From an uncultured bacterium (GTDB lineage Bacteria > Bacteroidota > Bacteroidia > Bacteroidales > Bacteroidaceae), in NCBI GenBank assembly GCA_905216095.1, contig CAJMSQ010000001.1, positions 1 through 64,000 of the forward strand: 64,000 nt of DNA, in the 5' to 3' direction. The position numbers were made by a program, and so were the translations under genes. The notes below the pieces were generated by a model that was not told where the DNA came from, made no database searches, and worked only from the letters and a program-made list of their open reading frames with translations. Positions 1 through 64,000 of the stretch are shown piece after piece (within the stretch, counting starts at the first letter, position 1; each line of letters starts with the position of its first letter).

Positions 1-316
1 ATTCTCCAAAAATGTCGGACGATGTTTCAGACCGACTTTCTCCATCAATACTTTTAACGATAATTGTTCGTTTGACAAAGCTAATAACAAAGCGTGAACT
101 TGTTCGGTTACTTGTACGGTAGGTTGTTCGGTACTTGTACGGTCGATTTGCCGGACTGTTAAGTGCAGAGTACCTATAATTGGTTCTCCAAGCGGCCAAA
201 AAACTGTTTTTATAGCGGGAAAATACAATTCCTTGACAGTTGTGGACAAACGTAAATAAAATTATCCACTTGCGCACTGTTTGTCGGTTCGTCTGTCATT
301 TCCTTGTGCTTTCCTG
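1..316. other. Intergenic start of window, no gene seen
   Basis: No convincing reading frame is visible. The stretch is AT-rich and contains a short imperfect direct repeat, TTGTTCGGT(T)ACTTGTACGG, at about 100-120 and 124-143. It ends at the promoter of the butyrate genes. Confidence 0.6.
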
Positions 317-347
317 TTGGTAATCTTTACTTTTTTTATTAGCTTTG
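317..347 (+). promoter_or_regulatory. Bacteroidota-type promoter for the ptb-buk genes
   Basis: TTG at 317-319, a 20-bp spacer and TAGCTTTG at 340-347 match the Bacteroidota -33/-7 consensus. Transcription should begin near 355, which leaves a leader of about 35 nt before the ATG at 390. The more upstream in-frame ATG at 345 lies inside the -7 box and so cannot be the real start. Confidence 0.75.
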
Positions 348-389
348 CGGGAAGGAAAAACATGTTTTTTCAGTCAGGCTAATAATGAT

Positions 390-1301
390 ATGGAAGAAAT
401 AACCGATTTCAGTAGGCTGACCGCGTGTCTTTCGGGGCAGGGACGGCGGCTTACGGTGGCTGTGGTCTGCGGTACGGACGTGTCTACACGCGAGGCCGTG
501 TTGTGGGCCGTGAGGGACGGTTTTGTCAGGGCCGTATTCGTGGGTGGCACCGATGTGCCCCCGGTCGATGATGACGATGAGGTGGCGCCCTATGTGCGCC
601 ATGTCCCTGCCGCCGGTGCCGAAGAGGCTGCCCGCAAGGCGGTGGCCATGGTGCGTGCCGGCGAGGCCGACGTGCTGATGAAGGGGCTGCTCAATACCGA
701 CGTGTTGCTGCATGCCGTGCTCGACAAGGAATGCGGTCTGTTGCCTCCCGGCAATGTGCTGACCCATCTTGCCGCGGCCGAAATTCCGGGTCGCGACCGG
801 TTGCTCTTCATGACCGACGTGGCTGTCATTCCTTATCCCACTCCCGTGCAGCGGCGGGCGCAGGTGGATTATGCCGTGCGCATCTGTCGTGCCCTGGGCA
901 TCGGCGTGCCGCGCATCGCCCTGGTGCATTGTTCCGAGAAACCGGGCGACAAGTTTCCGCATACGCTGGACTATCTTGACATGAGACGTGAGGCAGCTGC
1001 AGGCCGTTGGGGCGAGGTGCTGATGGACGGTCCGCTCGATGTGCGTACGGCCTGCGATGCCGGTGCGTTGCGGCTGAAGGGTATTGTCTCGCCGCTCGAG
1101 GGCCGGGCCGACGTGCTTGTCTTTCCCGACATAGAGGCGGGAAACACGTTCTACAAGACGATTACCTGTTTTGCGCAGGCTTCCGTGGCCGGTATGCTGC
1201 AGGGGGCTTCCTGCCCCGTGGTGCTGTCGTCGCGTGGCGATACGTCGGCGTCAAAGTACTACAGCCTTGCGCTGGCCGTCATTGCGGCGCAGGTGCGGTG
1301 A
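390..1301 (+). CDS. ptb: Phosphate butyryltransferase (phosphate acetyl/butyryltransferase family)
   Basis: A 303-residue protein of the PTA_PTB family. It exchanges CoA for phosphate on butyryl-CoA, giving butyryl-phosphate for the kinase encoded next. Family signs are the DVLMKGLLNTD segment in the first half and the C-terminal run ending VLSSRGDTSASKYYS, typical of Ptb/Pta C-termini. The length is normal for Ptb. The start at 390 is chosen because 345 overlaps the promoter. The kinase begins 48 bp downstream on the same strand, so the pair is probably one operon giving ATP-yielding butyrate or branched-chain acid formation. Narrower substrate use cannot be read from sequence. Confidence 0.9.
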   Translation: MEEITDFSRLTACLSGQGRRLTVAVVCGTDVSTREAVLWAVRDGFVRAVFVGGTDVPPVDDDDEVAPYVRHVPAAGAEEAARKAVAMVRAGEADVLMKGLLNTDVLLHAVLDKECGLLPPGNVLTHLAAAEIPGRDRLLFMTDVAVIPYPTPVQRRAQVDYAVRICRALGIGVPRIALVHCSEKPGDKFPHTLDYLDMRREAAAGRWGEVLMDGPLDVRTACDAGALRLKGIVSPLEGRADVLVFPDIEAGNTFYKTITCFAQASVAGMLQGASCPVVLSSRGDTSASKYYSLALAVIAAQVR

Positions 1302-1349
1302 ACACGCGGCCGCGGCCGTTTTTTTCTTTAATGTGAATAAAATAAGTCA

Positions 1350-2411
1350 ATGTATATACTTGCAATCAATCCCGGTTCGACGTCTACGAAGATAGCCGTT
1401 TACGAGGACGAGAAGCCTACGATGCTCAGCAACATCAGGCATACGGTCGGTGACCTGTCCCGTTTCGAGCGGATTGTGGACCAGCGCGATTTCCGGCGCG
1501 ACGTCGTGCTGGCCGAACTCAGGAAAATGGACATCCCGTTCCGCTTCGATGCCATTATCGGGCGTGGCGGTCTGGCCAAGCCCGTGCAGGGTGGCGTTTA
1601 CGAGGTGAACGAACAGATGTGCCGGGACATGTATTTCGCCCAGCGGCGTCACGTGTGTAACTTGGGTTGCATCATAGCCTATGAACTGGCCGCCATGATT
1701 CCCGGTTGCCGGGCCTTCACGGCCGACCCGGGCATGGTGGACGAGCTGGAAGAAGTGGCGCGCATCACGGGGTCGCCCGACATGCCGCGGGTGCCCATCT
1801 GGCATGCGCTCAACCAGCGCGCCATAGCCCGGCGTTTCGCACGCGAGAACGGAAAAAGATACGAAGACCTCAATCTCATAGTCTGCCATATGGGAGGCGG
1901 CATTTCGGTGGCGGCGCATCGCAAGGGGCGGGCCATCGACGCCGGAAACGGACTGGACGGCGAAGGGCCTTTCTCGCCCGAACGGGCCGGGACATTGCCG
2001 GCCGCCGACCTCATCCATCTGTGTTACAGCGGAAAGTACACGAAAGAGGAACTCCTGAAGCGCATTGCCGGGCAGGCCGGACTGGCCGCCCATCTGGGCA
2101 CCACCGATGTGAAGAAAATCATCAGCGACATTGAGGAGGGCGACAAGCACGCCGAATTGGTTCTCGACGCGATGATTTACCAGACGGCGAAGGCCATTGC
2201 CGCCGACAGCGCGGTGCTTTTCGGCAAGGTGGATGCCATACTCGTCACCGGCGGACTGGCGCACTCGGAATACATCACCGCGCGGCTGCGGCGGCGCATC
2301 GACTTCCTGGCGCCCGTCTACGTCTATCCCGGTGAGGACGAGATGCAGGCCTTGGCCTTCAACGCCCTGTCCGTGTTGCGCGGCAAGCGCGAACTGAGGG
2401 TCTACGAGTGA
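1350..2411 (+). CDS. buk: Butyrate kinase (acetate/butyrate kinase family)
   Basis: A 353-residue ASKHA-fold kinase that converts butyryl-phosphate plus ADP to butyrate plus ATP. The N-terminus has the phosphate-binding LAINPGSTSTKIAVY motif. The centre has the family segments GRGGLAKPV, VPIWHALNQRAIARR and ICHMGGGIS-like VCHMGGGISVAAH, followed by DAGNGLDGEGPFSPERAG. The C-terminal nucleotide-binding loop is ILVTGGLAHS. Length and order match Buk rather than the longer acetate kinase. It follows ptb by 48 bp, forming the terminal kinase route to butyrate; isobutyrate or isovalerate are possible alternative products. Confidence 0.95.
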   Translation: MYILAINPGSTSTKIAVYEDEKPTMLSNIRHTVGDLSRFERIVDQRDFRRDVVLAELRKMDIPFRFDAIIGRGGLAKPVQGGVYEVNEQMCRDMYFAQRRHVCNLGCIIAYELAAMIPGCRAFTADPGMVDELEEVARITGSPDMPRVPIWHALNQRAIARRFARENGKRYEDLNLIVCHMGGGISVAAHRKGRAIDAGNGLDGEGPFSPERAGTLPAADLIHLCYSGKYTKEELLKRIAGQAGLAAHLGTTDVKKIISDIEEGDKHAELVLDAMIYQTAKAIAADSAVLFGKVDAILVTGGLAHSEYITARLRRRIDFLAPVYVYPGEDEMQALAFNALSVLRGKRELRVYE

Positions 2412-2476
2412 GCGGTGGTGCGGAAGAACAACAGTCAGACAAATGCAGATAGATTAAAATCATTAATAACAATCAC

Positions 2477-5074
2477 ATGAAAACCATCAGAAGTTTTATG
2501 TACAAGAAGATTCTTGTCAGTATTCTCTTTCTTGCCGGTGCGTTCTCCGCACTAGCCGACGGAGATTTCATAGCTCATCGCTATGACAGTTTCAAGGCTT
2601 GCCGTGTCACGGACCGGAGCATCGTGTTCATCGGCAATTCGATTACCAACATGGGCAACTGGCACGAGCATTTCGCGGACAATCCCTTGGTTGTCAATCG
2701 CGGAAATTCGGGTGCGTGCTCCTATGAGGCCCTCGAAAACCTTGAAAGTATCCTTATCGGTAAGCCGGCCAAAATCTTTGTGATGATTGGTACCAATGAC
2801 ATCGGTTCCGCCACCGGTACCCCGAAAAGCATCGCGCTCAATGCCGAAGCCATGATTGAGCGCGTCAGGAACGAAAGTCCTGACACCAAATTACACATCG
2901 TCAGCACGTTCCCTTCGTCCAACGGACTGAGGTCACCCGAGAACCATGCCGAAATCAACAGGCTGCTCAAAGAGGTGTGCACCCGCACACAGACCGAATT
3001 CATCGACCTTTGGGACGACATGCAGGGTATTCTCGACAACAGTATTTCGGCCGACCACCTGCACGTGACGGAGAGAGGCTATTACATATGGAGCAACGCG
3101 CTGTTGCCCTATCTCGGCGATGACTTCACCTGCACGCTGCCGGCCACGACCGAGGCCAACAACACCTACAAATGGAACAATGGCAACGGATTGCGCGTGA
3201 ACATGCTGGCCTCGCTGCCCATCAAGGCCGACGACATCCTGATGATAGGCGGCGAAATGTTCAACAACGGCGAGTGGCACGAAATGCTCCACAACCCCCA
3301 CGTGAAAAACCGCGCCGCTACATACGGTTATGGCGATTACCTGACGGCCGACTGGAAAACCTTTATCGGCTACATGTTCGACCTGAACAAGTCCGTCAAG
3401 GAATGTCCCGCCCAGATTTATCTCAACATAGGCTCGCAGGACATAAACACCGGAGTGGCCGACGACGTGCTCAAGGCCAACTATCGTGCCTGCGTGGAAC
3501 TGCTCAGGGCCAAGGCGCCTCAGGCCTCGTTGCACCTCACCGCGCTCACTCCCCACAAGGACGAAGCCAAAAACCGGCGCACCAAGGATTTCAACGCTTT
3601 TGTAGCCTCCCTGGCCGAAGAGTTTGGTCTGCCGTTCGTCGATTTGTTCACCGCTACGGCCACCGCCGACGGCGCCGCCGACCCACGCTATGTCACGACG
3701 GAGCTGAACGCGCCCTACATGTCGGCCCGCGGCTATCTGCAGCTGGCGCGTACCCTGGCTCCATTCATCGGTGACTGCACTGTCGAGTCCGACGAAGATT
3801 TCCTCGTGCGCTACGACATCATCAATGCCCGTCAGAAACTGGGCAACCTGCTTTCGCTTACCTACACCACGAAAGCCAGCACCGCCACCGGTTTCGTAAA
3901 CACCGAGGCCGTCGAGGCAATCATTGCCACACGACCGGCCATATATTCGCTGCTGAACAAGCAGGACGCCACGGCCGAGGAAATGCTTGAGGCATACAAC
4001 ACGTACCTGCCCCTCTACGAAGCCGCAAAGAAGCTCAATCAGCCCACCGAAGGCCGTTATTACCAGATTGTTTCCCTGCGTGGAGACAGAATCGTCAATA
4101 TGACCGACCCCACCACGATGGTCAGCACTCCGCAGTCCGCCGCCGACCTCCATTCGACTGCCACGATGTGGATGTTCCGCAAGCGCGCCGACGAAAGCTG
4201 GAACATCGTGAACCGCCTCTATCCTTCGATGTACATAACTCCCTCGGCCGGAGTAAGCAATTCCGAACCCGCCACCGGATGGACCATCGACAATCACGAT
4301 ACTAACGGTGCGTACATCCTGACAAGCGGTTCCGCACAGTTCCATCAGCTCAACAACGGCGGCCTGACCGACTGGGGCGGCGGAAACAACCACGCTGACC
4401 AGGGCTGTGCCTTCTTTATCAACGAACTGCCCGACGACTATCCCGCACAGGACCCTCCGGTAATAACTATTGTGACAGACCCTCAGGGAAGTACGGACAG
4501 CAAGGTCATCGTCTATACCATCACTGCCGAGCGCGAAGCCAAGAACGTGTCGGAAGCCGCTTCGGGCAACTGGATACTGGGTACCGACGCAAAGGGAGAC
4601 CTTGCCCAGTGGTATCTGTATGAAAGGAATGACGGAACTTTCGACATCTGCAACGTCGAGACCGGCAATTATATCGACCCGGAGAACATCAATGCGTCGG
4701 TTGGAAATCAGTTCATGTCATCGGCGCAAGCGCCCGCTGCCGGCTGGTCGTTCACGGAAATCGCCGGCGCTGCCGGAAAATACATCATCACCAGCGGACA
4801 AAGCACCCAGCTCCACCAGGCCAAGAGTCCCTGGCGCATCATCAACTGGGGATACGGTTCATCCGCTGCGGGTGAGTTCCGCACCGACGACCCCGGTTGC
4901 CGCTTCTCGCTCACGGGCGTGGTAACCAAAGACGAAACGACTGCCATCGGCCGCATTCCGGCTGCGGGAGTGGACGAGACGGACGCTCCCGTCTATGACC
5001 TCAGCGGCCGCCGTATCGCCAAGCCCTCACGCGGCATCTACATCCAGAACAACACTAAGAAAATCGCCTTCTGA
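2477..5074 (+). CDS. Secreted protein with two tandem SGNH/GDSL hydrolase domains
   Basis: An 865-residue exoprotein with a signal peptide (about residues 1-27). Domain 1 (about 40-215) has all SGNH blocks: IVFIGNSITNMGNWHEHF with the nucleophile Ser, MIGTNDIG, and ADHLH with the Asp-His pair. Domain 2 (about 245-430) copies the layout but reads GGEMFNNGEWHE, NIGSQDIN and a third block without His, so it is probably inactive. The remainder looks like a beta-rich carbohydrate-binding or ricin-like region (two related segments with GW.I and QFHQL/QLHQA). The C-terminus, YDLSGRRIAKPSRGIYIQNN, resembles Bacteroidota surface-sorting tails. A role in deacetylating glycans is inferred; the substrate is unknown. 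Confidence 0.85.
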   Translation: MKTIRSFMYKKILVSILFLAGAFSALADGDFIAHRYDSFKACRVTDRSIVFIGNSITNMGNWHEHFADNPLVVNRGNSGACSYEALENLESILIGKPAKIFVMIGTNDIGSATGTPKSIALNAEAMIERVRNESPDTKLHIVSTFPSSNGLRSPENHAEINRLLKEVCTRTQTEFIDLWDDMQGILDNSISADHLHVTERGYYIWSNALLPYLGDDFTCTLPATTEANNTYKWNNGNGLRVNMLASLPIKADDILMIGGEMFNNGEWHEMLHNPHVKNRAATYGYGDYLTADWKTFIGYMFDLNKSVKECPAQIYLNIGSQDINTGVADDVLKANYRACVELLRAKAPQASLHLTALTPHKDEAKNRRTKDFNAFVASLAEEFGLPFVDLFTATATADGAADPRYVTTELNAPYMSARGYLQLARTLAPFIGDCTVESDEDFLVRYDIINARQKLGNLLSLTYTTKASTATGFVNTEAVEAIIATRPAIYSLLNKQDATAEEMLEAYNTYLPLYEAAKKLNQPTEGRYYQIVSLRGDRIVNMTDPTTMVSTPQSAADLHSTATMWMFRKRADESWNIVNRLYPSMYITPSAGVSNSEPATGWTIDNHDTNGAYILTSGSAQFHQLNNGGLTDWGGGNNHADQGCAFFINELPDDYPAQDPPVITIVTDPQGSTDSKVIVYTITAEREAKNVSEAASGNWILGTDAKGDLAQWYLYERNDGTFDICNVETGNYIDPENINASVGNQFMSSAQAPAAGWSFTEIAGAAGKYIITSGQSTQLHQAKSPWRIINWGYGSSAAGEFRTDDPGCRFSLTGVVTKDETTAIGRIPAAGVDETDAPVYDLSGRRIAKPSRGIYIQNNTKKIAF

Positions 5075-5117
5075 ACACTTGACCCGCCCTTTTAGGGGGT
5101 GAACGTTGAACTTCAGC

Positions 5118-5150
5118 GAGACTGTCTAACAAGTTGGGACAGTCTCTTTT
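5118..5150 (+). terminator. Terminator-like hairpin inside the left IS end
   Basis: GAGACTGTC (5118-5126) pairs with GACAGTCTC (5138-5146) and is followed by TTTT. It lies within and just inside the left inverted repeat. It could end transcription from the SGNH gene or shield the transposase from outside transcription. The right end folds similarly, from GACTGCCTAAC to GTTAGACAGTC. Confidence 0.6.
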
Positions 5151-5274
5151 TATAGTCTAAACTGGCTAAAAAAACAAGGCTTTCATGCTGAAATTCAGCG
5201 CGAAAGCCTTTGTCATGCCATAGATTTTCAGTATATTTGTGTTACGAATAAACAACTGACAATCATAGTATAAC

Positions 5275-6912
5275 ATGGCAAAGTTAGCGATAAAATCTGA
5301 CAATAGAAAACAAAATCTACTTCTTCCACCATCGCTGGATGAACTCGTGCCCGAAAACCACATGGTAAGGGTTGTTGATGCGGTCATAGACCGTCTTGAC
5401 ATCAGCGATATCCTCTCGACCTACCGGGGCGGAGGCAACAGTGCCTTTAATCCTAAGATGATGCTCAAGGTGCTGGTCTTCGCATATCTGAGCAATGTAT
5501 ACTCCTCGCGGCGCATCGAGGAACTACTCAAGAGGGACATCTATTTCATGTGGCTTTCAGGCATGAAGCGTCCGGACTTCCGCACCATCAATCATTATCG
5601 CGGCAAACGGTTGAAGGAGGGCTTTGACGCGGTGTTTACCCAAGTGGTCAAGCTACTCCATGAAGAAGGCTTCGTGTCGTTGAAAGTACAGTATATCGAC
5701 GGGACCAAGATAGAATCGGTTGCCAACAAGTACACGTTTGTGTGGCGTGGTTCGGTTGAGAAATATGATGCCCGACTCAAGGCGAAAACCGAGGCTTTGC
5801 TCAGACAGATAGAACAGAACCACTCCATAGAGAGCCGTGAAAATCCCGCAGCCGAGGAACTTACAGCCGAGGAAGTTGCCGAAAGGGTCGGACGCATCAA
5901 GGAAAAGGTTGATGCAGATAACCTGAGTAAGGAAGATCGCAAGGCCCTGAAACAGATAGAGACGGATGCCGTGCCGAGGATGAACCGATATAAGGAGCAG
6001 CTCGAAACCATGGGTTCCCGCAACTCATACTCCAAGACCGACCCGGACGCCACGTTCATGCGCATGAAAGAGGACGCTATGCTAAACGGTCAGCTCAAAC
6101 CCGGCTATAATGTGCAGATATCCACAGAGAATCAGTTTGTAACCAACTTCGGTATCTATCAACGTCCTACCGATACCCTCACGATGATCGGCTATCTGGA
6201 ATCGTTCAAAACCAGATACGGTGTGCAAAGTGAGGAAGTCGTTGCCGACAGCGGTTACGGCTCGGAGGAGAACTATGAGTATATGTTCCGCAACGGTATG
6301 AAGCCGTATGTCAAATACAACATGTTCCATGTCGAGCAGCGGCGCAGCTACCGTAACGACCCGTTCCGCGTATCCAACCTTTTTTACAATCCCGACGGCG
6401 ACTTCTTCGTCTGCCCGATGGGACAGAAAATGAAATTTATCCGTCAGGAAAAACGCTATAATGCAAGTGGTTACCAACAGACGGTCAGCGTTTACAGAGC
6501 CAAGAGGTGCGAAGGGTGTCCGTTAAGAGGGCAATGTCATAAATCCAGACGCGACCGGCAGATAGAAGTGAACCACACACTTGACGACTATAAAGTCAGG
6601 GCAAGAGCACTTCTTACAAGCGAACAAGGACTCAAGCATAGGAGCAAGCGTCCTGTTGAACCGGAAGCAGTGTTCGGCCAGATAAAGGAGTGCGGCAGGT
6701 TCAGACGACTCAGACTCAAGGGGCTGGCCGGAGCGAAAATCGACTTCGGTCTGAAAGCGCTTGCCCATAATCTGAGGAAACTTGCCCTTGCATGGGCAAA
6801 ATACTCTTTCTGTGATAAATCTTTGTCTTCACAAACACCGGAACGGCTTTATACAAACCCTCATCTAAGATTTTACCCAAAGCTTAGATCAGGAGTGGCA
6901 AATGCAGCCTAA
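5275..6912 (+). CDS. IS1182 family DDE transposase
   Basis: A 545-residue transposase with the IS1182 N-terminal region (LVPENHMVRVVDAVIDRLD, then ILSTYRGGGNSAFNPKMMLK) and the DDE catalytic core. Candidate acidic residues lie in QYIDGTKIESVANKY (D1), EVVADSGYGSEENYEY (D2) and PVEPEAVFGQIKECGRFRR (E). A Cys-rich segment CEGCPLRGQC occurs near residue 412, as usual in this family. The reading frame is uninterrupted, so the element may be active. Confidence 0.95.
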   Translation: MAKLAIKSDNRKQNLLLPPSLDELVPENHMVRVVDAVIDRLDISDILSTYRGGGNSAFNPKMMLKVLVFAYLSNVYSSRRIEELLKRDIYFMWLSGMKRPDFRTINHYRGKRLKEGFDAVFTQVVKLLHEEGFVSLKVQYIDGTKIESVANKYTFVWRGSVEKYDARLKAKTEALLRQIEQNHSIESRENPAAEELTAEEVAERVGRIKEKVDADNLSKEDRKALKQIETDAVPRMNRYKEQLETMGSRNSYSKTDPDATFMRMKEDAMLNGQLKPGYNVQISTENQFVTNFGIYQRPTDTLTMIGYLESFKTRYGVQSEEVVADSGYGSEENYEYMFRNGMKPYVKYNMFHVEQRRSYRNDPFRVSNLFYNPDGDFFVCPMGQKMKFIRQEKRYNASGYQQTVSVYRAKRCEGCPLRGQCHKSRRDRQIEVNHTLDDYKVRARALLTSEQGLKHRSKRPVEPEAVFGQIKECGRFRRLRLKGLAGAKIDFGLKALAHNLRKLALAWAKYSFCDKSLSSQTPERLYTNPHLRFYPKLRSGVANAA

Positions 6913-7057
6913 ATCTTCTGATTTTGTGTATAAAATAGAGACTGCCTAACTTTGGTTGTTAGACAGTCCCGCTGAAGTTTAATTATGAAGTGTCAAATCA
7001 TAAGAGGTATGCGAGAGGAAATGCCGCAGGATGGCACTTTTGTTTTCCCTTCCGGTC

Positions 7058-7687
7058 TCATCCTTCTTGCAGCATCAGGAAGAGGGCGAGCCAGTGGCAG
7101 ACCGTTCCGGCCAGCACGAACAGGTGCCAGATGCCATGGAAGAAACGGCGGTCGTCGTGGGCGAAGAAGTAAGTGCCCGCCGTGTAGAAAATGCCCTCGG
7201 CCACGATGAGCGAAAGCGTGGCCGCCGACAGCCGCGTGAAGACGGGGACGGCGATGAAGACCACGCTCCATCCCATCGTCAGATAGATGGCCAGCGACAG
7301 GCGCGGATGCCGGCCGGTGTACATTGCCTTATAAACGGAACCGGCCAGTGTGATGCCCCACAGTGCGCCGAAGACCAGCCAACCGCGCAGGCCGCCCACC
7401 ACGCCGACGCATATCGGCGTGTACGAGGCCGCTATCATGACGAATATGCTCGAGTGGTCGAACACGCGCCACAGCCTTTTTCCTTTTCCCGGTTTCCACC
7501 AGTGATAGAAGGTGCTGCAAAGGTACATGAACAGCATTCCGGCGGCGAATACCGATATGCCGAACACCACTCTCCGTCCGTGCGGCGCACTCGAGGCGAT
7601 GATGACCGCCGCGCCCGCTACGGCCAGCAACGTGCCGGCGGCATGTGTCAGCGCGTTTACCTTTTCTTCGTCCGTTCGTTTTTCCAT
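7058..7687 (-). CDS. Hemolysin III family / PAQR-like integral membrane protein
   Basis: A 209-residue protein with seven predicted transmembrane helices. Hemolysin III/PAQR signature residues are present: LTHAAGTLLA in helix 1, STFYHWW after helix 2, DHSSIFVMIAASYTP at helix 3, and the C-terminal GIWHLFVLAGTVCHW with the metal-binding histidines. The family is made of membrane-embedded putative metal-dependent hydrolases; some members affect membrane homeostasis. It stands alone between the IS1182 element and the 3' end of the restriction-modification operon. The name implies no proven haemolysis. Confidence 0.9.
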   Translation of the reverse strand: MEKRTDEEKVNALTHAAGTLLAVAGAAVIIASSAPHGRRVVFGISVFAAGMLFMYLCSTFYHWWKPGKGKRLWRVFDHSSIFVMIAASYTPICVGVVGGLRGWLVFGALWGITLAGSVYKAMYTGRHPRLSLAIYLTMGWSVVFIAVPVFTRLSAATLSLIVAEGIFYTAGTYFFAHDDRRFFHGIWHLFVLAGTVCHWLALFLMLQEG

Positions 7688-7784
7688 ATTCGGTTATTGT
7701 CAGGATTAATGTTTGTTCATGATGTATTCCAGTTACGTGGGACATTATCTTCAAACGTTTCTGTTTACTAACCGTATCTGCCAT

Positions 7785-9440
7785 TTACGCATTATTAAGC
7801 AACTGAATAATCCTAGCCTTTATATTTTCATATGTTGCCGTAAGACGACCTTTTGCTGCTTTCGTCAAACGTGATGTATGCGACATGGCATCACGTATAG
7901 GTTTATATTCTATAGCATCTCTTCGCAATGAAGCCTTTTTGATTTTGTCGGTTTCATTATCGGCAAGGTATGCTAAGTCATCCATTGCACAATAAAATAG
8001 CTCAGCATCATTTTCCCTAATATCGAAACTAATATTAGCATTATTTTTATGCGCTTCGGCTTTTTGTTTCCAATCCGCGATCTGCTTTTGCAATTTTTCT
8101 GGAATCTCTATTTTCTTATCAACAATATACTTTCGGAGAAGATTTTCTGCCACAAAACATTCTCCATACGAAGAAAAGTTGAATTCTGCGTCTTGTCCCA
8201 AATCATTGATCCATTCTTCGACTTTTTTTCGACTTGATACATTTGTTTTGGGTGGTACGAAATCATCTGCAACAGCATTAAAAAGCTCCTTCGATTTACG
8301 CTCTTTTTGAGTCAGTCGTTTGTTTTCAGAATCTCCATCTTGTTTCAATTCCGTTCGCCATACATCCCAATCTTCAATAACAACCTTCAATAATCTTTCG
8401 ATTTCTTTTAAAAAAATGATAAATTTCGGATCGTCCGACACTACACCTTCACGGCTACTTGTAAATCTATCGCTTTCATCATCCAATGCATTATAGTGTA
8501 TTTGACCATATAAATAACTTTCAACGATTCGAGCTGTTGGTATGTGTTTCAAAATATCTTTCTCGCGTAATCGTCCGTTAACATACAAATCAATACTTAC
8601 TTTTTCTTCAGACCCTCTGATTTTTAACATAGATGGTTTTTCGACAGATGCAATGAATCCAGAAACTGTTTCAATGTTGGCTTTCAACGGTTTCTCACGT
8701 TTTAATCCTTCGCTATTATGTAATCTTTCAGAGATGTATGGATCGATAGGATTATTAATTTTCCACAATAGTTGTGTATCGCCAATCAAATCATTTAGTT
8801 CGTCTAATGTTATTTGCTTGCCGTTCAAAAATATATTAAACGAAGAGTCCAACAACGAAAAGCGAAAATACAATGCGACTAATTTCCGAATATATTCGAT
8901 CCTATTTCGGATTCCATCATTTATTTCTTCAAATAGAATTATAGTTCCGGAAGTCATTCCTTTTCCATAATTTTCTATAATGGAAGTATCAGGAATAGAC
9001 AGTTTGTATTCATTTGCAGAAACATCATCTTTGATTGCTTGGTCTAGTCCGGAATTATCTATAATGCCACCAACTAAATCCGTATTCATCGTTTTAGTTA
9101 GAACAGTAATCTTTTTTGCACAAGATAATAACGCTAATTTCCCGATGCCTTTACGCCCGATGAACGGTCTCCCGTTCGTCGTCTTCGAAACATTATCTTT
9201 TCGTTTCGAGTAACCGATTTTCAAAAACTTATTTTGAAAATCACTTTCGCTCATTCCCCGTCCGTCATCCTCAATTACGAAAATATTTTTATCACGGTCA
9301 ATTGTAATACGGACATTTTGAGCATCGGCATCCCACGCATTCGAAATAGCTTCACCCAATACAGTAATGAAACTTCTATATAAGTTTCTACCGAGATGGT
9401 TCAATATGCTTAAAGAGATATTGAAAGTATAAGCGGTCAT
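7785..9440 (-). CDS. GHKL (HSP90/MutL-like) ATPase of the restriction-modification operon
   Basis: A 551-residue protein with an N-terminal HATPase_c_3 domain. The N box reads LGEAISNAWDADAQ, the G1 box EDDGRGM and the G2 loop IGRKGIGKLALLS. The rest is charged and partly helical, with no nuclease motif I can recognise. The gene overlaps the upstream C5-methylase gene by 4 bp, so the two are translationally coupled. MutL/MORC-like ATPases are known companions of methylase genes in prokaryotic restriction systems, so an ATP-driven DNA-sensing or looping role is inferred. Base composition is much more AT-rich than in the housekeeping genes of the window. Confidence 0.85.
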   Translation of the reverse strand: MTAYTFNISLSILNHLGRNLYRSFITVLGEAISNAWDADAQNVRITIDRDKNIFVIEDDGRGMSESDFQNKFLKIGYSKRKDNVSKTTNGRPFIGRKGIGKLALLSCAKKITVLTKTMNTDLVGGIIDNSGLDQAIKDDVSANEYKLSIPDTSIIENYGKGMTSGTIILFEEINDGIRNRIEYIRKLVALYFRFSLLDSSFNIFLNGKQITLDELNDLIGDTQLLWKINNPIDPYISERLHNSEGLKREKPLKANIETVSGFIASVEKPSMLKIRGSEEKVSIDLYVNGRLREKDILKHIPTARIVESYLYGQIHYNALDDESDRFTSSREGVVSDDPKFIIFLKEIERLLKVVIEDWDVWRTELKQDGDSENKRLTQKERKSKELFNAVADDFVPPKTNVSSRKKVEEWINDLGQDAEFNFSSYGECFVAENLLRKYIVDKKIEIPEKLQKQIADWKQKAEAHKNNANISFDIRENDAELFYCAMDDLAYLADNETDKIKKASLRRDAIEYKPIRDAMSHTSRLTKAAKGRLTATYENIKARIIQLLNNA

Positions 9441-10525
9441 AATTCTAATTTATTTGCGGTTATATGTGTTAGTATGCTTTCTGCTATGACTTCTCCTAAT
9501 CTCGGAGGTACAGCATTGCCTATATATCTAGATGCTTTGGTAATAGCGACATACTCTTCGTCAGCAAAAAATTTATATGTTTTCGGAAAAGTTTGTATCA
9601 GGGCAGCTTCTCTAATAGAAATAGCCCGGTCTTGGGTCGGGTGCCCGAACCTGCCGTTACCTAAACCGGTACATTGAGTTGTCATAGTAGGGGCAGGTTT
9701 TTCCCATACCATTCTCCCGTAAACACTCCCGAATGATCGCCCTCTATCGGTTTTATGACATCGTAATCGCAAATACTCCGGCCAATCTTTCCAACTACCT
9801 CCATATGGAGTGTGATGAAGGCGTTCAAGATTCAATGACGACAATGCTTTGGCTCTATGCAACGGGTCGTTTTTATCGGTTTCTCCGGCCTTGATCTCGG
9901 GTAAATCACCGATCGTTTCTTTCACTGTTTTATATTCATTAGGCTTATGTGTAGGTTTGATCAATTTGATATCTCCTAATCGCGAAGCCAATAACACCAA
10001 TCGTTTTCTAGTTTGCGGTATTCCATAATCCGGACAATATACAGGTCTTACCCATACATAATACCCTTCATTTTTCAAAAGATTCTCGAAATCGGTTAAA
10101 ACAGGTTTTTCTTTGAATGATAAGATTTGAGCTACATTTTCCATCGTAACGATGTCGGGGTGTATCCCCTTGACTATTCGTCCGAATTCGTATAATAAAT
10201 CGTATTTATTCGGATCTTTCTTTTTGTTTTTGAATGCATACGACGAAAACGGTTGGCAAGGAGCGCATCCTGCCAAAACTCGAATAGAACCTTTTCCGTA
10301 AATTGTCCGTATTTCATCCGGAGAAACCGCCTTAATATCTTTATATATAAATTTCGCTTCGTTATTCGTTTCATAGGCATATTGGCAGGTCGCATCAAGA
10401 TCATACCCTGCAAGGATATTGAATCCCCTGCTTTTCATTCCGAAGCTCAATCCGCCGATACCGCAAAAGAGGTCAATGACTTCTATCGGTGGAAGCGATT
10501 CCTTTTTAATATCATTCTTTTTCAT
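9437..10525 (-). CDS. DNA (cytosine-5-)-methyltransferase
   Basis: A 362-residue C5-methylase with the standard motif order: motif I DLFCGIGGLSFGMKSRGF, motif IV GCAPCQPFSSYAF with the catalytic Cys, motif VI ENVAQ, motif VIII QTRKRLVLLASR, and motif X GNAVPPRLGEVIAESI. The target-recognition region lies at about residues 215-280; the target site cannot be read from it. It starts 25 bp after the MjaI-like endonuclease gene and overlaps the GHKL ATPase gene by 4 bp. A second methylase next to a complete beta-class methylase/endonuclease pair suggests a composite system or a double-protected site. Confidence 0.93.
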   Translation of the reverse strand: MKKNDIKKESLPPIEVIDLFCGIGGLSFGMKSRGFNILAGYDLDATCQYAYETNNEAKFIYKDIKAVSPDEIRTIYGKGSIRVLAGCAPCQPFSSYAFKNKKKDPNKYDLLYEFGRIVKGIHPDIVTMENVAQILSFKEKPVLTDFENLLKNEGYYVWVRPVYCPDYGIPQTRKRLVLLASRLGDIKLIKPTHKPNEYKTVKETIGDLPEIKAGETDKNDPLHRAKALSSLNLERLHHTPYGGSWKDWPEYLRLRCHKTDRGRSFGSVYGRMVWEKPAPTMTTQCTGLGNGRFGHPTQDRAISIREAALIQTFPKTYKFFADEEYVAITKASRYIGNAVPPRLGEVIAESILTHITANKLEL

Positions 10526-10550
10526 AATCCGATTTCAAAACAGAATATAC

Positions 10551-11234
10551 TTAATTCGATAATCGGTCTATTTCAGATCGAATCTGCTCCACGACTTCTT
10601 TATTGGCTATTTCGCCATCCAAACTAAATACTATAAATACATTTCCGCCATATTGCTCTTTGAATGATTCGAAACTCGCTTTCATCCGTTCCGTTAGAGA
10701 ATAACTTCCGAAATTGGCACTTGCAGTTATCGGCTTGATTTGTATGCCTATCGCTTTATCTCCGACTTTTGCAATATAGTCAATATCTCCGGCATGATCC
10801 AATTCGGGATCGCTTTCTTCAAAAGTTATGTCGGAAAATATTTTGGCTAAACCATCGTTGATAACGGACTTTTCTCGTAAATAACCGTCGTAAGTACGAT
10901 TTATGGTAAGATTATAAATATAATCAATACAATCTTGTTCAGTCAACTCTCGAAAAGCGGATTCCCATTCGGGTATAACGACTTCTGTAATTTTAGCATA
11001 TAGCCGTTCTCCTAATTCTTTCAAACTTTCTATCGTTATTTTTGTCGGGTTCTTACCTGCTGTATGGGCGTTATCGAAATACCATGATTGCCACTCTTCG
11101 AAAGAGGATGGTTGGCAATCACGTATAAGAGCCATAACAGCACCGACTTTATTAGGACGGGATAATTGATAAGTTTGGCAAGCATAGTTCAGAACTCGTT
11201 CCTTTTTCCCGAAATTCATTGAATATCTATCCAT
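10551..11234 (-). CDS. MjaI family type II restriction endonuclease
   Basis: A 227-residue protein that I match to the MjaI endonuclease family by its N-terminus, FGKKERVLNYACQTYQLSRP followed by NKVGAVMALI. The prototype MjaI cuts CTAG. A PD-(D/E)xK-like core is plausible at about residues 150-175, with HAGDIDYIAKVGDKAIGIQIK carrying an acidic residue and QIK. It lies 4 bp after the methylase gene in one operon, as expected for a methylase/endonuclease pair. CTAG as target is inferred from the family. Confidence 0.8.
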   Translation of the reverse strand: MDRYSMNFGKKERVLNYACQTYQLSRPNKVGAVMALIRDCQPSSFEEWQSWYFDNAHTAGKNPTKITIESLKELGERLYAKITEVVIPEWESAFRELTEQDCIDYIYNLTINRTYDGYLREKSVINDGLAKIFSDITFEESDPELDHAGDIDYIAKVGDKAIGIQIKPITASANFGSYSLTERMKASFESFKEQYGGNVFIVFSLDGEIANKEVVEQIRSEIDRLSN

Positions 11235-11238
11235 AACA

Positions 11239-12522
11239 TTATAGGTTTATCAGTTTCTCGAATTTGTTTTTATATTTGAAATCAAAAGAATAGTCCACGT
11301 CTGCCAAACCATTTTTCAGCATATGTGCATTTATAAAAGTCTTGTTATCCAAGTATAAGTAACACAACAACAAATCTTTATCATCATACTTTACGGCATC
11401 GTAACGCAAAAAGACCTTCCTGCCTTTTGTCTTTTCCACAAGAAATTCTGTCGCATTAGCATTGACAGATGGCTTTTCTTTGATTCCGAGCAGTCGTATG
11501 GTAAGTCCATTGTTCAATACAATAGTATTTGGTGACAAGATCGTTTTTACAGAAAAATACTCTTCCCGTTCTTTCTTGTCTTTATCTATCCGTGAACCGA
11601 ATTGCAATTTCTTAATCTCGATTTTGCATTCCATTTTGTGCGGGTCACTGAATCTATAAGGCAAAGTTTTCATCTTTTCGTCGATGTCGAAAACAGATCT
11701 ATCGTTGCTGTATCTATATTCTATATTGCCGAACGAAAAGGATGAAGCGACCTTTTCCTCATAGTATTTTTTATAATCGGGATTTATTTCATACCCGATA
11801 GAATTACGTTGCAGATTACGCGCTGCCAAAGCCGTAGTTCCGCTACCCATGAATGGATCGAATACCGTTTCTCCAGCAAAAGAGAACATTTTGATTAAAC
11901 GGTGCGGCAATTCTTCAGGAAAGACAGCAATATGCCCATCTTGTTTTGCTCCGCCAAAATTCCAATGGGAGGCAAAAAAGGTATTCCACTCCTCTTTCGT
12001 CATTGCCGAGCATTTTTTTTGTTCGGCAGTGGGAACTGGTGCTTTGCCTTGCTTTTTGAATATCAGAATGAACTCATAATCGATTTTCAGAATACCGTTC
12101 CGAGGATATGGGAAACTTCCCATAACCGCTCCTCCACCGGTCGTGTTCATTGTGGTCTGCTTTTGCCATATAATCGCTCCCATATAATCCATTCCGAGCG
12201 ACTCGCAAAAACGAATGATTTCTGTTCTTATAGGTATTACTTTATAGCGTCCGTAATAAACGGAGCGAGCGAATTGATCCCCGATATTTACACACAAACG
12301 GCAACCGTCGTGCAATATACGATTGCATTCCGACCATACGGTATTCAAATTATTGATATAACTTTCGTAACTATCATGGAATCCGATTTGACTATCGGTT
12401 CCATAATCTTTTAATTGCCAATACGGTGGCGATGTAATTATCAAATGAACGGATTTATCCGGGATCATAGATAGATTCCGACTATCACCATTAATAAGCG
12501 TATGCGTTGTTTTTATTTCCAT
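11239..12522 (-). CDS. Beta-class DNA methyltransferase fused to an SNase-like domain
   Basis: A 427-residue protein. Residues 1-270 are a site-specific methylase of the beta class: motif IV TSPPYWQLKDYG comes first and the AdoMet motif DPFMGSGTTALAARNL comes later. TSPPYW favours N4-cytosine methylation, which fits the MjaI-type partner. Residues about 310-427 resemble staphylococcal-nuclease (TNase) domains: TIVLNNGLTIRLLGIKEK, then a segment like the SNase beta-barrel, then LYLDNKTFINAHMLKNGLAD. The arginine equivalent to SNase Arg87 appears to be Leu (DLLLCYLYL), so the domain may only bind nucleic acid. The gene overlaps the controller gene by 10 bp. Confidence 0.88.
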   Translation of the reverse strand: MEIKTTHTLINGDSRNLSMIPDKSVHLIITSPPYWQLKDYGTDSQIGFHDSYESYINNLNTVWSECNRILHDGCRLCVNIGDQFARSVYYGRYKVIPIRTEIIRFCESLGMDYMGAIIWQKQTTMNTTGGGAVMGSFPYPRNGILKIDYEFILIFKKQGKAPVPTAEQKKCSAMTKEEWNTFFASHWNFGGAKQDGHIAVFPEELPHRLIKMFSFAGETVFDPFMGSGTTALAARNLQRNSIGYEINPDYKKYYEEKVASSFSFGNIEYRYSNDRSVFDIDEKMKTLPYRFSDPHKMECKIEIKKLQFGSRIDKDKKEREEYFSVKTILSPNTIVLNNGLTIRLLGIKEKPSVNANATEFLVEKTKGRKVFLRYDAVKYDDKDLLLCYLYLDNKTFINAHMLKNGLADVDYSFDFKYKNKFEKLINL

Positions 12523-12800
12523 ATTCTATCATCCACTATTATTCTCAAAGCCTTATCAGCAATGTTTTTATCTTTTCCTATAACTGCGTTTACTCTATCT
12601 GCAATCCAAAGGCTTAGTAATTCATCTCGCTCAATATTCAATATAGAGGAAAGATGGACTACTTGTTCTCTTTTAGCGAATCGATCTCCACGTTCGATTC
12701 GGCTATACATAGATATATCTATGTTTAGAGCTATTGCTAATTCTTTTTGTAGCAATCCATTTTTAATTCGAGCCTCTTTTATTCTTTGAGCAAATAGCAT
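12513..12800 (-). CDS. XRE-family controller (C) protein of the restriction-modification system
   Basis: A 95-residue protein with an N-terminal HTH_3 domain: RIKEARIKNGLLQKELAIAL, then NIDISMYSRIERGDRF as the recognition helix region. Size, position at the head of the operon and a palindromic operator over its own promoter fit a C protein that delays endonuclease expression when the system enters a new host. The start at 12800 lies about 20 nt after the predicted transcription start. Confidence 0.85.
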   Translation of the reverse strand: MLFAQRIKEARIKNGLLQKELAIALNIDISMYSRIERGDRFAKREQVVHLSSILNIERDELLSLWIADRVNAVIGKDKNIADKALRIIVDDRIWK

Positions 12801-12813
12801 TTTATGTTTCGTT

Positions 12814-12837
12814 ATTTGTCATTATTTGACAAATGTA
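12814..12837 (-). promoter_or_regulatory. Operator and -7 box of the restriction-modification operon
   Basis: ATTTGTCA (12814-12821) and TGACAAAT (12827-12834) form a perfect 8-bp inverted repeat with a 5-bp spacer. It overlaps the minus-strand -7 element TACATTTG (12837 to 12830). No good -33 match is seen, as often at regulated promoters. A C-protein dimer bound here would control the whole operon. Confidence 0.7.
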
Positions 12838-13023
12838 CAGTTTTTATTTGATTCGTGCATAATAAAAGCCTCTGTTTTTAACGATCTCACGCTTTTTTAT
12901 TGAATGACACAATCTTATGTCTAAATTGATATTGCAACCAAAAGAGAAAAATATGATGTTGTTTCGTATTCTTTTTAACTGCGCTGTTGATGGGAGGAAA
13001 GTGCAAGAAGAGGCGAAATTCAG

Positions 13024-13092
13024 TTTAGTTTATCCCATTAGCCTATATATGCTAAATCAAAGTAAACTAAATTTAGGTAGGCATATATGCCT
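13024..13092. repeat. Nested palindromes in the island edge
   Basis: TTTAGTTTA (13024-13032) pairs with TAAACTAAA (13063-13071), and TTAGC (13038-13042) with GCTAA (13051-13055) inside it. A perfect 14-bp palindrome, AGGCATATATGCCT, follows at 13079-13092. The three together could form cruciforms or an operator cluster. Confidence 0.5.
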
Positions 13093-13123
13093 TTCCATAT
13101 GCCTATGACTTGATAGAAATAGC

Positions 13124-13131
13124 TACCTTTG
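13124..13131 (+). promoter_or_regulatory. Orphan -7 element
   Basis: TACCTTTG matches the Bacteroidota -7 box. No gene follows on this strand: the next gene is convergent and ends at 13336. It may be the remnant of a lost gene or the promoter of a short RNA. No good -33 box is seen. Confidence 0.35.
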
Positions 13132-13335
13132 CGAAGAACAAAACCCCAATAGGGATATACTCATAAGACTGAGGTTTGTCATTTTCTCTTTTGGCTGCAA
13201 CAATTCATTGATGCGCTTCAACAATATATTCTCAGAAGAGCGATTAGTTGTTAGGAAAAATGGCTTGAAAAACACTTTTAGTACGACCAAGTGCAAAGGA
13301 TGAAACTAAGTGAAATGTGAAAAACGGAGAATCGC

Positions 13336-13947
13336 TTAAATTATTGATTTTGTTCCTATTTTGTTTCCTTTGCCAGTAGAATAAAACGCTATTGCGTTGG
13401 TATGTAAATGATTAATCATTTGTAGAATAACATTTCTCAGGTATATCATGTCTTTCAGCCGGATGCCGTCTTCAACGATGGGATGGTCGTAGTGGTCGAT
13501 GAAGAAATTCTCCACGCGGTGGGAATAGGTGAATCCGCAATGCCGGTAGAACAGGCGGGTGGAGGGGACGTCGCCCGTTCCGACAATCATCCGTTCGTAT
13601 CTTCCGCTATAGTATGCTGTCAGGAAACGGATGAATGTCTTCCCGTATCCCTGCCGTTGCGCATCGGGGACTACGGCCAGGTTCTTCAGTTCGCAGGTGT
13701 TTCCGCCTTCGTCGGTGACCACACAAACGGCCTTTACACCGTTGTCTCTGAGCACGAACATCTCGCCGCGCTCCAGATAGCGGTCTATCATAGACTCCTG
13801 TTCATCGCCGAGGAGCAGGAGACCGAGGTATTGTTTCCTGTCCGTCAGCACCCGGGTTATACAGACTTCGTCCAGCCGTTCTAAATCGTTTTTTGCCGCT
13901 TTTGTAATATTGGAACGAGACTTTTCCACTGTATCCTTGTCCTGCAT
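13336..13947 (-). CDS. GNAT family N-acetyltransferase
   Basis: A 203-residue protein with a GNAT acetyl-CoA-binding core: CELKNLAVVPDAQRQGYGKT carries the beta4 strand and the Q/RxxGxG/A loop, followed by helix FIRFLTAYY and the SxxFYxxxGF-type end TRLFYRHCGFTYSHR. The substrate is unknown. It is a single gene with its own promoter. The last 40 residues after the GNAT fold have no recognised motif. Confidence 0.85.
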   Translation of the reverse strand: MQDKDTVEKSRSNITKAAKNDLERLDEVCITRVLTDRKQYLGLLLLGDEQESMIDRYLERGEMFVLRDNGVKAVCVVTDEGGNTCELKNLAVVPDAQRQGYGKTFIRFLTAYYSGRYERMIVGTGDVPSTRLFYRHCGFTYSHRVENFFIDHYDHPIVEDGIRLKDMIYLRNVILQMINHLHTNAIAFYSTGKGNKIGTKSII

Positions 13948-13972
13948 ATTCCGGTTTGTTGGGTTTCAGGCG

Positions 13973-13980
13973 CAAAAGTA
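13973..13980 (-). promoter_or_regulatory. -7 promoter element of the GNAT gene
   Basis: On the minus strand this reads TACTTTTG, a match to TAnnTTTG, 26 bp upstream of the GNAT start codon. Confidence 0.55.
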
Positions 13981-14452
13981 GCTGAAATTCATGATACATT
14001 CTTCCTTTCGGAGAATAATATTTCGGTCGGGTCGTTCATTGCAAGCGCATGGAGCTTTGCGTTCGTGGTCAAGGGAACCTTAGTTGTTTTTATGTTCGTA
14101 CCGGTTTTCCGCCTCCCATCGAAGGGACACGGCTAAACCGCGCGGGGATAAATGTTAAATATATCCGTACCACTTGCACGGGTGGAAATATCTAACTATT
14201 TTTACAGATGAAAAAGCAGAAAAGCGGGGCGGCGGTTTAACCGTCCCGAAAGCCTCAACGTCTAAGACGAGTTATAACAAACTCAATCTTATAACCGCGA
14301 AACTTCAAAACAAATCTAGCTTGTTTCATTTCTGCAATTTCTGCAAGTATTAAAGGTTGTCCGTACTATATTCGGACGTTACGCCCGGACTTTCCGGGAC
14401 TTACAACGGGGTGCTACTAACGCCCCGTTTTTATTTGTGTACATTGCAAGCT
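13981..14452. other. 470-bp intergenic stretch without a recognised gene
   Basis: No coding frame is convincing. It contains small inverted repeats (GTTATAA and TTATAAC near 14270-14305; CGGTT and AACCG near 14240) and ends in a rho-independent terminator on the plus strand. A non-coding transcript is possible, but I recognise no RNA family. Confidence 0.4.
14406..14432 (+). terminator. Rho-independent terminator
   Basis: ACGGGG (14406-14411) pairs with CCCCGT (14423-14428) and runs into a T tract. No plus-strand gene lies directly upstream, which suggests an unannotated RNA or a decayed gene. Confidence 0.65.
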
Positions 14453-14460
14453 GTTTTAAC
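14453..14460. repeat. Left copy of 8-bp target duplication
   Basis: GTTTTAAC directly abuts the left end of the ISL3-type element and recurs at 15884-15891 at its right end. Confidence 0.9.
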
Positions 14461-14474
14461 GGCTCAGTAGAAAA

Positions 14475-15467
14475 TCAGTGGGGATAAGCATAAAGTTTTG
14501 CGATACGGAAAAGGAAGAACTTCTTGTCGGCAACACCTCTGAGGTTGGCCCTGAAGAGTTTGATTTTGGCATTGAATGACTCTGCCATTGCATTGGAAGA
14601 GCGATGGTTGTAGAAGTTTAGTATTTCATCGTAATGCTCGTGGAAAGTCGCGGCAATGACGTTGAATGAATGGAATCCGGCTTCCTCCACCTTATTGTAC
14701 CATTTGGCCATCGACAGCCGGGCTGCGTCTTTGATTGTGTTCTTTGAGAATATCATCCGCAGGGAATGGCAGAGTCCGTATGCCTTCTGTATGTCCGGAT
14801 ATTCCTCAAACAGTATTTCCGCCCGTCGTTTCTGCCTGTCAGTCCATTTGTCGGCAGACTTGAACAGCAGATAACGCGACCGGATGAGCAGTTCCTTGCG
14901 GGTGTCGCCATTGGGGTATCGGAACGGGACATAGTCCTCTCCGTTCAGTTTAGCCTCCTCCATCTCGTCGTTGGCCTGTTGTATGGCATCCCAGCGGTGC
15001 CTGATCCTAAGTTCCTGAACCGCGTCACAGGCAAGCTTCTGGATGTGGAACCGATCGATGACACGACTGGCTTTAGGGAAAACTGTACGGACAATCTTAC
15101 GCATTGAATCAGACAAATCGAGAGTGACTTCCTTGACCGCATCACGTTTGTCATCGTCAATACGCAGCAGCACGGCGATGACATCTTCTGATTTTGTACC
15201 CGCCACGACGGCCACCAGTGACCGCTCTCTTGTACGGGCATCGCGATTGGTGACAAAGGTGTACAACTCGCCATTGGACAGTGAGGATTCATCTATTGCC
15301 AGCCGTGGTCCAATATTGTCGTCAAACAGCAGCCACTCGTCAGCGTGCTCAAGCTGCTCCCAGTCGCGGTAGTTACTCAATGATTCCTTATATTGTTTCT
15401 CGAACGTATGACTGTCTATATGATAGAATTCCTCAAGCGTACGGCAGGTCACCGGGGATGTCTCCAT
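14475..15467 (-). CDS. ISAon1-type transposase, catalytic part
   Basis: A 330-residue DDE transposase of the ISL3 group. LAIDESSLSNGELYTFVTN carries the first acidic residue, ASRVIDRFHIQKLACDA the second with the family's DRFH, and SSNAMAESFNAKIKLFRANL the glutamate region. The frame overlaps the N-terminal ORF by 35 bp in another frame, so a fused product would need programmed frameshifting. The in-frame ATG at 15467 gives a separate start. Confidence 0.9.
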   Translation of the reverse strand: METSPVTCRTLEEFYHIDSHTFEKQYKESLSNYRDWEQLEHADEWLLFDDNIGPRLAIDESSLSNGELYTFVTNRDARTRERSLVAVVAGTKSEDVIAVLLRIDDDKRDAVKEVTLDLSDSMRKIVRTVFPKASRVIDRFHIQKLACDAVQELRIRHRWDAIQQANDEMEEAKLNGEDYVPFRYPNGDTRKELLIRSRYLLFKSADKWTDRQKRRAEILFEEYPDIQKAYGLCHSLRMIFSKNTIKDAARLSMAKWYNKVEEAGFHSFNVIAATFHEHYDEILNFYNHRSSNAMAESFNAKIKLFRANLRGVADKKFFLFRIAKLYAYPH

Positions 15468-15819
15468 ACGTTTCTTTAAAAAAAGCCCCGAATTCTTTGG
15501 AGTAACGTGTGCCTTTGGCTACGACATCCAGATCTATCGGTATGCTGAAACTTTTGCCCGTACGGGTATCTATCCAGCGCCTGCGTCGAATCCGGAGAAT
15601 CACCTTGTGGTCTCTTATAGGAAAATCCGTGACACTGACTGCCTCCATGAAGCCTTTGGAATCAAAATGGACATCTCCGCTTAGCTCAGGATTCATCTTC
15701 TCATCGAGACTTACATGTATCTCCGATTCTGTCTGTTCTATGCCGACGATTGTAAAGTAATCAAGTATCTGCGCGGGCAGAACCATCTGTGCCAGCATCT
15801 GTAAATGTTCGTTTTCCAT
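15433..15819 (-). CDS. ISAon1-type transposase N-terminal region protein
   Basis: A 128-residue protein matching the short first ORF of ISAon1-type elements. It has an ILDYFTIVGIEQTESEIHVS start and RDHKVILRIRRRRWIDTRTG, a basic segment likely to contact DNA ends. It precedes the catalytic ORF and overlaps it by 35 bp. Confidence 0.85.
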   Translation of the reverse strand: MENEHLQMLAQMVLPAQILDYFTIVGIEQTESEIHVSLDEKMNPELSGDVHFDSKGFMEAVSVTDFPIRDHKVILRIRRRRWIDTRTGKSFSIPIDLDVVAKGTRYSKEFGAFFKETYGDIPGDLPYA

Positions 15820-15883
15820 GCCACAAAGTTCGATATAACTTTTGACTATGAAAATTTTATCCCCATTAATTTTCTACTGACCC

Positions 15884-15891
15884 GTTTTAAC
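15884..15891. repeat. Right copy of 8-bp target duplication
   Basis: GTTTTAAC matches 14453-14460 and marks the right boundary of the insertion. Confidence 0.9.
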
Positions 15892-15956
15892 TACTTTACG
15901 CAAAGCGTATCCGTTCTCTCACAATATACACACGGTACAAAGGACAACGCATGGCC

Positions 15957-16046
15957 TCATTTATAGTCGTCGCCGTTGCCGTCCTCCAGCACGCTCATCT
16001 GCTGGATGGCAATGCGATTGATCCTGACGAGGCGTTCGCCTTGCGG
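15957..16046 (-). pseudogene. C-terminal scrap of a KilA-N domain gene
   Basis: Read on the minus strand this gives RINRIAIQQMSVLEDG followed by NGDDYK and a stop. It matches the tail of the KilA-N remnant at 24939 (RLNRIAIQQMSVLED). The rest of the gene is missing; the fragment begins right at the stop codon of the DUF4143 ATPase gene, as if joined by deletion or insertion. Confidence 0.75.
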
Positions 16047-16048
16047 CA

Positions 16049-17347
16049 TTACGACCCAAATATTCCCAAAATGGAATAAAGCGGAAAGTTCTCCATCCAC
16101 TCCTGGTCGCGATAGTCGGACATGGACAGACGCATACCCTTAAGGTTGGGGTTGTCATTGATGAAAGCACGCAGCGACTTTGCCTTGACATTCTCTTCCG
16201 CCTTCACCTCAATGGGAATAATCCTCGACTCCTTCTGCACTATAAAATCAAGTTCACCGTCACTTCTTTCGTTGCTCCAGTAATATATGTGAAGGCTGTC
16301 GAGGGCTACCATCTGCTGCAATACATATTGCTCTGTGAACATTCCCTTGAACTCTTCAAAGATATTGTCGCCTACCAACATCATGCTGGCCGGCGCCTCG
16401 CTCAGTGCCGCCAGCAATCCGAGGTCGAGGAAGAACAATTTGAAAGCCGACATGTCTTCATAGAATTTCAGAGGCAGTCCCGCTTTCTTCACTCTTGACA
16501 CCTTATATAATATGCCGCAGTCCATCAGCCACTGGATAGCCAGCTCGTAATCGGCAGCCCTTGCCCCCTTCTTCATCACGCCATAGACGAATTTCTTGTT
16601 CTCTTTAGACAATTGGGACGGTATGGACCTCATCACCATCATTATCCGCTGCACATTGTTCTGCGGAGCGTGTTTAGATATGTCATTGGTGTATGCGGTG
16701 AGAATCCGCTCCTGTATCTTTCGCACCATTGCAAGGTCTCTCTCCTTGACAAAGCAACTGACAGCTTCGGGCATGCCGCCTACATAATAATATTGCCGGA
16801 TATATTCAATGTATTTGCTTTTCAGTGCCGACAGCAGTTGCCAATCGGGATTTTGCAGCAGGCGGCAAAGCTGTTCGTTGCCTGTTGCCCAAAGAAATTC
16901 CTCATAGTCCAATGGATGGATGTCTATCATATCGACCTTGCCTACGGGGAATGATGTACCGGGATGCAACGCTATTCCGAGCAGAGAGCCGGCAACCATC
17001 ACATGATGTTCGGGAGCGTTTTCGCAAAAATACTTCAAGACTCCCAGTCCTCTGTTCACTTCCTGTATTTCGTCAAGGACGATTAGCGTCTCGCCGGCCT
17101 TTACGTTCACACCAGTCAGTGCCTGAAGAGCCAGCAGGATTCTATCGATGTCATAATCCTTGTCGAACAGTCCCCTTAATCTCTCATCAAGGTCGAAGTT
17201 GGCATAAAGAACATTTTTATATTCGTTTTTGCCAAATTCCTTCATCAGCCAAGTTTTTCCGACTTGCCTTGCACCTCTAAGTATCAAAGGCTTGCGATAA
17301 GCAGAAGCCTTCCATTCAAGGAGTTTTCCGTATGCCTTTCTTTTCAT
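16049..17347 (-). CDS. AAA ATPase with DUF4143 domain
   Basis: A 432-residue AAA_14/DUF4143 protein. Walker A is LRGARQVGKTWLMKEF, Walker B is LIVLDEIQEV, and a sensor-like HHVMVAGSLLG follows. The C-terminal half contains a DUF4143 nuclease-like domain with DGELDFIVQ and PIEVKAEENVKAKSL, similar to PD-(D/E)xK folds. Family members are common, often mobile, and of unsettled function; a DNA-related or toxin-antitoxin-like role has been proposed. It is transcribed away from the GTPase operon from tandem promoter repeats. Its 3' end abuts a KilA-N gene scrap. Confidence 0.88.
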   Translation of the reverse strand: MKRKAYGKLLEWKASAYRKPLILRGARQVGKTWLMKEFGKNEYKNVLYANFDLDERLRGLFDKDYDIDRILLALQALTGVNVKAGETLIVLDEIQEVNRGLGVLKYFCENAPEHHVMVAGSLLGIALHPGTSFPVGKVDMIDIHPLDYEEFLWATGNEQLCRLLQNPDWQLLSALKSKYIEYIRQYYYVGGMPEAVSCFVKERDLAMVRKIQERILTAYTNDISKHAPQNNVQRIMMVMRSIPSQLSKENKKFVYGVMKKGARAADYELAIQWLMDCGILYKVSRVKKAGLPLKFYEDMSAFKLFFLDLGLLAALSEAPASMMLVGDNIFEEFKGMFTEQYVLQQMVALDSLHIYYWSNERSDGELDFIVQKESRIIPIEVKAEENVKAKSLRAFINDNPNLKGMRLSMSDYRDQEWMENFPLYSILGIFGS

Positions 17348-17360
17348 GACTACACTTCTT

Positions 17361-17434
17361 CGGACGAATAATTATCACAAATGTACACTTTTTCGGATGA
17401 ATAACCATCACAAATGTACACTTTTTCGGACGAA
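17361..17434 (-). repeat. 33-bp tandem repeat carrying duplicated -7 promoter boxes
   Basis: The unit CGGACGAATAATTATCACAA plus 13 bp recurs with period 33 at 17361 and 17394, with a partial third copy at 17427. Each full unit contains TACATTTG on the minus strand (17378-17385 and 17411-17418), a -7 match. This places two identical promoter boxes three helical turns apart in front of the DUF4143 ATPase gene. Confidence 0.75.
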
Positions 17435-17577
17435 TAATGGGTTTTATGGTTGAAATCGGCCCGAAAAGAGCCTTTCCGTACAATCTGCCATTAAAGAAAT
17501 AGGTACGTATTAGCAGGCCGCGCCCGCCCAAAATCCTGCTTTCCAATGCATACGGAAAATAAAAAACAATCTTTTCG

Positions 17578-17608
17578 TTTGTTAAGCAAAATAAATTTCC
17601 TATCTTTG
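17578..17608 (+). promoter_or_regulatory. Strong promoter of the GTPase envelope operon
   Basis: TTTG (17578-17581), a 19-bp spacer and TATCTTTG (17601-17608) are a near-perfect Bacteroidota promoter. Transcription would start near 17615, giving an unusually long leader of about 260 nt before the ATG at 17878. Confidence 0.85.
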
Positions 17609-17653
17609 TGACCGTGCATACCGCAAGGATGCACATCTTTTTATTTGCTCAAC

Positions 17654-17781
17654 TTTCCCATACGAATTGCGACCTCGATAAGGAATAACGAGCATAATCA
17701 AAAACCAAGGAACTGCGCCTTCACACGGCGCAGGCTTCTCCATTTGGTTTTTGAAGGCCGTCGCAAGCCTTGTATGGGAAA
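17654..17781 (+). ncRNA. Multi-stem structured leader RNA upstream of the GTPase operon
   Basis: Four nested perfect helices can be read. P1 is TTTCCCATAC (17654-17663) with GTATGGGAAA (17772-17781). P2 is TTGCGAC (17667-17673) with GTCGCAA (17760-17766). P4 is CAAAAACCAA (17699-17708) with TTGGTTTTTG (17744-17753). P5 is CTGCGCC (17713-17719) with GGCGCAG (17727-17733). A weak side hairpin CTCG/CGAG lies at 17674-17692. The layout resembles a cis-acting structured RNA with a branched core. I do not recognise the family. It could also be processed as a stand-alone RNA. Confidence 0.7.
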
Positions 17782-17803
17782 ATGGCAGGCCTGCGCCGTT
17801 TTT
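17727..17803 (+). terminator. Possible attenuator alternative to helix P5
   Basis: GGCGCAGG (17727-17734), which forms P5 in the leader, is also complementary to CCTGCGCC (17790-17797). The latter is followed by GTTTTT (17798-17803). The second pairing would disrupt P5 and place a GC-rich stem before a T tract. A 10-bp palindrome GCAGGCCTGC (17785-17794) overlaps it. The T tract is short and the loop long, so this is tentative. Confidence 0.4.
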
Positions 17804-17877
17804 CGTGTCCGTGCGGGAACGGCGGCGGGTGGCCGAGGAGAGGGAACACTTATTAATAATTAAAAGCAAATAAAAAG

Positions 17878-18969
17878 ATGCGTAATTTAAATTTTTCAAA
17901 ACTTTTCTGCATATTGGCTTTCATCGGCCTTGCAGGATTCAGTTGTTTTTGGACTGCCGAATCACTTTACATTTGGCAGCCGTCCATCACTCTTGTCGGT
18001 GCATGGCTGATAGCCGTCGTATTCTATGTAGTAGCATCGCTATGCTTTTCGCGATTCATAAAGGGATTTGAGAAATATGGAGATTTTGGACAAGGGTTGT
18101 TTGCGAGCCGCGGTGGGCATCTGTTTTTCGGATTGACGGGACTGCTTATATTTTGGCTGATGGTAAGTCTGCCGACCAATACCCATACGTTGCTGTACCG
18201 TGCATCAATCAAAGAAATCATAAAATCAGACCTGACCCGTACACAGGGATATTTGCAGGGACTGAAAGACAACAACGTGGAGATTAAGAAAATTGAAAAC
18301 AAGTATAGGAGCAAGAAAGATGCCGTAGATGCCATAATACTCAGGCTTATTGCGGAGATTGACAATCCGAGCGCAGTGGGCATAGGACACAGATTTGAAA
18401 CAATTTTGGTTGAGCTTGACCGTACTTTGTTTGAGGGAGACAAAGGTGACAAGAAGATTCAACGGGTTGCCCAAGTCGGTATCACACGTACACAATGGCT
18501 GACAGCCATAAACTATTACCAATCACAGGCATACGAACAGTTGAAACTTTACCGTGCAAAATGCGACAAGGAAATAGAAGAGATTAAACGCACAATGGGC
18601 TCGGATGAGCTTAAAGGTTTGATAGACAACTGCAAGATTGCTTTGGCAGACATAAACAAAATGGACGGGATTGACAATGAAATCATAAAGGCAGCGACGG
18701 ATGACTTGGCTAATGGTTATTCTTACATAAAAGCGAACTCGCAATATATCGTGTTCAAGGATAAAGACAAAACCCGCTATACCCGTGATGGAGCAATGCC
18801 CGAGGCGAAAGAGATGCTGAGTGTTCCTGATGTATGGAAAGACTTTATAACGACGGACAAATACAGTGGTCATGGGTTTATCTGGTGGGTATTCATAGCC
18901 CTTTTGGTAGACCTTGCCGGTTTTGTGTTCTTTAATCTTGCATTCAAAAAAAGTAACAACACCTTTTAA
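17878..18969 (+). CDS. Four-helix membrane protein, first gene of the GTPase operon
   Basis: A 363-residue protein I do not recognise. Three hydrophobic helices lie near the N-terminus (about residues 9-27, 37-57, 82-99) and one near the C-terminus (about 337-357). The segment between (about 105-335) is charged, helical and probably outside the cytoplasmic membrane; it has coiled-coil-like stretches such as IEEIKRTMGSDELKG. It opens the operon after the structured leader and is followed 11 bp later by the GTPase-like gene. It is a candidate envelope anchor or sensor. AT-rich composition fits the rest of the operon. Confidence 0.8.
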   Translation: MRNLNFSKLFCILAFIGLAGFSCFWTAESLYIWQPSITLVGAWLIAVVFYVVASLCFSRFIKGFEKYGDFGQGLFASRGGHLFFGLTGLLIFWLMVSLPTNTHTLLYRASIKEIIKSDLTRTQGYLQGLKDNNVEIKKIENKYRSKKDAVDAIILRLIAEIDNPSAVGIGHRFETILVELDRTLFEGDKGDKKIQRVAQVGITRTQWLTAINYYQSQAYEQLKLYRAKCDKEIEEIKRTMGSDELKGLIDNCKIALADINKMDGIDNEIIKAATDDLANGYSYIKANSQYIVFKDKDKTRYTRDGAMPEAKEMLSVPDVWKDFITTDKYSGHGFIWWVFIALLVDLAGFVFFNLAFKKSNNTF

Positions 18970-18980
18970 TATTAAACAAC

Positions 18981-19880
18981 ATGCCTAATTTTGACAACCT
19001 GATTAATAACGATGTTAATAATCAAAACGGAAGCGACCAGAGACATTCTTCAAATGATGTGATGCATGAGACTTATACAGACGAAGAGTTGCGCGATGTA
19101 AACAACATCACAGTGACCATTCCTGACACACAGACCCCAATCGTTGTATTCTTCGGTTCTCCTGCTTCAGGCAAGACATTAGCTTTATTGCGCATGATTC
19201 GGTATTTGGAGCAGAACAACCATCAGGTTGTTCCCGAAGCCGTGTTCCGTCCACAAACGGATAAGCACTATACAAAAATGTGTTCAGGGCTGAAAGATAT
19301 GGCTTATAGCCAATACGCTCCAGGTGGTAATGATATAATAAGTTTCATGCTCGTCAAGGTGATAGACCAACAGAGCAACAGAACGCTTTGCCAGATACTT
19401 GAAGCACCGGGAGAGCATTATTTTGACGGACGGGCGGAACTCAGTTTTCCAACGTATATCAATGCCATACGCACTTCTCCGAACAGAAAAGTATGGGTTT
19501 TCTTTGTGGAGCAGGATTGGGGCGGCGACCAGAATGTCCGCAATCTTTATGCACAGAAGATTTGCAGTATGCAAGGTCTGATTTCTTCACGTGACAAAGT
19601 TGTTTTCCTGTTTAACAAGTCCGACATGCACCGTCGTGATCAATACAAGAAAAACGGAGAGCCAAACAAACAAGTATTTTTCACGAACATACGGCAACAA
19701 TACCCCGGTATATTTACAAAATATCAAAACACAGGAATAGCCAAATACTTGTATGGAGAATACAACTTTAAAACCGTATGCTTTTCATCAGGAGTGTTCA
19801 ACCGCACGAATGACGGCCGTGAAGTATGGACTCTGGAAAGCGACAGATATTGCCAGGAACTTTGGGATGCCATCAGATAA
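18981..19880 (+). CDS. GTPase-like P-loop protein
   Basis: A 299-residue cytoplasmic protein. Walker A is FFGSPASGKTLALLRM (about residues 57-72). A Walker B/G3-like strand ends in ILEAPGEHYFDG (139-150), where the usual DxxG becomes EAPGE. The guanine-specificity motif is VVFLFNKSD (207-215). This set fits TRAFAC-type or 'double-GTPase'-like NTPases of bacterial conflict and signalling loci, but I cannot fix the subfamily. The first 45 residues are polar and probably disordered. It lies between genes for membrane proteins, which suggests it switches their cytoplasmic domains. Confidence 0.82.
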   Translation: MPNFDNLINNDVNNQNGSDQRHSSNDVMHETYTDEELRDVNNITVTIPDTQTPIVVFFGSPASGKTLALLRMIRYLEQNNHQVVPEAVFRPQTDKHYTKMCSGLKDMAYSQYAPGGNDIISFMLVKVIDQQSNRTLCQILEAPGEHYFDGRAELSFPTYINAIRTSPNRKVWVFFVEQDWGGDQNVRNLYAQKICSMQGLISSRDKVVFLFNKSDMHRRDQYKKNGEPNKQVFFTNIRQQYPGIFTKYQNTGIAKYLYGEYNFKTVCFSSGVFNRTNDGREVWTLESDRYCQELWDAIR

Positions 19881-19896
19881 TTAATTGCATAACTTC

Positions 19897-21915
19897 ATGA
19901 TAAAAACATATATTTACGGTATCCCAAATGGTTTCGACTTCTACGAGAAGGATGCAGAATTCTATGAGTATTTCAAAGGGTTCTACATCGCTTCCCGCAG
20001 GGGGCGGAGGCTTTTGGTAAACCGCCGGGACAATGGAGATACGGTTTATAGCTACCTCCATTATGGGATGAAAGAGATTGAACGCCAACCATTACACTCG
20101 TTCTTTGGAATGTCGATAGTGCTTGAGGACAATCAGTTTTGCCCTAACTTCAAGGTTCTGTTGGAATGGTTTGATTATATCTTTGAGAGGTTGGTTAATG
20201 AACGTCATATAATAAATAAAGATGCGAATGGCATTTTTCATTATGTGATACGCAGATTTGATGAAAACGCAACAGATGTAGAATGGCTGAAAACTAATCT
20301 CCCCAATATTCTCACGCAGTCAGGCCAAACCCAACTGTCGAGATATGACGAGACCTTTCTTGACGGAAGGACAGGTCAAGTTGTCAGTTTCAACCACTCA
20401 GTGAGTGAAGACAGATTATTGTCTACATTCAAGAAATATCGCTGGATTTCCATATCTTCCGATATTACAGATAATGTGGAAGAAGACAAGAGAGATTTGG
20501 GAATCGCCGACTGTACGGAAACCATTGAATTGGACTTTGGCGAATTGAACGAAAAGCTCAACGAGCTGAATCAGCAACTATTGCCGATTGCCGTGGACGT
20601 AAGTAAAGGGAATGCGGATGATTTATCACGTATGAGCAAAGAGGTTGAGGACATAAGCATCAGTATTACAAATTATTTTCCGTCCATCACAGATAAAGAT
20701 GAATCAAAGGGATTCAGGGAGTTAAACAATAAATTTGATTCCTTGAAAAGCAATATAGCGAAGTTATTGGAAAAGTTCCCGTCTGGAAGTGTCTCTCCCC
20801 ATCCGGATACACAATACTGTTTTTCGTGTAAACAGTATAAACCTTTGTCTAGCTTCCATTCTGCGAATGCGACAAAGTGTGTTGAATGTGAAAAAAAGAC
20901 AAAGCTGGTAAGCCAAAACAAAAAATGCAGAAAATGTGGGAAAGAGAAATCCATGGATGAATTTAAGTCCGGAACTGATGTATGCAAAGATTGTAGCACA
21001 TCCCAGCAACAAAACTCATTTACCGGAATCGGAAAGTATGTAACATCGAGGAATGTTATAGGTTTATTATCTTTATTTGCCTTAATTATCTGCTATTCTG
21101 TGGTCATTCCCCAAAGATGCTCCGAGGAGAATCATATTGCGAATAGGCAAACTGGCGAGGCCGTAGATTCTATTGGTAATGGAGATAAAGGAATTGTAGT
21201 CCGCAACGAACTTGACGGATTTATCAACAATATGGATTTCAATGGTTTATATGACTATATAGCAGACAAAGAAGACGCACAAGATTATAAGGTTTATATT
21301 AAAGGCTCTGTCTTTCAGTATTTGTGGAAGATCATAGATACCCTTTCTTCATCTCCGGATGGTGTACAAGATGATATCAAAACTTTTTTCATTAAGAATA
21401 AGGACCTTTTAGATTTCATTGGTTTTGATGATAAGGACAAAAGCAAATGGGAAGAAATAGCAAATGACTATAAAGTACTTTGCGGCATTCTCGCCCAAGA
21501 AAGTGTAACAGAGGCCGATTTGCAAAAAGGAAGAGGTATCTTAGACAGACATACGGATGTGTTCGATCGAGAGTGGCGCACAACATTGGAAGGTAAGCCC
21601 AAGGCCGCCCCTGCTCCTGCACCTGCACCTAATACAAGCGACAATAAAAAAGATGCCACCTTTGTATTGACATATACGAAAGCAAGTGACGGGAAGCCAA
21701 CGACAGTAAATATAAATAAAACTAAAGGTGTTGAAGCAAAGTTGGGAACAACTGTCACCATAAAGTGTAATGATAATGATGGAAAAATCCAAGAGAATGG
21801 CAGAAACGCTCTTACTTTGTTATTGAATGAAGAAAAGGCTTATACAGTCAAGTGCAGGAATGGCATAATTATTACAGTGACAGCCAAAAAGGAGAAAGGA
21901 AGGTTTAATGAATAA
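19897..21915 (+). CDS. Trans-membrane protein with GTPase-partner N-domain and zinc ribbons
   Basis: A 672-residue protein counted from ATG 19897 (a TTG at 19885 is less likely). Residues 1-150 (IKTYIYGIPNGFDFY start) are homologous to the N-terminus of the protein at 23090. A helical segment follows. Residues about 303-370 carry paired zinc-ribbon knuckles: CFSCKQYKPLSSF, CVECEKK, CRKCGKEKSMDEF and CKDC. One transmembrane helix is at about 381-402 (NVIGLLSLFALIICYSVVIP). The last 250 residues should be periplasmic, with an APAPAPAP linker and a small beta domain. I recognise no named family. It is a likely effector or receptor of the preceding GTPase. Confidence 0.8.
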   Translation: MIKTYIYGIPNGFDFYEKDAEFYEYFKGFYIASRRGRRLLVNRRDNGDTVYSYLHYGMKEIERQPLHSFFGMSIVLEDNQFCPNFKVLLEWFDYIFERLVNERHIINKDANGIFHYVIRRFDENATDVEWLKTNLPNILTQSGQTQLSRYDETFLDGRTGQVVSFNHSVSEDRLLSTFKKYRWISISSDITDNVEEDKRDLGIADCTETIELDFGELNEKLNELNQQLLPIAVDVSKGNADDLSRMSKEVEDISISITNYFPSITDKDESKGFRELNNKFDSLKSNIAKLLEKFPSGSVSPHPDTQYCFSCKQYKPLSSFHSANATKCVECEKKTKLVSQNKKCRKCGKEKSMDEFKSGTDVCKDCSTSQQQNSFTGIGKYVTSRNVIGLLSLFALIICYSVVIPQRCSEENHIANRQTGEAVDSIGNGDKGIVVRNELDGFINNMDFNGLYDYIADKEDAQDYKVYIKGSVFQYLWKIIDTLSSSPDGVQDDIKTFFIKNKDLLDFIGFDDKDKSKWEEIANDYKVLCGILAQESVTEADLQKGRGILDRHTDVFDREWRTTLEGKPKAAPAPAPAPNTSDNKKDATFVLTYTKASDGKPTTVNINKTKGVEAKLGTTVTIKCNDNDGKIQENGRNALTLLLNEEKAYTVKCRNGIIITVTAKKEKGRFNE

Positions 21916-22528
21916 GAAAATGAAAACATACATAATGATTGCGATGATGCTATCAGGCATTGGCAGAATATCTGCACAAGACAACGTATTGAGTTTACAG
22001 GGAATAAAAGAACGTATCGCCCATCGTGACTCCATAATGAAAGAATGCAAAAAGAGTGCTTTTATTGATTCTTTAGTCAGTCAAGTGAAAGATTATAATC
22101 TGCTGTCGGAATTGCAGTCAGAAGAGATCAATAATTATTCCACAGAGAATAAGATTCTTCGTGACCAGCTACATCGTTTCATGGTTCTGACATCAAATGA
22201 CACCATAGTCTTTTCCCAAGAGACAAAAGGTATGGATAACATTCCGAGTTGTTTGCAGGAACGTGCGGAATTGGTACGTTGCATTGCGGAATTGAAGATG
22301 ATGATTGAACGAGTAGAAAACAATGCGAAAGGCTTGGAGCAACAACTTGGTAATTCTCCGGTTGCCTATGCTGCAATACGAGAGCAGATAGAGCCGGAAC
22401 TGGATAAGATACAGAAGATGATTCATCGAATCAAGGAAATGAACTTATCATCTCTCTCAGAGGAACAACAGAGGTATTTTCGTCCCGGATTAACAGACCG
22501 ATATAATAGTTTTGAAAAATATTTTTAA
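21908..22528 (+). CDS. Exported coiled-coil protein
   Basis: A 206-residue protein with a signal peptide (MKTYIMIAMMLSGIGRISAQ) and mainly helical mature part with heptad-like segments (KDYNLLSELQSEEINNYSTE; LKMMIERVENNAKGLEQQL). It is probably periplasmic. The start overlaps the previous stop by 8 bp, indicating translational coupling. The next gene starts 2 bp after its stop. No family is recognised. Periplasmic coiled-coil partners fit a complex spanning the inner membrane. Confidence 0.75.
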   Translation: MNKKMKTYIMIAMMLSGIGRISAQDNVLSLQGIKERIAHRDSIMKECKKSAFIDSLVSQVKDYNLLSELQSEEINNYSTENKILRDQLHRFMVLTSNDTIVFSQETKGMDNIPSCLQERAELVRCIAELKMMIERVENNAKGLEQQLGNSPVAYAAIREQIEPELDKIQKMIHRIKEMNLSSLSEEQQRYFRPGLTDRYNSFEKYF

Positions 22529-22530
22529 TT

Positions 22531-23085
22531 ATGAAAAGAATAGTATTTGTTATGGCAAGCATTGCCATATTAGTATGCAGCTCATGCGGTGGAGGTCAGA
22601 AACCTTCGCCAAGAAAAGCTGTTTGGGGTGAGGAAGTTGATACTGCATCTGCAGTGAAGAAAGTGACATTGAGTGGAAAAACCGTATTGGTTCCATTCAA
22701 AAGGTCTGAGAATGGATTGGCAGAAGTACAGATTTCTCTTAACGGAACTCCTTTCAATATGTGGTGGGATACAGGAGCATCCCTTACAAGTATATCCTCT
22801 CTCGAATTTGTCAAACTGATGAAAGAAGGCAAGGTTAATGAAGAAGACAAAATCGGTTCTGTGAAAGCATCATACGCTGACGGCTCTTCTGGCGTAGAGG
22901 ATGTTTATCAAATAAAAGAAATATTCATTCAAGGAAAAGATAACGAGTACCTTATTTTGAATGATGTTGCCGTTTCTGTTTCTGAAAATATCGGTGCTCC
23001 TCTTCTTATCGGGCAGAATGTTATCAGCAACTTACCAAAGCACAAGTTCAATGATGAAGCCGAGGTTATAGAATTTGATAAATAG
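22531..23085 (+). CDS. Retropepsin-like aspartic protease lipoprotein
   Basis: A 184-residue protein with a hydrophobic N-terminus ending in a lipoprotein-like SSCGGG, so likely membrane-anchored on the periplasmic side. The retropepsin active-site loop is MWWDTGASLTSIS (Asp at residue 80), followed by the flap-like VKASYADGSSGVEDVYQI and the family's PLLIGQNVISNLPKHKF. Single-domain members act as homodimers, each monomer giving one Asp. It sits between genes for the two paralogous membrane proteins, which makes a regulated-proteolysis step in a signalling pathway plausible. The substrate is unknown. Confidence 0.88.
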   Translation: MKRIVFVMASIAILVCSSCGGGQKPSPRKAVWGEEVDTASAVKKVTLSGKTVLVPFKRSENGLAEVQISLNGTPFNMWWDTGASLTSISSLEFVKLMKEGKVNEEDKIGSVKASYADGSSGVEDVYQIKEIFIQGKDNEYLILNDVAVSVSENIGAPLLIGQNVISNLPKHKFNDEAEVIEFDK

Positions 23086-23089
23086 AGGC

Positions 23090-24271
23090 ATGAATTTCAA
23101 CTTCTATATAATAGGTACCCCGGAAGGGCGGTATAGTCAATATCCCGAAGACTATACCGCTCCGACACTTGCAGGTCTTCAAGAAAACATGATTGGTGCC
23201 AGACTGGTCATATACAGAGATATGGACTTGATGCATTATGTATATACAGAACGGCTCAACAAAAACAATTTTATTGGTTTCTGCCTGATATTCAACAAAG
23301 CACGGATAACTAAACCGAGAGAATTAATAAAACTGTTTCGGTTTATTATAGAGAAACGTTTGGTTGAGTCTGGTAATATCATTAAATACACGGAAGATGG
23401 TGACTTAAAATTTAATGTCAAGAGTCTAAACAAGTGTATTGACGAATATGACAGACTCAATGGATACATAAATTCTGAGCTTGAAAACAATCTGTATAAA
23501 TATGGTATAGGACCATTGACAACTATTTACAATGGAGTGAAATCAACATACGAGACAGACAATAATGCTTCAGACGGCCAGATTGTATCTTTGACAGATA
23601 GTCATAATAAGGTTGTTGTGAATGAAGACAACGGTATTGAGCATGGGTATATACCGCAAATAATAGCCTCACTTCGGGATGAATGTAGAAAAAGAAGCGC
23701 AGAGATAGAAGGGCTAAAAGAAAGAAATATCCAACTTCACAGGCAAAAGAAACAGTACCGTTACGTCCTTGTATTGATGCTAATGATACTGGGATGCGGT
23801 GCAGGCCTGTTCTTTCTAAATGACAACTTAAAGAATACAAAAGCAAATTTGGAACAGGCAAACCAGACTATCAGTAACAAGGATAATATCATAGTCAGCC
23901 TCAATAATAAGGTCAGCAGCCTGAAAAGCAGTTTGAGCAGTGAAAAAGAAATGCGGGAAAAGGCCGAAAATGATTTTGTTTCATTCAAGAGCTTGCTGAA
24001 CGGCATACAGCCGTTCATCGTAAAGAAGACCTCTTTTGCATTCGATACAGGCTGGCTTTCTTTTGATTACTATGGTTTGAGGGAAGAGACAATAGATTTA
24101 CAGGTAAAGGCTTTCAGCGGGAACGAATCCTACAGTAATTCAAAAAGTATGGATGTGAAGAAAGGATACAACAGTTTTTCCATCTATCTCAGTGACAACC
24201 TGAACCGTTCTACATGGTATTCTTTCGAATTGTTGGTAGACAAAAAGATTGTCGGCGGGGACAGGCATTGA
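23090..24271 (+). CDS. Second trans-membrane protein with the shared N-domain
   Basis: A 393-residue protein counted from ATG 23090, four bases after the protease stop and preceded by AGAGG. Residues 1-150 (FNFYIIGTPEGRYSQYPEDY start, then FIGFCLIFNKARITKP) are homologous to the N-domain of the protein at 19897. A transmembrane helix follows at about 222-245 (VLVLMLMILGCGAGLFF). The periplasmic part starts with a coiled coil and ends in a beta-rich domain (AFDTGWLSFDYYGLREETID). The two proteins share input domains but have different outputs. No named family is recognised. Confidence 0.8.
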   Translation: MNFNFYIIGTPEGRYSQYPEDYTAPTLAGLQENMIGARLVIYRDMDLMHYVYTERLNKNNFIGFCLIFNKARITKPRELIKLFRFIIEKRLVESGNIIKYTEDGDLKFNVKSLNKCIDEYDRLNGYINSELENNLYKYGIGPLTTIYNGVKSTYETDNNASDGQIVSLTDSHNKVVVNEDNGIEHGYIPQIIASLRDECRKRSAEIEGLKERNIQLHRQKKQYRYVLVLMLMILGCGAGLFFLNDNLKNTKANLEQANQTISNKDNIIVSLNNKVSSLKSSLSSEKEMREKAENDFVSFKSLLNGIQPFIVKKTSFAFDTGWLSFDYYGLREETIDLQVKAFSGNESYSNSKSMDVKKGYNSFSIYLSDNLNRSTWYSFELLVDKKIVGGDRH

Positions 24272-24350
24272 AGCTGGCTTGAGTATAATTTTAGCAGTGG
24301 GTTAAAAAACAATAGAAGTTGTGCTCGACACGTATTAAGGGTATGAAGTA

Positions 24351-24872
24351 ATGAAAAGAGTATTTCTTATAGTTTGTTGCGTGATGACTGTTTTGTGCAG
24401 CAGTCATGCGCAGCATTTAGAGTTTATGGGCATTTCCATTGATGGCAGTATCGAAGCTTTTGATGCGAAGTTGAAAGCAAAAGGATTTATAAATAGTAAA
24501 GACTTCGTAAATACAAAAAACGAAAAGTGGTATGATGGCAGATTTGCTGGAGATGATGTCGTGTTGAATGTTCGTAGGACAAGGACAAATTTAGTTTATG
24601 CCACAACTGTTGTTCAATATTTTGAAGCATTGGATGATGTGAAAGCGCAGTGGGAATACTATGTTTCTGTCATAGAGGATAAATACAAAGACAGAATAGT
24701 CAATAAAAAGATAGAAAGTACCGACAACATTCGTTATGAAATGGAGTTGGGGGATATTGTTGTTGATTATAGAAAGTCAGATTATAAAGATTATAAATAC
24801 CATCTTCTTCTTATGTATTTTGACAGAAAAAACACCGTTATAAATAAAAAAATGAATGAAGAGGATATTTAG
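24351..24872 (+). CDS. Exported small protein at the end of the GTPase operon
   Basis: A 173-residue protein with a signal peptide cleaved near SSHAQ. The mature part begins HLEFMGISIDGSIEAFDAKL and is predicted alpha/beta. Similar small exported proteins of unknown function occur in Bacteroides relatives. It starts 80 bp after the previous gene and may be a separate transcript. Its composition is AT-rich, like the operon before it. Confidence 0.7.
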   Translation: MKRVFLIVCCVMTVLCSSHAQHLEFMGISIDGSIEAFDAKLKAKGFINSKDFVNTKNEKWYDGRFAGDDVVLNVRRTRTNLVYATTVVQYFEALDDVKAQWEYYVSVIEDKYKDRIVNKKIESTDNIRYEMELGDIVVDYRKSDYKDYKYHLLLMYFDRKNTVINKKMNEEDI

Positions 24873-24938
24873 TCTGCAAAAATAATTTATAAACTATGGT
24901 AGTGTAAGTTGGTCCGTGCATTTTGTTCTAACCATTTC

Positions 24939-25195
24939 TCATTTCAGCAACTTCCTGTCGCCGCTTTTGTCGTCTTCCAGCACACTCATCTGCTGGATGG
25001 CAATGCGGTTCAGCCTGATGGCGTCGGTATGTATGCGGTAGTTTATCTTCGACAGTTCGCGTTTGGCCGGCCAGCCAAGCTGAGCCTGCTCTTCGGCTTT
25101 CAGGTGCTGGAATTCATGTATCAGATACACATTAAACTCGGGGCTTATCCACATGGCAAACTCAAAAGCGATGTGTATCCTCCGCCCTTTCCGTT
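24939..25195 (-). pseudogene. Truncated KilA-N domain gene
   Basis: The minus strand encodes IAFEFAMWISPEFNVYLIHE followed by FQHLKAEEQAQLGWPAKREL and RIHTDAIRLNRIAIQQMSVL, the hallmark of KilA-N domain proteins. The N-terminal half is absent. Upstream, GKGGGY is in another frame, which suggests a small indel at about 25172. A second scrap of the same gene type lies at 15957. KilA-N proteins are common on phages and mobile islands. Confidence 0.8.
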
Positions 25196-25224
25196 CGCCA
25201 CAAGTCGCGTCCGGCGCGGCGGAG

Positions 25225-25875
25225 TTACCGGGAATCCGCTATGCCGATGGCCAGTCCGTTGAAGAACCGGCCCTCCGGATGCCCTTTGGTTTGCGGCAAC
25301 AGCTCCTCCAGGCTTCCAGGGCCGTACATGCCGCCTTGGAATTCGGCCGGCGCGGGGTCATACAGGTAATACCCCTCGTCGCTTCTTTTCAATGACACCC
25401 AGTGCCTGCATCTGGTCAGTGCCAGCAGATAGCGGAAGCGGGAGACTTCGTGCAGCAGCGCGGCGTATCCTTTGACCTGGCGCAGGTGGCCTTTCATGCG
25501 GAGGCTGTCTTCACCGAATACCTCCGGCCCGAATATTCCGGCCTCACGGTCCGAGCAGAATACCTTTACGTCCCATCCCAGCGACAGGCAATAGGCCACG
25601 ATGCCTGACGGCAGTATCATGCAGGTGCCGTTGAAGACGTTGGCCGGTGACCGCACGAACCGGACGCTTGCTTCCCTCTCCGTGTGGCCGGACAGGAGTT
25701 CCGCCTGACAGGCACGTAGCCTGTCGTATATGCGCTCTCCCAAGGGCTGCGTTCCGCCATGTTCCGCCTCATCCCGCCGCAGGCGGAATATTTCCGCACA
25801 GACGGGTGCGAGCGCGTAGCCGGAACACCGGTTGTTGCCGTAGCCCTGGTCGGCCGTGAAGGTCCGGAATATCAT
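25225..25875 (-). CDS. Candidate papain-like cysteine peptidase
   Basis: A 216-residue protein of unknown family. The pattern fits a papain-like fold: DQGYGNNRCSGYALAP puts a Cys (17) at the start of a helix after a Gln/Gly stretch, CRHWVSLKRSD gives a His (158) on a strand, and YYLYDPAP gives an Asp (173) on the next. No signal peptide is visible. It overlaps the upstream lipoprotein gene by 4 bp and is last in an operon with a muramidase. A role as a delivered or lysis-associated enzyme is inferred only. Cys/His/Asp identities are from pattern reading. Confidence 0.6.
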   Translation of the reverse strand: MIFRTFTADQGYGNNRCSGYALAPVCAEIFRLRRDEAEHGGTQPLGERIYDRLRACQAELLSGHTEREASVRFVRSPANVFNGTCMILPSGIVAYCLSLGWDVKVFCSDREAGIFGPEVFGEDSLRMKGHLRQVKGYAALLHEVSRFRYLLALTRCRHWVSLKRSDEGYYLYDPAPAEFQGGMYGPGSLEELLPQTKGHPEGRFFNGLAIGIADSR

Positions 25876-26267
25876 GGATGACGTTCCTTGTGCCTGACCG
25901 GTTGCTTCCTTTCCGGTTTGACGGTCTCGACGAAGTGCACTTCACGTATGCCTTTGGCGTTGATGGCGGCGTCCTGTATGCGGATGATGCCTACCTCGTA
26001 GGTCCCGGGCGGGACTTCGCGGGTGTATGTCATCCTTCCGCCGGGCGGGATTTTCCGGCAGAGGGCGGCAAAGAAGCTGTCGGCTTCGGCTGCCGAGAAT
26101 ACCCGGACCATGCGGATGTCCGTCTGCCGCGAGGTGCGGGGCTGTCCCACCGGCTTGCCGCCGGGAAACAGCTCCCCCCTCTCCGGCCGGTAGTCCGGGA
26201 CTTCCGTACATGCCCCCGTGGCCGCCACAATGGCCAGCCAGACTGCCGTTTGTCTCATCAGGCCCAT
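25872..26267 (-). CDS. Small lipoprotein
   Basis: A 131-residue protein with a lipoprotein signal (AIVAATGAC lipobox). The mature part has a small beta-rich region (REVPPGTYEVGIIRIQDAAI). No family is recognised. It lies between the muramidase gene (7-bp gap) and the candidate peptidase gene (4-bp overlap), so it belongs to the same operon and may anchor or regulate those enzymes at the envelope. Confidence 0.7.
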   Translation of the reverse strand: MGLMRQTAVWLAIVAATGACTEVPDYRPERGELFPGGKPVGQPRTSRQTDIRMVRVFSAAEADSFFAALCRKIPPGGRMTYTREVPPGTYEVGIIRIQDAAINAKGIREVHFVETVKPERKQPVRHKERHP

Positions 26268-26274
26268 CTTGTCT

Positions 26275-27075
26275 TTATCCGGAAAATGAGTCGTATGCCT
26301 TTTTCAGTCTGGTGTGATAGCTGTTTTGGGCATATCCCGGTCCGTTGTACCGGCTGGCAAATCCCGCCCAGTCCTTCCGCTGCAGGTAGGGCAGCATACC
26401 GGCCGATTTCATGAAGCGTGCCGACAGCAGCAGCTGGTGCAGCTCGCTCTTGTGCATCATGCCGACAAAGCCGGCCACGCTCTTTTCGCCGCAGGCGGCA
26501 TAATTGAATCCCATAATCTGGAACATGCCCCAGCTGGCCGAGGCATCCGCCGCTTCGCGGTGTATCGCACGGGCCTTTTCGAGCCGGTCATATTCTTTCA
26601 TGCCTCCGGCATAGTGTTTACTGCTCCAATGGGGATAGAGGATGTTTTCGTTTCCCGCAGTGTGGCGTTCGGGACTGATGCCCCGTTTCTTCAGCTGTTG
26701 CCAGAAGATGTGCCCCTCGAAGAGGATGACCGGTTTTCCGGGGGCGAAGAAACCGCCGTATTTCCCGCTTTCCACGGTCTTGACCGCTTTCAGTGCGGCC
26801 GGTTCCACGTCCAGTAGCCGGGCGGTCAGTTCAAGGTCCTTTTCGGTCAGTTCCATGCCGTCGCCGCGGTCGGCAAAGAACAATGCCTCCCATGTCCGGT
26901 AGCCGGCAATCCCGTCGGCTGTCAGGCCGTGCCGGTGCTGGAACTCCATGACGGCCTGCCTGGTCCCGTTCCCGAAAACGCCGTCGGCGGCCAGTGCGAA
27001 GCCGTGCCGTATTAACATTTGCTGGAGGGTGGTTACTGTCTCTTTTCCGGCGCTGTTGTCTGATACTGTCTTCAT
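26275..27075 (-). CDS. Peptidoglycan-binding N-acetylmuramidase (endolysin-like)
   Basis: A 266-residue protein. Residues about 10-62 form a PG_binding_1 domain (LQQMLIRHGFALAADGVFGN, then AVMEFQHRHGLTADGI). Residues about 75-265 match the N-acetylmuramidase domain (DUF3380) of phage-type lysins, with a likely catalytic Glu in LKAVKTVESGKYGG and the segment ADASASWGMFQIMGFNYAAC. There is no signal peptide, so release would need lysis or another route. ATG 27075 is chosen because the longer frame runs through the promoter leader. It heads the muramidase/lipoprotein/peptidase operon. Confidence 0.9.
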   Translation of the reverse strand: MKTVSDNSAGKETVTTLQQMLIRHGFALAADGVFGNGTRQAVMEFQHRHGLTADGIAGYRTWEALFFADRGDGMELTEKDLELTARLLDVEPAALKAVKTVESGKYGGFFAPGKPVILFEGHIFWQQLKKRGISPERHTAGNENILYPHWSSKHYAGGMKEYDRLEKARAIHREAADASASWGMFQIMGFNYAACGEKSVAGFVGMMHKSELHQLLLSARFMKSAGMLPYLQRKDWAGFASRYNGPGYAQNSYHTRLKKAYDSFSG

Positions 27076-27100
27076 TGTCGTGGTTTGTTTTTTTCTGTTT

Positions 27101-27159
27101 GTTCCTACTCTCTTCGCATCCGGCTTTTCGGAATCCGCCGTTCTGTCGTGTGAACCTGT
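27101..27159 (-). promoter_or_regulatory. Conserved 5' leader element (copy 1)
   Basis: In mRNA sense this reads ACAGGTTCACA, GAC, a short gap, TCCGAAAAGCC, then AGAGTAGGAAC. A second copy precedes the gene at 31999. It lies between the predicted transcription start and the muramidase start codon, so it is transcribed. Confidence 0.6.
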
Positions 27160-27164
27160 CGGGG

Positions 27165-27207
27165 CAAAGGTAGGGCACACGGGGCGGAACGGCGAAAAGC
27201 GTTTGAC
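27165..27207 (-). promoter_or_regulatory. Promoter with shared upstream motif (muramidase operon)
   Basis: The -7 box TACCTTTG is at 27172 to 27165. The motif GTCAAACGCTTTTCGC lies at 27207 to 27192. The distance between the -7 box and the GTCAAAC core is 29 bp, as at the other two promoters of this locus. There is no good -33 box, consistent with an activated promoter. Confidence 0.75.
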
Positions 27208-27237
27208 AGACGGCCGTAATGTCCGACGGGCGGCGCG

Positions 27238-27729
27238 TCACGGTTCTTTCCTGGGTTTCCGCACGCCCAGAAAGGTGAAGCGGGCCAGGAAATCCTTTCT
27301 GTACCGGCGGCCTATGGGCAGCAGCCGGTTTCCGATTTTCACGCAGTTGCCCATCAGCGACTCCATGTGTCTGAGGTGGATGATGCAGGAACGGTGGATT
27401 TGTATGAAGTCCTGTTCGGGTAGTTCGCTCCGTATGACGGAGAGGTTGAACGAAACGGTCAGGCTGCGGCCGTCTTCCAGGCGGATGATGCTGTAACTTC
27501 CGTCCGCCTCCACGCATTCTATCTCGTCCAGCGCAACTTTGAGATAGTCGTTTTGCCGCCATATCAGCACGTACTTCTTTTCCGGTATCGTATAGGCGAC
27601 GTCCGGACCGGTGGCGGTGATGCCGAGGATGATTTCCTCGCCGTTTGCGTTCCTGACGACACGTACCGGAACATCTGCCATGTGTTCGGGCAGGACGATT
27701 ACCAACTGTTGATTCTTTTTCATTCCCAA
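27238..27729 (-). CDS. LytTR-family DNA-binding regulator without receiver domain
   Basis: A 163-residue protein. The C-terminal 100 residues are a LytTR domain: DEIECVEADGSYSIIRLEDG, then FIQIHRSCIIHLRHM and IGNRLLPIGRRYRKDFLARF. The first 55 residues lack a response-regulator fold, so it is a stand-alone LytTR protein. It lies between two operons that share a promoter motif and is the obvious candidate to bind it. No copy of that motif precedes its own gene, so autoregulation is not supported. Confidence 0.9.
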   Translation of the reverse strand: MGMKKNQQLVIVLPEHMADVPVRVVRNANGEEIILGITATGPDVAYTIPEKKYVLIWRQNDYLKVALDEIECVEADGSYSIIRLEDGRSLTVSFNLSVIRSELPEQDFIQIHRSCIIHLRHMESLMGNCVKIGNRLLPIGRRYRKDFLARFTFLGVRKPRKEP

Positions 27730-28128
27730 CGTGTGTTTACCTACAAATCAAAAAAGTCCGTCACCGGCCAGCAAAACCGTTTTGCGGGCAGCTGTAATTC
27801 TGGACGAACGACAGTTTTCTTATTGTAAGTAATCACGGGAAAATGCGGAAGAGACGGGGCTGCCGGATGTTGGCGTCCGTGCCGCCGTGCGGTGTAGGGT
27901 GGGGCGGCGGCCCTCTGTCTGCCGCGCATGTGCGGGACGGTTTCCGGGCGGAAACTATCCCTATGACAGGATTTCGTAAGTGCCTTTTAGTTTTTCCTAC
28001 AAGCCATGTAGGAAAAACTAAAAGGCATGTAAAAACAGCCTTCTTTTTCAGGAGGATGACGGGGCCGGTCCGGCATGTGAAAAACTCCCTGCCCGCCGCA
28101 TCGGCAGGCAGGGAGTGCAAGGGTATGT
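27730..28128. other. Intergenic region with a palindromic repeat
   Basis: No gene is seen. It holds a GCAAAAC/GTTTTGC inverted repeat near 27770 and one member of the palindromic intergenic repeat family at 27982-28026. It separates the DUF2589 operon end from the LytTR gene. Confidence 0.6.
27982..28026. repeat. Intergenic palindromic repeat, member 1
   Basis: A 20-bp perfect stem (GCCTTTTAGTTTTTCCTACA with its complement) surrounds a 5-base loop. The apex reads CTACAAGCCATGTAG, the core shared with members near 37.5, 51.7, 58.3 and 63.0 kb. It may also end the DUF2589 operon transcript. Confidence 0.8.
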
Positions 28129-28587
28129 TTAGCGGACGGTGGCGATGTAGAAATCCAGCAAGCCGGTTGTGCAGTCTCCGCTGCGGATGACGGCCCGGGC
28201 GAACAGCGCTTCCTCCTTTCCCCCGGGGCACGGCCTTGTCCGGGTCGGAAACAGATATTCCGTCAGTGTCAGCGAGGCCCTGCGGTTTATCCGTACCGTC
28301 GTCCGTATGCGGTCCGGCAGGTATTTCGTGACGGCCCGGTCCGTTCCGGGCAGCGCGTTGAGCAGCAGGTAGGCGTCTGTCCGTCTGCTTGCCCGGACGG
28401 TCCACTTCCCTGACTCCGTATGCCTCCGGGCCTTGAGGTGCGGGAAGACGGCCCTGACTGTCTCCTTCGGGAACAGCTGCCGCCCGAGCGAGCGTGCCTC
28501 CGCCTTTTCTTTACGTGCCCTTTGGGCGGCATATCCGGGAAAAAGCCGGGATACGGCATTCCGGACAATCCGGTGCAGGAACATCAT
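28129..28587 (-). CDS. Unrecognised basic protein, last gene of the DUF2589 operon
   Basis: A 152-residue, arginine-rich protein of unknown family. It starts one base after the previous gene's stop, so it is translationally coupled. No signal peptide, membrane segment or known motif is visible. GC-rich shadow frames overlap it, but the tight coupling supports this frame. Confidence 0.55.
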   Translation of the reverse strand: MMFLHRIVRNAVSRLFPGYAAQRARKEKAEARSLGRQLFPKETVRAVFPHLKARRHTESGKWTVRASRRTDAYLLLNALPGTDRAVTKYLPDRIRTTVRINRRASLTLTEYLFPTRTRPCPGGKEEALFARAVIRSGDCTTGLLDFYIATVR

Positions 28588-28588
28588 G

Positions 28589-29056
28589 TCACGGCTTGCG
28601 GAATATGACCGTGTAGTTCGTCTTCCTTCCCTTGAATGTCACTTTGAGCCGGGCGAACCCGTCCTTGACAACCGTCTGTCCGGACGTGTTTTCTTCCCAT
28701 TCCACCTTTATCAGTTCCGACTCGTATTTGTAGGTCTTGCCGAAATACTTTCTTTCTTCAGCAGGAGAGATGAAATTAATCATGGCGGTGAAAGCCTTGT
28801 TGGCGTCCCGGAATTTCGTGTAATGGAGCGTTGCCCCGTTTTCTATTTTCTTGTCTGCGGCTACGTCCTTGGCGATGAAGTCATGGAATTTCTTTTCCGT
28901 CTGTTTTTCGTCTTCGGTGTTTTCTGTCGCCTGTCGCACCATGTCCGTGTCAGCTGGTGTCGTATACTCTTGCGCGTATGTGACCGGCGTGTGGCTGTGG
29001 CTTGCCTGTACCTGCAGGGAGGCTATGCCGATAAGGATAAATAAAATCTGTTTCAT
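28589..29056 (-). CDS. Exported protein of the DUF2589 operon
   Basis: A 155-residue protein with a signal peptide (MKQILFILIGIASLQVQAS). The mature part is polar and ends in a beta-strand-like run, ARLKVTFKGRKTNYTVIFRK. No family is recognised. It lies 13 bp after the zinc-ribbon gene and 1 bp before the basic-protein gene, in one operon. Confidence 0.65.
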   Translation of the reverse strand: MKQILFILIGIASLQVQASHSHTPVTYAQEYTTPADTDMVRQATENTEDEKQTEKKFHDFIAKDVAADKKIENGATLHYTKFRDANKAFTAMINFISPAEERKYFGKTYKYESELIKVEWEENTSGQTVVKDGFARLKVTFKGRKTNYTVIFRKP

Positions 29057-29069
29057 GATAAATTGGTTT

Positions 29070-29321
29070 TTAATGTTTGAACGATTCCGCCTCTCTTACT
29101 TTCCGGGTGGCGTCCTCCACCTTCCTCAGTGCGTCCAGGGCCTTTGCGGACTGCGATTTGTCGATGGTCATCATCAGTCCGCAGTGGGGGCACATGATTC
29201 CCCCGTCGTGGAGCAACATGGAGACGCTGACCGGGATGAACATCCGGCAGACGGGGCAGTCCATGCCGCCTGCGCGCCGTTCCGCCTGCAGTCCGGTTGT
29301 TGTGATTGCTTTCTGCATCAT
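29070..29321 (-). CDS. Small zinc-ribbon protein
   Basis: An 83-residue protein with two CxxC knuckles, MDCPVC and MCPHC, forming a zinc ribbon, followed by a charged helix (ALDALRKVEDATRKVREA). It is probably a cytoplasmic adaptor or nucleic-acid contact protein. It lies between a DUF2589 gene (15-bp gap) and the exported-protein gene. Confidence 0.7.
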   Translation of the reverse strand: MMQKAITTTGLQAERRAGGMDCPVCRMFIPVSVSMLLHDGGIMCPHCGLMMTIDKSQSAKALDALRKVEDATRKVREAESFKH

Positions 29322-29336
29322 GTCAGTTCGTATGGG

Positions 29337-29987
29337 TTATTGTTGTTGTTCTTCTTCTTTCCGTCCTTCATGGTTTCCGGGCAGTTCCTCCGGTCCGTAT
29401 GATACGTCCTCCACCATGTTATTGACCGCCTTGTTCAGCAGCATGGACAGTCCGCCCGGAATGTCGGCCTGCCGCATCTTCACGTGCACCTTCATGTTCG
29501 CGCTCATGCTGCTTTGCCGGTTGTCCGCCTGCTCCGCCTTTCCGCCCGACGAGGCCGCCAGCGCCACCCTGAGGCGGGTGTCGTTGCCCGCCGGGTCGTC
29601 CTGCGCTTTCTCGCCCCGTCCCGTTTCGAACGAGAACGACGACTGCTGCTGTCTGCTGGAGGCGTCGAGCACCTGTATGTCGAAATCGAAGTCGGCCTCC
29701 TGTATCTGCAACAGCGGCAGGGGTACCAGGGTCAGCAGGGGGATGCTGACAGACTGGGTGCGCGCTCCCGAAAGGTCGCGGCTGCGGTAGTTGAACGTGA
29801 GCATCCGCAGACGCCCCGTCTTTCTTGTCCGGGCGTCGTATGACTCGAAGGCTATCTTGAACAGGTAGTCCAGGTAACGCTGCGCCGAGAGCGAGTCCGC
29901 GTCGATGGTGGCCACCAGCGGACCGGCTATCAGGTCTTTCAGCTCCATGACCTGGCTGCTTACCCTTTCGTTCTTGTCTTTACTCAT
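29337..29987 (-). CDS. DUF2589 family protein (short form)
   Basis: A 216-residue protein with the DUF2589 signature SIPLLTLVPLPLLQIQEADF in its first half. The ending is glutamine- and glutamate-rich. It is a paralogue of the larger DUF2589 protein at 30814; here the C-terminal helical extension is missing. The molecular role of DUF2589 is not established. Two copies plus a third protein in one operon suggest a hetero-oligomer. Confidence 0.8.
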   Translation of the reverse strand: MSKDKNERVSSQVMELKDLIAGPLVATIDADSLSAQRYLDYLFKIAFESYDARTRKTGRLRMLTFNYRSRDLSGARTQSVSIPLLTLVPLPLLQIQEADFDFDIQVLDASSRQQQSSFSFETGRGEKAQDDPAGNDTRLRVALAASSGGKAEQADNRQSSMSANMKVHVKMRQADIPGGLSMLLNKAVNNMVEDVSYGPEELPGNHEGRKEEEQQQ

Positions 29988-30019
29988 AATCTTTTTTTAT
30001 CTGTGAAGCCGTCGGGAGA

Positions 30020-30796
30020 CTATTCGGCATCGGTTTCGGCAGGAAGGTCGCGCGGCGATATCTTCATCCTGAGTGTCTGGATGCACTCGTCGGGCAGTTT
30101 CGCCAGTTCCTCCGACGAGACGGTGACGTCCATCGAGGTGTATCTGCCCGGCCGGCCTATCCGGACATCCTTCAGTATGCGGGGCAGCATGACACTGATG
30201 TTCGCCTGCAGGTCCTCGCGGATGGTCCGCTGCAGTTCTCCCGATGTGTCGTCGATGAAGACGTCCTCCAGGTCGGGGTGGCTGAGGAATTTGTCGTTGG
30301 TGACGAAGAGGATGCCCTCCTGCAGCATCTCGTAGTCGATGCTCCCGTCCAGGGCGATGTATTCCGCCCTGTGCCCTTTCAGGTAGCCGTAAAGTTTACG
30401 GCCCAGAAAAGCAATGAAGTTCCTTCGCAGCGTCTTTTCCCTGTTCAGCCTTGCAATCGGGCCTTCGTCTTCCGTCCCGTCGCCCTTGTGCCGGTCGATG
30501 GTCGAGAGGATACAGGTGACAATCACTTCCGACATTTCGGAGGAAAGCTCCTGTATGGTACGGAACACCAGGGTCTGGTCTATCTCGAGCACCTCGCCCG
30601 CTACGGCCTCGCCGGTGAAGCCGCAACGCAGCATCAGTTCCATCTCCCCGAGGCATACCACCGGAGGGTTCAGGGATGCCGCCTGGCTCTGGTTGCGATA
30701 GGCCGACGCCAGCTTGAGGGCGTACATGTTCGCCTCGTGCTGCGCCGAGACCATGTCGCGCAGTATGGAACCTAATATTTTGCTTAACTGGGCCAT
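30020..30796 (-). CDS. Unrecognised protein between two DUF2589 genes
   Basis: A 258-residue soluble protein with no signal peptide or membrane helix. It begins MAQLSKILGSILRDMVSAQH and is predicted largely helical with a C-terminal alpha/beta part. Gaps of 17 and 32 bp to its neighbours place it in the operon. Consistent placement between DUF2589 genes suggests a dedicated partner. No function is assigned. Confidence 0.7.
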   Translation of the reverse strand: MAQLSKILGSILRDMVSAQHEANMYALKLASAYRNQSQAASLNPPVVCLGEMELMLRCGFTGEAVAGEVLEIDQTLVFRTIQELSSEMSEVIVTCILSTIDRHKGDGTEDEGPIARLNREKTLRRNFIAFLGRKLYGYLKGHRAEYIALDGSIDYEMLQEGILFVTNDKFLSHPDLEDVFIDDTSGELQRTIREDLQANISVMLPRILKDVRIGRPGRYTSMDVTVSSEELAKLPDECIQTLRMKISPRDLPAETDAE

Positions 30797-30813
30797 AAAC
30801 TTATCGGTTCAAA

Positions 30814-31875
30814 TCAGTTGTCGTCGCCTGCCGGCTGTCCGCCTTCAGGGTTCTCCTCTTCTTCCATGGCGGCATCCATCCGGCGGACACGTTCCTGCGA
30901 TTCCGCCAGTTCGCGGGCGCGCTGCTCGTCCATGGCCCGGCGGCGTTCCGTGATGGCGTTCTGCATATCGGCCATGCGCCGCTGGTCGTTTTCCTCGCGT
31001 TCGATGCGTGCAAGTTCGCGGTTCTTCTGGTCGGTATAGGTGTCGATGGTCTTGACGATGACTTTCTTGTCGATACCCGATACGCCGACCATGTAGGACG
31101 TGGTCTTGCCCTCCACGACGGGGAGCCGGAACACCATGTTGTCGCCGTCCACCGTACCCGTCTGTCCGGGTATCTGTATTTTACCGGGCTCGAAGATGCC
31201 GTCCCGGTTCTTGTAGGTCGCGATGAGCATGAACTCTTCGCTCGGCGAGCCTTTGAACTCGAGGGCGTTCACTTCCAGCGTGCCCGACGGGTCGCTCACG
31301 TCGAGGCTGTTGCCGAGCAGTTCGAGCACCTTGGCCAGACCGGCGGGCATACTGTCCTGTCCGGCCTTCACGGCCACGTCCATCGTGTACTCCACACTGT
31401 ACTTCGACTCCTGGGTGGCCGTGGAGTCCTTCTTGCTGGAGTAGTTGGCATGGAAGTCGGCGTTCACCTTGAACAGACCGAGGTTGAGCGATGTCGAACC
31501 GGCAACGCCGGCATCGACCGACGTGCTCTCGTTCTCCACAGTCGAGCTGGAAGACGAGGCGTTGATGTTCGCCTTGAAAGCGATGTCGATGGACTGGATG
31601 GCGATGTAGGGAATCGGGACGATGGTCAGCAGCGGTACGTTGAGCTGGGCCATGCGGCCGTCCTTGATGAACTGGAACGAGACATTGACCGTCTTCTTCT
31701 CACCGGTCTCGGGGTCGGTGTTGAGTCCCACTTCCTGTATGAAGTTCCACGATGTCTTGGCTGCCATCGCCTGGGCCTCGATGCAGGCCTTGAGCGGACC
31801 GCCGATGATGTTGCCGAAAGGCAATGCCGCCAGGGCGTTGGTCGCGACTTGCGACGGAGTTGTGTCGATTGCCAT
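30814..31875 (-). CDS. DUF2589 family protein (long form), first gene of its operon
   Basis: A 353-residue protein with the DUF2589 signature NVPLLTIVPIPYIAIQSIDI, an Ser-rich beta segment, a second beta-rich region (about 200-270), and a long charged coiled-coil C-terminus (about 280-340, RELARIEREENDQRR and similar). There is no signal peptide. It is the first gene after a promoter with the shared motif. DUF2589 is a domain of unknown function; a structural or self-assembling role is a guess from its repetitive beta character. Confidence 0.82.
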   Translation of the reverse strand: MAIDTTPSQVATNALAALPFGNIIGGPLKACIEAQAMAAKTSWNFIQEVGLNTDPETGEKKTVNVSFQFIKDGRMAQLNVPLLTIVPIPYIAIQSIDIAFKANINASSSSSTVENESTSVDAGVAGSTSLNLGLFKVNADFHANYSSKKDSTATQESKYSVEYTMDVAVKAGQDSMPAGLAKVLELLGNSLDVSDPSGTLEVNALEFKGSPSEEFMLIATYKNRDGIFEPGKIQIPGQTGTVDGDNMVFRLPVVEGKTTSYMVGVSGIDKKVIVKTIDTYTDQKNRELARIEREENDQRRMADMQNAITERRRAMDEQRARELAESQERVRRMDAAMEEEENPEGGQPAGDDN

Positions 31876-31926
31876 AACTTTTGTTGGTTTGATTGGTTAA
31901 TACTGGACTTTTGCAGGTTCACGGTA

Positions 31927-31969
31927 CAAATGTACCATCCGTATGCCGCCGCGGCGAAATCCGTTTGAC
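31927..31969 (-). promoter_or_regulatory. Promoter with shared upstream motif (DUF2589 operon)
   Basis: The -7 box TACATTTG is at 31934 to 31927. The motif GTCAAACGGATTTCGC lies at 31969 to 31954, with 29 bp between the -7 box and its core. An additional CCGTT lies just upstream (31978). It drives the six-gene operon 31875 to 28129. Confidence 0.75.
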
Positions 31970-31998
31970 GAGCAACGGAAATGTTGGATGAAACCTAC

Positions 31999-32358
31999 TT
32001 ACAGGTAATAGGTTTTCTCTTTTTCCGCTTCTATTTCCAATAATTCGCCGTAATGCTCTTTGAACCAATTCTGCTCCGGCTGCGGCAATTCACTGAGGAC
32101 ATGGCATATTCCCTTTCTGCTCCCTATTTCCTCTTTCTTCATCTTCCGGTCCGTGACGTTCCATCCCGACGTGCCGGACTTGGGTTCCGTCCGGTATCCG
32201 TAATGGTCTCTATCTCCTTCTTTTGTGATATGGTAGGTCTCGCTGATGGTCGTGACATGGTACCGTCTTATATCTCTTCCGTGATAGACCGTAAACGATA
32301 TGATTTGGTTCGCTCCTTCTACGCTTACGACAATTCTGTTTCTGCTTTCTGCTGACAT
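31999..32358 (-). CDS. Small unrecognised protein co-regulated with the DUF2589 locus
   Basis: A 119-residue protein counted from ATG 32358 (MSAESRNRIVVSVEGANQII). A longer frame upstream runs through the promoter leader and is rejected. It is soluble, without signal or membrane segments; the first 45 residues look beta-rich and the end helical. It has its own promoter carrying the shared motif and a copy of the conserved leader, which ties it to the muramidase and DUF2589 operons. Confidence 0.65.
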   Translation of the reverse strand: MSAESRNRIVVSVEGANQIISFTVYHGRDIRRYHVTTISETYHITKEGDRDHYGYRTEPKSGTSGWNVTDRKMKKEEIGSRKGICHVLSELPQPEQNWFKEHYGELLEIEAEKEKTYYL

Positions 32359-32374
32359 GACTTGATGATTATGT

Positions 32375-32431
32375 GTTCCTACTCTTTGAAGGGCTTTTCG
32401 GATACCGCCCGTGATGGTCTTGTGAACCTGT
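32375..32431 (-). promoter_or_regulatory. Conserved 5' leader element (copy 2)
   Basis: It matches the element at 27101-27159 in order and near-identity (ACAGGTTCACA, GAC, TCCGAAAAGCC, AGAGTAGGAAC), while the coding sequences downstream are unrelated. Confidence 0.6.
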
Positions 32432-32435
32432 ATCG

Positions 32436-32478
32436 CGAATTTACGGTCATGCAAGCCTGTGACGGAAATCCGTTTGAC
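32436..32478 (-). promoter_or_regulatory. Promoter with shared upstream motif (small-gene unit)
   Basis: TAAATTCG (32443 to 32436) takes the place of the -7 box with one mismatch. GTCAAACGGATTTCC lies at 32478 to 32464, again 29 bp from the -7 box. Confidence 0.65.
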
Positions 32479-32552
32479 CAACGGCACGTATCCTTTACGA
32501 ACGGCATTTTCCGTCTTGCGGGGCAGGGGAGGGGCGCCGGGCAGGGGATAAA

Positions 32553-32595
32553 TAAAAAAGGTTGCGACCGGGCCTTTTCACAAAGACCCGGTCGC
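32553..32595 (-). terminator. Rho-independent terminator
   Basis: GCGACCGGG (32564-32572) pairs with CCCGGTCGC (32587-32595), and on the minus strand a T-rich run follows. It ends the small-peptide/exoprotein unit. A matching terminator is found in the other arm at 54851. Confidence 0.8.
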
Positions 32596-32654
32596 CGACA
32601 GAACTTAACAATTATAATCCGAAAATTATAAAGAGAAATAAGTTCCCCTCCTTA

Positions 32655-32840
32655 TTATTCGTTTCCGCTCCAGTCGGAGCTGTTCCAGCCGCCACGCTTG
32701 TTCGTCCAGGCGCCTGTCGATTCCTCTATCTCATTGGTATCATCCTCACGATTTACCGGCAGGGGAGAGGCATCCAGTATGGGAGTTTCGATGTTCAGCC
32801 CGACGGACTGAAGCGCGGGAGCGATATATGTCTTCTTCAT
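32655..32840 (-). CDS. 61-residue MKKTYIAP-type small protein (copy 1)
   Basis: A short protein starting MKKTYIAPALQSVGLNIETP, with an acidic centre and a Trp-rich tail, GGWNSSDWSGNE. It lies 28 bp downstream of the large exoprotein gene. The copy at 54606 differs at only a few residues. Similar short MKKTYI.P proteins are widespread in Bacteroidales and have no settled function. Confidence 0.8.
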   Translation of the reverse strand: MKKTYIAPALQSVGLNIETPILDASPLPVNREDDTNEIEESTGAWTNKRGGWNSSDWSGNE

Positions 32841-32868
32841 GATTCTTGTTGTTTTTGAATGGGTAATG

Positions 32869-35361
32869 TTATTTCACGAACACCTTCTTGCCGCCACGGA
32901 CGTAGATGCCGGTTGCGGGGTGTTCCACACGGCGGCCGCTCAGGTCGTAGTAGGCTGCCTTGTCGTCGTTTCCGGTCTCGACTGCCTCGATGCCCGTCAC
33001 GTTGCTGTCACCGAAGAGCAGGCCCTGTACGGCGGAGTCGGCGGATTCAAGATAAGCCTTGCCGGCGGGAAGGTTTTCGGCCGTATATTTGTAGAAGCCG
33101 ATTTCTCCGAAGGCTCCGCTAAGGACGAATGTACCGGCGGGAGTTGCGACGGTAGCGTCTACCGTACCCTTCAGGTCATTGTCCGTTACGGCAGTACCGG
33201 GCTCGATGGCGGGAACGAAGGTGGCGGCAGTCTCATTCTGGCTGCGCAGCACTACGGCCGTGTTCTTGGGCAACGTCGTACCTTCGATGGCGGCCAGCGT
33301 CATAGACTGCTTGTCGGCGCTGAGGGTAGCGGAGAAAGCTTCCACGCCTTCGGGGATGGTCGTTGCGTAAGGCAGGTAGAGCGATGCGTAGTTATAGCCG
33401 TCGTCCGCATGCGGGGTCTTCAAAGTTACGTTGTTCATGTCGTACTCCGTGGCCTCCTCGAGAAGGAAAGCATTGGAATAAGCCGGTTCGAAAGCAGCAC
33501 CGTCACCCCAGCCATCAAAAGCACCAGTGGCCGATGCCAAAATCAAAGAACCTAAATTAGTACCGCTTCTTTGCGATACCAAACGGAACGTACCGGGACG
33601 GGTGCTGGGCTGGCTGATGACATTGAACTGGCACTTCGCCGCTACATAGTTTTCGCTATAGCCCTTGTCGCCGTTGTAACCGCCGTTCACACCTTTCCAT
33701 ACCATGTAGTTGCCCTTGGCGGCATTGGTGAATATATACTTATCGCCCACTTTGTGGCAGACGAAGGTTGCATTCAGGTCCTTGCTTCCTTCCACATGAT
33801 AGGTCTTGGCTATCAGGTTGCCGTTTCCGTCATTGGCAAGGAGACGGGTGTTTTTCAGGTTCTGCTGGACACTTACCAGATAATAGGCCTTGCCGTCTTT
33901 GGGCATTACCACGGGAAGTCCCGATGCGTTCAGCGTTGATTTCCACGTAGTGAATGCCGTATTGAGTGCAGTAAGGTTGGCAATATTCTTGGTTTCCTGT
34001 GCTTGTGCAAGCGTCGTCTTCAAATCGGTGTTAAACTCCGCAACGTTTTCGGGGAAACCTACCTGGTTGGGATTTTCCGAAACGCGGAGTATCTCTTCTA
34101 CTGTGGTAGTCAGGTTCTGGCCGACTATCACGTCCTTGTTCTCCTGGTCTACGTCCAGGTACAGGAAATTGACGTCACGGCTCGAAGTAATGTCAAAGTT
34201 TACAGCCTGAGCAGCTCCTCTGTCTTTTCTGACGAAGTATGCGCCGCCGGGATATGCCAGACGCACACCGTTGTAATCGTCCGCCTGATAAGTCACGCCC
34301 ACACGACCCTTTATAGGTTCGAAATCATCATATCTGATGTTATAAACATCATAATGTTCGGCGATGTAGTCGTCTACTTTAGAGAACTGGAAGGTCTTAC
34401 CCACTTTGTTACCGGTGGCCACACCAATGAACACCGTATTTGTGCCTTGGTCATACCAGCCCATGTATTGCTTGTTGTAAACATTAGAGGTACCATTCTG
34501 GCCCTTTACGTAAATGTGGGTGTTGTCACTTTCTTCAGCGGTGAACTCAAACGGATAAATCGGGTCAAAGGAGGTTGAACCGGTGGCATTGGCATATAGA
34601 CCCTTACAGGTCTTGATGGCAAACTTTCCGGTTTCTTTGTTCTTTTCCACGTAAACAAATGTGGAGGATACGACGTTCTGTGCACGCACAGAGAATATCC
34701 AGGTACCATTATAAGAAGCAGGCGTGTTCGTTACGAATTTGCCGGCAGTCTTGTCCTCGGCTGTCTCAGGGTTGGAAAATCCCGCTACGACTTTCATCTG
34801 ATACCAGCCGTCGGTTATATCATTCAGCGCCACCGGGGTAAATTCCGGGGCTACGGGAGGATTCTTCTCCGCCAGTCTCCAGTAGGTCTTGGTATTATTA
34901 GTGTAATCGCTATCCCACAGTCCGATGACACCCGTTTCGCCTCCGAGGGGATTCCATCCCAGCTGGCTGGCGCCGCTTTCATCCTTGGTGGCATAAGAGA
35001 TAAAGGTAATGTTGTTTCCGTTTCTTTTCGCTTTCCACTTTTCGGTGTCTCCTTTGTTTTCAGTCCACTTCAGGTTTCGTCCTCTTTCCACATCTGCTGC
35101 GGATACATAAGCATCATAAGTGGCCGACTTGATGTAATAGACATCATCTTCGCCTGCGTCTTCAAATGTGAAGAGCGTGGAAGCTTCTTCCAGAGTTCCT
35201 TGGAAACCAAATCCGTTGGTCGTGATACGGACGTCATCATTGTCCGCACTGATAAACTTGTAATAGTGCTTTTCGGTATCATTGGATACCAGAGGCACGG
35301 TTACCTGTGCTGTGGCCCATACGGAAACCAGCAGCGAGAGAAGGAAGGTAATTTTTCTCAT
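32869..35361 (-). CDS. Large secreted surface protein (paralogue 1)
   Basis: An 830-residue protein with a signal peptide (MRKITFLLSLLVSVWATAQ). Repeated beta-rich segments follow (TLFTFEDAGEDDVYYIKSAT; GYFYV-like units), resembling ricin-type or other carbohydrate-binding repeats. The end is a beta domain and the sorting-like tail YYDLSGRRVEHPATGIYVRG. The first 24 and last 190 residues are almost identical to the 855-residue paralogue at 52010, while the middle is only similar. Adhesion or glycan binding is inferred. Expression may vary through a G tract at the promoter. Confidence 0.85.
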   Translation of the reverse strand: MRKITFLLSLLVSVWATAQVTVPLVSNDTEKHYYKFISADNDDVRITTNGFGFQGTLEEASTLFTFEDAGEDDVYYIKSATYDAYVSAADVERGRNLKWTENKGDTEKWKAKRNGNNITFISYATKDESGASQLGWNPLGGETGVIGLWDSDYTNNTKTYWRLAEKNPPVAPEFTPVALNDITDGWYQMKVVAGFSNPETAEDKTAGKFVTNTPASYNGTWIFSVRAQNVVSSTFVYVEKNKETGKFAIKTCKGLYANATGSTSFDPIYPFEFTAEESDNTHIYVKGQNGTSNVYNKQYMGWYDQGTNTVFIGVATGNKVGKTFQFSKVDDYIAEHYDVYNIRYDDFEPIKGRVGVTYQADDYNGVRLAYPGGAYFVRKDRGAAQAVNFDITSSRDVNFLYLDVDQENKDVIVGQNLTTTVEEILRVSENPNQVGFPENVAEFNTDLKTTLAQAQETKNIANLTALNTAFTTWKSTLNASGLPVVMPKDGKAYYLVSVQQNLKNTRLLANDGNGNLIAKTYHVEGSKDLNATFVCHKVGDKYIFTNAAKGNYMVWKGVNGGYNGDKGYSENYVAAKCQFNVISQPSTRPGTFRLVSQRSGTNLGSLILASATGAFDGWGDGAAFEPAYSNAFLLEEATEYDMNNVTLKTPHADDGYNYASLYLPYATTIPEGVEAFSATLSADKQSMTLAAIEGTTLPKNTAVVLRSQNETAATFVPAIEPGTAVTDNDLKGTVDATVATPAGTFVLSGAFGEIGFYKYTAENLPAGKAYLESADSAVQGLLFGDSNVTGIEAVETGNDDKAAYYDLSGRRVEHPATGIYVRGGKKVFVK

Positions 35362-35452
35362 TGTTTTTTTAATTGTTAATTGATATTTGGTTTTTGCAGT
35401 ATTCGGGCTGTAAGCTCCGGAAATAGGGGTAATTTTTATCCGGAGAACGGCG

Positions 35453-35493
35453 CAAAAATACTTACGAAGGCTTAAATCCGCAAATTGGGGGGG
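35453..35493 (-). promoter_or_regulatory. Promoter with adjacent G7 tract (paralogue 1)
   Basis: On the minus strand TTTG (35484 to 35481), a 20-bp spacer and TATTTTTG (35460 to 35453) form a consensus promoter. A run of seven G/C bases at 35487-35493 lies 2 bp upstream of the -33 box. The other arm has eight. Confidence 0.8.
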
Positions 35494-35673
35494 TAAAAAA
35501 TGTTAATTTGATAAATTTTCTTCAAAAAGGCGGGAAAATATGCTGTTTCGGCGCGGAACATTCGCGTTGCCGACGGGTAATGAAGTGGAGACAAGCGTGT
35601 GTCCCGTGTCCCGCGGAGGCAGGTTTGCGTGGAATAAGTCGGCGGCCGATGGTGTGTTTCGGAAGTAATTTGT

Positions 35674-35681
35674 TACCTTTG
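35674..35681 (+). promoter_or_regulatory. -7 promoter element of the AspT-type transporter gene
   Basis: TACCTTTG lies about 45 bp upstream of ATG 35727. The reading frame can be extended upstream past this element, but a start there could not be on this transcript. Confidence 0.65.
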
Positions 35682-35726
35682 CCCCGTAAAAGCAAGCCTT
35701 GGCCCGTCGGGCGGCGGGCTTGTCCG

Positions 35727-37433
35727 ATGGAAAACAGATACTTAAATCAGCCAATCCGAAGCGTCATGAACTGGTTTCAGCAAACGCTGTTCAACACCTC
35801 GGCCGTGCAGGCCGTCATCATTATCAGCCTGATATGCGCCGTGGGCCTTGCCCTCGGCAAAATGCGCATCCGCGGCATCAGCCTCGGGGTGACGTATGTC
35901 TTTTTCATGGGTATCCTCGCCGGTGCGCTCGGCCTGCGCCTCGACGGGCAGATGCTGAGCTATGCCGAGAGTTTCGGCCTCATACTGTTTGTCTACATAC
36001 TCGGCCTGCAGGTGGGCCCGGGCTTCATGAGCGCGTTCCGCAAGGGCGGCACGGAACTGAACCTGGCGGCCCTCGGCGTCATTGTCCTGGGCACGCTGGC
36101 GGCCCTGGTCGTCGTGTGGGCCGGATGGTTGCCCATGCCCGACATGATGGGCGTGCTCTGCGGTGCCACGACCAATACGCCGGCCCTCGGTGCGGCCCAG
36201 CAGACGTTCAAGCAGCTGGGCGACGTACAGGCCGGTTCCACAGCCGCGTTGGGCTGTGCCGTGACTTACCCGCTGGGCATGGTGGGCGTCATCATTGCCC
36301 TCATCGTGATGCGCGGATGGCTCACCCGGCGCGAGCACGCCAAGGAGGGCGACCCTTCCGAGGAGGAAGCCTTCATCGCCTCGTTCAGTGTGTGCAATCC
36401 TGCCGTCTTCGGGCAGAAGCTGCACGACCTTACCGAGCTCGAGACGGGCAACAAGTTTGTCGTGTCACGGCTCTGGCGCGACGGCAAAGTCATCCTGCCC
36501 ACGGCCGACACGCAGCTCATGGAGAACGACCGCATACTGGTCATCACCATGCGGCGGCACATCAGGCAGCTGACCGTCTTCTTCGGCCGGCGCGACGAGA
36601 CGGACTGGATGCAGAAGAACATTGACTGGAACAAGCTCGACTCCAAGCTGGTGTCGCAGCGCATACTCATCACCAAGCCCGAAATCAACGGCCGTCACCT
36701 CGGCGCGCTCCAGCTGCGCAACCGCTACGGCGTGAATGTCAGCCGCGTGCAGCGTGCGGGCATACAGCTGGTGGCCACGCCCGACCTCATACTGCGCGTC
36801 GGCGACCGCGTGACCGTCATCGGAGAGACGGACAGCATCAAGCGCGTGGCCGACGAGCTGGGCAACGCCGTGCGCCACCTGGACGAGCCCAACATGGTCA
36901 CCATCTTCATCGGCATTGTGCTCGGGTTGCTCCTGGGCTGCGTGCCCATCAGCGTGGGGCTGAGCACGCCCGTCCGCCTCGGACTGGCCGGCGGCCCCAT
37001 CATCATGGGTATCCTCATCGGTGCCTACGGTCCGCGCTTCCACATGATTGCCTATACCACGACGAGCGCGAACCTCATGCTGCGGTCGCTGGGGCTTTCC
37101 ATTTACCTGGCCTGCCTCGGGCTGGATGCCGGCAAGGACTTCCTTTCGGTGGTCATGCAGCCCGCCGCGTTGGGCTGGATAGGCTTCGGCGCGGCCATCA
37201 CCATCCTGCCCGTGGTCATCATGAGTGTGGTCAGCGTGCGCTGGCAGAACAAGAGTTTCGCCACCACCGCGGGCATGTTGTGCGGCGCGATGGCCAACCC
37301 CATCGCCTTAGGCTACGTGAACGACACGCTGCCCGGCGACAAGGCCTCCGTGGCCTATGCCACGGTCTATCCGCTGGCCATGTTCCTGCGCGTCATCATC
37401 GCCCAGGTCATCGTCATGCTCTGGATGGGGTGA
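35727..37433 (+). CDS. AspT/YidE/YbjL-type antiporter with two TrkA-C domains
   Basis: A 568-residue transporter counted from ATG 35727 (ATG 35766, MNWFQQTLFN, is an alternative). Two Asp-Al_Ex membrane halves (about residues 25-195 and 395-565), each with the motif GVLCGATTNTPALGAAQQ or GMLCGAMANPIALGYVND, flank two TrkA-C/RCK-C regulatory domains (about 210-370). The family includes aspartate/alanine antiporters; substrate here is not determined. The N-terminal frame before 35727 precedes the promoter and is excluded. Confidence 0.92.
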   Translation: MENRYLNQPIRSVMNWFQQTLFNTSAVQAVIIISLICAVGLALGKMRIRGISLGVTYVFFMGILAGALGLRLDGQMLSYAESFGLILFVYILGLQVGPGFMSAFRKGGTELNLAALGVIVLGTLAALVVVWAGWLPMPDMMGVLCGATTNTPALGAAQQTFKQLGDVQAGSTAALGCAVTYPLGMVGVIIALIVMRGWLTRREHAKEGDPSEEEAFIASFSVCNPAVFGQKLHDLTELETGNKFVVSRLWRDGKVILPTADTQLMENDRILVITMRRHIRQLTVFFGRRDETDWMQKNIDWNKLDSKLVSQRILITKPEINGRHLGALQLRNRYGVNVSRVQRAGIQLVATPDLILRVGDRVTVIGETDSIKRVADELGNAVRHLDEPNMVTIFIGIVLGLLLGCVPISVGLSTPVRLGLAGGPIIMGILIGAYGPRFHMIAYTTTSANLMLRSLGLSIYLACLGLDAGKDFLSVVMQPAALGWIGFGAAITILPVVIMSVVSVRWQNKSFATTAGMLCGAMANPIALGYVNDTLPGDKASVAYATVYPLAMFLRVIIAQVIVMLWMG

Positions 37434-37495
37434 TTTTTCCCGCCGCCGGACCGGCCGCGCGGCGCGTGTCTTTCCGGGGACAAAAGGAGGCGGAA

Positions 37496-37576
37496 AACTA
37501 CATGGCTTCTGCGGAAAACTACATGGCATGTAGACGAAATTACATGGCTTGTAGTTTTTCCTACATGCCATGTAGG
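37496..37576. repeat. Intergenic palindromic repeat, member 2
   Basis: Four core units are seen: CTACATGGCTTCTG, CTACATGGCATGTAG, TTACATGGCTTGTAG, and CTACATGCCATGTAGG, separated by GGAAAA, ACGAAA and TTTTTC. It lies after the transporter gene in a 370-bp spacer without other genes. Confidence 0.85.
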
Positions 37577-37804
37577 AAAAGGGGCGTGACAGCCGGCCGG
37601 AACGGACCGGCTGACAGGCCTGTTACGAAAACTTTTGTTAGAGGAACAACTCTTGTATAAATTAGCTATAATCTGCGCCGGTATTTCCGGTTTCTGTCCT
37701 TTGTCCGCACGGAAAGCCCCGGATTTGTATTTTTCAGCATAAAATCTGACACGATTTCCCTTATCGTGCGTCTAATGGAGTAAAAACACCGGTTACTCCG
37801 GCAC

Positions 37805-38434
37805 ATGACGATGACAACAACACTTGAAGCTCCACTTATCCTGCCGCCCGCGTTGCGGCTGCGCCGGCTGGCCGCTCTGTTCATGGCGGCCGTCAGTGGC
37901 GACCTTGCCGGACGGCGCGAGGCCGAACGGATGTTCGACGAACTGGTCCGCACGCGCGGCAGTCTTGTCGCGAGCATCTGCCTTTCTTTCTCACGGACCA
38001 AGGAAGATTTCGAGGACCTGAGGCAGGACGCCCTGCTCAACATCTGGCAGGGCCTTGCCGGCTTTCGCGGCGAAAGTCTGCCGTCCACCTGGGTTTATCG
38101 CGTGACACTCAACACGTGTGTGAGTTTCAAACGGAAGAACCGTGTCAGCGAAAGACAGCAGGAGGCATTTGCGGAGTTCTATCGCGGACTCTTCGACGAA
38201 TCGCGCGCCGACCGTCTGGCCCGCTATGAGCAGATGTACCGCCTTATCGCGCGGCTCAAACCTATCGACAAGTCTGTCCTGCTCATGTGGCTCGACGAAA
38301 AGAAGTATGAAGAGATAGCCGAAGTCATCGGACTGAGCCGCGACGCCGTGGCGGCCCGCCTCAAACGCATCAGGGACCGGCTGGCAGCCGAGGCCGGCAG
38401 GGAGGAAAAATGCAACAATCAAATACTTTTTTGA
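37805..38434 (+). CDS. ECF-type RNA polymerase sigma factor
   Basis: A 209-residue sigma-70 family factor. Region 2 is SICLSFSRTKEDFEDLRQDA followed by LLNIWQGLAGFRGES and STWVYRVTLNTC. Region 4 is KPIDKSVLLMWLDEKKYEEI then GLSRDAVAARLKRIRDRL. It starts about 370 bp after the transporter. The next gene follows after 1 bp and encodes a membrane protein, the usual layout for a sigma/anti-sigma pair, although that partner has no recognised anti-sigma domain. ATG 37811 is an alternative start. Confidence 0.92.
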   Translation: MTMTTTLEAPLILPPALRLRRLAALFMAAVSGDLAGRREAERMFDELVRTRGSLVASICLSFSRTKEDFEDLRQDALLNIWQGLAGFRGESLPSTWVYRVTLNTCVSFKRKNRVSERQQEAFAEFYRGLFDESRADRLARYEQMYRLIARLKPIDKSVLLMWLDEKKYEEIAEVIGLSRDAVAARLKRIRDRLAAEAGREEKCNNQILF

Positions 38435-38435
38435 A

Positions 38436-38951
38436 ATGGAAATCGAAGAAATGAAATCGCAATGGCAGGAGGGAAAAGACGCCCTCCGTTCCGCCGGCAC
38501 GTTGCCCGACCGCCGGCGCAAGACCTCGCTGGCCCGTTTGGCCGACCGCTATCTCCGTCTGGCCTCCATGGCGTTGATTGCCGGCAGTTGTGCCCTGTTG
38601 CCGCTGTACAGAATCGGGGGACTCGGGATTGCCCTGGCCTATCTGTGTCTGATGCTGACGGCTTCGGCCATCGACTTCTCGTTCTACCGCGCCGTATGCG
38701 CCATCCGTCCCGCCCGGATGAGCGTGGACGAGGTTTATCGCCGCACGCTCACGCTGCGCCGCCGCCATTTGCAGTCCATCGCCCTCTTGCTGCCGATGGC
38801 CTTGACGTGGGTGCTGTTTTTCGTGTGGGCCAACTGTGATGACAGATACATGATGTACGGTGTGGTGACCGGCGGTGTGGTGGGCCTTGTCTGCGGCCTC
38901 AATGTGCTTCGCCGCTTCATGCTCGACTATCGTGACGCGCTCGAGGAGTGA
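38436..38951 (+). CDS. Membrane protein coupled to the ECF sigma factor
   Basis: A 171-residue protein with four hydrophobic helices (about 45-60, 65-80, 110-130, 138-155) and a cytoplasmic N-terminus (MEIEEMKSQWQEGKDALR). Position one base after the sigma gene suggests an anti-sigma or co-sensor role; Bacteroidota sigma partners with this EEMKSQW start are common. No zinc-binding anti-sigma motif is present. Confidence 0.75.
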   Translation: MEIEEMKSQWQEGKDALRSAGTLPDRRRKTSLARLADRYLRLASMALIAGSCALLPLYRIGGLGIALAYLCLMLTASAIDFSFYRAVCAIRPARMSVDEVYRRTLTLRRRHLQSIALLLPMALTWVLFFVWANCDDRYMMYGVVTGGVVGLVCGLNVLRRFMLDYRDALEE

Positions 38952-39055
38952 CAGTGCCTTTGCCCCTGCGGGCGGACCATGTGCCGTATGCGCTTCCGGC
39001 TTGTTCTTGGATTAAGGCCTCTGGATTACATCTTGATTTCAATAGAAAAATGTCT

Positions 39056-39101
39056 TTTTGTATCATAAATCTGTGTCATGTTACAGATTTATGATACAAA
39101 A
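39056..39101. repeat. 19-bp perfect AT-rich hairpin between convergent genes
   Basis: TTTTGTATCATAAATCTGT (39056-39074) and its exact complement (39083-39101) surround an 8-base loop. It lies between the sigma-linked gene and the convergent gene ending at 39132. It may serve both as terminator or be a small mobile palindrome. Confidence 0.8.
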
Positions 39102-39131
39102 GAACTCTAATTGTGCCTTGTCACAAGGCTG

Positions 39132-39737
39132 TTATTGTCCCTTTGTCGGAAGCGTTTCTTTTTTCATGGACCTGCCGGACTGCGGCAACTGTTTGATGAC
39201 CGCGAATCCCAGTCCTCCTTTCTGCACGATGAATGTCCGCGCCGCACCTGTCCGTACCCGGTTGTACTCCTGCCGCGTGACGGTCAGTTCCTTCTTCCTG
39301 CCGCCGCCGTCGAACGCAACGGTCAGGTGGAACGTGTCGTATGTCCCGTCCGGCCGTGTCCGGTGCCGCCCGGTGCGCCGGTAGCGTGTGTGCTGTTTCC
39401 TGTATTTCCGGGTCACTACAGCCTTTTCCTCCACAGCCGAAGCCTTGTCGGCCGTCGCGTAGTTGCCGGCCAGCAAGGCGAAGTAGGCCACGGCACCTAC
39501 CGCACAGAGGTGAAAGAGCGCGTTGGCCGCCCGTCCCGTCGTCCCGGTGACGATGTGCCACCGCGCGGTCCCTGCCGGCAGCGTCAGCAATGCCGTGAGC
39601 GCGGCTGCGGCCACGGGTTGCCACCATGCGACAAGCGTGTGTCCGTAGATGACCATGCCTGCACCGCCCGCCGCAAGGCAGACCGTGCCCGCCACCGCAA
39701 GCCGGATGGCGGCGAATAACCTTGTTTTCGTTTTCAT
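39132..39737 (-). CDS. Unrecognised membrane protein
   Basis: A 201-residue protein with three hydrophobic helices in the first 95 residues (LAVAGTVCLAAGGAGMVIYG is the first) and a basic soluble C-terminus (YRRTGRHRTRPDGTYDTFHL). No family is recognised. It has its own promoter at 39788 and is convergent with the sigma-factor pair. Confidence 0.65.
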   Translation of the reverse strand: MKTKTRLFAAIRLAVAGTVCLAAGGAGMVIYGHTLVAWWQPVAAAALTALLTLPAGTARWHIVTGTTGRAANALFHLCAVGAVAYFALLAGNYATADKASAVEEKAVVTRKYRKQHTRYRRTGRHRTRPDGTYDTFHLTVAFDGGGRKKELTVTRQEYNRVRTGAARTFIVQKGGLGFAVIKQLPQSGRSMKKETLPTKGQ

Positions 39738-39787
39738 GTGTCCGTTTTCGTCCTTCGGCTTCGCTGCAAGGCGGCCGAAGGCGGCGG

Positions 39788-39795
39788 CAAAGGTA
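39788..39795 (-). promoter_or_regulatory. -7 promoter element of the membrane-protein gene
   Basis: On the minus strand it reads TACCTTTG, 50 bp upstream of the start codon at 39737. Confidence 0.6.
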
Positions 39796-39965
39796 AATAA
39801 AAACGGGCATACGCCGTGTGGTCGGGCGGTCCGTTGTTTTCCCGTCGCCCGTTTTTGTTTTCATCATCCTGTTCCGTTTCCCGACATGGCATGGTCGTTC
39901 CGCTTCCCTGGTCCGTTGTCCGGCCGGGAACGCCGCCTCGCGCCGCCGTCCGCCGCCGCGGTGGA

Positions 39966-42623
39966 CTATTTCGGCTTTCGGGGTTTGATGTTGAGATGAT
40001 AGACGAGGCTGAGCATGGCATAGGATGAAATCGTGTTGTTCCACATTTCGATATATCCCTGTTCGTTTATCTGACGCTGGAAGGTAGACAGCTGGTGCAG
40101 CAGGTCGAAGCCCATGGCCCGCACCACCCATTCTTTTTTCTTGCCGAAGGCGTAGCTCGCCGAAGCGTTCCACACCCAGTCGGTCGTGTTCATATCCCGG
40201 TTGGAATAGCCGGTGCGGGCGTACACCATGATGTCGCTGTCCAGTTCGAACCGCTTTGTCGCTTTCCATCCGGCTGCGAGACCGTAGGAATAGTCCGTAC
40301 TGCGGTTTGTGGTGAAGCCTTTGCGGTCGGAAGTCTGTTTCAGGAACTTGTGGCTGCCTTTCGCTTCAATTCTAAAGCCCTTCCTTGTGTTGTAGCTCAG
40401 CGATATGTTGCTGTTTACCGTATAGTTGTCCACCGCCGAACGGCTCAGTGCGGACGTTGTGCCGTCGTTGGCGAAGTCTACGCTGTGTTTCAAATCGAAC
40501 CTTGTGGACGCGGAGAATCTGAGATGTCCTTTCTTGTCGAGCGTTTGTCCGTATGAACCTTGCGCTTCGAGCCGCCGGTTGCCGTTGATGTTAAGGGGTT
40601 GCGATGTGGTGACGCCGGTCTGTGCGTCGTAGAGGCTGGCATATCCGATGGCCCGCCGTGTCGTGGAGCCTCCCACCGACACCTCGCCGTAGCTCTGGTG
40701 CTTGTTCTTTATCGGCAGTCGGTAGGAAAGGCGCAGGTAATGGTCCTGCGAGGGTTTCAGACCGGGATTGCCGAGCGAGACATAGAGCGGATCTCTGTTG
40801 TCGCGCACGTCTATGAGGCGCGACATGTCGGGTAGTTGGCGGTAGGCGTAGTAGAAGAGTCCGAATCCGTGGAAGTAGATGTTGAGCATGGGTGTCATGA
40901 TGAAGTCCTTGCGCCGCAGTGCCGCGGGCTGTGCGGCATGTACGTCGCGGATGGTGCGGCGGTGGGCCGTGAATGACAGTTGCAGTTGCAGGTTGAAGGT
41001 TTGTTTCTCATTGTTGCTGAGGCGCAGCTGTGCCGTCACGTCGTGTCGGTTTTCCGCTTCCGCCGTCCTGAAGCTGTTGGCTATGTCGGTCAGCCATTGC
41101 CTGTCGGTTTGCGCTGAGGGCAACAGGCCTGTGGCGGCGCCGACCTGTATGGGCGTATCGTCCGGCATACAGTCGGCTATGTCCGTGTCCGTTCTGTTGT
41201 CCGCGGCATCTGTTTCTCCGTCCGTTTCGTCCGTTTCCGGCGCGTCCGTTCCGTCGGCCAAGATTGAGCGGTCGCGGCGTTGCGAGCGATATTCCCTCAT
41301 GAAGCGGTAACTGACATCCAGGTTGTACGTGAATCCCGGCCTGGCCACGTCCGCCAGGTTACGTTTCAAGCTTGCGTTGTAGTTGTAGTTCATGCCCGGC
41401 CGCAGGTCGTTTCGCAGTTCCTCGCCGGAAGTTTCGCCGTAGGCCGTCCGTACGATGCGGTCAGCCTCTTCCAGTCGCCGGTCCTCGTGCGAGTAGTTCA
41501 CCCCGGCCTGCACATGATAGTTTTTTTCAGACAGCGGCGACTTCACCATCAGGTCAAGGTTTGTTCCCATCTGCCATGTGTCGTTCCTGTCGCGGCCTTC
41601 CACGTGGCGGGCATATACCTGTTCCGGCCCGTCCCCGTTGTCGGCGAAATCCTGTGCGTCGGACGCCTGCAAGGTTCTGTCGCGGTGGTACTGCACCGAG
41701 GGCCACACGCTGAAATACGTCCTTTTCGTCTTCGCCGTCAGCTCTCCGCTCCATTTCACGTCCGTCTTCGTCGCATTGTTCTGCATGTTCATGCGGTTCG
41801 TCACGCTGTTGTTTTCCGAAAGATACATGACGTTTGTCATCCGGCTCAGCATGAGCGCGTCCTCATGTCTGACCTCGAGGTTCGTCCGGACTTTGTTTAC
41901 GGTCTTTCCCTTGTCGAAGAGCAGATTGATGCCACCGATTCTCACCTTCCGCTCGTTCGGTATGGTGAAGTTTCTTTTCCATTCTCCCCTTGCCCCCGGC
42001 GACAGGTTGTCGCTTACATTATTTACGTTGCCGTAGAGCGTCATGCCCATACGGTCGTTGTAGCGCATGGCGAAGAGACGGCCCTGGTACAAGCCGTCTC
42101 CGCCGTGATGTATTTCCGCGCCGCCGGCCAGTTCGAAGTTGGCCAGCCAGCCCTGCGAGTACTCACGCTTGAGCCGCACGTCGAGCACAAGCTTGTTCCT
42201 GCGGGTGTCCTTGTTGTCCTTGTTCTCCAGATGGGCCCAGTCCGCCTCTTTCCGATATACTTTCAGTTTTTCCATGGCATATACCGGCAGGTTCTCGAAG
42301 GCAAGGTTGCGGTTTCCCTTGAATAGGTCGCGCCCGTTCACCAGTAACTGCGTCACACGTTCCCCGTTCAGAAAGATTCTTCCGTCGTCAGTGATATATA
42401 TACCCGGCAAAGCTTTGAGCAGTTGCTCGAGCATGTCGTTCTCTCCGACACCCGCGGCCATTGGGTCGTAGATGACGGTGTCGTTCCTGACGACCATCAG
42501 CTGACGTTCCACCGTCACCTGTGCCTCGCCCAGCACCTGCTCGGGCAAGGAGTCTCGTTGCGCGTACGTCGCGGCGGGCCACAGCGCCAAAAATAGTAAA
42601 ATTAATGGATAGATGTTTTTCAT
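39966..42623 (-). CDS. Outer-membrane beta-barrel protein (TonB-receptor-like)
   Basis: An 885-residue protein with a signal peptide (to about residue 21, ATYAQ). It has a plug-like domain (MLEQLLKALPGIYITDDGRI, then GERVTQLLVNGRDLFKG) and a long barrel ending in a strand, SLVYHLNIKPRKPK. It belongs to the OMP_b-brl_3-type outer-membrane proteins of Bacteroidota; an N-terminal carboxypeptidase-like domain is absent. It follows the RiPP-type cluster but a strong terminator and about 100 bp separate it, so coexpression is uncertain. It could import or export a peptide, or be unrelated. Confidence 0.85.
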   Translation of the reverse strand: MKNIYPLILLFLALWPAATYAQRDSLPEQVLGEAQVTVERQLMVVRNDTVIYDPMAAGVGENDMLEQLLKALPGIYITDDGRIFLNGERVTQLLVNGRDLFKGNRNLAFENLPVYAMEKLKVYRKEADWAHLENKDNKDTRRNKLVLDVRLKREYSQGWLANFELAGGAEIHHGGDGLYQGRLFAMRYNDRMGMTLYGNVNNVSDNLSPGARGEWKRNFTIPNERKVRIGGINLLFDKGKTVNKVRTNLEVRHEDALMLSRMTNVMYLSENNSVTNRMNMQNNATKTDVKWSGELTAKTKRTYFSVWPSVQYHRDRTLQASDAQDFADNGDGPEQVYARHVEGRDRNDTWQMGTNLDLMVKSPLSEKNYHVQAGVNYSHEDRRLEEADRIVRTAYGETSGEELRNDLRPGMNYNYNASLKRNLADVARPGFTYNLDVSYRFMREYRSQRRDRSILADGTDAPETDETDGETDAADNRTDTDIADCMPDDTPIQVGAATGLLPSAQTDRQWLTDIANSFRTAEAENRHDVTAQLRLSNNEKQTFNLQLQLSFTAHRRTIRDVHAAQPAALRRKDFIMTPMLNIYFHGFGLFYYAYRQLPDMSRLIDVRDNRDPLYVSLGNPGLKPSQDHYLRLSYRLPIKNKHQSYGEVSVGGSTTRRAIGYASLYDAQTGVTTSQPLNINGNRRLEAQGSYGQTLDKKGHLRFSASTRFDLKHSVDFANDGTTSALSRSAVDNYTVNSNISLSYNTRKGFRIEAKGSHKFLKQTSDRKGFTTNRSTDYSYGLAAGWKATKRFELDSDIMVYARTGYSNRDMNTTDWVWNASASYAFGKKKEWVVRAMGFDLLHQLSTFQRQINEQGYIEMWNNTISSYAMLSLVYHLNIKPRKPK

Positions 42624-42679
42624 GAAGGGAAAAGGTATAAATTATGGATTAGATACATATGAAAGAATAGATTGCAATA

Positions 42680-42727
42680 TTACACAAAAAAGCGAGATTA
42701 AATAAATAATCTCGCTTTTTTGTGTAA
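42680..42727 (-). terminator. Strong terminator directly after the peptide gene
   Basis: A 21-bp perfect stem (TTACACAAAAAAGCGAGATT plus one base, with its complement 42707-42727) surrounds a 6-base loop. It adjoins the stop codon of the cysteine-rich peptide gene and would make that gene the end of the operon. Confidence 0.9.
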
Positions 42728-43123
42728 TTATTTGTATGAATCTGGTTCTTCAGGGTCAGGGTCGGGCTCGGGCTCAGGGTCAGGAATATAATCGCATGAT
42801 CCTGATGCAGAACCGCATTCGCAGGAAGCCGAAGCAGAACCGCACGAGCATGATCCAGGTTTGCATGTAACTGCAAATTCGTAAGTAGTACTTCTACAGT
42901 AGTGATTACCGTCACACATTTTTTTACAGGCAATTAAACATTCTCTTCCGTCTTTTATTTCCTCTACCGGACTGGTCTCGAAGATGGCACCGCCTTTCAA
43001 TGTCATCTTACAGATGCAACTGCCTGGTTGGCAAGATTGTCCTGCTACGATCTCTTTCATCTCTTCGGGTGTGAGCACGTTTCCCAGTTCGTTTGTTTCG
43101 GGAATAGTCATTTTCTTTTTCAT
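42728..43123 (-). CDS. Cysteine-rich RiPP-like precursor peptide
   Basis: A 131-residue peptide. The leader ends in a Bacteroidota-type motif, NVLTPEEMKEIVAGQ, here with GQ instead of GG. The mature part has 13 Cys in two related blocks (CQPGSCIC and CKPGSCSC), then a short Ser/Cys repeat (CGSASASC, CGSASGSC), and an acidic proline-rich tail. The serine-rich linkers could carry sugars. It is the last gene after a double glycosyltransferase/methylase and a VKOR/thioredoxin fusion, so disulfide-bonded and glycosylated product is a reasonable inference. A metal-binding surface protein is the alternative. Confidence 0.75.
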   Translation of the reverse strand: MKKKMTIPETNELGNVLTPEEMKEIVAGQSCQPGSCICKMTLKGGAIFETSPVEEIKDGRECLIACKKMCDGNHYCRSTTYEFAVTCKPGSCSCGSASASCECGSASGSCDYIPDPEPEPDPDPEEPDSYK

Positions 43124-43183
43124 AATTGTTGTTTTTAGAAAGTTTATAAATAGGCGGGCGATTGTCCCGCCGGGTTGTATCTG

Positions 43184-45190
43184 TTATTTTGTGGCTTCTA
43201 CCGTGACGGACTCCAGCCGGTTGGCCCAATCAGGTATAACGGTGCCGTGACGCTCCAGCCCACATAGGAATGGATGGCTGCTCCGGCCGCTTTCCTGAAC
43301 CGCCACGCGACCGAATCCGGCCTGTGTGAGCATTTCGCACAAGGTAGCCAGGTCGTAGATGGTGCGGTGGTCCCACATCCGCATGAAGTCGTTCACGACG
43401 AGCGAGGCCGGCAAGGGATTTCCGTCGGCGGCAAAGTCGGCATAGATGCGCGGTGCGAACCGTTTCAGATGCCACTCCATGTATCGCCGGTGGATTTCGG
43501 CCTCCGGTTCGCTGTAGAGACGGATGAGGAAGTCGAGCGTAGGCAGGGTCAGCCGCAGCACGCCGCCCGGCCGCAGTACGCGGAAGCATTCGCGGAGCAT
43601 GGAACGTCCCTCGTCGTAGTCGAGATGTTCGAACATGTGTTCGGAAAAAACGTAGTCGAAGACGGCGTCGGGAAGCGGGAACGGACGTGCGGCATCGAGC
43701 CGGACGGCACGTCCCGTCGGCCGGACATCTGTGTTGAGCCAGCCGTCGATGGGGTTCGGGCCGCAGCCCAGATGGAGACCGTGAGGGCCGCTGCCGTGCA
43801 GGTAGGAAGCCATTTTTTCGTTACCTCCGTCGGGGTGCATGCCCGGCGCGGTGTCGTATTTCAGCACACTGCGCAGCAACAGTTCGATTCGCCGGCGGCT
43901 GTTGTCGAAATGTTCCGTGATTTGTCCTTTCCGGTTGTTGGAAACCGTCACGTCGGAGTAGCCGAAGTCGGTCTGTTCCGACACAAAGGGATAGACGACC
44001 AGCTTGTTGGTCAGCAGGCGCGACAGGAACTCGTCGGCCACGTCCTTCCTGCCGAAACCGGCAGCGAGAATGAGCGGAAAGGCACGGCGATAGATGACGG
44101 TGAACTGGGTGCACCACGTCCAGTCCGCCCACCACAGACCGTCGCAGATGGGCGCCATGTCGCCGAAGCCACCGATGCCGCCCAGCAGGATGTGCGTGCC
44201 CATGATGCCGGCCTCGCGTACCTGCCGGAAGAACCGGCCACGGTCGTAGTCGGCCGTGAATGTGTGGTCGTCTTCGCAGACAAGGATGACGTCGTCACCG
44301 TCCTTGTCGGCCTGTTCCACTATCTTACGGATGCTGTGCCACAGGCCCGTGGCTCCGCGACGGTGTCGGCAGGCTTCGACAATGTGCACGTCGAACTCGT
44401 CGCGCCCTTCAAACTCCCGCCGGATATGGGCCAGCCGTTCCGTATGTTCGGGAAGATGGATGACGAATGCGGGCAGAACCACCTCGCCGGCCTTGCATGT
44501 TGTGTTCTCTCCGTCTTCGTGGATGGCATTGGCGGCCGGAATGTTGCGGGCCGTGCGATAGAACGTGCGAGCTTTGTCGAGCACCGCCAGCCGCCGGCGC
44601 ATGTTCCGGAACAGGGCCGGCACACGCCCGGCTTCGTTGTTGAGACTTGTGACATCGGAGTAGCCGAAATCAATCTGCATACTGATGTTCGGACAGATGA
44701 CGAACACCTTGTCCGTGATTTCCGACAGGAACTTGTCGGTGACATACCCTTTGTCCGTCCGGTAGGACAGAATCCGGTCGTAGAACCGGTTGAAGATGAC
44801 GGTAAACTGCATACCGTTGAAGGCATCCACGTGGAACAGGTGGGCCGACACCTGTACAGGGGCGCGCATCCAGCTCATGCCTCCCGACAGCAGGTCGGCC
44901 CCGAGGCGGTCGGCCTCGGCTATGCGGTCGCGCAAGGCATTGGCATCGTAGTCTTCGGTGAATACGTGGTCGTCTTCGCAGAAAATGAAGAATCGGCTGC
45001 CCTGTGCGGCTTCGCGTTCGACGATGCCGTAGAATGTCTGCCACAGCCCCCACGGTCCGTTGTCGCGCTCGATGGCGGGAACCACGGTCAGGGAAAACTC
45101 GTCCCGGCCGGCAAACTGCGCCTCGATGGAGGCTTTACGCTCCGGTCTCCTGGCGAGATTGGGAGCATATACGGAAATAGTCTCTTTCAT
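43184..45190 (-). CDS. Double glycosyltransferase fused to a SAM methyltransferase
   Basis: A 668-residue protein. Two related glycosyltransferase-like domains (about residues 1-210 and 235-445) each have an EDDH acidic motif (FIFCEDDHVFTEDYD and LVCEDDHTFTADYD), similar to GT25-type enzymes. The third domain (about 475-640) is a class I methyltransferase with GLHLGCGPNPIDGWLNTDVR, then FDYVFSEHMFEHLDY and RVLRPGGVLRLTLP. No signal peptide is present. It lies between the VKOR-type protein and the Cys-rich peptide, pointing to glycosylation and perhaps methylation of that peptide. Confidence 0.85.
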   Translation of the reverse strand: MKETISVYAPNLARRPERKASIEAQFAGRDEFSLTVVPAIERDNGPWGLWQTFYGIVEREAAQGSRFFIFCEDDHVFTEDYDANALRDRIAEADRLGADLLSGGMSWMRAPVQVSAHLFHVDAFNGMQFTVIFNRFYDRILSYRTDKGYVTDKFLSEITDKVFVICPNISMQIDFGYSDVTSLNNEAGRVPALFRNMRRRLAVLDKARTFYRTARNIPAANAIHEDGENTTCKAGEVVLPAFVIHLPEHTERLAHIRREFEGRDEFDVHIVEACRHRRGATGLWHSIRKIVEQADKDGDDVILVCEDDHTFTADYDRGRFFRQVREAGIMGTHILLGGIGGFGDMAPICDGLWWADWTWCTQFTVIYRRAFPLILAAGFGRKDVADEFLSRLLTNKLVVYPFVSEQTDFGYSDVTVSNNRKGQITEHFDNSRRRIELLLRSVLKYDTAPGMHPDGGNEKMASYLHGSGPHGLHLGCGPNPIDGWLNTDVRPTGRAVRLDAARPFPLPDAVFDYVFSEHMFEHLDYDEGRSMLRECFRVLRPGGVLRLTLPTLDFLIRLYSEPEAEIHRRYMEWHLKRFAPRIYADFAADGNPLPASLVVNDFMRMWDHRTIYDLATLCEMLTQAGFGRVAVQESGRSSHPFLCGLERHGTVIPDWANRLESVTVEATK

Positions 45191-45219
45191 AATGCCTGTG
45201 AATTGAATTATAGTATCTT

Positions 45220-46776
45220 TCAGAACAGTTCGATGAGATCTTCAATCTCGTATCCGTCGGGAAGCGGCCGTCCGTCCACGATAATCTTGGGCGTGGCGTC
45301 CAGCCCCGTCCGGTCGGCCCATCGGTCGTGCTTTCCCAGCTCGGCGTCTACCGCTGCGGCACAGGCTTCCCCGTCGGTTACGCCGGTGAAGAAACGGCGT
45401 CCTTCCTCTTTTCCGCCGGCGTACCAGCCGGACAGTAGCCGCCATGTCCGTTCCGCGCCTTCTTTCAGATAAGTCGCGATGATGTACCGGTTGGCTCCTT
45501 TCAGTTCGTCGGTGAAATAGGTGAAGACATAGCGGATGCCGAAACCGGCGTCGAGCAGGGTCTGTGCCCGCCGGTGCATCCGTGCGCACGGGTCGCAGTA
45601 AGGATTGCTGAATATCGTGATTTCGGGTTTTCCGGGTTGCGGGTTGCCGAAGAGCAGTGCCGATGCCGCCGGCCCTGTCTCGTATTGCGGTTGTTTCTCC
45701 TGCAGTCCGGCGAAGACGGACAAGTCGTATTTCAGGCGTTTGAGGGCCGCGATTTCCGTCTGCGCTTCTTTTGCGCTTTTCGCGGCGGCGGTTACTCTGT
45801 GCGTGACTACGACGAGTGCGGCTATGGCTATGGCCTGTGCGGCCAGTCCGACGATTATTTCCGCCGGTGCCGGTGCGGCGGCCGTTCCCGAGTAATGTCC
45901 CGAAAAGAGCAATACCAGAAACTGCACCCAGACAAGACCCTGCACGGTCAGGCATAGCGGGCACCACGTTTTGGCGCGGCGGCCTTGGTACCAGATGCTC
46001 CATACGGTAAACGGCAAGGCACATGCAATGACCGCCGACAGGCATATCATGCCCCCTTCGGGCCATAGTGTCAGCATCAACAGGTTGCCGGCGAAGAAAC
46101 CGAATCCGCATTCGCTCCATCCGTAACGGCCGGCTATCTTGGCGGCTTTTGTCTCCAGCAGACTGCTGCATCCGTGCGGGGTGAACAGGCTGCAAAGTCT
46201 GTCGGCCAGCCGGTTTTCGGCATGTAGTGTTTCCTGTATAAGCAGGTAGCAGACGTATAGTGCGGCCAGGTTCAGAGCCAGCGAAAGGACGAACGGAGCC
46301 ATGGGGCCGTGGTGGCCCGACAGAGCGGCCGCCATGGCCATCACTCCGGCCGTGGCCAGGACGACGCGCTCCATCCGGACGAACCGCTCTTTGCGGCGGT
46401 GGCTTTCGATGTCGGGTTCGCCCGAATGGTTGTCCGTAACGGCTGTCAGCACCACACCGGACCAGCGGTCCGTAAATTCCCCGACGGTCATTTTGACATC
46501 TTTGCCCTTTTGCTCGCAGACGACATGCCGCTCGTCTGCACTTTTCACCAGCAGGAGACTGCGGGATACCTCGGCAAGCAACGGCATAGGCAGCTCCTGT
46601 AACTTGCCCTTGTCCGCGATGCGTACGGCAGATGCCTTTACGCCATATGTTCCGAGTAATTTCATCATTCCCCACATCGTACCTCCGTAGGGGTGTCTGC
46701 GCCATGCCGCCGAAGCAAATGTATGCGTGTGTTCCACGCCGAGTGCCAAAAGAAAACGTTCCAATAGTGTCTGCAT
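45220..46776 (-). CDS. VKOR-family protein with degenerate C39 and thioredoxin-like domains
   Basis: A 518-residue membrane protein. Residues 1-120 resemble a C39 peptidase fold but without the catalytic Cys (FASAAWRRHPYGGTMWG). Residues about 140-310 are a vitamin K epoxide reductase domain with five helices and the CxxC WCPLC. Residues about 370-518 are a DsbA/thioredoxin-like domain with NPYCDPCARM and a cis-Pro-like ATPKIIV. It would make disulfide bonds and pass electrons to quinone. It heads the operon that ends in the 13-Cys peptide, the probable client. Confidence 0.88.
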   Translation of the reverse strand: MQTLLERFLLALGVEHTHTFASAAWRRHPYGGTMWGMMKLLGTYGVKASAVRIADKGKLQELPMPLLAEVSRSLLLVKSADERHVVCEQKGKDVKMTVGEFTDRWSGVVLTAVTDNHSGEPDIESHRRKERFVRMERVVLATAGVMAMAAALSGHHGPMAPFVLSLALNLAALYVCYLLIQETLHAENRLADRLCSLFTPHGCSSLLETKAAKIAGRYGWSECGFGFFAGNLLMLTLWPEGGMICLSAVIACALPFTVWSIWYQGRRAKTWCPLCLTVQGLVWVQFLVLLFSGHYSGTAAAPAPAEIIVGLAAQAIAIAALVVVTHRVTAAAKSAKEAQTEIAALKRLKYDLSVFAGLQEKQPQYETGPAASALLFGNPQPGKPEITIFSNPYCDPCARMHRRAQTLLDAGFGIRYVFTYFTDELKGANRYIIATYLKEGAERTWRLLSGWYAGGKEEGRRFFTGVTDGEACAAAVDAELGKHDRWADRTGLDATPKIIVDGRPLPDGYEIEDLIELF

Positions 46777-47207
46777 ACCTATATGTTCTGATTTTGAATC
46801 ATTGTCCGATATGCGAATGTAGAGGTTGGTATTTTCCTATCCAATGGTCCGGCCCTTATTTTTCTGTCGTTTAATCATGTTTGGCATACATGTACCTTCC
46901 TTAAATCCGGACAGGTTAATTTTATTAGCGTCCATGCGCTACGCCTGTCGGAGTTATGGTATTATGTAACAACGAGTAACGGATGCGATAGCAGAAAAGC
47001 GTATCGCATCCGTTACGGGTATTTTATCATGTTGAAAGAACGTTCCCGACAGTGAAATTAATTGTCGTGTCTGTTCTTACCGGTCGGTTTGGTGAATCTT
47101 TTGCTTGCAGTTATACCTTCCGGCATAGATGGCAGGTGTGGATGTCTTATTCTTTTTTCTCCTGCCACGGCGTTCCGCCGGCGTTCTCCATGTCCCGTTT
47201 TTGTATT
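46777..47207. other. 430-bp spacer with a 15-bp perfect hairpin
   Basis: No gene is seen. GTAACGGATGCGATA (46976-46990) and its complement (47002-47016) surround an 11-base loop. It lies upstream of both divergent units and may be a terminator of a lost gene or a regulator-binding palindrome. Confidence 0.55.
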
Positions 47208-47215
47208 ACCTTTGC
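47208..47215 (+). promoter_or_regulatory. -7 promoter element of the M48 peptidase gene
   Basis: TACCTTTG lies 31 bp upstream of the start codon at 47246. A -33 match is weak. Confidence 0.6.
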
Positions 47216-47245
47216 GCCGCATTATAAAAAATAACTGAAAGTATC

Positions 47246-48073
47246 ATGAAACGATTGATTGTGAAATCTGCCGTGGCCCTGTTCTGCACGGTTGCGGCCG
47301 TGCCCGCTGCGGCACAGTTCAATTTCAAAAAGGCCATCGGAGGCGCACAGAAGGCCGTACAGGCGGCTACGCTGACCGACGCGCAGATGGCCGCCTATGT
47401 CAAGGAGTACATCGAGTGGATGGACAAGAACAATCCCGTGTGTGCTGACGACGACGCCTATACCCTGCGGTTGAAGAAACTCACGCAGGGACTGACCGAC
47501 GTGGAAGGTATCCCCTTGAACTTCAAGGTCTATCACGTCATCGATGTGAACGCTTTCGCCTGTGCCGACGGCAGTGTGCGCGTCTTTTCCTCGCTCATGG
47601 ACATCATGACCGACGAGGAGTTGCTCGGGGTCATCGGCCACGAGGTGGGACATGTGGCCCACAAGGATTCGAAAAAGGCGTTCCGCACCGCTCTCCTCAC
47701 TTCGGCGCTGAAGGACGGCGTGGCGTCGGGCGGCAGCGTGGCCGCGGCACTCACGGATTCGCAGCTCGGCAGCCTGGGCGAGGCGCTGGTCAATGCGCGC
47801 TATTCGCAGAAGCAGGAGAATGCGGCCGACGACTATGGGTATGAGTTCTTGCGGAAGGCGGGAAAGAACCCGTGGGCGATGGCCTTGTCGTTCAGCCGTC
47901 TGAAGCAGTTGCAGGATGCCGCCGGCGCGCAGAAGAGCAGCCGTCTGAACCAGTTGTTCTCCACGCACCCCGACCTTGACGCCCGCATCGGGCGCATGGA
48001 GAAGAGGGCTACGGCCGACGGATTCAGCCGCCCCGTGCAGACCGGTGCCCCGTCTGCGGCGGGAAAGAAATAA
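47246..48073 (+). CDS. M48-family metallopeptidase
   Basis: A 275-residue exported peptidase with a signal peptide (to about residue 24, VPAAAQF). The zinc site is GVIGHEVGHVAHKDS, with the third ligand in ENAADDYGYEFLRKAG. This is the loiP/yggG type of soluble periplasmic M48 peptidase. A likely role is quality control of envelope proteins. It stands alone and is convergent with the gene at 48367. Confidence 0.93.
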   Translation: MKRLIVKSAVALFCTVAAVPAAAQFNFKKAIGGAQKAVQAATLTDAQMAAYVKEYIEWMDKNNPVCADDDAYTLRLKKLTQGLTDVEGIPLNFKVYHVIDVNAFACADGSVRVFSSLMDIMTDEELLGVIGHEVGHVAHKDSKKAFRTALLTSALKDGVASGGSVAAALTDSQLGSLGEALVNARYSQKQENAADDYGYEFLRKAGKNPWAMALSFSRLKQLQDAAGAQKSSRLNQLFSTHPDLDARIGRMEKRATADGFSRPVQTGAPSAAGKK

Positions 48074-48173
48074 TCCGCGCCGGGCATGGTGCGGCCGGGA
48101 CGGGGCGCGCCGTACGCGGAAGCTGGAAACCGGAGCTTTACTTCACGGAAATTCTATCCGTGCATGTAGGAAG

Positions 48174-48234
48174 AACTAAGATAGGGATAGTTTTTCCTAA
48201 CCCTATGATAGTTTTTCCTATCCCTATCTTAGTT
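48174..48234. repeat. Intergenic palindromic repeat, related member 3
   Basis: AACTAAGATAGGGATAG (48174-48190) pairs exactly with its complement at 48218-48234. The arms contain TTTTTCCTA spacers like the other members and GCATGTAGGAA just upstream. The sequence CTATCCCTATCTTAGTTT reappears in member 6 at 63078. Confidence 0.8.
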
Positions 48235-48366
48235 TCCGCCCGGTTGCGGGGCGGTTTTCGGGACGCGGCGGACGGACGGTCCGGCCGCGTTGATGCGGCG
48301 AAGCCGGCGGCGGGATGATTTCCCCGCCGCCGGCTTCGTGTCGTCTTCCTGTCCGTGTGCGTTTTC

Positions 48367-48783
48367 TCAGTTGTCCTTCTGCGTCAGCATACGCGTGGAC
48401 TCGAGGATGGGCAGGTTGGTCTCCGTCGGCACGTAGATGACGGTCTTGTTGCCCAGGTCGGCCTGCTGGCGCACCCACAGGTATTGGATGTACGTCGGGG
48501 TGATGCTTCCGTTCTCGATGCGTATGGCTTCGGCCGCGCCCTTGGCACGTTCTATTTCGGCCTGCGCGTTCAGTTTTTCGGCTTCCAGGTTGGCGCGTGC
48601 CTCTTCCACCTTGATTTTCCGGTTTTGTTCGGCTTTGGCGAATTCGGCCTTGCCTTCCATCTCCTGCGACCATACGTTGTAGAGCGGCAGTCCGATGGCA
48701 AAGGCGAACACCAGGACGATGACGCCGACGGCCACGAGCGCGATGGCCTTGAAGTTCACTTCCGTGTAATGGTTCCTGTTCAT
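48367..48783 (-). CDS. Small membrane protein with SPFH/prohibitin-like helix
   Basis: A 138-residue protein with one N-terminal membrane helix (AIALVAVGVIVLVFAFAIG) and an Ala/Glu-rich helix (KVEEARANLEAEKLNAQAEI) like the coiled coil of prohibitin/band-7 proteins. The SPFH core is absent. The tail NKTVIYVPTETNLPILES resembles C-termini of prohibitin-type proteins. It precedes the next gene by 43 bp and may share a promoter with hisS. Confidence 0.75.
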   Translation of the reverse strand: MNRNHYTEVNFKAIALVAVGVIVLVFAFAIGLPLYNVWSQEMEGKAEFAKAEQNRKIKVEEARANLEAEKLNAQAEIERAKGAAEAIRIENGSITPTYIQYLWVRQQADLGNKTVIYVPTETNLPILESTRMLTQKDN

Positions 48784-48826
48784 GATGTCTGTTCTTTTTG
48801 ATGGGTTATGGTCGGTTTGCGGCGCG

Positions 48827-50209
48827 TCAGTCCTGTTGCGGCGCGTCGGCGGTGACGGCGGCTATGACTTCCTCGATGCCGAGCGCCTGCTGCCGGCCCG
48901 TGGTCATGTCCTTGAGCATGACGTTGCCGGCTTCCAGCTCGTTTTCGCCCACGATGGCCACGAAGGGGATGGCGTGTGCGTTGGCATAGGCCATCTGTTT
49001 TTTCATTTTCGTGCTGTCCGGGAACACTTCGGTGGCTATTCCGGCGCGCCGGCACACTGCCGCCATGCGCAGGCAGGCTGCCGCCTCGCGCGGGCCGAAG
49101 TTGATGAACAGCAGGCGCGTGCCTGCGGCTGCGGCTTCGGGATAGAGGCCGAGCTGGCCCAGGACATCGTAGATGCGGTCCGCGCCGAACGAGATGCCCA
49201 CGCCCGACAGTCCCGGCAACCCGAAGATGCCGGTCAGGTTGTCGTATCGTCCGCCGCCCGTGATGCTGCCTATCTCCACGTCGAGGGCTTTCACCTCGAA
49301 GATGCAGCCCGTGTAGTAGTTGAGCCCGCGGGCCAGCGTCAGGTCAAGCTCGACCCGGTTGTGCAGTTCCGCGCCGGCGAGTGCGTCGAGCACGAAGGCC
49401 GCTTCGTCGCAGCCCTTGAGTCCCGTCTCGCTGGCGGCCAGCACGTCGCGCATGGTGGCTATCTTTTCGGCGTTCGAGCCTTCCAGGCGGATGATGGGCT
49501 GGAGTTTGTCGATTTCTTCGTCGGCCAGTCCTGCGGCGCGCAGTTCCGCGTTCACGCCGTCCAGGCCTATCTTGTCCAGTTTGTCGATGGTCACGGTGAT
49601 GTCCACTATCTTGTCGGCGCGGCCTATGACTTCGGCGATGCCCGAGAGTATCTTGCGGTTGTTCAGCTTGATGCAGACGCGTATGCCGAAGCGGGTGAAC
49701 ACCTCGTCCACTATCTGCATCAGTTCCACCTCGTTGAGCAGCGAGTCGGAGCCCACGACGTCGGCGTCGCACTGGTAGAACTCGCGGTAGCGGCCCTTTT
49801 GCGGCCGGTCGGCGCGCCACACGGGCTGAATCTGGTAACGCTTGAAGGGCATCTGCAGCTCGTCGCGGTGCTGCACGACGTAGCGGGCAAAGGGGACGGT
49901 CAGGTCGTAGCGCAGGCCTTTTTCGCAGAAGCGCGGGGCCAGCTGCGCGGCCGTGCGCTCGTCATACTCGGCGGCGGTGGCGCCGTGCTTGAAGTCGCCC
50001 GAGTTCAGTATCTTGAACAGCAGCTTGTCGCCCTCCTCGCCGTATTTTCCCATGAGCGTGGAGAGGTTTTCCATGGCCGGCGTCTCGATTTGCCGGAAGC
50101 CGTAGAGGGCGTAAACGTCGCGGATGGTGTTGAATATGTAGTTGCGCTTCGCCGTCTCCACGGGCGAGAAGTCGCGTGTGCCTTTGGGTATGCCGGGTTT
50201 CTGTGCCAT
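48827..50209 (-). CDS. hisS: Histidine--tRNA ligase
   Basis: A 460-residue class II aminoacyl-tRNA synthetase that charges tRNA-His. Motif 1 region begins [17 protein letters not shown]. Motif 2 is [14 protein letters not shown] followed by [20 protein letters not shown]. The histidine-specific loop is [15 protein letters not shown], and motif 3 is GGGRYDNL with [10 protein letters not shown]. The C-terminal anticodon-binding domain is intact. It is part of a minus-strand group with the small membrane protein and lies 70 bp after the phosphoesterase gene. Confidence 0.97.
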
Positions 50210-50279
50210 ATCTTTCTTTGTGTGCGTGAATGTTTTCTTATATATTGATATAGGTGTGCGGGGATGTGCGGCCGGCGGA

Positions 50280-51419
50280 TTATTCCACTTCCTTGACCAA
50301 GTAAATCATTGTCGGAAGGTGGTCGCTGTATCCGTTGAGCCAAGCTCCGCCGGCGTGCGTGCGCAGCGGGTTGCCCTTGTAGCGTCCTTCCTGCTGGAAG
50401 AGCCAGTCGCGCATGAATATCTCGTTGCGGTAGAACTTCAGTGTCGAGCGGTCGGTGCCCAGCAGGTTGCCCGTGAAGACTATCTGGTCGAACAGGTTCC
50501 ACTTGCCGTTGTAGCGCAGTGTGCCCTGCCCTGTCTTGTACAGCATGTCGTACCACGGGTTATACAGTTCGTCGTCCGTCTTCACGTCCTGCGTGCGCCT
50601 TTTGCAGCCCAAGGCCGTCGTCATGCTCTTGTTGTCGGGGTCGTCGTTCATGTCGCCCATGATGACCACCTTGGCCCCGGGGTCCTGCCGCAGGAGCGCG
50701 TCCTTGAGCAGCCGCACCTGGTGTCCGGCCCGCTCGCGCGCCTCGCTGCCTGCCGCACGCGACGGCCAGTGGTTCACGATGAAGTGCATCTTCTCGCCCG
50801 CCAGCCGGCCCGACATGACCAGGAAGCCGCGCGTGATGTAGGTCGTGTCGCCCAGCAGCTCGGTGCGTGCCGTCACGCGACCGTCGGCGTCAGTCGTGAA
50901 GCCCAGCAGCTCCTCGTCGGGGCGGTCCTTGTAGAGGTAATAATAGGGGACGAGCATACTGCTTTCCAGCTTGAACATACGGGGATTGTACAGGAAGGCG
51001 CAATCCACGCCGCGGCGGTCGGGTCCGTCGTAGTGAACGATTTTCAGCCCGCGGTCGCGCAGTGCCGGCTGCGCCGTGAGGTCCTCGAGCACGCGGCGGT
51101 TCTCCACCTCGGAGACGCCGATGACGGCCGGTCCCTGCCGCAGCTTGTCCGTGCAGAGCAGCGACAGCACCTTGGCCATGTTGTGCAGTTTGGCCTCATA
51201 CTTCATCTTGCCCCAGTTCATCGTGCCGTCGGGCAGGAACTCGTAGTCGCGCTTGCCGTAGTCGTGTACCGTGTCGAAGAGGTTCTCCAGATTGTAGAAA
51301 GCCACCCCGTAGAGCGCATAGCGTTTCTCGTTGTCAGTGTTGTTTCCGGGCGTTGCCGCCGTTGTCGTCGCCGCGGCTGCGAATGCCAGCAGCAGCAGGC
51401 TTATCCAAATGCGTTTCAT
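50280..51419 (-). CDS. Exported endonuclease/exonuclease/phosphatase family protein
   Basis: A 379-residue protein counted from ATG 51419 with a signal peptide ([20 protein letters not shown]). EEP-fold signs are NLENLF near the start, the ligand Glu in [25 protein letters not shown] as the catalytic His segment, [11 protein letters not shown], and the final SDHLPTM. The family cleaves phosphodiesters of nucleic acids or lipids; here it is probably a secreted nuclease or phosphatase. A -7 box TACCTTTG is seen on the minus strand at 51463 to 51456. Confidence 0.92.
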
Positions 51420-51682
51420 GTGTATACCGTCTTGGTGATGAATGTTTCTTAGCCGCAAAGGTAGTGCTTTTCTCCGTAAGTCGTGCTTTTTCCCGAAAAA
51501 CTCTTGCGCTTTCTTTCATGTCTTCGGGAGTGTCTTTTCATTCCGGAAGGCACATTTTCTCTTCTGCGCCGGCCGTCGGCCGGTCCGGTTCCCGGTCTGC
51601 CCCGGCGTTTCTGCCTGCCGCGTCCCGCGTCCGTGCGGGCCGGAAATCCGCCTTTCCGTTGCCATTGATAATGAGAGGGATA

Positions 51683-51760
51683 CCTACATGGCATCTACGC
51701 GCGACTACAAGCCATGTAGTTTGAATTACATGGCTTGTAGGAAATGCTACATGGCTTGTA
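51683..51760. repeat. Intergenic palindromic repeat, member 4
   Basis: Core units CTACATGGCATCTA, CTACAAGCCATGTAG, TTACATGGCTTGTAG and CTACATGGCTTGTAG occur in series with short spacers. It lies in the 590-bp divergent region between the phosphoesterase gene and the second exoprotein gene. Confidence 0.85.
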
Positions 51761-51876
51761 GTTCCGCCGGGCCTGCGGCGGGCGGTTTCACAGCCGGCTT
51801 TTTCCGACGGATTCCGCACCGGAACCGCACCTTTTCCCGCCTTTTTGAAGAAAATTTATCAAATTAACATTTTTTA

Positions 51877-51918
51877 CCCCCCCCAATTTGCGGATTTAAG
51901 CCTTCGTAAGTATTTTTG
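51877..51918 (+). promoter_or_regulatory. Promoter with adjacent C8 tract (paralogue 2)
   Basis: Eight C (51877-51884) precede TTTG (51887-51890), a 20-bp spacer and TATTTTTG (51911-51918). It is the same promoter as in arm 1, but the homopolymer is one base longer. Confidence 0.8.
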
Positions 51919-52009
51919 CGCCGTTCCTCTGAAAAAATTACCTTAAGTCTCAGTATAAGAACAACCGAAAATTATAAAACCCAAGTATCAATTAACAATT
52001 AACAAAACC

Positions 52010-54577
52010 ATGAGAAAAATTACCTTCCTTCTCTCGCTGCTGGTTTCCGTGTGGGCCACAGCGCAGGTAACCGTGCCTCAGGTGTCCACCGCGACCGAAA
52101 AGCACTATTACAAGCTTATCAGCAGACAATCTCCAAAGTATTGTATCGCTACCAACGGCGGCGGTTTCAAGAGCAGCAACATTGAGGCCTCCACGCTCTT
52201 CAGTTTTGAGGCAGTCGATGGCGAAGAAGGCATTTATTACATCAAGTCGGCCACTTATGACGCTTATATCTCTGCAGCAGATTTAGGGAGCGGCCAGGCT
52301 ATCAAGTGGATGCAGGGTACACCGACAGATACCGAGAAATGGAAACTGAAAACAAACGGCGACTATGTAACCTTTGTCACCTATGCCACTAAGGATGCAG
52401 CCGATGCCAGCCAGTTGGGTTGGAACCAATCCGGAGGTGCAGGAGGTAATATCGTATTGTATGCCAGCGCAGCCGGCAATACCGGAACTTATTGGACGAT
52501 GGTGGAAAAAGATCCCCCCGCAGCTCCGGATTTTGTTCCGGTGAAGGCGAGCGAGATAACCAGCGGATGGTATCAGATGCAGGTTGTCAATGGATTTAAT
52601 GGCGAGGCATGGACTTCCGGCAAGTATGTCCTGAACACTCCCGCCATTGTTGGACGTAATACATGGACGTTCTCGTTGCATGCCATGAACAATGTATCCT
52701 CTACGTTCTTCTATTTTGAAGAGGATCCCAATAACTCCGGCAAATTCGCCATCAAGAACTGTAAGGGACAGTATGCTACCGCCAACGGTGTCTCTACCAG
52801 TGCTACTCCTGTGTATGAGTTTTCTTTCGTTGTAGATAACGGTACAAGTGCTACCATTAATGGTGTTACTTATACCCCTTCTGACGATGGTACCGAGACC
52901 AAAATCCTCATAAAGGCTACCAATAGTTCCGGAACGGTCTATCAACATATGGGATGGTACAGTTCGGGCGACCAAAGTGTGTTTGTAGGTGTGTCTTCGA
53001 CCAACGGCGGTAACTTCCCGGGCAAGTCTTTCGAGATTTCCAAGATAAGCGACGAGTATCTTGCGCAGACTTACTACGTATATGATGTTGAGACCTTGGA
53101 TTTCGAACCTGTTCATGGCAATGTGGGCGCGCAGTACAATGCTACCGACTACAGCGGTGTACGTCTGGCATATCCCGGCGGTGCGTTCTTTGTCAGAAAA
53201 GACAGGCCCACTCCTCCCCAGGCTTCAGACTTTGCCCTTAACCAAGGTGGTATGGATGTGAGCCGTGACAACCACTTCCTGTTCTTTGACGTCAATACGG
53301 AAGATCCTACGATACGCATCACCCAGACCCTGACGGCCTCGGCCGAAGATGTGCTCGACCTTTCGGAAAACAACAAGGTGGGCTTCCCCGAAAGTGGAAT
53401 GGAAGAACCGAATGCTAAACTGAGAACTGCACTCGAGACAGCAAAGCGTGACGGGCTCAACACGGCTAACCTTACGGCACTTGAAACGGCATACAATACT
53501 TGGAAAACAGAGGTGGCCAACCTTGAGTCCGATGTTGTGATGCCTGAAGATGGCAAGGCCTATTACCTGAGAAACGTCCAGAAGCGCCTGCCCAAAAGCT
53601 ACTATATGGCCAATAACGAAAACGGCGAGATTGTTCTCAAGCCCTATTCGGCCGAGAAAGACCTGAGCAATATCTTCATCTGTCACAAAGTGGGCGATAA
53701 ATACATGTTCACCAACGCTGCCAAGGGCAACTATATGGTATGGAAAGGCAATGGCAGCGGTTACAACGACAACAAGGGCTACAGCGAAAGCTATGTGTCG
53801 CAGTTCTGTGACTTTAATGTTATCGCCCAGCCCTCGTCCCGTCCCGGTTCGTTCCGTTTGGTTTCGAAAAGAAATGATAATGATAAAACCGATGGTTCTT
53901 TTGTCGTGTTTACTGCAAACGGACGTCTTGACGGTTGGGGTAACTCTGTATGCTGGGAAAACACCTATACCAACTCTTTCGTCTTCGAGGAAGTCAAGGA
54001 CTACGAAATGAACAACGTAACCTTGAAGACCCCGGCTACGACCGACGGCTATAACTACGCATCGCTCTACCTGCCTTACGCAACGACCATCCCCGAGGGC
54101 GTGGAAGCCTTCTCCGCTACCCTCAGCAACGACAAGCAGTCTATGACGCTGGCCGCCATCGAAGGCACGACGTTGCCCAAGAACACGGCCGTAGTGCTGC
54201 GCAGCGCGAGCGAGACTGCCGCCACCTTCGTCCCCGCCATCGAGCCCGGTACTGAACCTACGACCAACAGCCTGATGGGTACGGTGGACGCTACCGCCGC
54301 AACTCCCGCCGGTACATTCGTCCTGAGCGGAGCCTTCGGAGAAATCGGCTTCTACAAGTACACGGCTTCTACCCTTCCCGCCGGCAAGGCTTATCTTGAA
54401 TCCGCCGACTCCGCCGTACAGGGCCTGCTCTTCGGTGACGGCAACGTGACGGGCATCGAGGCAGTCGAGACCGGAAACGACGACAAGGCAGCCTACTACG
54501 ACCTGAGCGGCCGCCGTGTGGAACACCCCGCAACCGGCATCTACGTCCGTGGCGGCAAGAAGGTGTTCGTGAAATAA
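52010..54577 (+). CDS. Large secreted surface protein (paralogue 2)
   Basis: An 855-residue protein with a signal peptide (MRKITFLLSLLVSVWATAQ), beta-rich repeated segments (STLFSFEAVDGEEGIYYIKS) and the sorting-like tail YYDLSGRRVEHPATGIYVRG. The last 190 residues nearly equal those of the protein at 32869; the centre aligns but differs widely, and it is 25 residues longer. It is followed by a near-identical small gene. Adhesin-like or glycan-binding function is inferred only. The arrangement suggests recombination between the copies. Confidence 0.85.
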   Translation: MRKITFLLSLLVSVWATAQVTVPQVSTATEKHYYKLISRQSPKYCIATNGGGFKSSNIEASTLFSFEAVDGEEGIYYIKSATYDAYISAADLGSGQAIKWMQGTPTDTEKWKLKTNGDYVTFVTYATKDAADASQLGWNQSGGAGGNIVLYASAAGNTGTYWTMVEKDPPAAPDFVPVKASEITSGWYQMQVVNGFNGEAWTSGKYVLNTPAIVGRNTWTFSLHAMNNVSSTFFYFEEDPNNSGKFAIKNCKGQYATANGVSTSATPVYEFSFVVDNGTSATINGVTYTPSDDGTETKILIKATNSSGTVYQHMGWYSSGDQSVFVGVSSTNGGNFPGKSFEISKISDEYLAQTYYVYDVETLDFEPVHGNVGAQYNATDYSGVRLAYPGGAFFVRKDRPTPPQASDFALNQGGMDVSRDNHFLFFDVNTEDPTIRITQTLTASAEDVLDLSENNKVGFPESGMEEPNAKLRTALETAKRDGLNTANLTALETAYNTWKTEVANLESDVVMPEDGKAYYLRNVQKRLPKSYYMANNENGEIVLKPYSAEKDLSNIFICHKVGDKYMFTNAAKGNYMVWKGNGSGYNDNKGYSESYVSQFCDFNVIAQPSSRPGSFRLVSKRNDNDKTDGSFVVFTANGRLDGWGNSVCWENTYTNSFVFEEVKDYEMNNVTLKTPATTDGYNYASLYLPYATTIPEGVEAFSATLSNDKQSMTLAAIEGTTLPKNTAVVLRSASETAATFVPAIEPGTEPTTNSLMGTVDATAATPAGTFVLSGAFGEIGFYKYTASTLPAGKAYLESADSAVQGLLFGDGNVTGIEAVETGNDDKAAYYDLSGRRVEHPATGIYVRGGKKVFVK

Positions 54578-54605
54578 CATTACCCATTCAAAAACAACAA
54601 GAATC

Positions 54606-54791
54606 ATGAAGAAGACATATATCGCTCCCGCGCTTCAGTCCGTCGGGCTGAACATCGAAACTCCCATACTGGATGCCTCTCCCCTGCCGGTGAACCGTGA
54701 GGATGATACCAACGAGGTAGAGGTATCGACAGGCGCCTGGACGAACAAGCGTGGCGGCTGGAACAGCTCCGACTGGAGCGGAAACGAATAA
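54606..54791 (+). CDS. 61-residue MKKTYIAP-type small protein (copy 2)
   Basis: It nearly equals the protein at 32655 (differences at about three positions around residues 38-40). It starts 28 bp after the exoprotein stop. The same spacing in both arms implies a functional pairing with the large protein or duplication as a unit. Confidence 0.8.
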   Translation: MKKTYIAPALQSVGLNIETPILDASPLPVNREDDTNEVEVSTGAWTNKRGGWNSSDWSGNE

Positions 54792-54850
54792 CAAGGAGGG
54801 GAACTTATTTCTCGTTATAATTCTCGAATTATAATTGTTAAGTTCTGTCG

Positions 54851-54891
54851 GCGGCCGGGTCTTTGTGAAAAGGTCCGGCCGCTACTTTTTT
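54851..54891 (+). terminator. Rho-independent terminator
   Basis: GCGGCCGG (54851-54858) pairs with CCGGCCGC (54875-54882), followed by TAC and a T run. It ends the exoprotein/small-protein unit. Confidence 0.85.
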
Positions 54892-54934
54892 GCATCAACG
54901 TCCCTTTTGCAAACAGGTTGCACGAAACATTGCT

Positions 54935-54942
54935 TAATTTTG
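54935..54942 (+). promoter_or_regulatory. -7 promoter element of the permease gene
   Basis: TAATTTTG lies 27 bp upstream of the ATG at 54969. The upstream in-frame ATG at 54918 precedes this box and is rejected. Confidence 0.6.
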
Positions 54943-54968
54943 TGCCGGATAAGAAAAAATATACGGAT

Positions 54969-56186
54969 ATGGAACTTTTCAATTCTCTGTTGTTCATGCT
55001 CAATGAAATGTCGCCGTACATTCTGTTGGGCTTTCTGATAGCCGGCATCATGCATGCCTTCATTCCTCAAAGGACATTCGCGCGCCACTTGTCGGGCACC
55101 GGTCTGAAGGCGGTGACCAAGTCGGCGCTGCTGGGCATCCCGTTGCCGCTCTGCTCGTGCGGAGTGCTGCCTACGGCCATAGCGATGCGCCGCAACGGAG
55201 CGTCGCGTGCGGCTTCTGCCTCGTTTCTTGTGGCGACGCCGCAGACGGGTGTGGACAGCATTGCCGCCACGTGGTCTCTGCTGGGCCCGGCCTTTGCCGT
55301 AATCCGTCCGGTGGCCGCGCTCGTCACGGCCGTCTGCGGCGGTCTTGCCGTGGGTCGGTCCGAAAAGCATGACGCGCCTGCGTCGGTTACGGCCGCCGAC
55401 AGGGAAATGCCGGAGGAGAAAGGCTGGCGGACGAAGTGTCTGAGCGCTCTGAAGTACGGTTACATCGACCTTGTCGGCAGCATCGGCGGCTGGCTGGTCG
55501 CGGGACTTGTCATCGCCGCGCTGATAACGGTCTACGTCCCTTCAGACTTTTTCGCCGCCGTGGGCAGCCGGCCGGTTCTTTCGATGTTGGCCGTGCTGGT
55601 CATCGCCATCCCGATGTATGTCTGTGCGACGGGGTCCATTCCCATTGCCATGTCGCTGATGCTCAAAGGCCTCTCGCCGGGCACCGCGCTCGTGCTGCTG
55701 ATGGCCGGCCCGGCAGCTAATTTCGCTTCGTTCACGCTGATTGCAAGGGAGATGGGACGTAAGTCCGCCTTCATCTATCTGGCTTCGATTGTCATCGGTG
55801 CCATGGCCTTCGGGCTGGCCATAGACTATCTGCTGCCCGCCTCGTGGTTCGACCTTGCAGGCACGCAGGCCGCCCTGTGCCACCATCCCGGGTTCGAATG
55901 GTTCCCGACACTCTGTTCCGTCATCCTGGTCACGCTGCTGGCCGTCACTTTCGTCAGCGGGCACAAGCATCACCGGCTGGAAGCTGTGGCGACTAAGGAA
56001 TATATCATCAAGGGAATGAGCTGCCCCCACTGCCGTGCCACGGTCGCCGAGGGCATAGCCGGCGTGAAAGGCGTCCGACAGGTCAGCGTGGACCTCTCCA
56101 CGGGCAAGGCCACGGTCGAGGGAGACCAGTCCGACGAGGATGTCGTTGCCGCCGTCCGCCGTGTCGGTTTCGACGTGGAGCTGTGA
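54969..56186 (+). CDS. DUF318/ArsP-type permease with C-terminal HMA domain
   Basis: A 405-residue membrane protein. The permease part (about residues 1-330) has eight or more helices and the family's PLPLCSCGVLPTAIAM and VCATGSIPIAMSLMLKGLSP motifs with conserved Cys. The C-terminal 65 residues form a heavy-metal-associated domain with the metal site GMSCPHCRA. The family exports organoarsenicals or related metal/metalloid species; the fused metallochaperone domain suggests that a thiophilic metal is delivered to the pore. Substrate is unresolved. Confidence 0.9.
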   Translation: MELFNSLLFMLNEMSPYILLGFLIAGIMHAFIPQRTFARHLSGTGLKAVTKSALLGIPLPLCSCGVLPTAIAMRRNGASRAASASFLVATPQTGVDSIAATWSLLGPAFAVIRPVAALVTAVCGGLAVGRSEKHDAPASVTAADREMPEEKGWRTKCLSALKYGYIDLVGSIGGWLVAGLVIAALITVYVPSDFFAAVGSRPVLSMLAVLVIAIPMYVCATGSIPIAMSLMLKGLSPGTALVLLMAGPAANFASFTLIAREMGRKSAFIYLASIVIGAMAFGLAIDYLLPASWFDLAGTQAALCHHPGFEWFPTLCSVILVTLLAVTFVSGHKHHRLEAVATKEYIIKGMSCPHCRATVAEGIAGVKGVRQVSVDLSTGKATVEGDQSDEDVVAAVRRVGFDVEL

Positions 56187-56233
56187 CGGACCTCCGTGCG
56201 GCACTTGGCAGCGCGTGGCGCGAGGATATAAAT

Positions 56234-56262
56234 AAAAGTCCGGCTATCATGCCGGACTTTTA
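56234..56262 (+). terminator. Bidirectional terminator after the permease gene
   Basis: AAAAGTCCGGC (56234-56244) pairs with GCCGGACTTTT (56251-56261) around a 6-base loop; T-rich on one side and A-rich on the other. Confidence 0.9.
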
Positions 56263-56268
56263 TTTGTG

Positions 56269-56360
56269 GGTTACACTTTGGCGGACTTTCAGGTTACACT
56301 TTGGCGGGATTCCGGGTTACACTTTGGCGGGATTCCGGGTTACACTTTGGCACATTCGGC
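56269..56360. repeat. 23-bp tandem repeat, four copies
   Basis: The unit GGTTACACTTTGGCGGGATT followed by CCG starts at 56269, 56292, 56315 and 56338. Copies 2 and 3 are identical; 1 and 4 diverge at the end. It lies between convergent genes. There are no spacers, so it is not a CRISPR array. Confidence 0.9.
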
Positions 56361-56452
56361 CCGGTTCCGGCGTTAAAAGACAGCCTTGTCGGCCGCGGAT
56401 AAATACTTCACAATCGTATCTCTGGCGTAGAAGTCCGTTTCCGCCCGCCGCA

Positions 56453-57316
56453 TCACAGTTTGATTTGCTCCACGTCGAGTTGATGGTCGTGCAGGAAGAA
56501 GGCTGCGCTCTCGGTGAACTTCTCAATGTTCTCGGTGGTCAGGTACCGGCAGTTGCCGCCCTGTCCGAGCCGCGTCTCCATCTCGGGATGCCGTTTCAGG
56601 TAGCAGTCCAGCGATGTCGCCACATACTCGCCCTGCGGCATGAGCCGCACGCCCGGCGGCGTGTACTTCAGGATTTTGTTCATCAGCAGCGGATAGTGCG
56701 TGCAGCCCAGTATGAGCGTATCAATCTCGGGGTCGCGGCGCAGGATGCCCTCGATGCGCTTTTTTACGAAATAGTCCGCGCCGGGCGAGTCGAACTCGTG
56801 GTTCTCGACGAGCGGCACCCACATGGGACATTCCTGCCCCGTCACCCTGATGTCAGGGGCAATCTTGTGGATTTCCAGCTCGTAGGAGCCCGAATTGATG
56901 GTTCCCGTCGTGGCCATCACGCCCACGTGGCGCGTTTGCGTAAGGTCGCACACGGCCTCGACCGTCGGCAGGATGACGCCCAGCACGCGGCGTGTGGGGT
57001 CGAGCCTTGCCAGGTCGTTTTCCTGTATGGTCCGCAGCGCCTTGGCCGATGCCGTGTTGCACGCCAGTATCACCAGCGGGCAGCCGCGGCTGAAAAGGGC
57101 CTCGACAGCCTCGAGCGTGTATCGGTAAATCACTTCGAACGAGTGGCTGCCGTAGGGTGCGCGGGCGTTGTCGCCCAGGTACAGGTAGTCGTACTGCGGA
57201 AGTTCCTGCCGGATTTGCCGCAGGATGGTCAGTCCGCCATATCCGGAGTCGAAGATGCCGATGGGGCCTTTTCCGGCGGCTTCGGCAATGGTGTTGAGAG
57301 TATCCTTGTCAGTCAT
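56453..57316 (-). CDS. murI: Glutamate racemase
   Basis: A 287-residue enzyme that makes D-glutamate for peptidoglycan. GIFDSGYGGLTILRQIRQ contains the first catalytic region, VILACNTASAKALRTI the first active Cys, and LILGCTHYPLLMNKI the second active Cys. The order and length are typical of MurI. It is followed on the same strand by nothing and preceded by the OmpH-like gene (45-bp gap), so the two probably share a transcript. Confidence 0.97.
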   Translation of the reverse strand: MTDKDTLNTIAEAAGKGPIGIFDSGYGGLTILRQIRQELPQYDYLYLGDNARAPYGSHSFEVIYRYTLEAVEALFSRGCPLVILACNTASAKALRTIQENDLARLDPTRRVLGVILPTVEAVCDLTQTRHVGVMATTGTINSGSYELEIHKIAPDIRVTGQECPMWVPLVENHEFDSPGADYFVKKRIEGILRRDPEIDTLILGCTHYPLLMNKILKYTPPGVRLMPQGEYVATSLDCYLKRHPEMETRLGQGGNCRYLTTENIEKFTESAAFFLHDHQLDVEQIKL

Positions 57317-57361
57317 TTTGCGTCTTTGGGCACGTTTCTGAAGTCATTCCGTCCGCAGGCC

Positions 57362-57889
57362 TCAGGGCTTTTCCGTCTGTTTCAGCTTTTCGAGGACAAA
57401 AGGCGTGGCGTCCTCCGTCACGCTCGGGTGCAGGAAGAGGTGCGTGCGGGCACTTTTGTCCACGATGCACTCATATCCGTGTTCCAGTCCCACGGCCGTG
57501 ACGGCCTCGTCCAGCCGTTTGCGCAGCGGTGCCAGCATGTCGGCTTCGGCCTGCCTGAGCAACCGGTCGGATTCGCGGCGGAAGGCCAGGCTTTTCTCCA
57601 TTTCGTCCTGCAGGTCGCGCTGCCTTTTCAGCATGATGTTTTGCGGGAAATCCTTTTGTCCCTGCAGAAATTCGGCAAACATCCGTCTGAAGGTCGTTTC
57701 GTTGTAGGCCGCCTCGTCCTCGTACTGTTTCCGCAGTTCGGCCATGCGTGCCTGTGCCTCGGCATATTCGGGCTGTGCCTTCATCACGGAGTCATAGTGC
57801 AGCGTGCCGTACTTCACCTGCGACTGGGCGCAGACTCCTGCCACGCCGGCCAGCCACACCAGGCAGGCAACCAGGATGTTCTTCTTCAT
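57362..57889 (-). CDS. OmpH/Skp-family periplasmic chaperone
   Basis: A 175-residue protein counted from ATG 57889 (ATG 57898 possible) with a signal peptide (MKKNILVACLVWLAGVAGVC). KYGTLHYDSVMKAQPEYAEA resembles the Skp start, and the middle is a long helix typical of the chaperone's tentacle (MLKRQRDLQDEMEKSLAFRR). It is followed by LEHGYECIVDKS-type C-terminus. Skp chaperones carry outer-membrane proteins across the periplasm. It precedes murI by 45 bp. Confidence 0.87.
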   Translation of the reverse strand: MKKNILVACLVWLAGVAGVCAQSQVKYGTLHYDSVMKAQPEYAEAQARMAELRKQYEDEAAYNETTFRRMFAEFLQGQKDFPQNIMLKRQRDLQDEMEKSLAFRRESDRLLRQAEADMLAPLRKRLDEAVTAVGLEHGYECIVDKSARTHLFLHPSVTEDATPFVLEKLKQTEKP

Positions 57890-57953
57890 GTCGGTCATGT
57901 CTAAGTCTTTTCTTGAAGGAATATTGTTGTCCGGCCGCTTGCCGGCCGACGTG

Positions 57954-57985
57954 CAAATGTAACATATTTTTGTGACAGCCGCAAA
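57954..57985 (-). promoter_or_regulatory. Promoter of the OmpH/murI unit
   Basis: On the minus strand TTTG (57985 to 57982), a 20-bp spacer and TACATTTG (57961 to 57954) match the consensus fully. Confidence 0.8.
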
Positions 57986-58123
57986 GGATATGCGGAGAAG
58001 TAGGCCGGGGAGTGTCGCCGCCTGCGGATTTTCTGCGCCACCGGTTCCGGAGGTCACGGCTTTGGTGGTTCCGGAGCTCAACGGCCTGAAGTGATTGCTG
58101 CCTCAGCGGCATTTTTAACACAA

Positions 58124-58196
58124 TTTGCTTTTCGGCGAAAAATGTTGTATATTTGCAATAGGAAACAGGGCAGACCGTAAAAGTCTGCCCTGTTTT
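58124..58196 (+). ncRNA. Consensus promoter directly followed by a terminator-like hairpin
   Basis: TTTG (58124-58127), 20 bp, TATATTTG (58148-58155) form a perfect promoter. Starting at about the expected transcription start, AAACAGGGCAGAC (58163-58175) pairs exactly with GTCTGCCCTGTTT (58183-58195). No gene follows for 400 bp. It could encode a very short RNA, or the hairpin could stabilise or block a longer transcript toward 58592. Confidence 0.5.
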
Positions 58197-58245
58197 CGTA
58201 CTTACAAGGCGGGATTTCGGGAAAATTTGCCCGTGGGAAAGGATT

Positions 58246-58306
58246 TCGTACATGGCATCCGGGAAAAATTACAAGCCATGTAGGGAAAAACGGATGCCTT
58301 GTACGA
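58246..58306. repeat. Intergenic palindromic repeat, member 5
   Basis: Outer arms TTTCGTACATGGCATCCG and CGGATGCCTTGTACGAAA match at all but one position, with an inner ATTACAAGCCATGTAG. A small 69-residue frame crosses it but has no coding support. Confidence 0.8.
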
Positions 58307-58512
58307 AAAAATTCTTCCGTGGAGAGCAAAAACACCGCGGGCTTTCGCATCGCCAAAAGTGTACGAAAGTTAAAAATGTTAATGTCGGTCGCGGGCGGAT
58401 GCCCGACGGTTCCGTTCTGCCACCCGTTAGCGGCCGGCATCGGGGCGCGATGGGCTGTTAGCCGGTGTTTGCATACGTTTACATGTGTTTTGTAATATAA
58501 ATTAACACTTTC

Positions 58513-58546
58513 GGGGGGGGTAATTTTGGGAATTTATATAATTTTG
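58513..58546 (+). promoter_or_regulatory. Two -7-like boxes preceded by a G8 tract
   Basis: Eight G (58513-58520) directly precede TAATTTTG (58521-58528); a second TAATTTTG is at 58539-58546. They lie 45-70 bp upstream of the lipoprotein gene. No -33 match is clear. Tract length changes could alter promoter spacing. Confidence 0.55.
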
Positions 58547-58591
58547 CAAGCATATAATACCTATTCACATTATCAAATTAATTATCGCATT

Positions 58592-59968
58592 ATGAAAAAG
58601 AGATGGATTTATCCTTTGTTCCTCGCTTTGGCCATGGGGCTGCCCGCGGCTTGCAGTGATGACGAGAACACGAACCCCGGCGGGCCCGAACTGCCGCCCG
58701 CGCCGGTGGCCACCGTGCAGCAGGCCCAGCAGGAGATTGACCGTGTGGGCAAGGATTTCATGAACGAAATCGACACCGAAGAGCTCAATTCTGTTTACGA
58801 GCTGGTGGTAGACTGCGCCGGAATGCTGGGGATTGACGAAGAAGACGAACCCTACTATCCCGGTTGGGGATATGGTGCGCGCGCCAAGGCGTCGGCCGGT
58901 TTCGCAAGCCTCAACAAATTGTTCCGTGCCGTGGCAACCGGCGACTTTTCCGTGGCCGCGTCGAGCCGTGCCGCCGAGGAGATGTACAGGGTGTCCGACT
59001 ATTACGGCGAGTGGACGTGGGACGAGCGTAACGAAGAATGGGTGAAGACGGCCGACAACGCTTCTGCCGCCATCTATCGCTTCAAGCACAACGGCAAGGC
59101 CTGTGTGGCACAAGCCAAAGGCAGCGGAAACAAGTTTACGCTCCGTCACGATATTGACGGCGAACTGGTTACGGTGGAAGTGCCTGCCGAAGTGACGGCA
59201 TCGCTCACCGAGGCCGGAAAGACGATGGTACAGGTGGACGTGCACACCTCGAAGTGCAGCCTTGACGGCAAGGAGCTGGCGCTGACCACCGAGGTACAGG
59301 TGGCCAACCTGAAGGCGGTGGGACAGGTGGACGTCAGCAACAAGCTGGCCAAGGCCAACGTACGGCTCACCGCCGGCGGCAAGGAGCTGCTCAATGCGGC
59401 CTGCAACGTCGATGGAAACAACTTGGCCGACGTCGATGCCTATGAGTCGGAATATTTTGACCCGGCACAGGACCTCAAGGCCGGCACGGTCGCCTGCAAC
59501 ATCATGGGTTCGATGAGCCTGAACCTCGTGGCCGACAACAAGGACGGCAAGCTGGGTGCGGCGTTGGACTTTGACGGATACTACTATTCTTATGAATATT
59601 ACTATAACCATATGGATGCACCTTACAAGTACTCCGTTGGTGATAAGAATACCGCCAAAAGAGAAGCTGTCAATGCGGCCGATATGCTCAATCAGAAGGC
59701 CCAGGCCGCGATTTATTTCGCCAACAGCACCTATACCGTGCCTGTGACGTTCCGCGCCGCCGAGACGTGGCACGACGTCTATGAATGGAAATCCTCTGAT
59801 GGGACTGAATACAGCAAGAGCGAGGGTGGCGAATGGTCGGTAGAGCCTCTGATGACTTTCGAGGACGGAACGACCTACACGTTCGAGGGCTATTTTGACA
59901 ATACCCGTTTCAGCTCGCTCGTTACGATGTTCAATGACCTGGTGGATAAGGTCACCGGAGACAACTAA
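58592..59968 (+). CDS. Lipoprotein of unknown family
   Basis: A 458-residue protein counted from ATG 58592, with a lipoprotein signal (LALAMGLPAACSDDE). The mature part begins with a Pro-rich linker and a helical segment (QAQQEIDRVGKDFMNEIDTE), followed by a beta-rich domain (VQVDVHTSKCSLDGKELALT). It is rich in acidic and Tyr residues near 350-365 (DGYYYSYEYYY). No family is recognised. Surface exposure is plausible because the N-terminus after Cys is acidic. It precedes the TonB receptor gene by about 100 bp. Confidence 0.8.
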   Translation: MKKRWIYPLFLALAMGLPAACSDDENTNPGGPELPPAPVATVQQAQQEIDRVGKDFMNEIDTEELNSVYELVVDCAGMLGIDEEDEPYYPGWGYGARAKASAGFASLNKLFRAVATGDFSVAASSRAAEEMYRVSDYYGEWTWDERNEEWVKTADNASAAIYRFKHNGKACVAQAKGSGNKFTLRHDIDGELVTVEVPAEVTASLTEAGKTMVQVDVHTSKCSLDGKELALTTEVQVANLKAVGQVDVSNKLAKANVRLTAGGKELLNAACNVDGNNLADVDAYESEYFDPAQDLKAGTVACNIMGSMSLNLVADNKDGKLGAALDFDGYYYSYEYYYNHMDAPYKYSVGDKNTAKREAVNAADMLNQKAQAAIYFANSTYTVPVTFRAAETWHDVYEWKSSDGTEYSKSEGGEWSVEPLMTFEDGTTYTFEGYFDNTRFSSLVTMFNDLVDKVTGDN

Positions 59969-60065
59969 GTGATTAATACCATACGGGGACAAGCAGGCTG
60001 CCGGCATCCACGCCGATGCGACGGACTGCTTGTCCTTGTGTGTTTACCGGACTGCGGTGGAGCGC

Positions 60066-62120
60066 ATGAATAGACTGTTTACGCTGATATTTTCGCTGTT
60101 CTGCGCCGTCGTGCCGGCCGTGGCGCAACCTGCGGGCGGCACGACGGCGCGCGACACGGCCGTACATCGCCCGGACAACCGCCTGGGCGAAGCCGTGGTC
60201 AGTGCCGGAAGCCGGCGGATGCTGCGGACGGACAGCGCCGGCCGCCTGTACTGGCGCATGGAGTCGCTGGCCGAGATGCCCCATGTGCTCGGTGCGGCCG
60301 ACCCGCTGCGCGAACTGCAGCTGCTGCCGGGCGTGGCCACTAACGCCGATTACGCTTCGGGCATCAGCATACAGGGCTGCGAGGCCTCGCAAAGCCTGTT
60401 GCACATCGACGGCGCGCCCGTGTTCAACGCTTCCCACTTGTTGGGGCTTTTTTCCGTATTCAATGCTTCCCATTTCAGCACCATGTCGCTGGTAAGCAAC
60501 CGCCACGACGCACGGTTCGCCAACCGGCTGGGCGGCGAACTGGCTTTCTTCCCCACGGATACCTTGGTGAGCCGTCCGCATCTCAGTTCGACGTTCAGTT
60601 TCATGGAGAGCGAAGGCACGGTTGCCTTGCCCGCCGGACGGAATGCCGCTCTCTACCTCTCGGCCCGCGGCAGCTATCTGAATGCCCTCTACGGCGATTT
60701 GCTGGAAGTGGATGACGTGCGGCTGAAGTACGGTCTGCAGGACTATAACCTTACCTACGCGCTGCAGGCCGGCGGGGCCGACCGCCTGCGCCTGACGTGC
60801 TATTACGGGAGCGACCGTCTGGAACTGCTGCCCAAGGATTTCGACGAACGGAACGACCTGTCGTGGAACAATATCGCCGTGGCCCTCCGTCACGAGCACC
60901 GCGCACGTCGCCTGACGTGGCACCAGGGAGCTACTTTCAGCCGTTATGCCGCGCGGACCCGGCTGGGACTGCACGCTGTCCGGCTTGACGAAGAGGCCGA
61001 CATCCTGCAGGCAGGTTACAGCGGGCACGCGGAGTGGACGGCGTGCGGCGCGGACTGGAGTGGCGGGGCGGAATACAGCGGTTACCGCTTCACGCCTATG
61101 CACATCGGGGTCACAGGCTCGTTCGTAGGCCAGCAAGTGCCGCGTGTCCGCCGCCATGCCCATGAGGCCGCCCTGCATGTGCAGGCCCGCGTGCCGTTTG
61201 CCGGCCGCTGGTCGGCCGTCGGTGGTGTCCGGCTGTCGGCCTACACCTGCGGGGGCAGCACTTTCGTGGCCCCCGACCCGCGCCTGACCGTCGAATACCG
61301 CCCGGCACCGCAACACACCCTTTCGTTTCACTACGGCATCTACCGTCAGTTCCTGCACCGGATGGCACTGGCCGGCGGCGGTCAGCCCGTGGACTACTGG
61401 ATTCCGGCCGATGCTTCCGTGCGGCCGCAGCGGGCGCATTCGCTGGCCCTCGGTTATCGCACGGAATGGGCGCGCGGCGCGTGGGAACTCAGTGCCGAAA
61501 TCTACTGCAAGCAGTTGAGCCACCAGCATGAGTATCACGGGTCCGTGCTCGACTTCGTTACCGAAAACTATGACGCCGCGTCGCACGTCATACATGGCCG
61601 CGGCTGCAATTACGGCCTTAATCTGATGCTCAGGAAGAACCGCAGCCGCCTGACGGGATGGGTGGGCTACGCCCTTGGCGCCGCACGCCGCCGCTTTCCC
61701 GCCCTCGACGCGACAGCCTGGTTCAGTGCCGCGCACGACCGCCTGCACGATGTGTCCGTCGTGGCCGCTTACCGCATCAACCGCCACTGGAGCACGGCCG
61801 GCAACTTCGTCTATGCTTCGGGGCTGCCCTATACCGGCATCAAGGGCTTCTATCTTATCAACCACAACCTCGTGAGCGAGTACGGCCGTCATAATGCCGC
61901 GCGCCTGCCGGCCACGCATCGTCTTGACGTGGCGCTGACCTACCGCTTCACACCCCGCCGCGGCTGTGAACAGCGTCTGAACTTCTCTGTCTACAACCTG
62001 TATGCGCGGCGCAATGTCCTCTTCCGCTACCTCAATGTTCATGAGCACGACATCGGTTTCAAGGATGTCGGTTCGCTCTGCCGCCTGTTGCCTTCCGTCG
62101 GCTATAGTCTGAAATTCTAA
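60066..62120 (+). CDS. TonB-dependent receptor
   Basis: A 684-residue outer-membrane receptor counted from ATG 60066, with a signal peptide (MNRLFTLIFSLFCAVVPAVA). The plug domain has DPLRELQLLPGVATNADYAS, then GISIQGCEASQSLLHIDGAP and FNASHLLGLFSVFN. The barrel runs to LCRLLPSVGYSLKF. An N-terminal carboxypeptidase-like domain is absent. The next gene encodes a DUF4249 lipoprotein, the usual partner in this receptor class. The imported substrate is unknown. Confidence 0.9.
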   Translation: MNRLFTLIFSLFCAVVPAVAQPAGGTTARDTAVHRPDNRLGEAVVSAGSRRMLRTDSAGRLYWRMESLAEMPHVLGAADPLRELQLLPGVATNADYASGISIQGCEASQSLLHIDGAPVFNASHLLGLFSVFNASHFSTMSLVSNRHDARFANRLGGELAFFPTDTLVSRPHLSSTFSFMESEGTVALPAGRNAALYLSARGSYLNALYGDLLEVDDVRLKYGLQDYNLTYALQAGGADRLRLTCYYGSDRLELLPKDFDERNDLSWNNIAVALRHEHRARRLTWHQGATFSRYAARTRLGLHAVRLDEEADILQAGYSGHAEWTACGADWSGGAEYSGYRFTPMHIGVTGSFVGQQVPRVRRHAHEAALHVQARVPFAGRWSAVGGVRLSAYTCGGSTFVAPDPRLTVEYRPAPQHTLSFHYGIYRQFLHRMALAGGGQPVDYWIPADASVRPQRAHSLALGYRTEWARGAWELSAEIYCKQLSHQHEYHGSVLDFVTENYDAASHVIHGRGCNYGLNLMLRKNRSRLTGWVGYALGAARRRFPALDATAWFSAAHDRLHDVSVVAAYRINRHWSTAGNFVYASGLPYTGIKGFYLINHNLVSEYGRHNAARLPATHRLDVALTYRFTPRRGCEQRLNFSVYNLYARRNVLFRYLNVHEHDIGFKDVGSLCRLLPSVGYSLKF

Positions 62121-62135
62121 ATTCCTTTGTCCGCC

Positions 62136-62981
62136 ATGTCCGCTTTCCGCATCCGCCATCTGCTCTGTCTTTTCCTGTGCGTCCTGTCCGTGTCCTGCCT
62201 CGACGAGGACGACACTGCGGCCGAGCCGCAACTCGTGGTCGAAGGCTGGATTGAAGACGGCGGTTACCCCGTCGTCATGCTGGGGCTTTCGAAGCCCGTG
62301 GACGGAGACCGGATGGACTTTGACGATTATGTGGTCCGCTGGGGCAAGGTGACCGTCTCCGACGGAACGCGGAGCGTGGTGCTGACCGGCGGCTACGACC
62401 GCAACTTTTTTCCGCCCTACAAGTACACCTCCTATGAACTCGTGGGCGAGGCGGGAAAGACTTATACGCTGACCGCCGAGTATGACGGCCGGACCGCGAC
62501 GGCCGTCACCACCATACCGCCGACTGTCCGCCTGGAAACGCTACGGTTGGAGCGTAGTGCGAGCGACACGCTCTTTTACGTGAAAGCCTTTTTCGAGGAC
62601 CCGGCCGACGAGCGCAATTATTACGGCCTCTTCAGCCGTCGCGAGGGCAAGGACAAGATGTTCCTGCTCTCCTTCCTCGGCATCTTTTCGGACGAGGTGG
62701 CGTCGGGTCGCGTTGCCGCCGACGTCTATTGCGGCACTTCGCTCGACACGGAACTCGAACCCGACGCTTCCAAATACTTCAAGTCGGGCGACCGCGTGCG
62801 TGTCCGCCTCTGCAGCATGGACCGGGCCTCTTACCGTTTTTGGAAAAGCTATTCCGAGGTCCGCAATTTCTATTCCAACATGTTTTTCCCCTCCACCGAA
62901 GAACTCGAGTCGAACATCTGCGGCGGCAAGGGCTACTGGTGCGGTTACGGGAGCAGCACCCTCACGATAGATGTCCGCTGA
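62136..62981 (+). CDS. DUF4249 domain lipoprotein
   Basis: A 281-residue lipoprotein counted from ATG 62136 (TTG 62127 less likely) with the lipobox VLSVSCLDEDD. The mature part fits DUF4249: QLVVEGWIEDGGYPVVMLGL at the start, a beta domain with YTLTAEYDGRTATAVTTIPP, and a C-terminal NFYSNMFFPSTEELESNICG. DUF4249 proteins usually accompany TonB-dependent receptors, as here (15-bp gap), and probably form a lid or accessory subunit. Confidence 0.88.
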   Translation: MSAFRIRHLLCLFLCVLSVSCLDEDDTAAEPQLVVEGWIEDGGYPVVMLGLSKPVDGDRMDFDDYVVRWGKVTVSDGTRSVVLTGGYDRNFFPPYKYTSYELVGEAGKTYTLTAEYDGRTATAVTTIPPTVRLETLRLERSASDTLFYVKAFFEDPADERNYYGLFSRREGKDKMFLLSFLGIFSDEVASGRVAADVYCGTSLDTELEPDASKYFKSGDRVRVRLCSMDRASYRFWKSYSEVRNFYSNMFFPSTEELESNICGGKGYWCGYGSSTLTIDVR

Positions 62982-63033
62982 TGCCGTGGCCGTTTCTCCG
63001 GCCGCTGAAAACGACATGCACATGTACGGAAAA

Positions 63034-63100
63034 CTACAAGCCATGTAGTCGCGACTACATGGCTTGTAGGAAAAACTATCCCTATCTTAGTTTTCCGCGG
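63034..63100. repeat. Intergenic palindromic repeat, member 6
   Basis: 63034-63069 is a perfect 36-bp palindrome whose half is CTACAAGCCATGTAGTCG. It is followed by GGAAAAACTATCCCTATCTT, which overlaps the core of member 3. It lies in the spacer before the Dam gene. Confidence 0.9.
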
Positions 63101-63235
63101 GAGTCGGGAATTTTTATAAAACTGTATGCCAATGTGTTGCGGAGTTGCTGAATGACGTGTCCGGCTATGGGTGGAATGTCCGGTCGCGGCATGTAGGTCT
63201 GGGCGGGCCTGGGCCGATGAATTCAAAAAAAATCG

Positions 63236-63243
63236 TACCTTTG
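63236..63243 (+). promoter_or_regulatory. -7 promoter element of the Dam gene
   Basis: TACCTTTG lies 36 bp upstream of the ATG at 63279. Confidence 0.65.
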
Positions 63244-63278
63244 CACAGGTGTGATAAAATTTGCACAATTCTGTATTC

Positions 63279-64000
63279 ATGAAAACGAAGGCAAAGCCTT
63301 TTCTGAAATGGGCCGGCGGCAAGACACAGTTGCTGCCTACCCTTGACCGTTATCTTCCGGCTGGTTTCGCGGAAGAGAAGAATATCACCTACATCGAGCC
63401 GTTTGTGGGCGGAGGGGCCATGCTGTTTTTCATGCTTCAGAAGTACAAGAACATCAGGCGGGCTTTCATTAATGACATCAATCCGCATCTGATTAAGGCC
63501 TATACGATTGTCCGGGACGAACCGTTCGAACTGATTGCATCGCTCGAGGCCATTCAGGCCGAATTCCGCGCGTTGGAGGACCATGACGCGCAAAAGGAGT
63601 TTTACCTGAAGATCCGTTCGGTTTTCAATGCCGGTAGGATGACCGATCTGGAGGAAGCATCCTACTTGATCTTTATGAACAGGACCTGTTTCAATGGTTT
63701 GTATCGGGAGAACGCCAAGGGCGGATTCAATGTGCCTTTCGGTCGGTATAAGAACCCGCTGATATGCGACGCTCCGCTGATTCTTGCCAACAGTGAGTTG
63801 TTGAAAAGAGTCGAGATCCTGCACGGGGATTATGCCCGGGTGGAGAAGTTTGCCGGCGGATACACCTTCGTTTATTTTGACCCACCTTATCGGCCGTTGG
63901 ATGCCACATCGAGTTTCAATTCTTATGTGAAACAACCGTTTGGCGACGATGAGCAAATCCGCCTGAAGGATTTTTTCGCCCGGCTTTCGGCGGCCGGATG
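63279..64000 (+). CDS. dam: DNA adenine methylase (Dam/DpnII type), 3' truncated by window end
   Basis: The first 240 residues of a D12-class N6-adenine methylase, with no stop codon before the window ends. Motif X/I at the N-terminus is PFLKWAGGKTQLLPTL, the AdoMet site is YIEPFVGGGAMLFFML with FINDINPHLI, and the catalytic motif IV is VYFDPPYRPL. The family methylates GATC. It may act alone or with an endonuclease gene beyond the window. ATG 63279 follows a Bacteroidota -7 box. Confidence 0.92.
   Translation, partial: MKTKAKPFLKWAGGKTQLLPTLDRYLPAGFAEEKNITYIEPFVGGGAMLFFMLQKYKNIRRAFINDINPHLIKAYTIVRDEPFELIASLEAIQAEFRALEDHDAQKEFYLKIRSVFNAGRMTDLEEASYLIFMNRTCFNGLYRENAKGGFNVPFGRYKNPLICDAPLILANSELLKRVEILHGDYARVEKFAGGYTFVYFDPPYRPLDATSSFNSYVKQPFGDDEQIRLKDFFARLSAAG

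What the first reader, a model, noticed from the sequence alone, without database searches (positions are those of the whole stretch)
17878..24872. Seven-gene GTPase/aspartic-protease envelope operon of unknown function
Genes are adjacent or overlapping and AT-rich. They encode a four-helix membrane protein, a GTPase-like P-loop protein (GSPASGKT, EAPGE, NKSD), two membrane proteins that share a homologous cytoplasmic N-domain but have different periplasmic domains (one with zinc ribbons), a periplasmic coiled-coil protein, a lipoprotein retropepsin-like protease (DTGAS) and one more exported protein. A cytoplasmic switch with paired receivers and a periplasmic protease suggests trans-envelope signalling by regulated proteolysis, perhaps a defence or stress system. 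Motifs are seen; the pathway is inferred.
Basis: partly seen in the sequence, partly recalled or inferred. Interest (0 to 1): 0.88.

Follow-up and report, generated by a model that had tools for sequence, protein, structure and literature searches.

The report
Membrane-spanning GTPase switch with periplasmic protease
A gene cluster of Bacteroidales-type bacteria encodes what looks like an undescribed molecular switch that joins changeable heads outside the inner membrane to a GTP-driven switch inside the cell and to a virus-type protease between the membranes, and it may serve defence or the response to envelope stress.

Summary
The cluster is real and conserved; six of its seven genes form the unit. 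g1 (four-helix membrane protein) and g2 (GTPase) are adjacent in 35 of 35 loci, mostly followed by receiver 1 (g3), a retropepsin-like protease (g5, 26 of 35) and receiver 2 (g6). g4 occurs in 3 of 35, g7 only in the window. The GTPase fold is supported by a model. By profile comparison it lies nearer DO-GTPases (97.0%) than seven G-protein families (at most 31%; Ffh 73% over a short stretch), though Pfam's DO-GTPase models miss it. The receivers' N-domains are homologous (98.4%). In 12 pairs of loci the receivers' periplasmic parts mostly diverge far more than GTPase, g1 and protease. A sister cassette (g1, GTPase, receiver) exists in seven other Bacteroidota genomes, three of them beside RHS-repeat genes. 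I infer a trans-envelope surveillance switch in which receiver clustering dimerises and so activates the tethered retropepsin. Defence versus envelope stress is undecided: flanks show no defence enrichment, yet one relative lies on an integrase-bearing element. New variant of a known kind.

The parts
17878..18969 (+). g1: membrane protein, three N-terminal helices, about 220-residue soluble (inferred periplasmic) domain, fourth helix near the C-terminus
   Evidence: ORF; helices by hydropathy in the close relative L001 and by alignment; directly before g2 in 35 of 35 loci; homologous to the membrane protein of the sister cassette, 97.7%
18166..18189 (+). SLPTNTHT motif at the end of helix 3 of g1
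   Evidence: S[LM]PTNTHT in 27 of 35 g1 proteins
18910..18912 (+). Asp345 codon inside the fourth membrane helix of g1
   Evidence: invariant in the 19 aligned g1 proteins; the equivalent Asp is invariant in 15 that include L161 of the sister cassette
18981..19880 (+). g2: DO-GTPase-like GTPase
   Evidence: AlphaFold2 model; structure matches; 97.0% profile match to seven DO-GTPases
19155..19178 (+). P-loop GSPASGKT
   Evidence: G59, G64, K65, T66 invariant in 17
19398..19415 (+). LEAPGE, Walker B glutamate
   Evidence: L140 E141 P143 G144 E145 invariant in 17; LExPGE in 34 of 35 main GTPases, L061 lacks it
19614..19625 (+). NKSD base-recognition motif
   Evidence: N212 and D215 invariant in 17; NKxD in 33 of 35 main GTPases, L041 and L061 lack it
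19885..21915 (+). g3: receiver 1; N-domain (about residues 1-190), zinc ribbons, one membrane helix, variable periplasmic part
   Evidence: ORF; N-domain homologous to that of g6
20815..20997 (+). double zinc ribbon of g3, before the membrane helix, hence inferred cytoplasmic
   Evidence: weak DZR_2 match, residues 311-371, below the cut-off; two CxxC-CxxC units
21055..21111 (+). membrane helix of g3
   Evidence: hydropathy maximum
21908..22528 (+). g4: exported coiled-coil protein, optional
   Evidence: 3 of 35 loci and L183 by reading
22531..23085 (+). g5: retropepsin-like aspartic protease with lipoprotein-type signal
   Evidence: Pfam gag-asp_proteas over the cut-off; 26 of 35 loci
22768..22782 (+). 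catalytic DTGAS, one copy per chain
   Evidence: D[TS]G in 25 of 26 family members; L001 has DTA
23075..24271 (+). g6: receiver 2; likely starts at 23090; N-domain, 118-residue helix through the membrane, periplasmic beta sandwich
   Evidence: model pLDDT 87.5, pTM 0.52
23762..23818 (+). membrane helix of g6
   Evidence: hydropathy maximum
24011..24268 (+). periplasmic Ig-like beta sandwich of g6
24351..24872 (+). g7: exported protein, not part of the conserved unit
   Evidence: no relative found in the other 34 loci

Best explanation
A trans-envelope surveillance switch built round a DO-GTPase-like GTPase. Two receivers carry homologous cytoplasmic N-domains and, across the inner membrane, variable periplasmic parts. 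A periplasmic head, or the g1 membrane protein, senses an invader or damage in the envelope. The change passes along the long helix to the N-domains, which act as regulators or effectors of the GTPase. GTP-bound GTPase clusters receivers and g1. The retropepsin has one catalytic motif per chain, so it should need to dimerise; tethered to a membrane, it would be switched on by that clustering and would then cut a periplasmic target (candidates: a receiver's own linker or head, g4, or the invader). Shown: gene set, order, GTPase fold (model), N-domain homology, protease family, constant core against variable heads. Inferred: topology, complex formation, direction of signalling, dimerisation by clustering, substrate, and a conflict role rather than housekeeping.
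For: g1 and g2 are adjacent on the same strand in 35 of 35 loci with gaps of -124 to 71 nt. Patchy distribution: 31 of 399 genomes of the seed's family, seed and one weak broken match included; 4 of 393 of the order, seed included; 1 of 395 of the phylum, the seed itself. Operon GC is below that of its flanks in 33 of 35 loci. GTPase: model and GTPase structure matches; 97.0% to a profile of seven DO-GTPases over 187 columns, 96.9% without the sister-cassette member. N-domains of g3 and g6: 98.4%. In 12 non-overlapping pairs of loci (GTPase identity 52-92%) the g3 periplasmic part is less alike than its N-domain in 10 of 11 (one tie), the g6 part in 7 of 9 (one tie, one reverse); g1 and, in the 7 pairs that have it, g5 stay near the GTPase value except in the pair L001/window. 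Receiver-2 modules differ: DUF805, FGE-sulfatase, DUF3298, BACON, beta sandwich. Sister cassette in seven genomes, three beside RHS-repeat genes. L183 carries the operon with three Phage_integrase genes and MobC_2.
Against: No interface between GTPase and N-domain could be predicted. Flanks are not enriched in defence families (65 PADLOC families hit among 150 flank proteins, 114 among 138 control proteins). The protease is absent from 6 of 35 loci and 3 more are cut by contig ends, so it is not indispensable; L001 has DTA in place of DTG. No match on 72,556 plasmid or 50,697 phage records. No Pfam DO-GTPase hit in 17 members; against the seven DO-GTPases one by one the score runs from 4% to 85%, and single Ffh proteins reach 71%. 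The sister GTPases also match an EngA profile at 91.7%. The sister receivers' N-domain is not distinguishable from noise (10.8%; best of 166 unrelated proteins 10.7%). The pair L001/window shows no faster change of the g6 head (0.45 and 0.45).
Confidence: 0.45

Rival explanations
1. Envelope-stress module: the system senses osmotic, wall or membrane stress and the retropepsin remodels periplasmic proteins. No invader is involved; variable heads reflect different surface structures of each strain.
Against: Housekeeping stress systems are usually widespread (general knowledge); this one is in 31 of 399 genomes of the family, with heads that change between closely similar cores, low GC and, once, an integrase-bearing element.
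Confidence: 0.33
2. Assembly or export switch: the GTPase, like Rag/Gtr or MglA, drives assembly or placing of an envelope machine or the release of a large exported protein, with the protease as maturation enzyme.
Against: I noticed no shared large cargo gene next to the main family, but did not test it systematically and the listing was cut; the structure rows lie close together and a shared fold shows no function.
Confidence: 0.15
3. A loose genomic-island cluster without a joint function.
For: Lies beside a restriction-modification group and a transposase in the window; g4 and g7 are not general.
Against: g1 and g2 adjacent in 35 of 35 loci; the order is kept in L008, whose GTPase is 31% identical to the window's.
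Confidence: 0.02

Closest known systems
DO-GTPase/GAP1 GTPase-centric conflict systems (Kaur et al. 2020, PMC7159879; passages read)
   Same: GTPase with a conserved Walker B glutamate, profile-similar to Pfam DO-GTPases; constant core plus variable components; FGE-sulfatase-type (FGS) domains; membrane-linked members
   Different: No Pfam DO-GTPase hit; receivers do not match the one GAP1-N2 protein tested (at most 0.2%); one GTPase in 33 of 35 loci; a retropepsin and the g1 protein. The words retropepsin, aspartyl, aspartic and RHS do not occur in that paper's main text
YcjX stress GTPase
   Different: No receivers, g1 or retropepsin known to me in its operon (recalled, not searched)
RloABC operon of Pseudomonas aeruginosa (PMC12239564; abstract and discussion read)
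   Same: Exported retropepsin-like enzyme with a membrane partner and a cytoplasmic nucleotide-using partner
   Different: ATP-grasp protein instead of GTPase; RloA cleaves polyglutamate; no paired receivers described there. No sequence or structure comparison with RloA was made here
L072 locus: DO-GTPase locus with subtilase, four-helix protein, coiled-coil and lipoprotein-like genes
   Same: Parallel layout: membrane protein, DO-GTPase, receiver-like protein, exported coiled-coil protein, protease
   Different: Its membrane protein and N-domain are not detectably homologous to g1 and g3 (0.7% and 20%); subtilase instead of retropepsin

Membership tests
DO-GTPase family | GTPase fold with P-loop and base-recognition motif | tested here: met
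DO-GTPase family | conserved glutamate in Walker B | tested here: met
   E141 invariant in 17; feature as given in PMC7159879
DO-GTPase family | recognised by the Pfam models DO-GTPase1 or DO-GTPase2 | tested here: not met
   neither model is among the families shown for 17 members at E up to 5, 25 of 29 families shown, nor for the window's protein at E up to 1; so filed only as a relative
DO-GTPase family | closer to DO-GTPases than to other GTPase families by profile comparison | tested here: met
   97.0% over 187 columns, against EngA 31%, Era 24%, MnmE 10%, Obg, YchF, Arf-like and HflX below 5%, Ffh 73% over 63 columns; single-sequence scores scatter
GAP1-centred conflict system | GAP1 protein with GAP1-N1 or GAP1-N2 domain | tested here: inconclusive
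   one Pfam-confirmed GAP1-N2 protein: 0.1-0.2%; the 1035-residue neighbour of two DO-GTPases in L163, assumed to be GAP1: 0.2-0.5%; no GAP1-N1 profile was compared
GAP1-centred conflict system | constant core with highly variable attached modules | tested here: met
Retropepsin-like aspartic peptidase | single D-T/S-G motif per chain in a gag-asp_proteas domain | tested here: met
   Pfam over the cut-off; 25 of 26 with D[TS]G
Retropepsin-like aspartic peptidase | active as a homodimer | not testable with these tools
   single chains only
Known anti-phage defence system (PADLOC) | match to a described defence protein | tested here: not met
   only hit among g1-g7 at E up to 0.1 is mad8 for g2, E 0.0037 over 36 residues
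Longin/roadblock N-domain | fold match to longin or roadblock structures | tested here: inconclusive
   predicted order strand-strand-helix-three strands-two helices, compared by eye with recalled folds; structure lists were filled by the C-terminal domain

The most novel reading that the evidence does not exclude
An old Bacteroidota switch of three parts (g1 membrane protein, DO-GTPase-like GTPase, coiled-coil receiver) serves as a bacterial trans-envelope immune receptor. Hypervariable, exchangeable periplasmic heads recognise invaders or rival toxins from outside and, through a Rag-like GTPase switch, unleash a membrane-tethered retropepsin by induced dimerisation: receptor, G protein and protease in one bacterial operon.
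Probability: 0.25. Interest if true: 0.92.

Novelty: new variant of a known kind. Interest (0 to 1): 0.72.

Why it matters
To my knowledge few bacterial signalling systems join a cytoplasmic GTPase to a periplasmic protease. If right, this gives a testable example of a G-protein switch that works across an envelope, suggests what receivers with interchangeable heads do, and ties the little-studied DO-GTPases to a defined protease output. The three-part sister cassette also gives a minimal form to study.

Tried and rejected
Direct family assignment: Pfam, NCBIfam and PADLOC gave nothing convincing for g1, g2, g3, g4, g6, g7. PspA_IM30 for g4 (E 0.00023, below the cut-off) was rejected as a coiled-coil match.

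Defence-island test: 150 of 212 flank proteins and 138 of 257 control proteins were scanned (lists); no enrichment. The tool reports families, not proteins, so the comparison is rough, and my ORF picking goes by length only.

Homology of the receivers to GAP1-N2, to the L072 N-domain and to the sister cassette's N-domain was tried: 0.2%, 20% and 10.8% at best. The last aligns over 177 columns and exceeds seven control profiles (at most 0.3%), but the best of 166 unrelated single proteins reached 10.7%, so it is not claimed. L161's receiver has no other homolog in the protein search or in 92 genomes of its family.

PDB sequence search gave nothing for g5 at E up to 0.01 and for g2 weak, mostly P-loop matches, best FtsY with E 0.0011. 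The window's GTPase on plasmids and phages: none; viral contigs: none with the single protein, one with the profile.

Rows dropped: G533 (weak match with two stops); four g1 matches with E of 1e-4 to 8e-4; the four loci with fewer than two receiver ORFs (L050, L054, L055, L068) from the pair comparison. L095-L099 came in as weak DO-GTPase hits but the two that I printed, L096 and L099, read as Ffh and the five served as controls. One search read the wrong strand for some loci and was replaced. An early sister-to-DO-GTPase score (99.9%) shared one sequence between the two sides; without it gives 98.7%.
Full report
What is there. To the left, on the - strand, lie a restriction-modification group (HATPase, C5 methylase, MjaI-type endonuclease, N6/N4 methylase), an acetyltransferase, an ISL3 transposase and an AAA_14/DUF4143 ATPase that matches the PADLOC candidate PDC-S01. 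No tRNA was found in the window and no whole genome is held for it, so the organism is not told; relatives are Bacteroidales.

Conservation. A genome scan gave one named locus, L001, a Prevotellaceae MAG, with the same six genes in the same order and no g7. With GTPase profiles, 4 of 393 genomes of the order (profile A1), 31 of 399 of the family (A2) and 1 of 395 of the phylum, the seed (A2), had a match. I fetched 33 further regions and searched all ORFs of 35 loci, window included. L049 and L068 are two places in one genome. g1 was found in 35 of 35, always just before the GTPase on the same strand (gap -124 to 71 nt). Receiver 1 was found in 34 (the contig of L055 ends before it) and 36 further N-domain ORFs were found in all. 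The protease was found in 26, absent in six (L044, L045, L048, L056, L058, L067), and three loci end before its place (L050, L055, L068). g4 occurs in 3, g7 in 1. Second, shorter GTPases follow in L040 and L041.

GTPase motifs. LExPGE is present in 34 of the 35 main GTPases (L061 reads otherwise), NKxD in 33 (L041 and L061 differ); the two second copies lack LExPGE.

The pieces of the receivers. Profile comparison shows that the N-domains of g3 and g6 are homologous (98.4%, E 4.6e-15). Receiver-2 proteins carry different C-terminal modules: DUF805 (L044, L049, L051), FGE-sulfatase (L051, L067), DUF3298 (L051), BACON (L008); of nine receivers scanned two had no Pfam match. In L051 five ORFs with N-domain similarity follow the protease; two of them may be halves of one gene. 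I compared 12 non-overlapping pairs of loci chosen greedily by GTPase identity (52-92%), 31 loci being usable. For example L049/L051: GTPase 0.89, g1 0.91, g5 0.85, g3 N-domain 0.83 but g3 periplasmic part 0.38 and g6 periplasmic part 0.33; L044/L047: GTPase 0.82, g6 periplasmic part 0.12. The g3 part was below its N-domain in 10 of 11 pairs (one tie, L042/L043), the g6 part in 7 of 9 (one tie, L001/window; one reverse, L056/L057); three pairs lacked one or both parts. g5 could be compared in 7 pairs and stays near the GTPase value in 6; in L001/window g1 (0.57) and g5 (0.55) lag behind the GTPase (0.74), so the window's own pair is not the clearest example. Identities are per length of the shorter piece, and unrelated pieces give roughly 0.15-0.25 by my estimate. 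Thus GTPase, g1 and protease form a constant core and the heads vary.

They are cytoplasmic if the N-domain is.

Where it comes from. The GTPase profile was compared with GTPases taken from Bacteroidota genomes. A profile of seven DO-GTPases gave 97.0% over 187 columns; controls gave 31% (EngA), 24% (Era), 10% (MnmE), below 5% (Obg, YchF, Arf-like, HflX) and 73% over 63 columns (Ffh). Without the member that belongs to the sister cassette the value is 96.9%, and without L071 too it is 90.3% over 119 columns. One by one the seven score 4% to 85%, the five Ffh proteins 7% to 71%, and the others at most 25%, so the case rests on the pooled profile. Pfam's DO-GTPase models were not among the hits shown for 17 members. 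I therefore call it DO-GTPase-like, not a DO-GTPase.

A sister cassette. One of the DO-GTPases, in L161 (a Balneola sp. MAG by the name attached to P0216), lies between a four-helix protein and a coiled-coil protein. The four-helix protein is homologous to g1 (96.0%, E 4e-9; 12 control membrane proteins at most 1.1%). A g1 profile that includes it found 12 of 385 genomes of the phylum: the seed, L161, six with E below 1e-9 and four weak ones that I did not follow. All six carry the trio of membrane protein, P-loop GTPase and a receiver with one predicted membrane helix; L161's receiver shows no such helix by reading. As profiles, the seven membrane proteins match g1 at 97.7% and the seven GTPases match g2 at 94.1%; the sister GTPases match DO-GTPases at 98.7% without the shared member, but also EngA at 91.7%. 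Of four of them scanned, all match Pfam DO-GTPase1 and one is over the cut-off. In three of the seven the trio directly follows a gene with RHS repeats. The receivers' N-domains aligned along 177 columns at 10.8%, no better than the best of 166 unrelated proteins (10.7%).

Mobility and neighbours. Operon GC is below the flanks in 33 of 35 loci (means 39.3% and 47.5%). One contig of the viral collection, L183, holds the six-gene unit with a DTGAS protease; on one side lie three Phage_integrase genes, a MobC_2 gene and a Methylase_S fragment, on the other a Helicase_C gene. Two further genes there look like an AbiE pair to me from memory; Pfam did not confirm it. Against a defence-island reading, flank and control proteins hit 65 and 114 PADLOC families, and no plasmid or phage record matched the GTPase.

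How it may work. g1 has conserved polar residues in or at the membrane: S22, T26, S29, the S-x-PTNTH stretch and D345 in helix 4; several are invariant in an alignment that includes L161. They could form a sensing or ion path; this is inference. The protease has one catalytic motif per chain (D[TS]G in 25 of 26; L001 reads DTA). Retropepsins work as dimers (general knowledge); the exported RloA enzymes of Pseudomonas aeruginosa have a dimeric retropepsin arrangement with the active site at the interface (PMC12239564, abstract and discussion read). A lipoprotein-type signal fits a strict pattern in 20 of 26 (the window's own VCSSC falls outside the pattern but reads as such). A tethered half-enzyme next to receivers suggests activation by clustering under GTPase control. 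Trigger, interface and substrate are unknown.

What is known. Kaur and co-workers described DO-GTPase/GAP1 conflict systems with constant cores and variable effectors (PMC7159879; passages read). The PSP study places a DO-GTPase family protein in membrane stress, citing the YcjX structure (PMC11237479; passages). Searches of the open library for retropepsin with GTPase, Bacteroidetes and operon, for aspartyl protease with Bacteroides, GTPase, anti-phage and transmembrane (listing seen), for double-GTPase with transmembrane and Bacteroid, for DO-GTPase alone and for GAP1-N1 with GTPase showed no paper on this system; most subscription papers and all preprints are outside that library.

Verdict. 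A well-conserved trans-envelope GTPase system for which I found no description, related to but outside the recognised DO-GTPase/GAP1 set: a new variant of a known kind. Conflict is my first reading at 0.45, envelope stress second at 0.33.

Noticed in passing
window 7785-12522 (-): AT-rich (37.7% GC) restriction-modification group: HATPase, C5 cytosine methylase, MjaI-type endonuclease, N6/N4 methylase with a nuclease-like tail.
   Followed up: partly
window 16049-17347 (-): AAA_14/DUF4143 ATPase, strong match to PADLOC candidate PDC-S01 (E 5.3e-181), just before the operon on the other strand.
   Followed up: no
window 15966-16027 and 24957-25018: 62-nt direct repeat at 85% bracketing the ATPase and the operon. 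On the - strand both read like the tail of one protein family (KilA-N by memory), so the pair may be remnants of a duplicated gene at an insertion hot spot.
   Followed up: partly
window 17351-17449: Three tandem 33-nt units (70-100% alike) upstream of the operon.
   Followed up: no
window 14448-15896: ISL3-type transposase with 40-nt inverted repeats at 83% on either side.
   Followed up: no
L178 4132-10563, L179 53-6192, L180 169-4868: RHS-repeat genes directly upstream of the sister cassette in three genomes: RHS proteins, often polymorphic toxins (general knowledge), tied to a GTPase cassette.
   Followed up: partly
L072 28-16808: Long DO-GTPase locus with subtilase, a four-helix protein, receiver-like, coiled-coil and lipoprotein-like genes: a parallel layout with a serine protease.
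   Followed up: partly
L051 150-6935: Five ORFs with N-domain similarity after the protease, with DUF805, DUF3298, FGE-sulfatase and unknown tails; two may be halves of one gene.
   Followed up: partly
L058 11396-12274: One ORF begins like the protease signal and continues as the second half of receiver 2, as if a deletion had removed the protease domain and the receiver's N-domain.
   Followed up: no
L052 3854-5896: A long repeat protein (TPR-like by eye) with a C-terminal retropepsin-like domain (DTGAS) downstream of the operon's own protease and receiver 2.
   Followed up: no
L183 18751-20495: Two genes that look like an AbiEi/AbiEii pair from memory, on the integrase-bearing contig with the operon; Pfam gave only a weak MarR match.
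   Followed up: partly
L049 and L068: Two places in one genome with equal GTPase scores: a duplicated operon or assembly duplicate.
   Followed up: no
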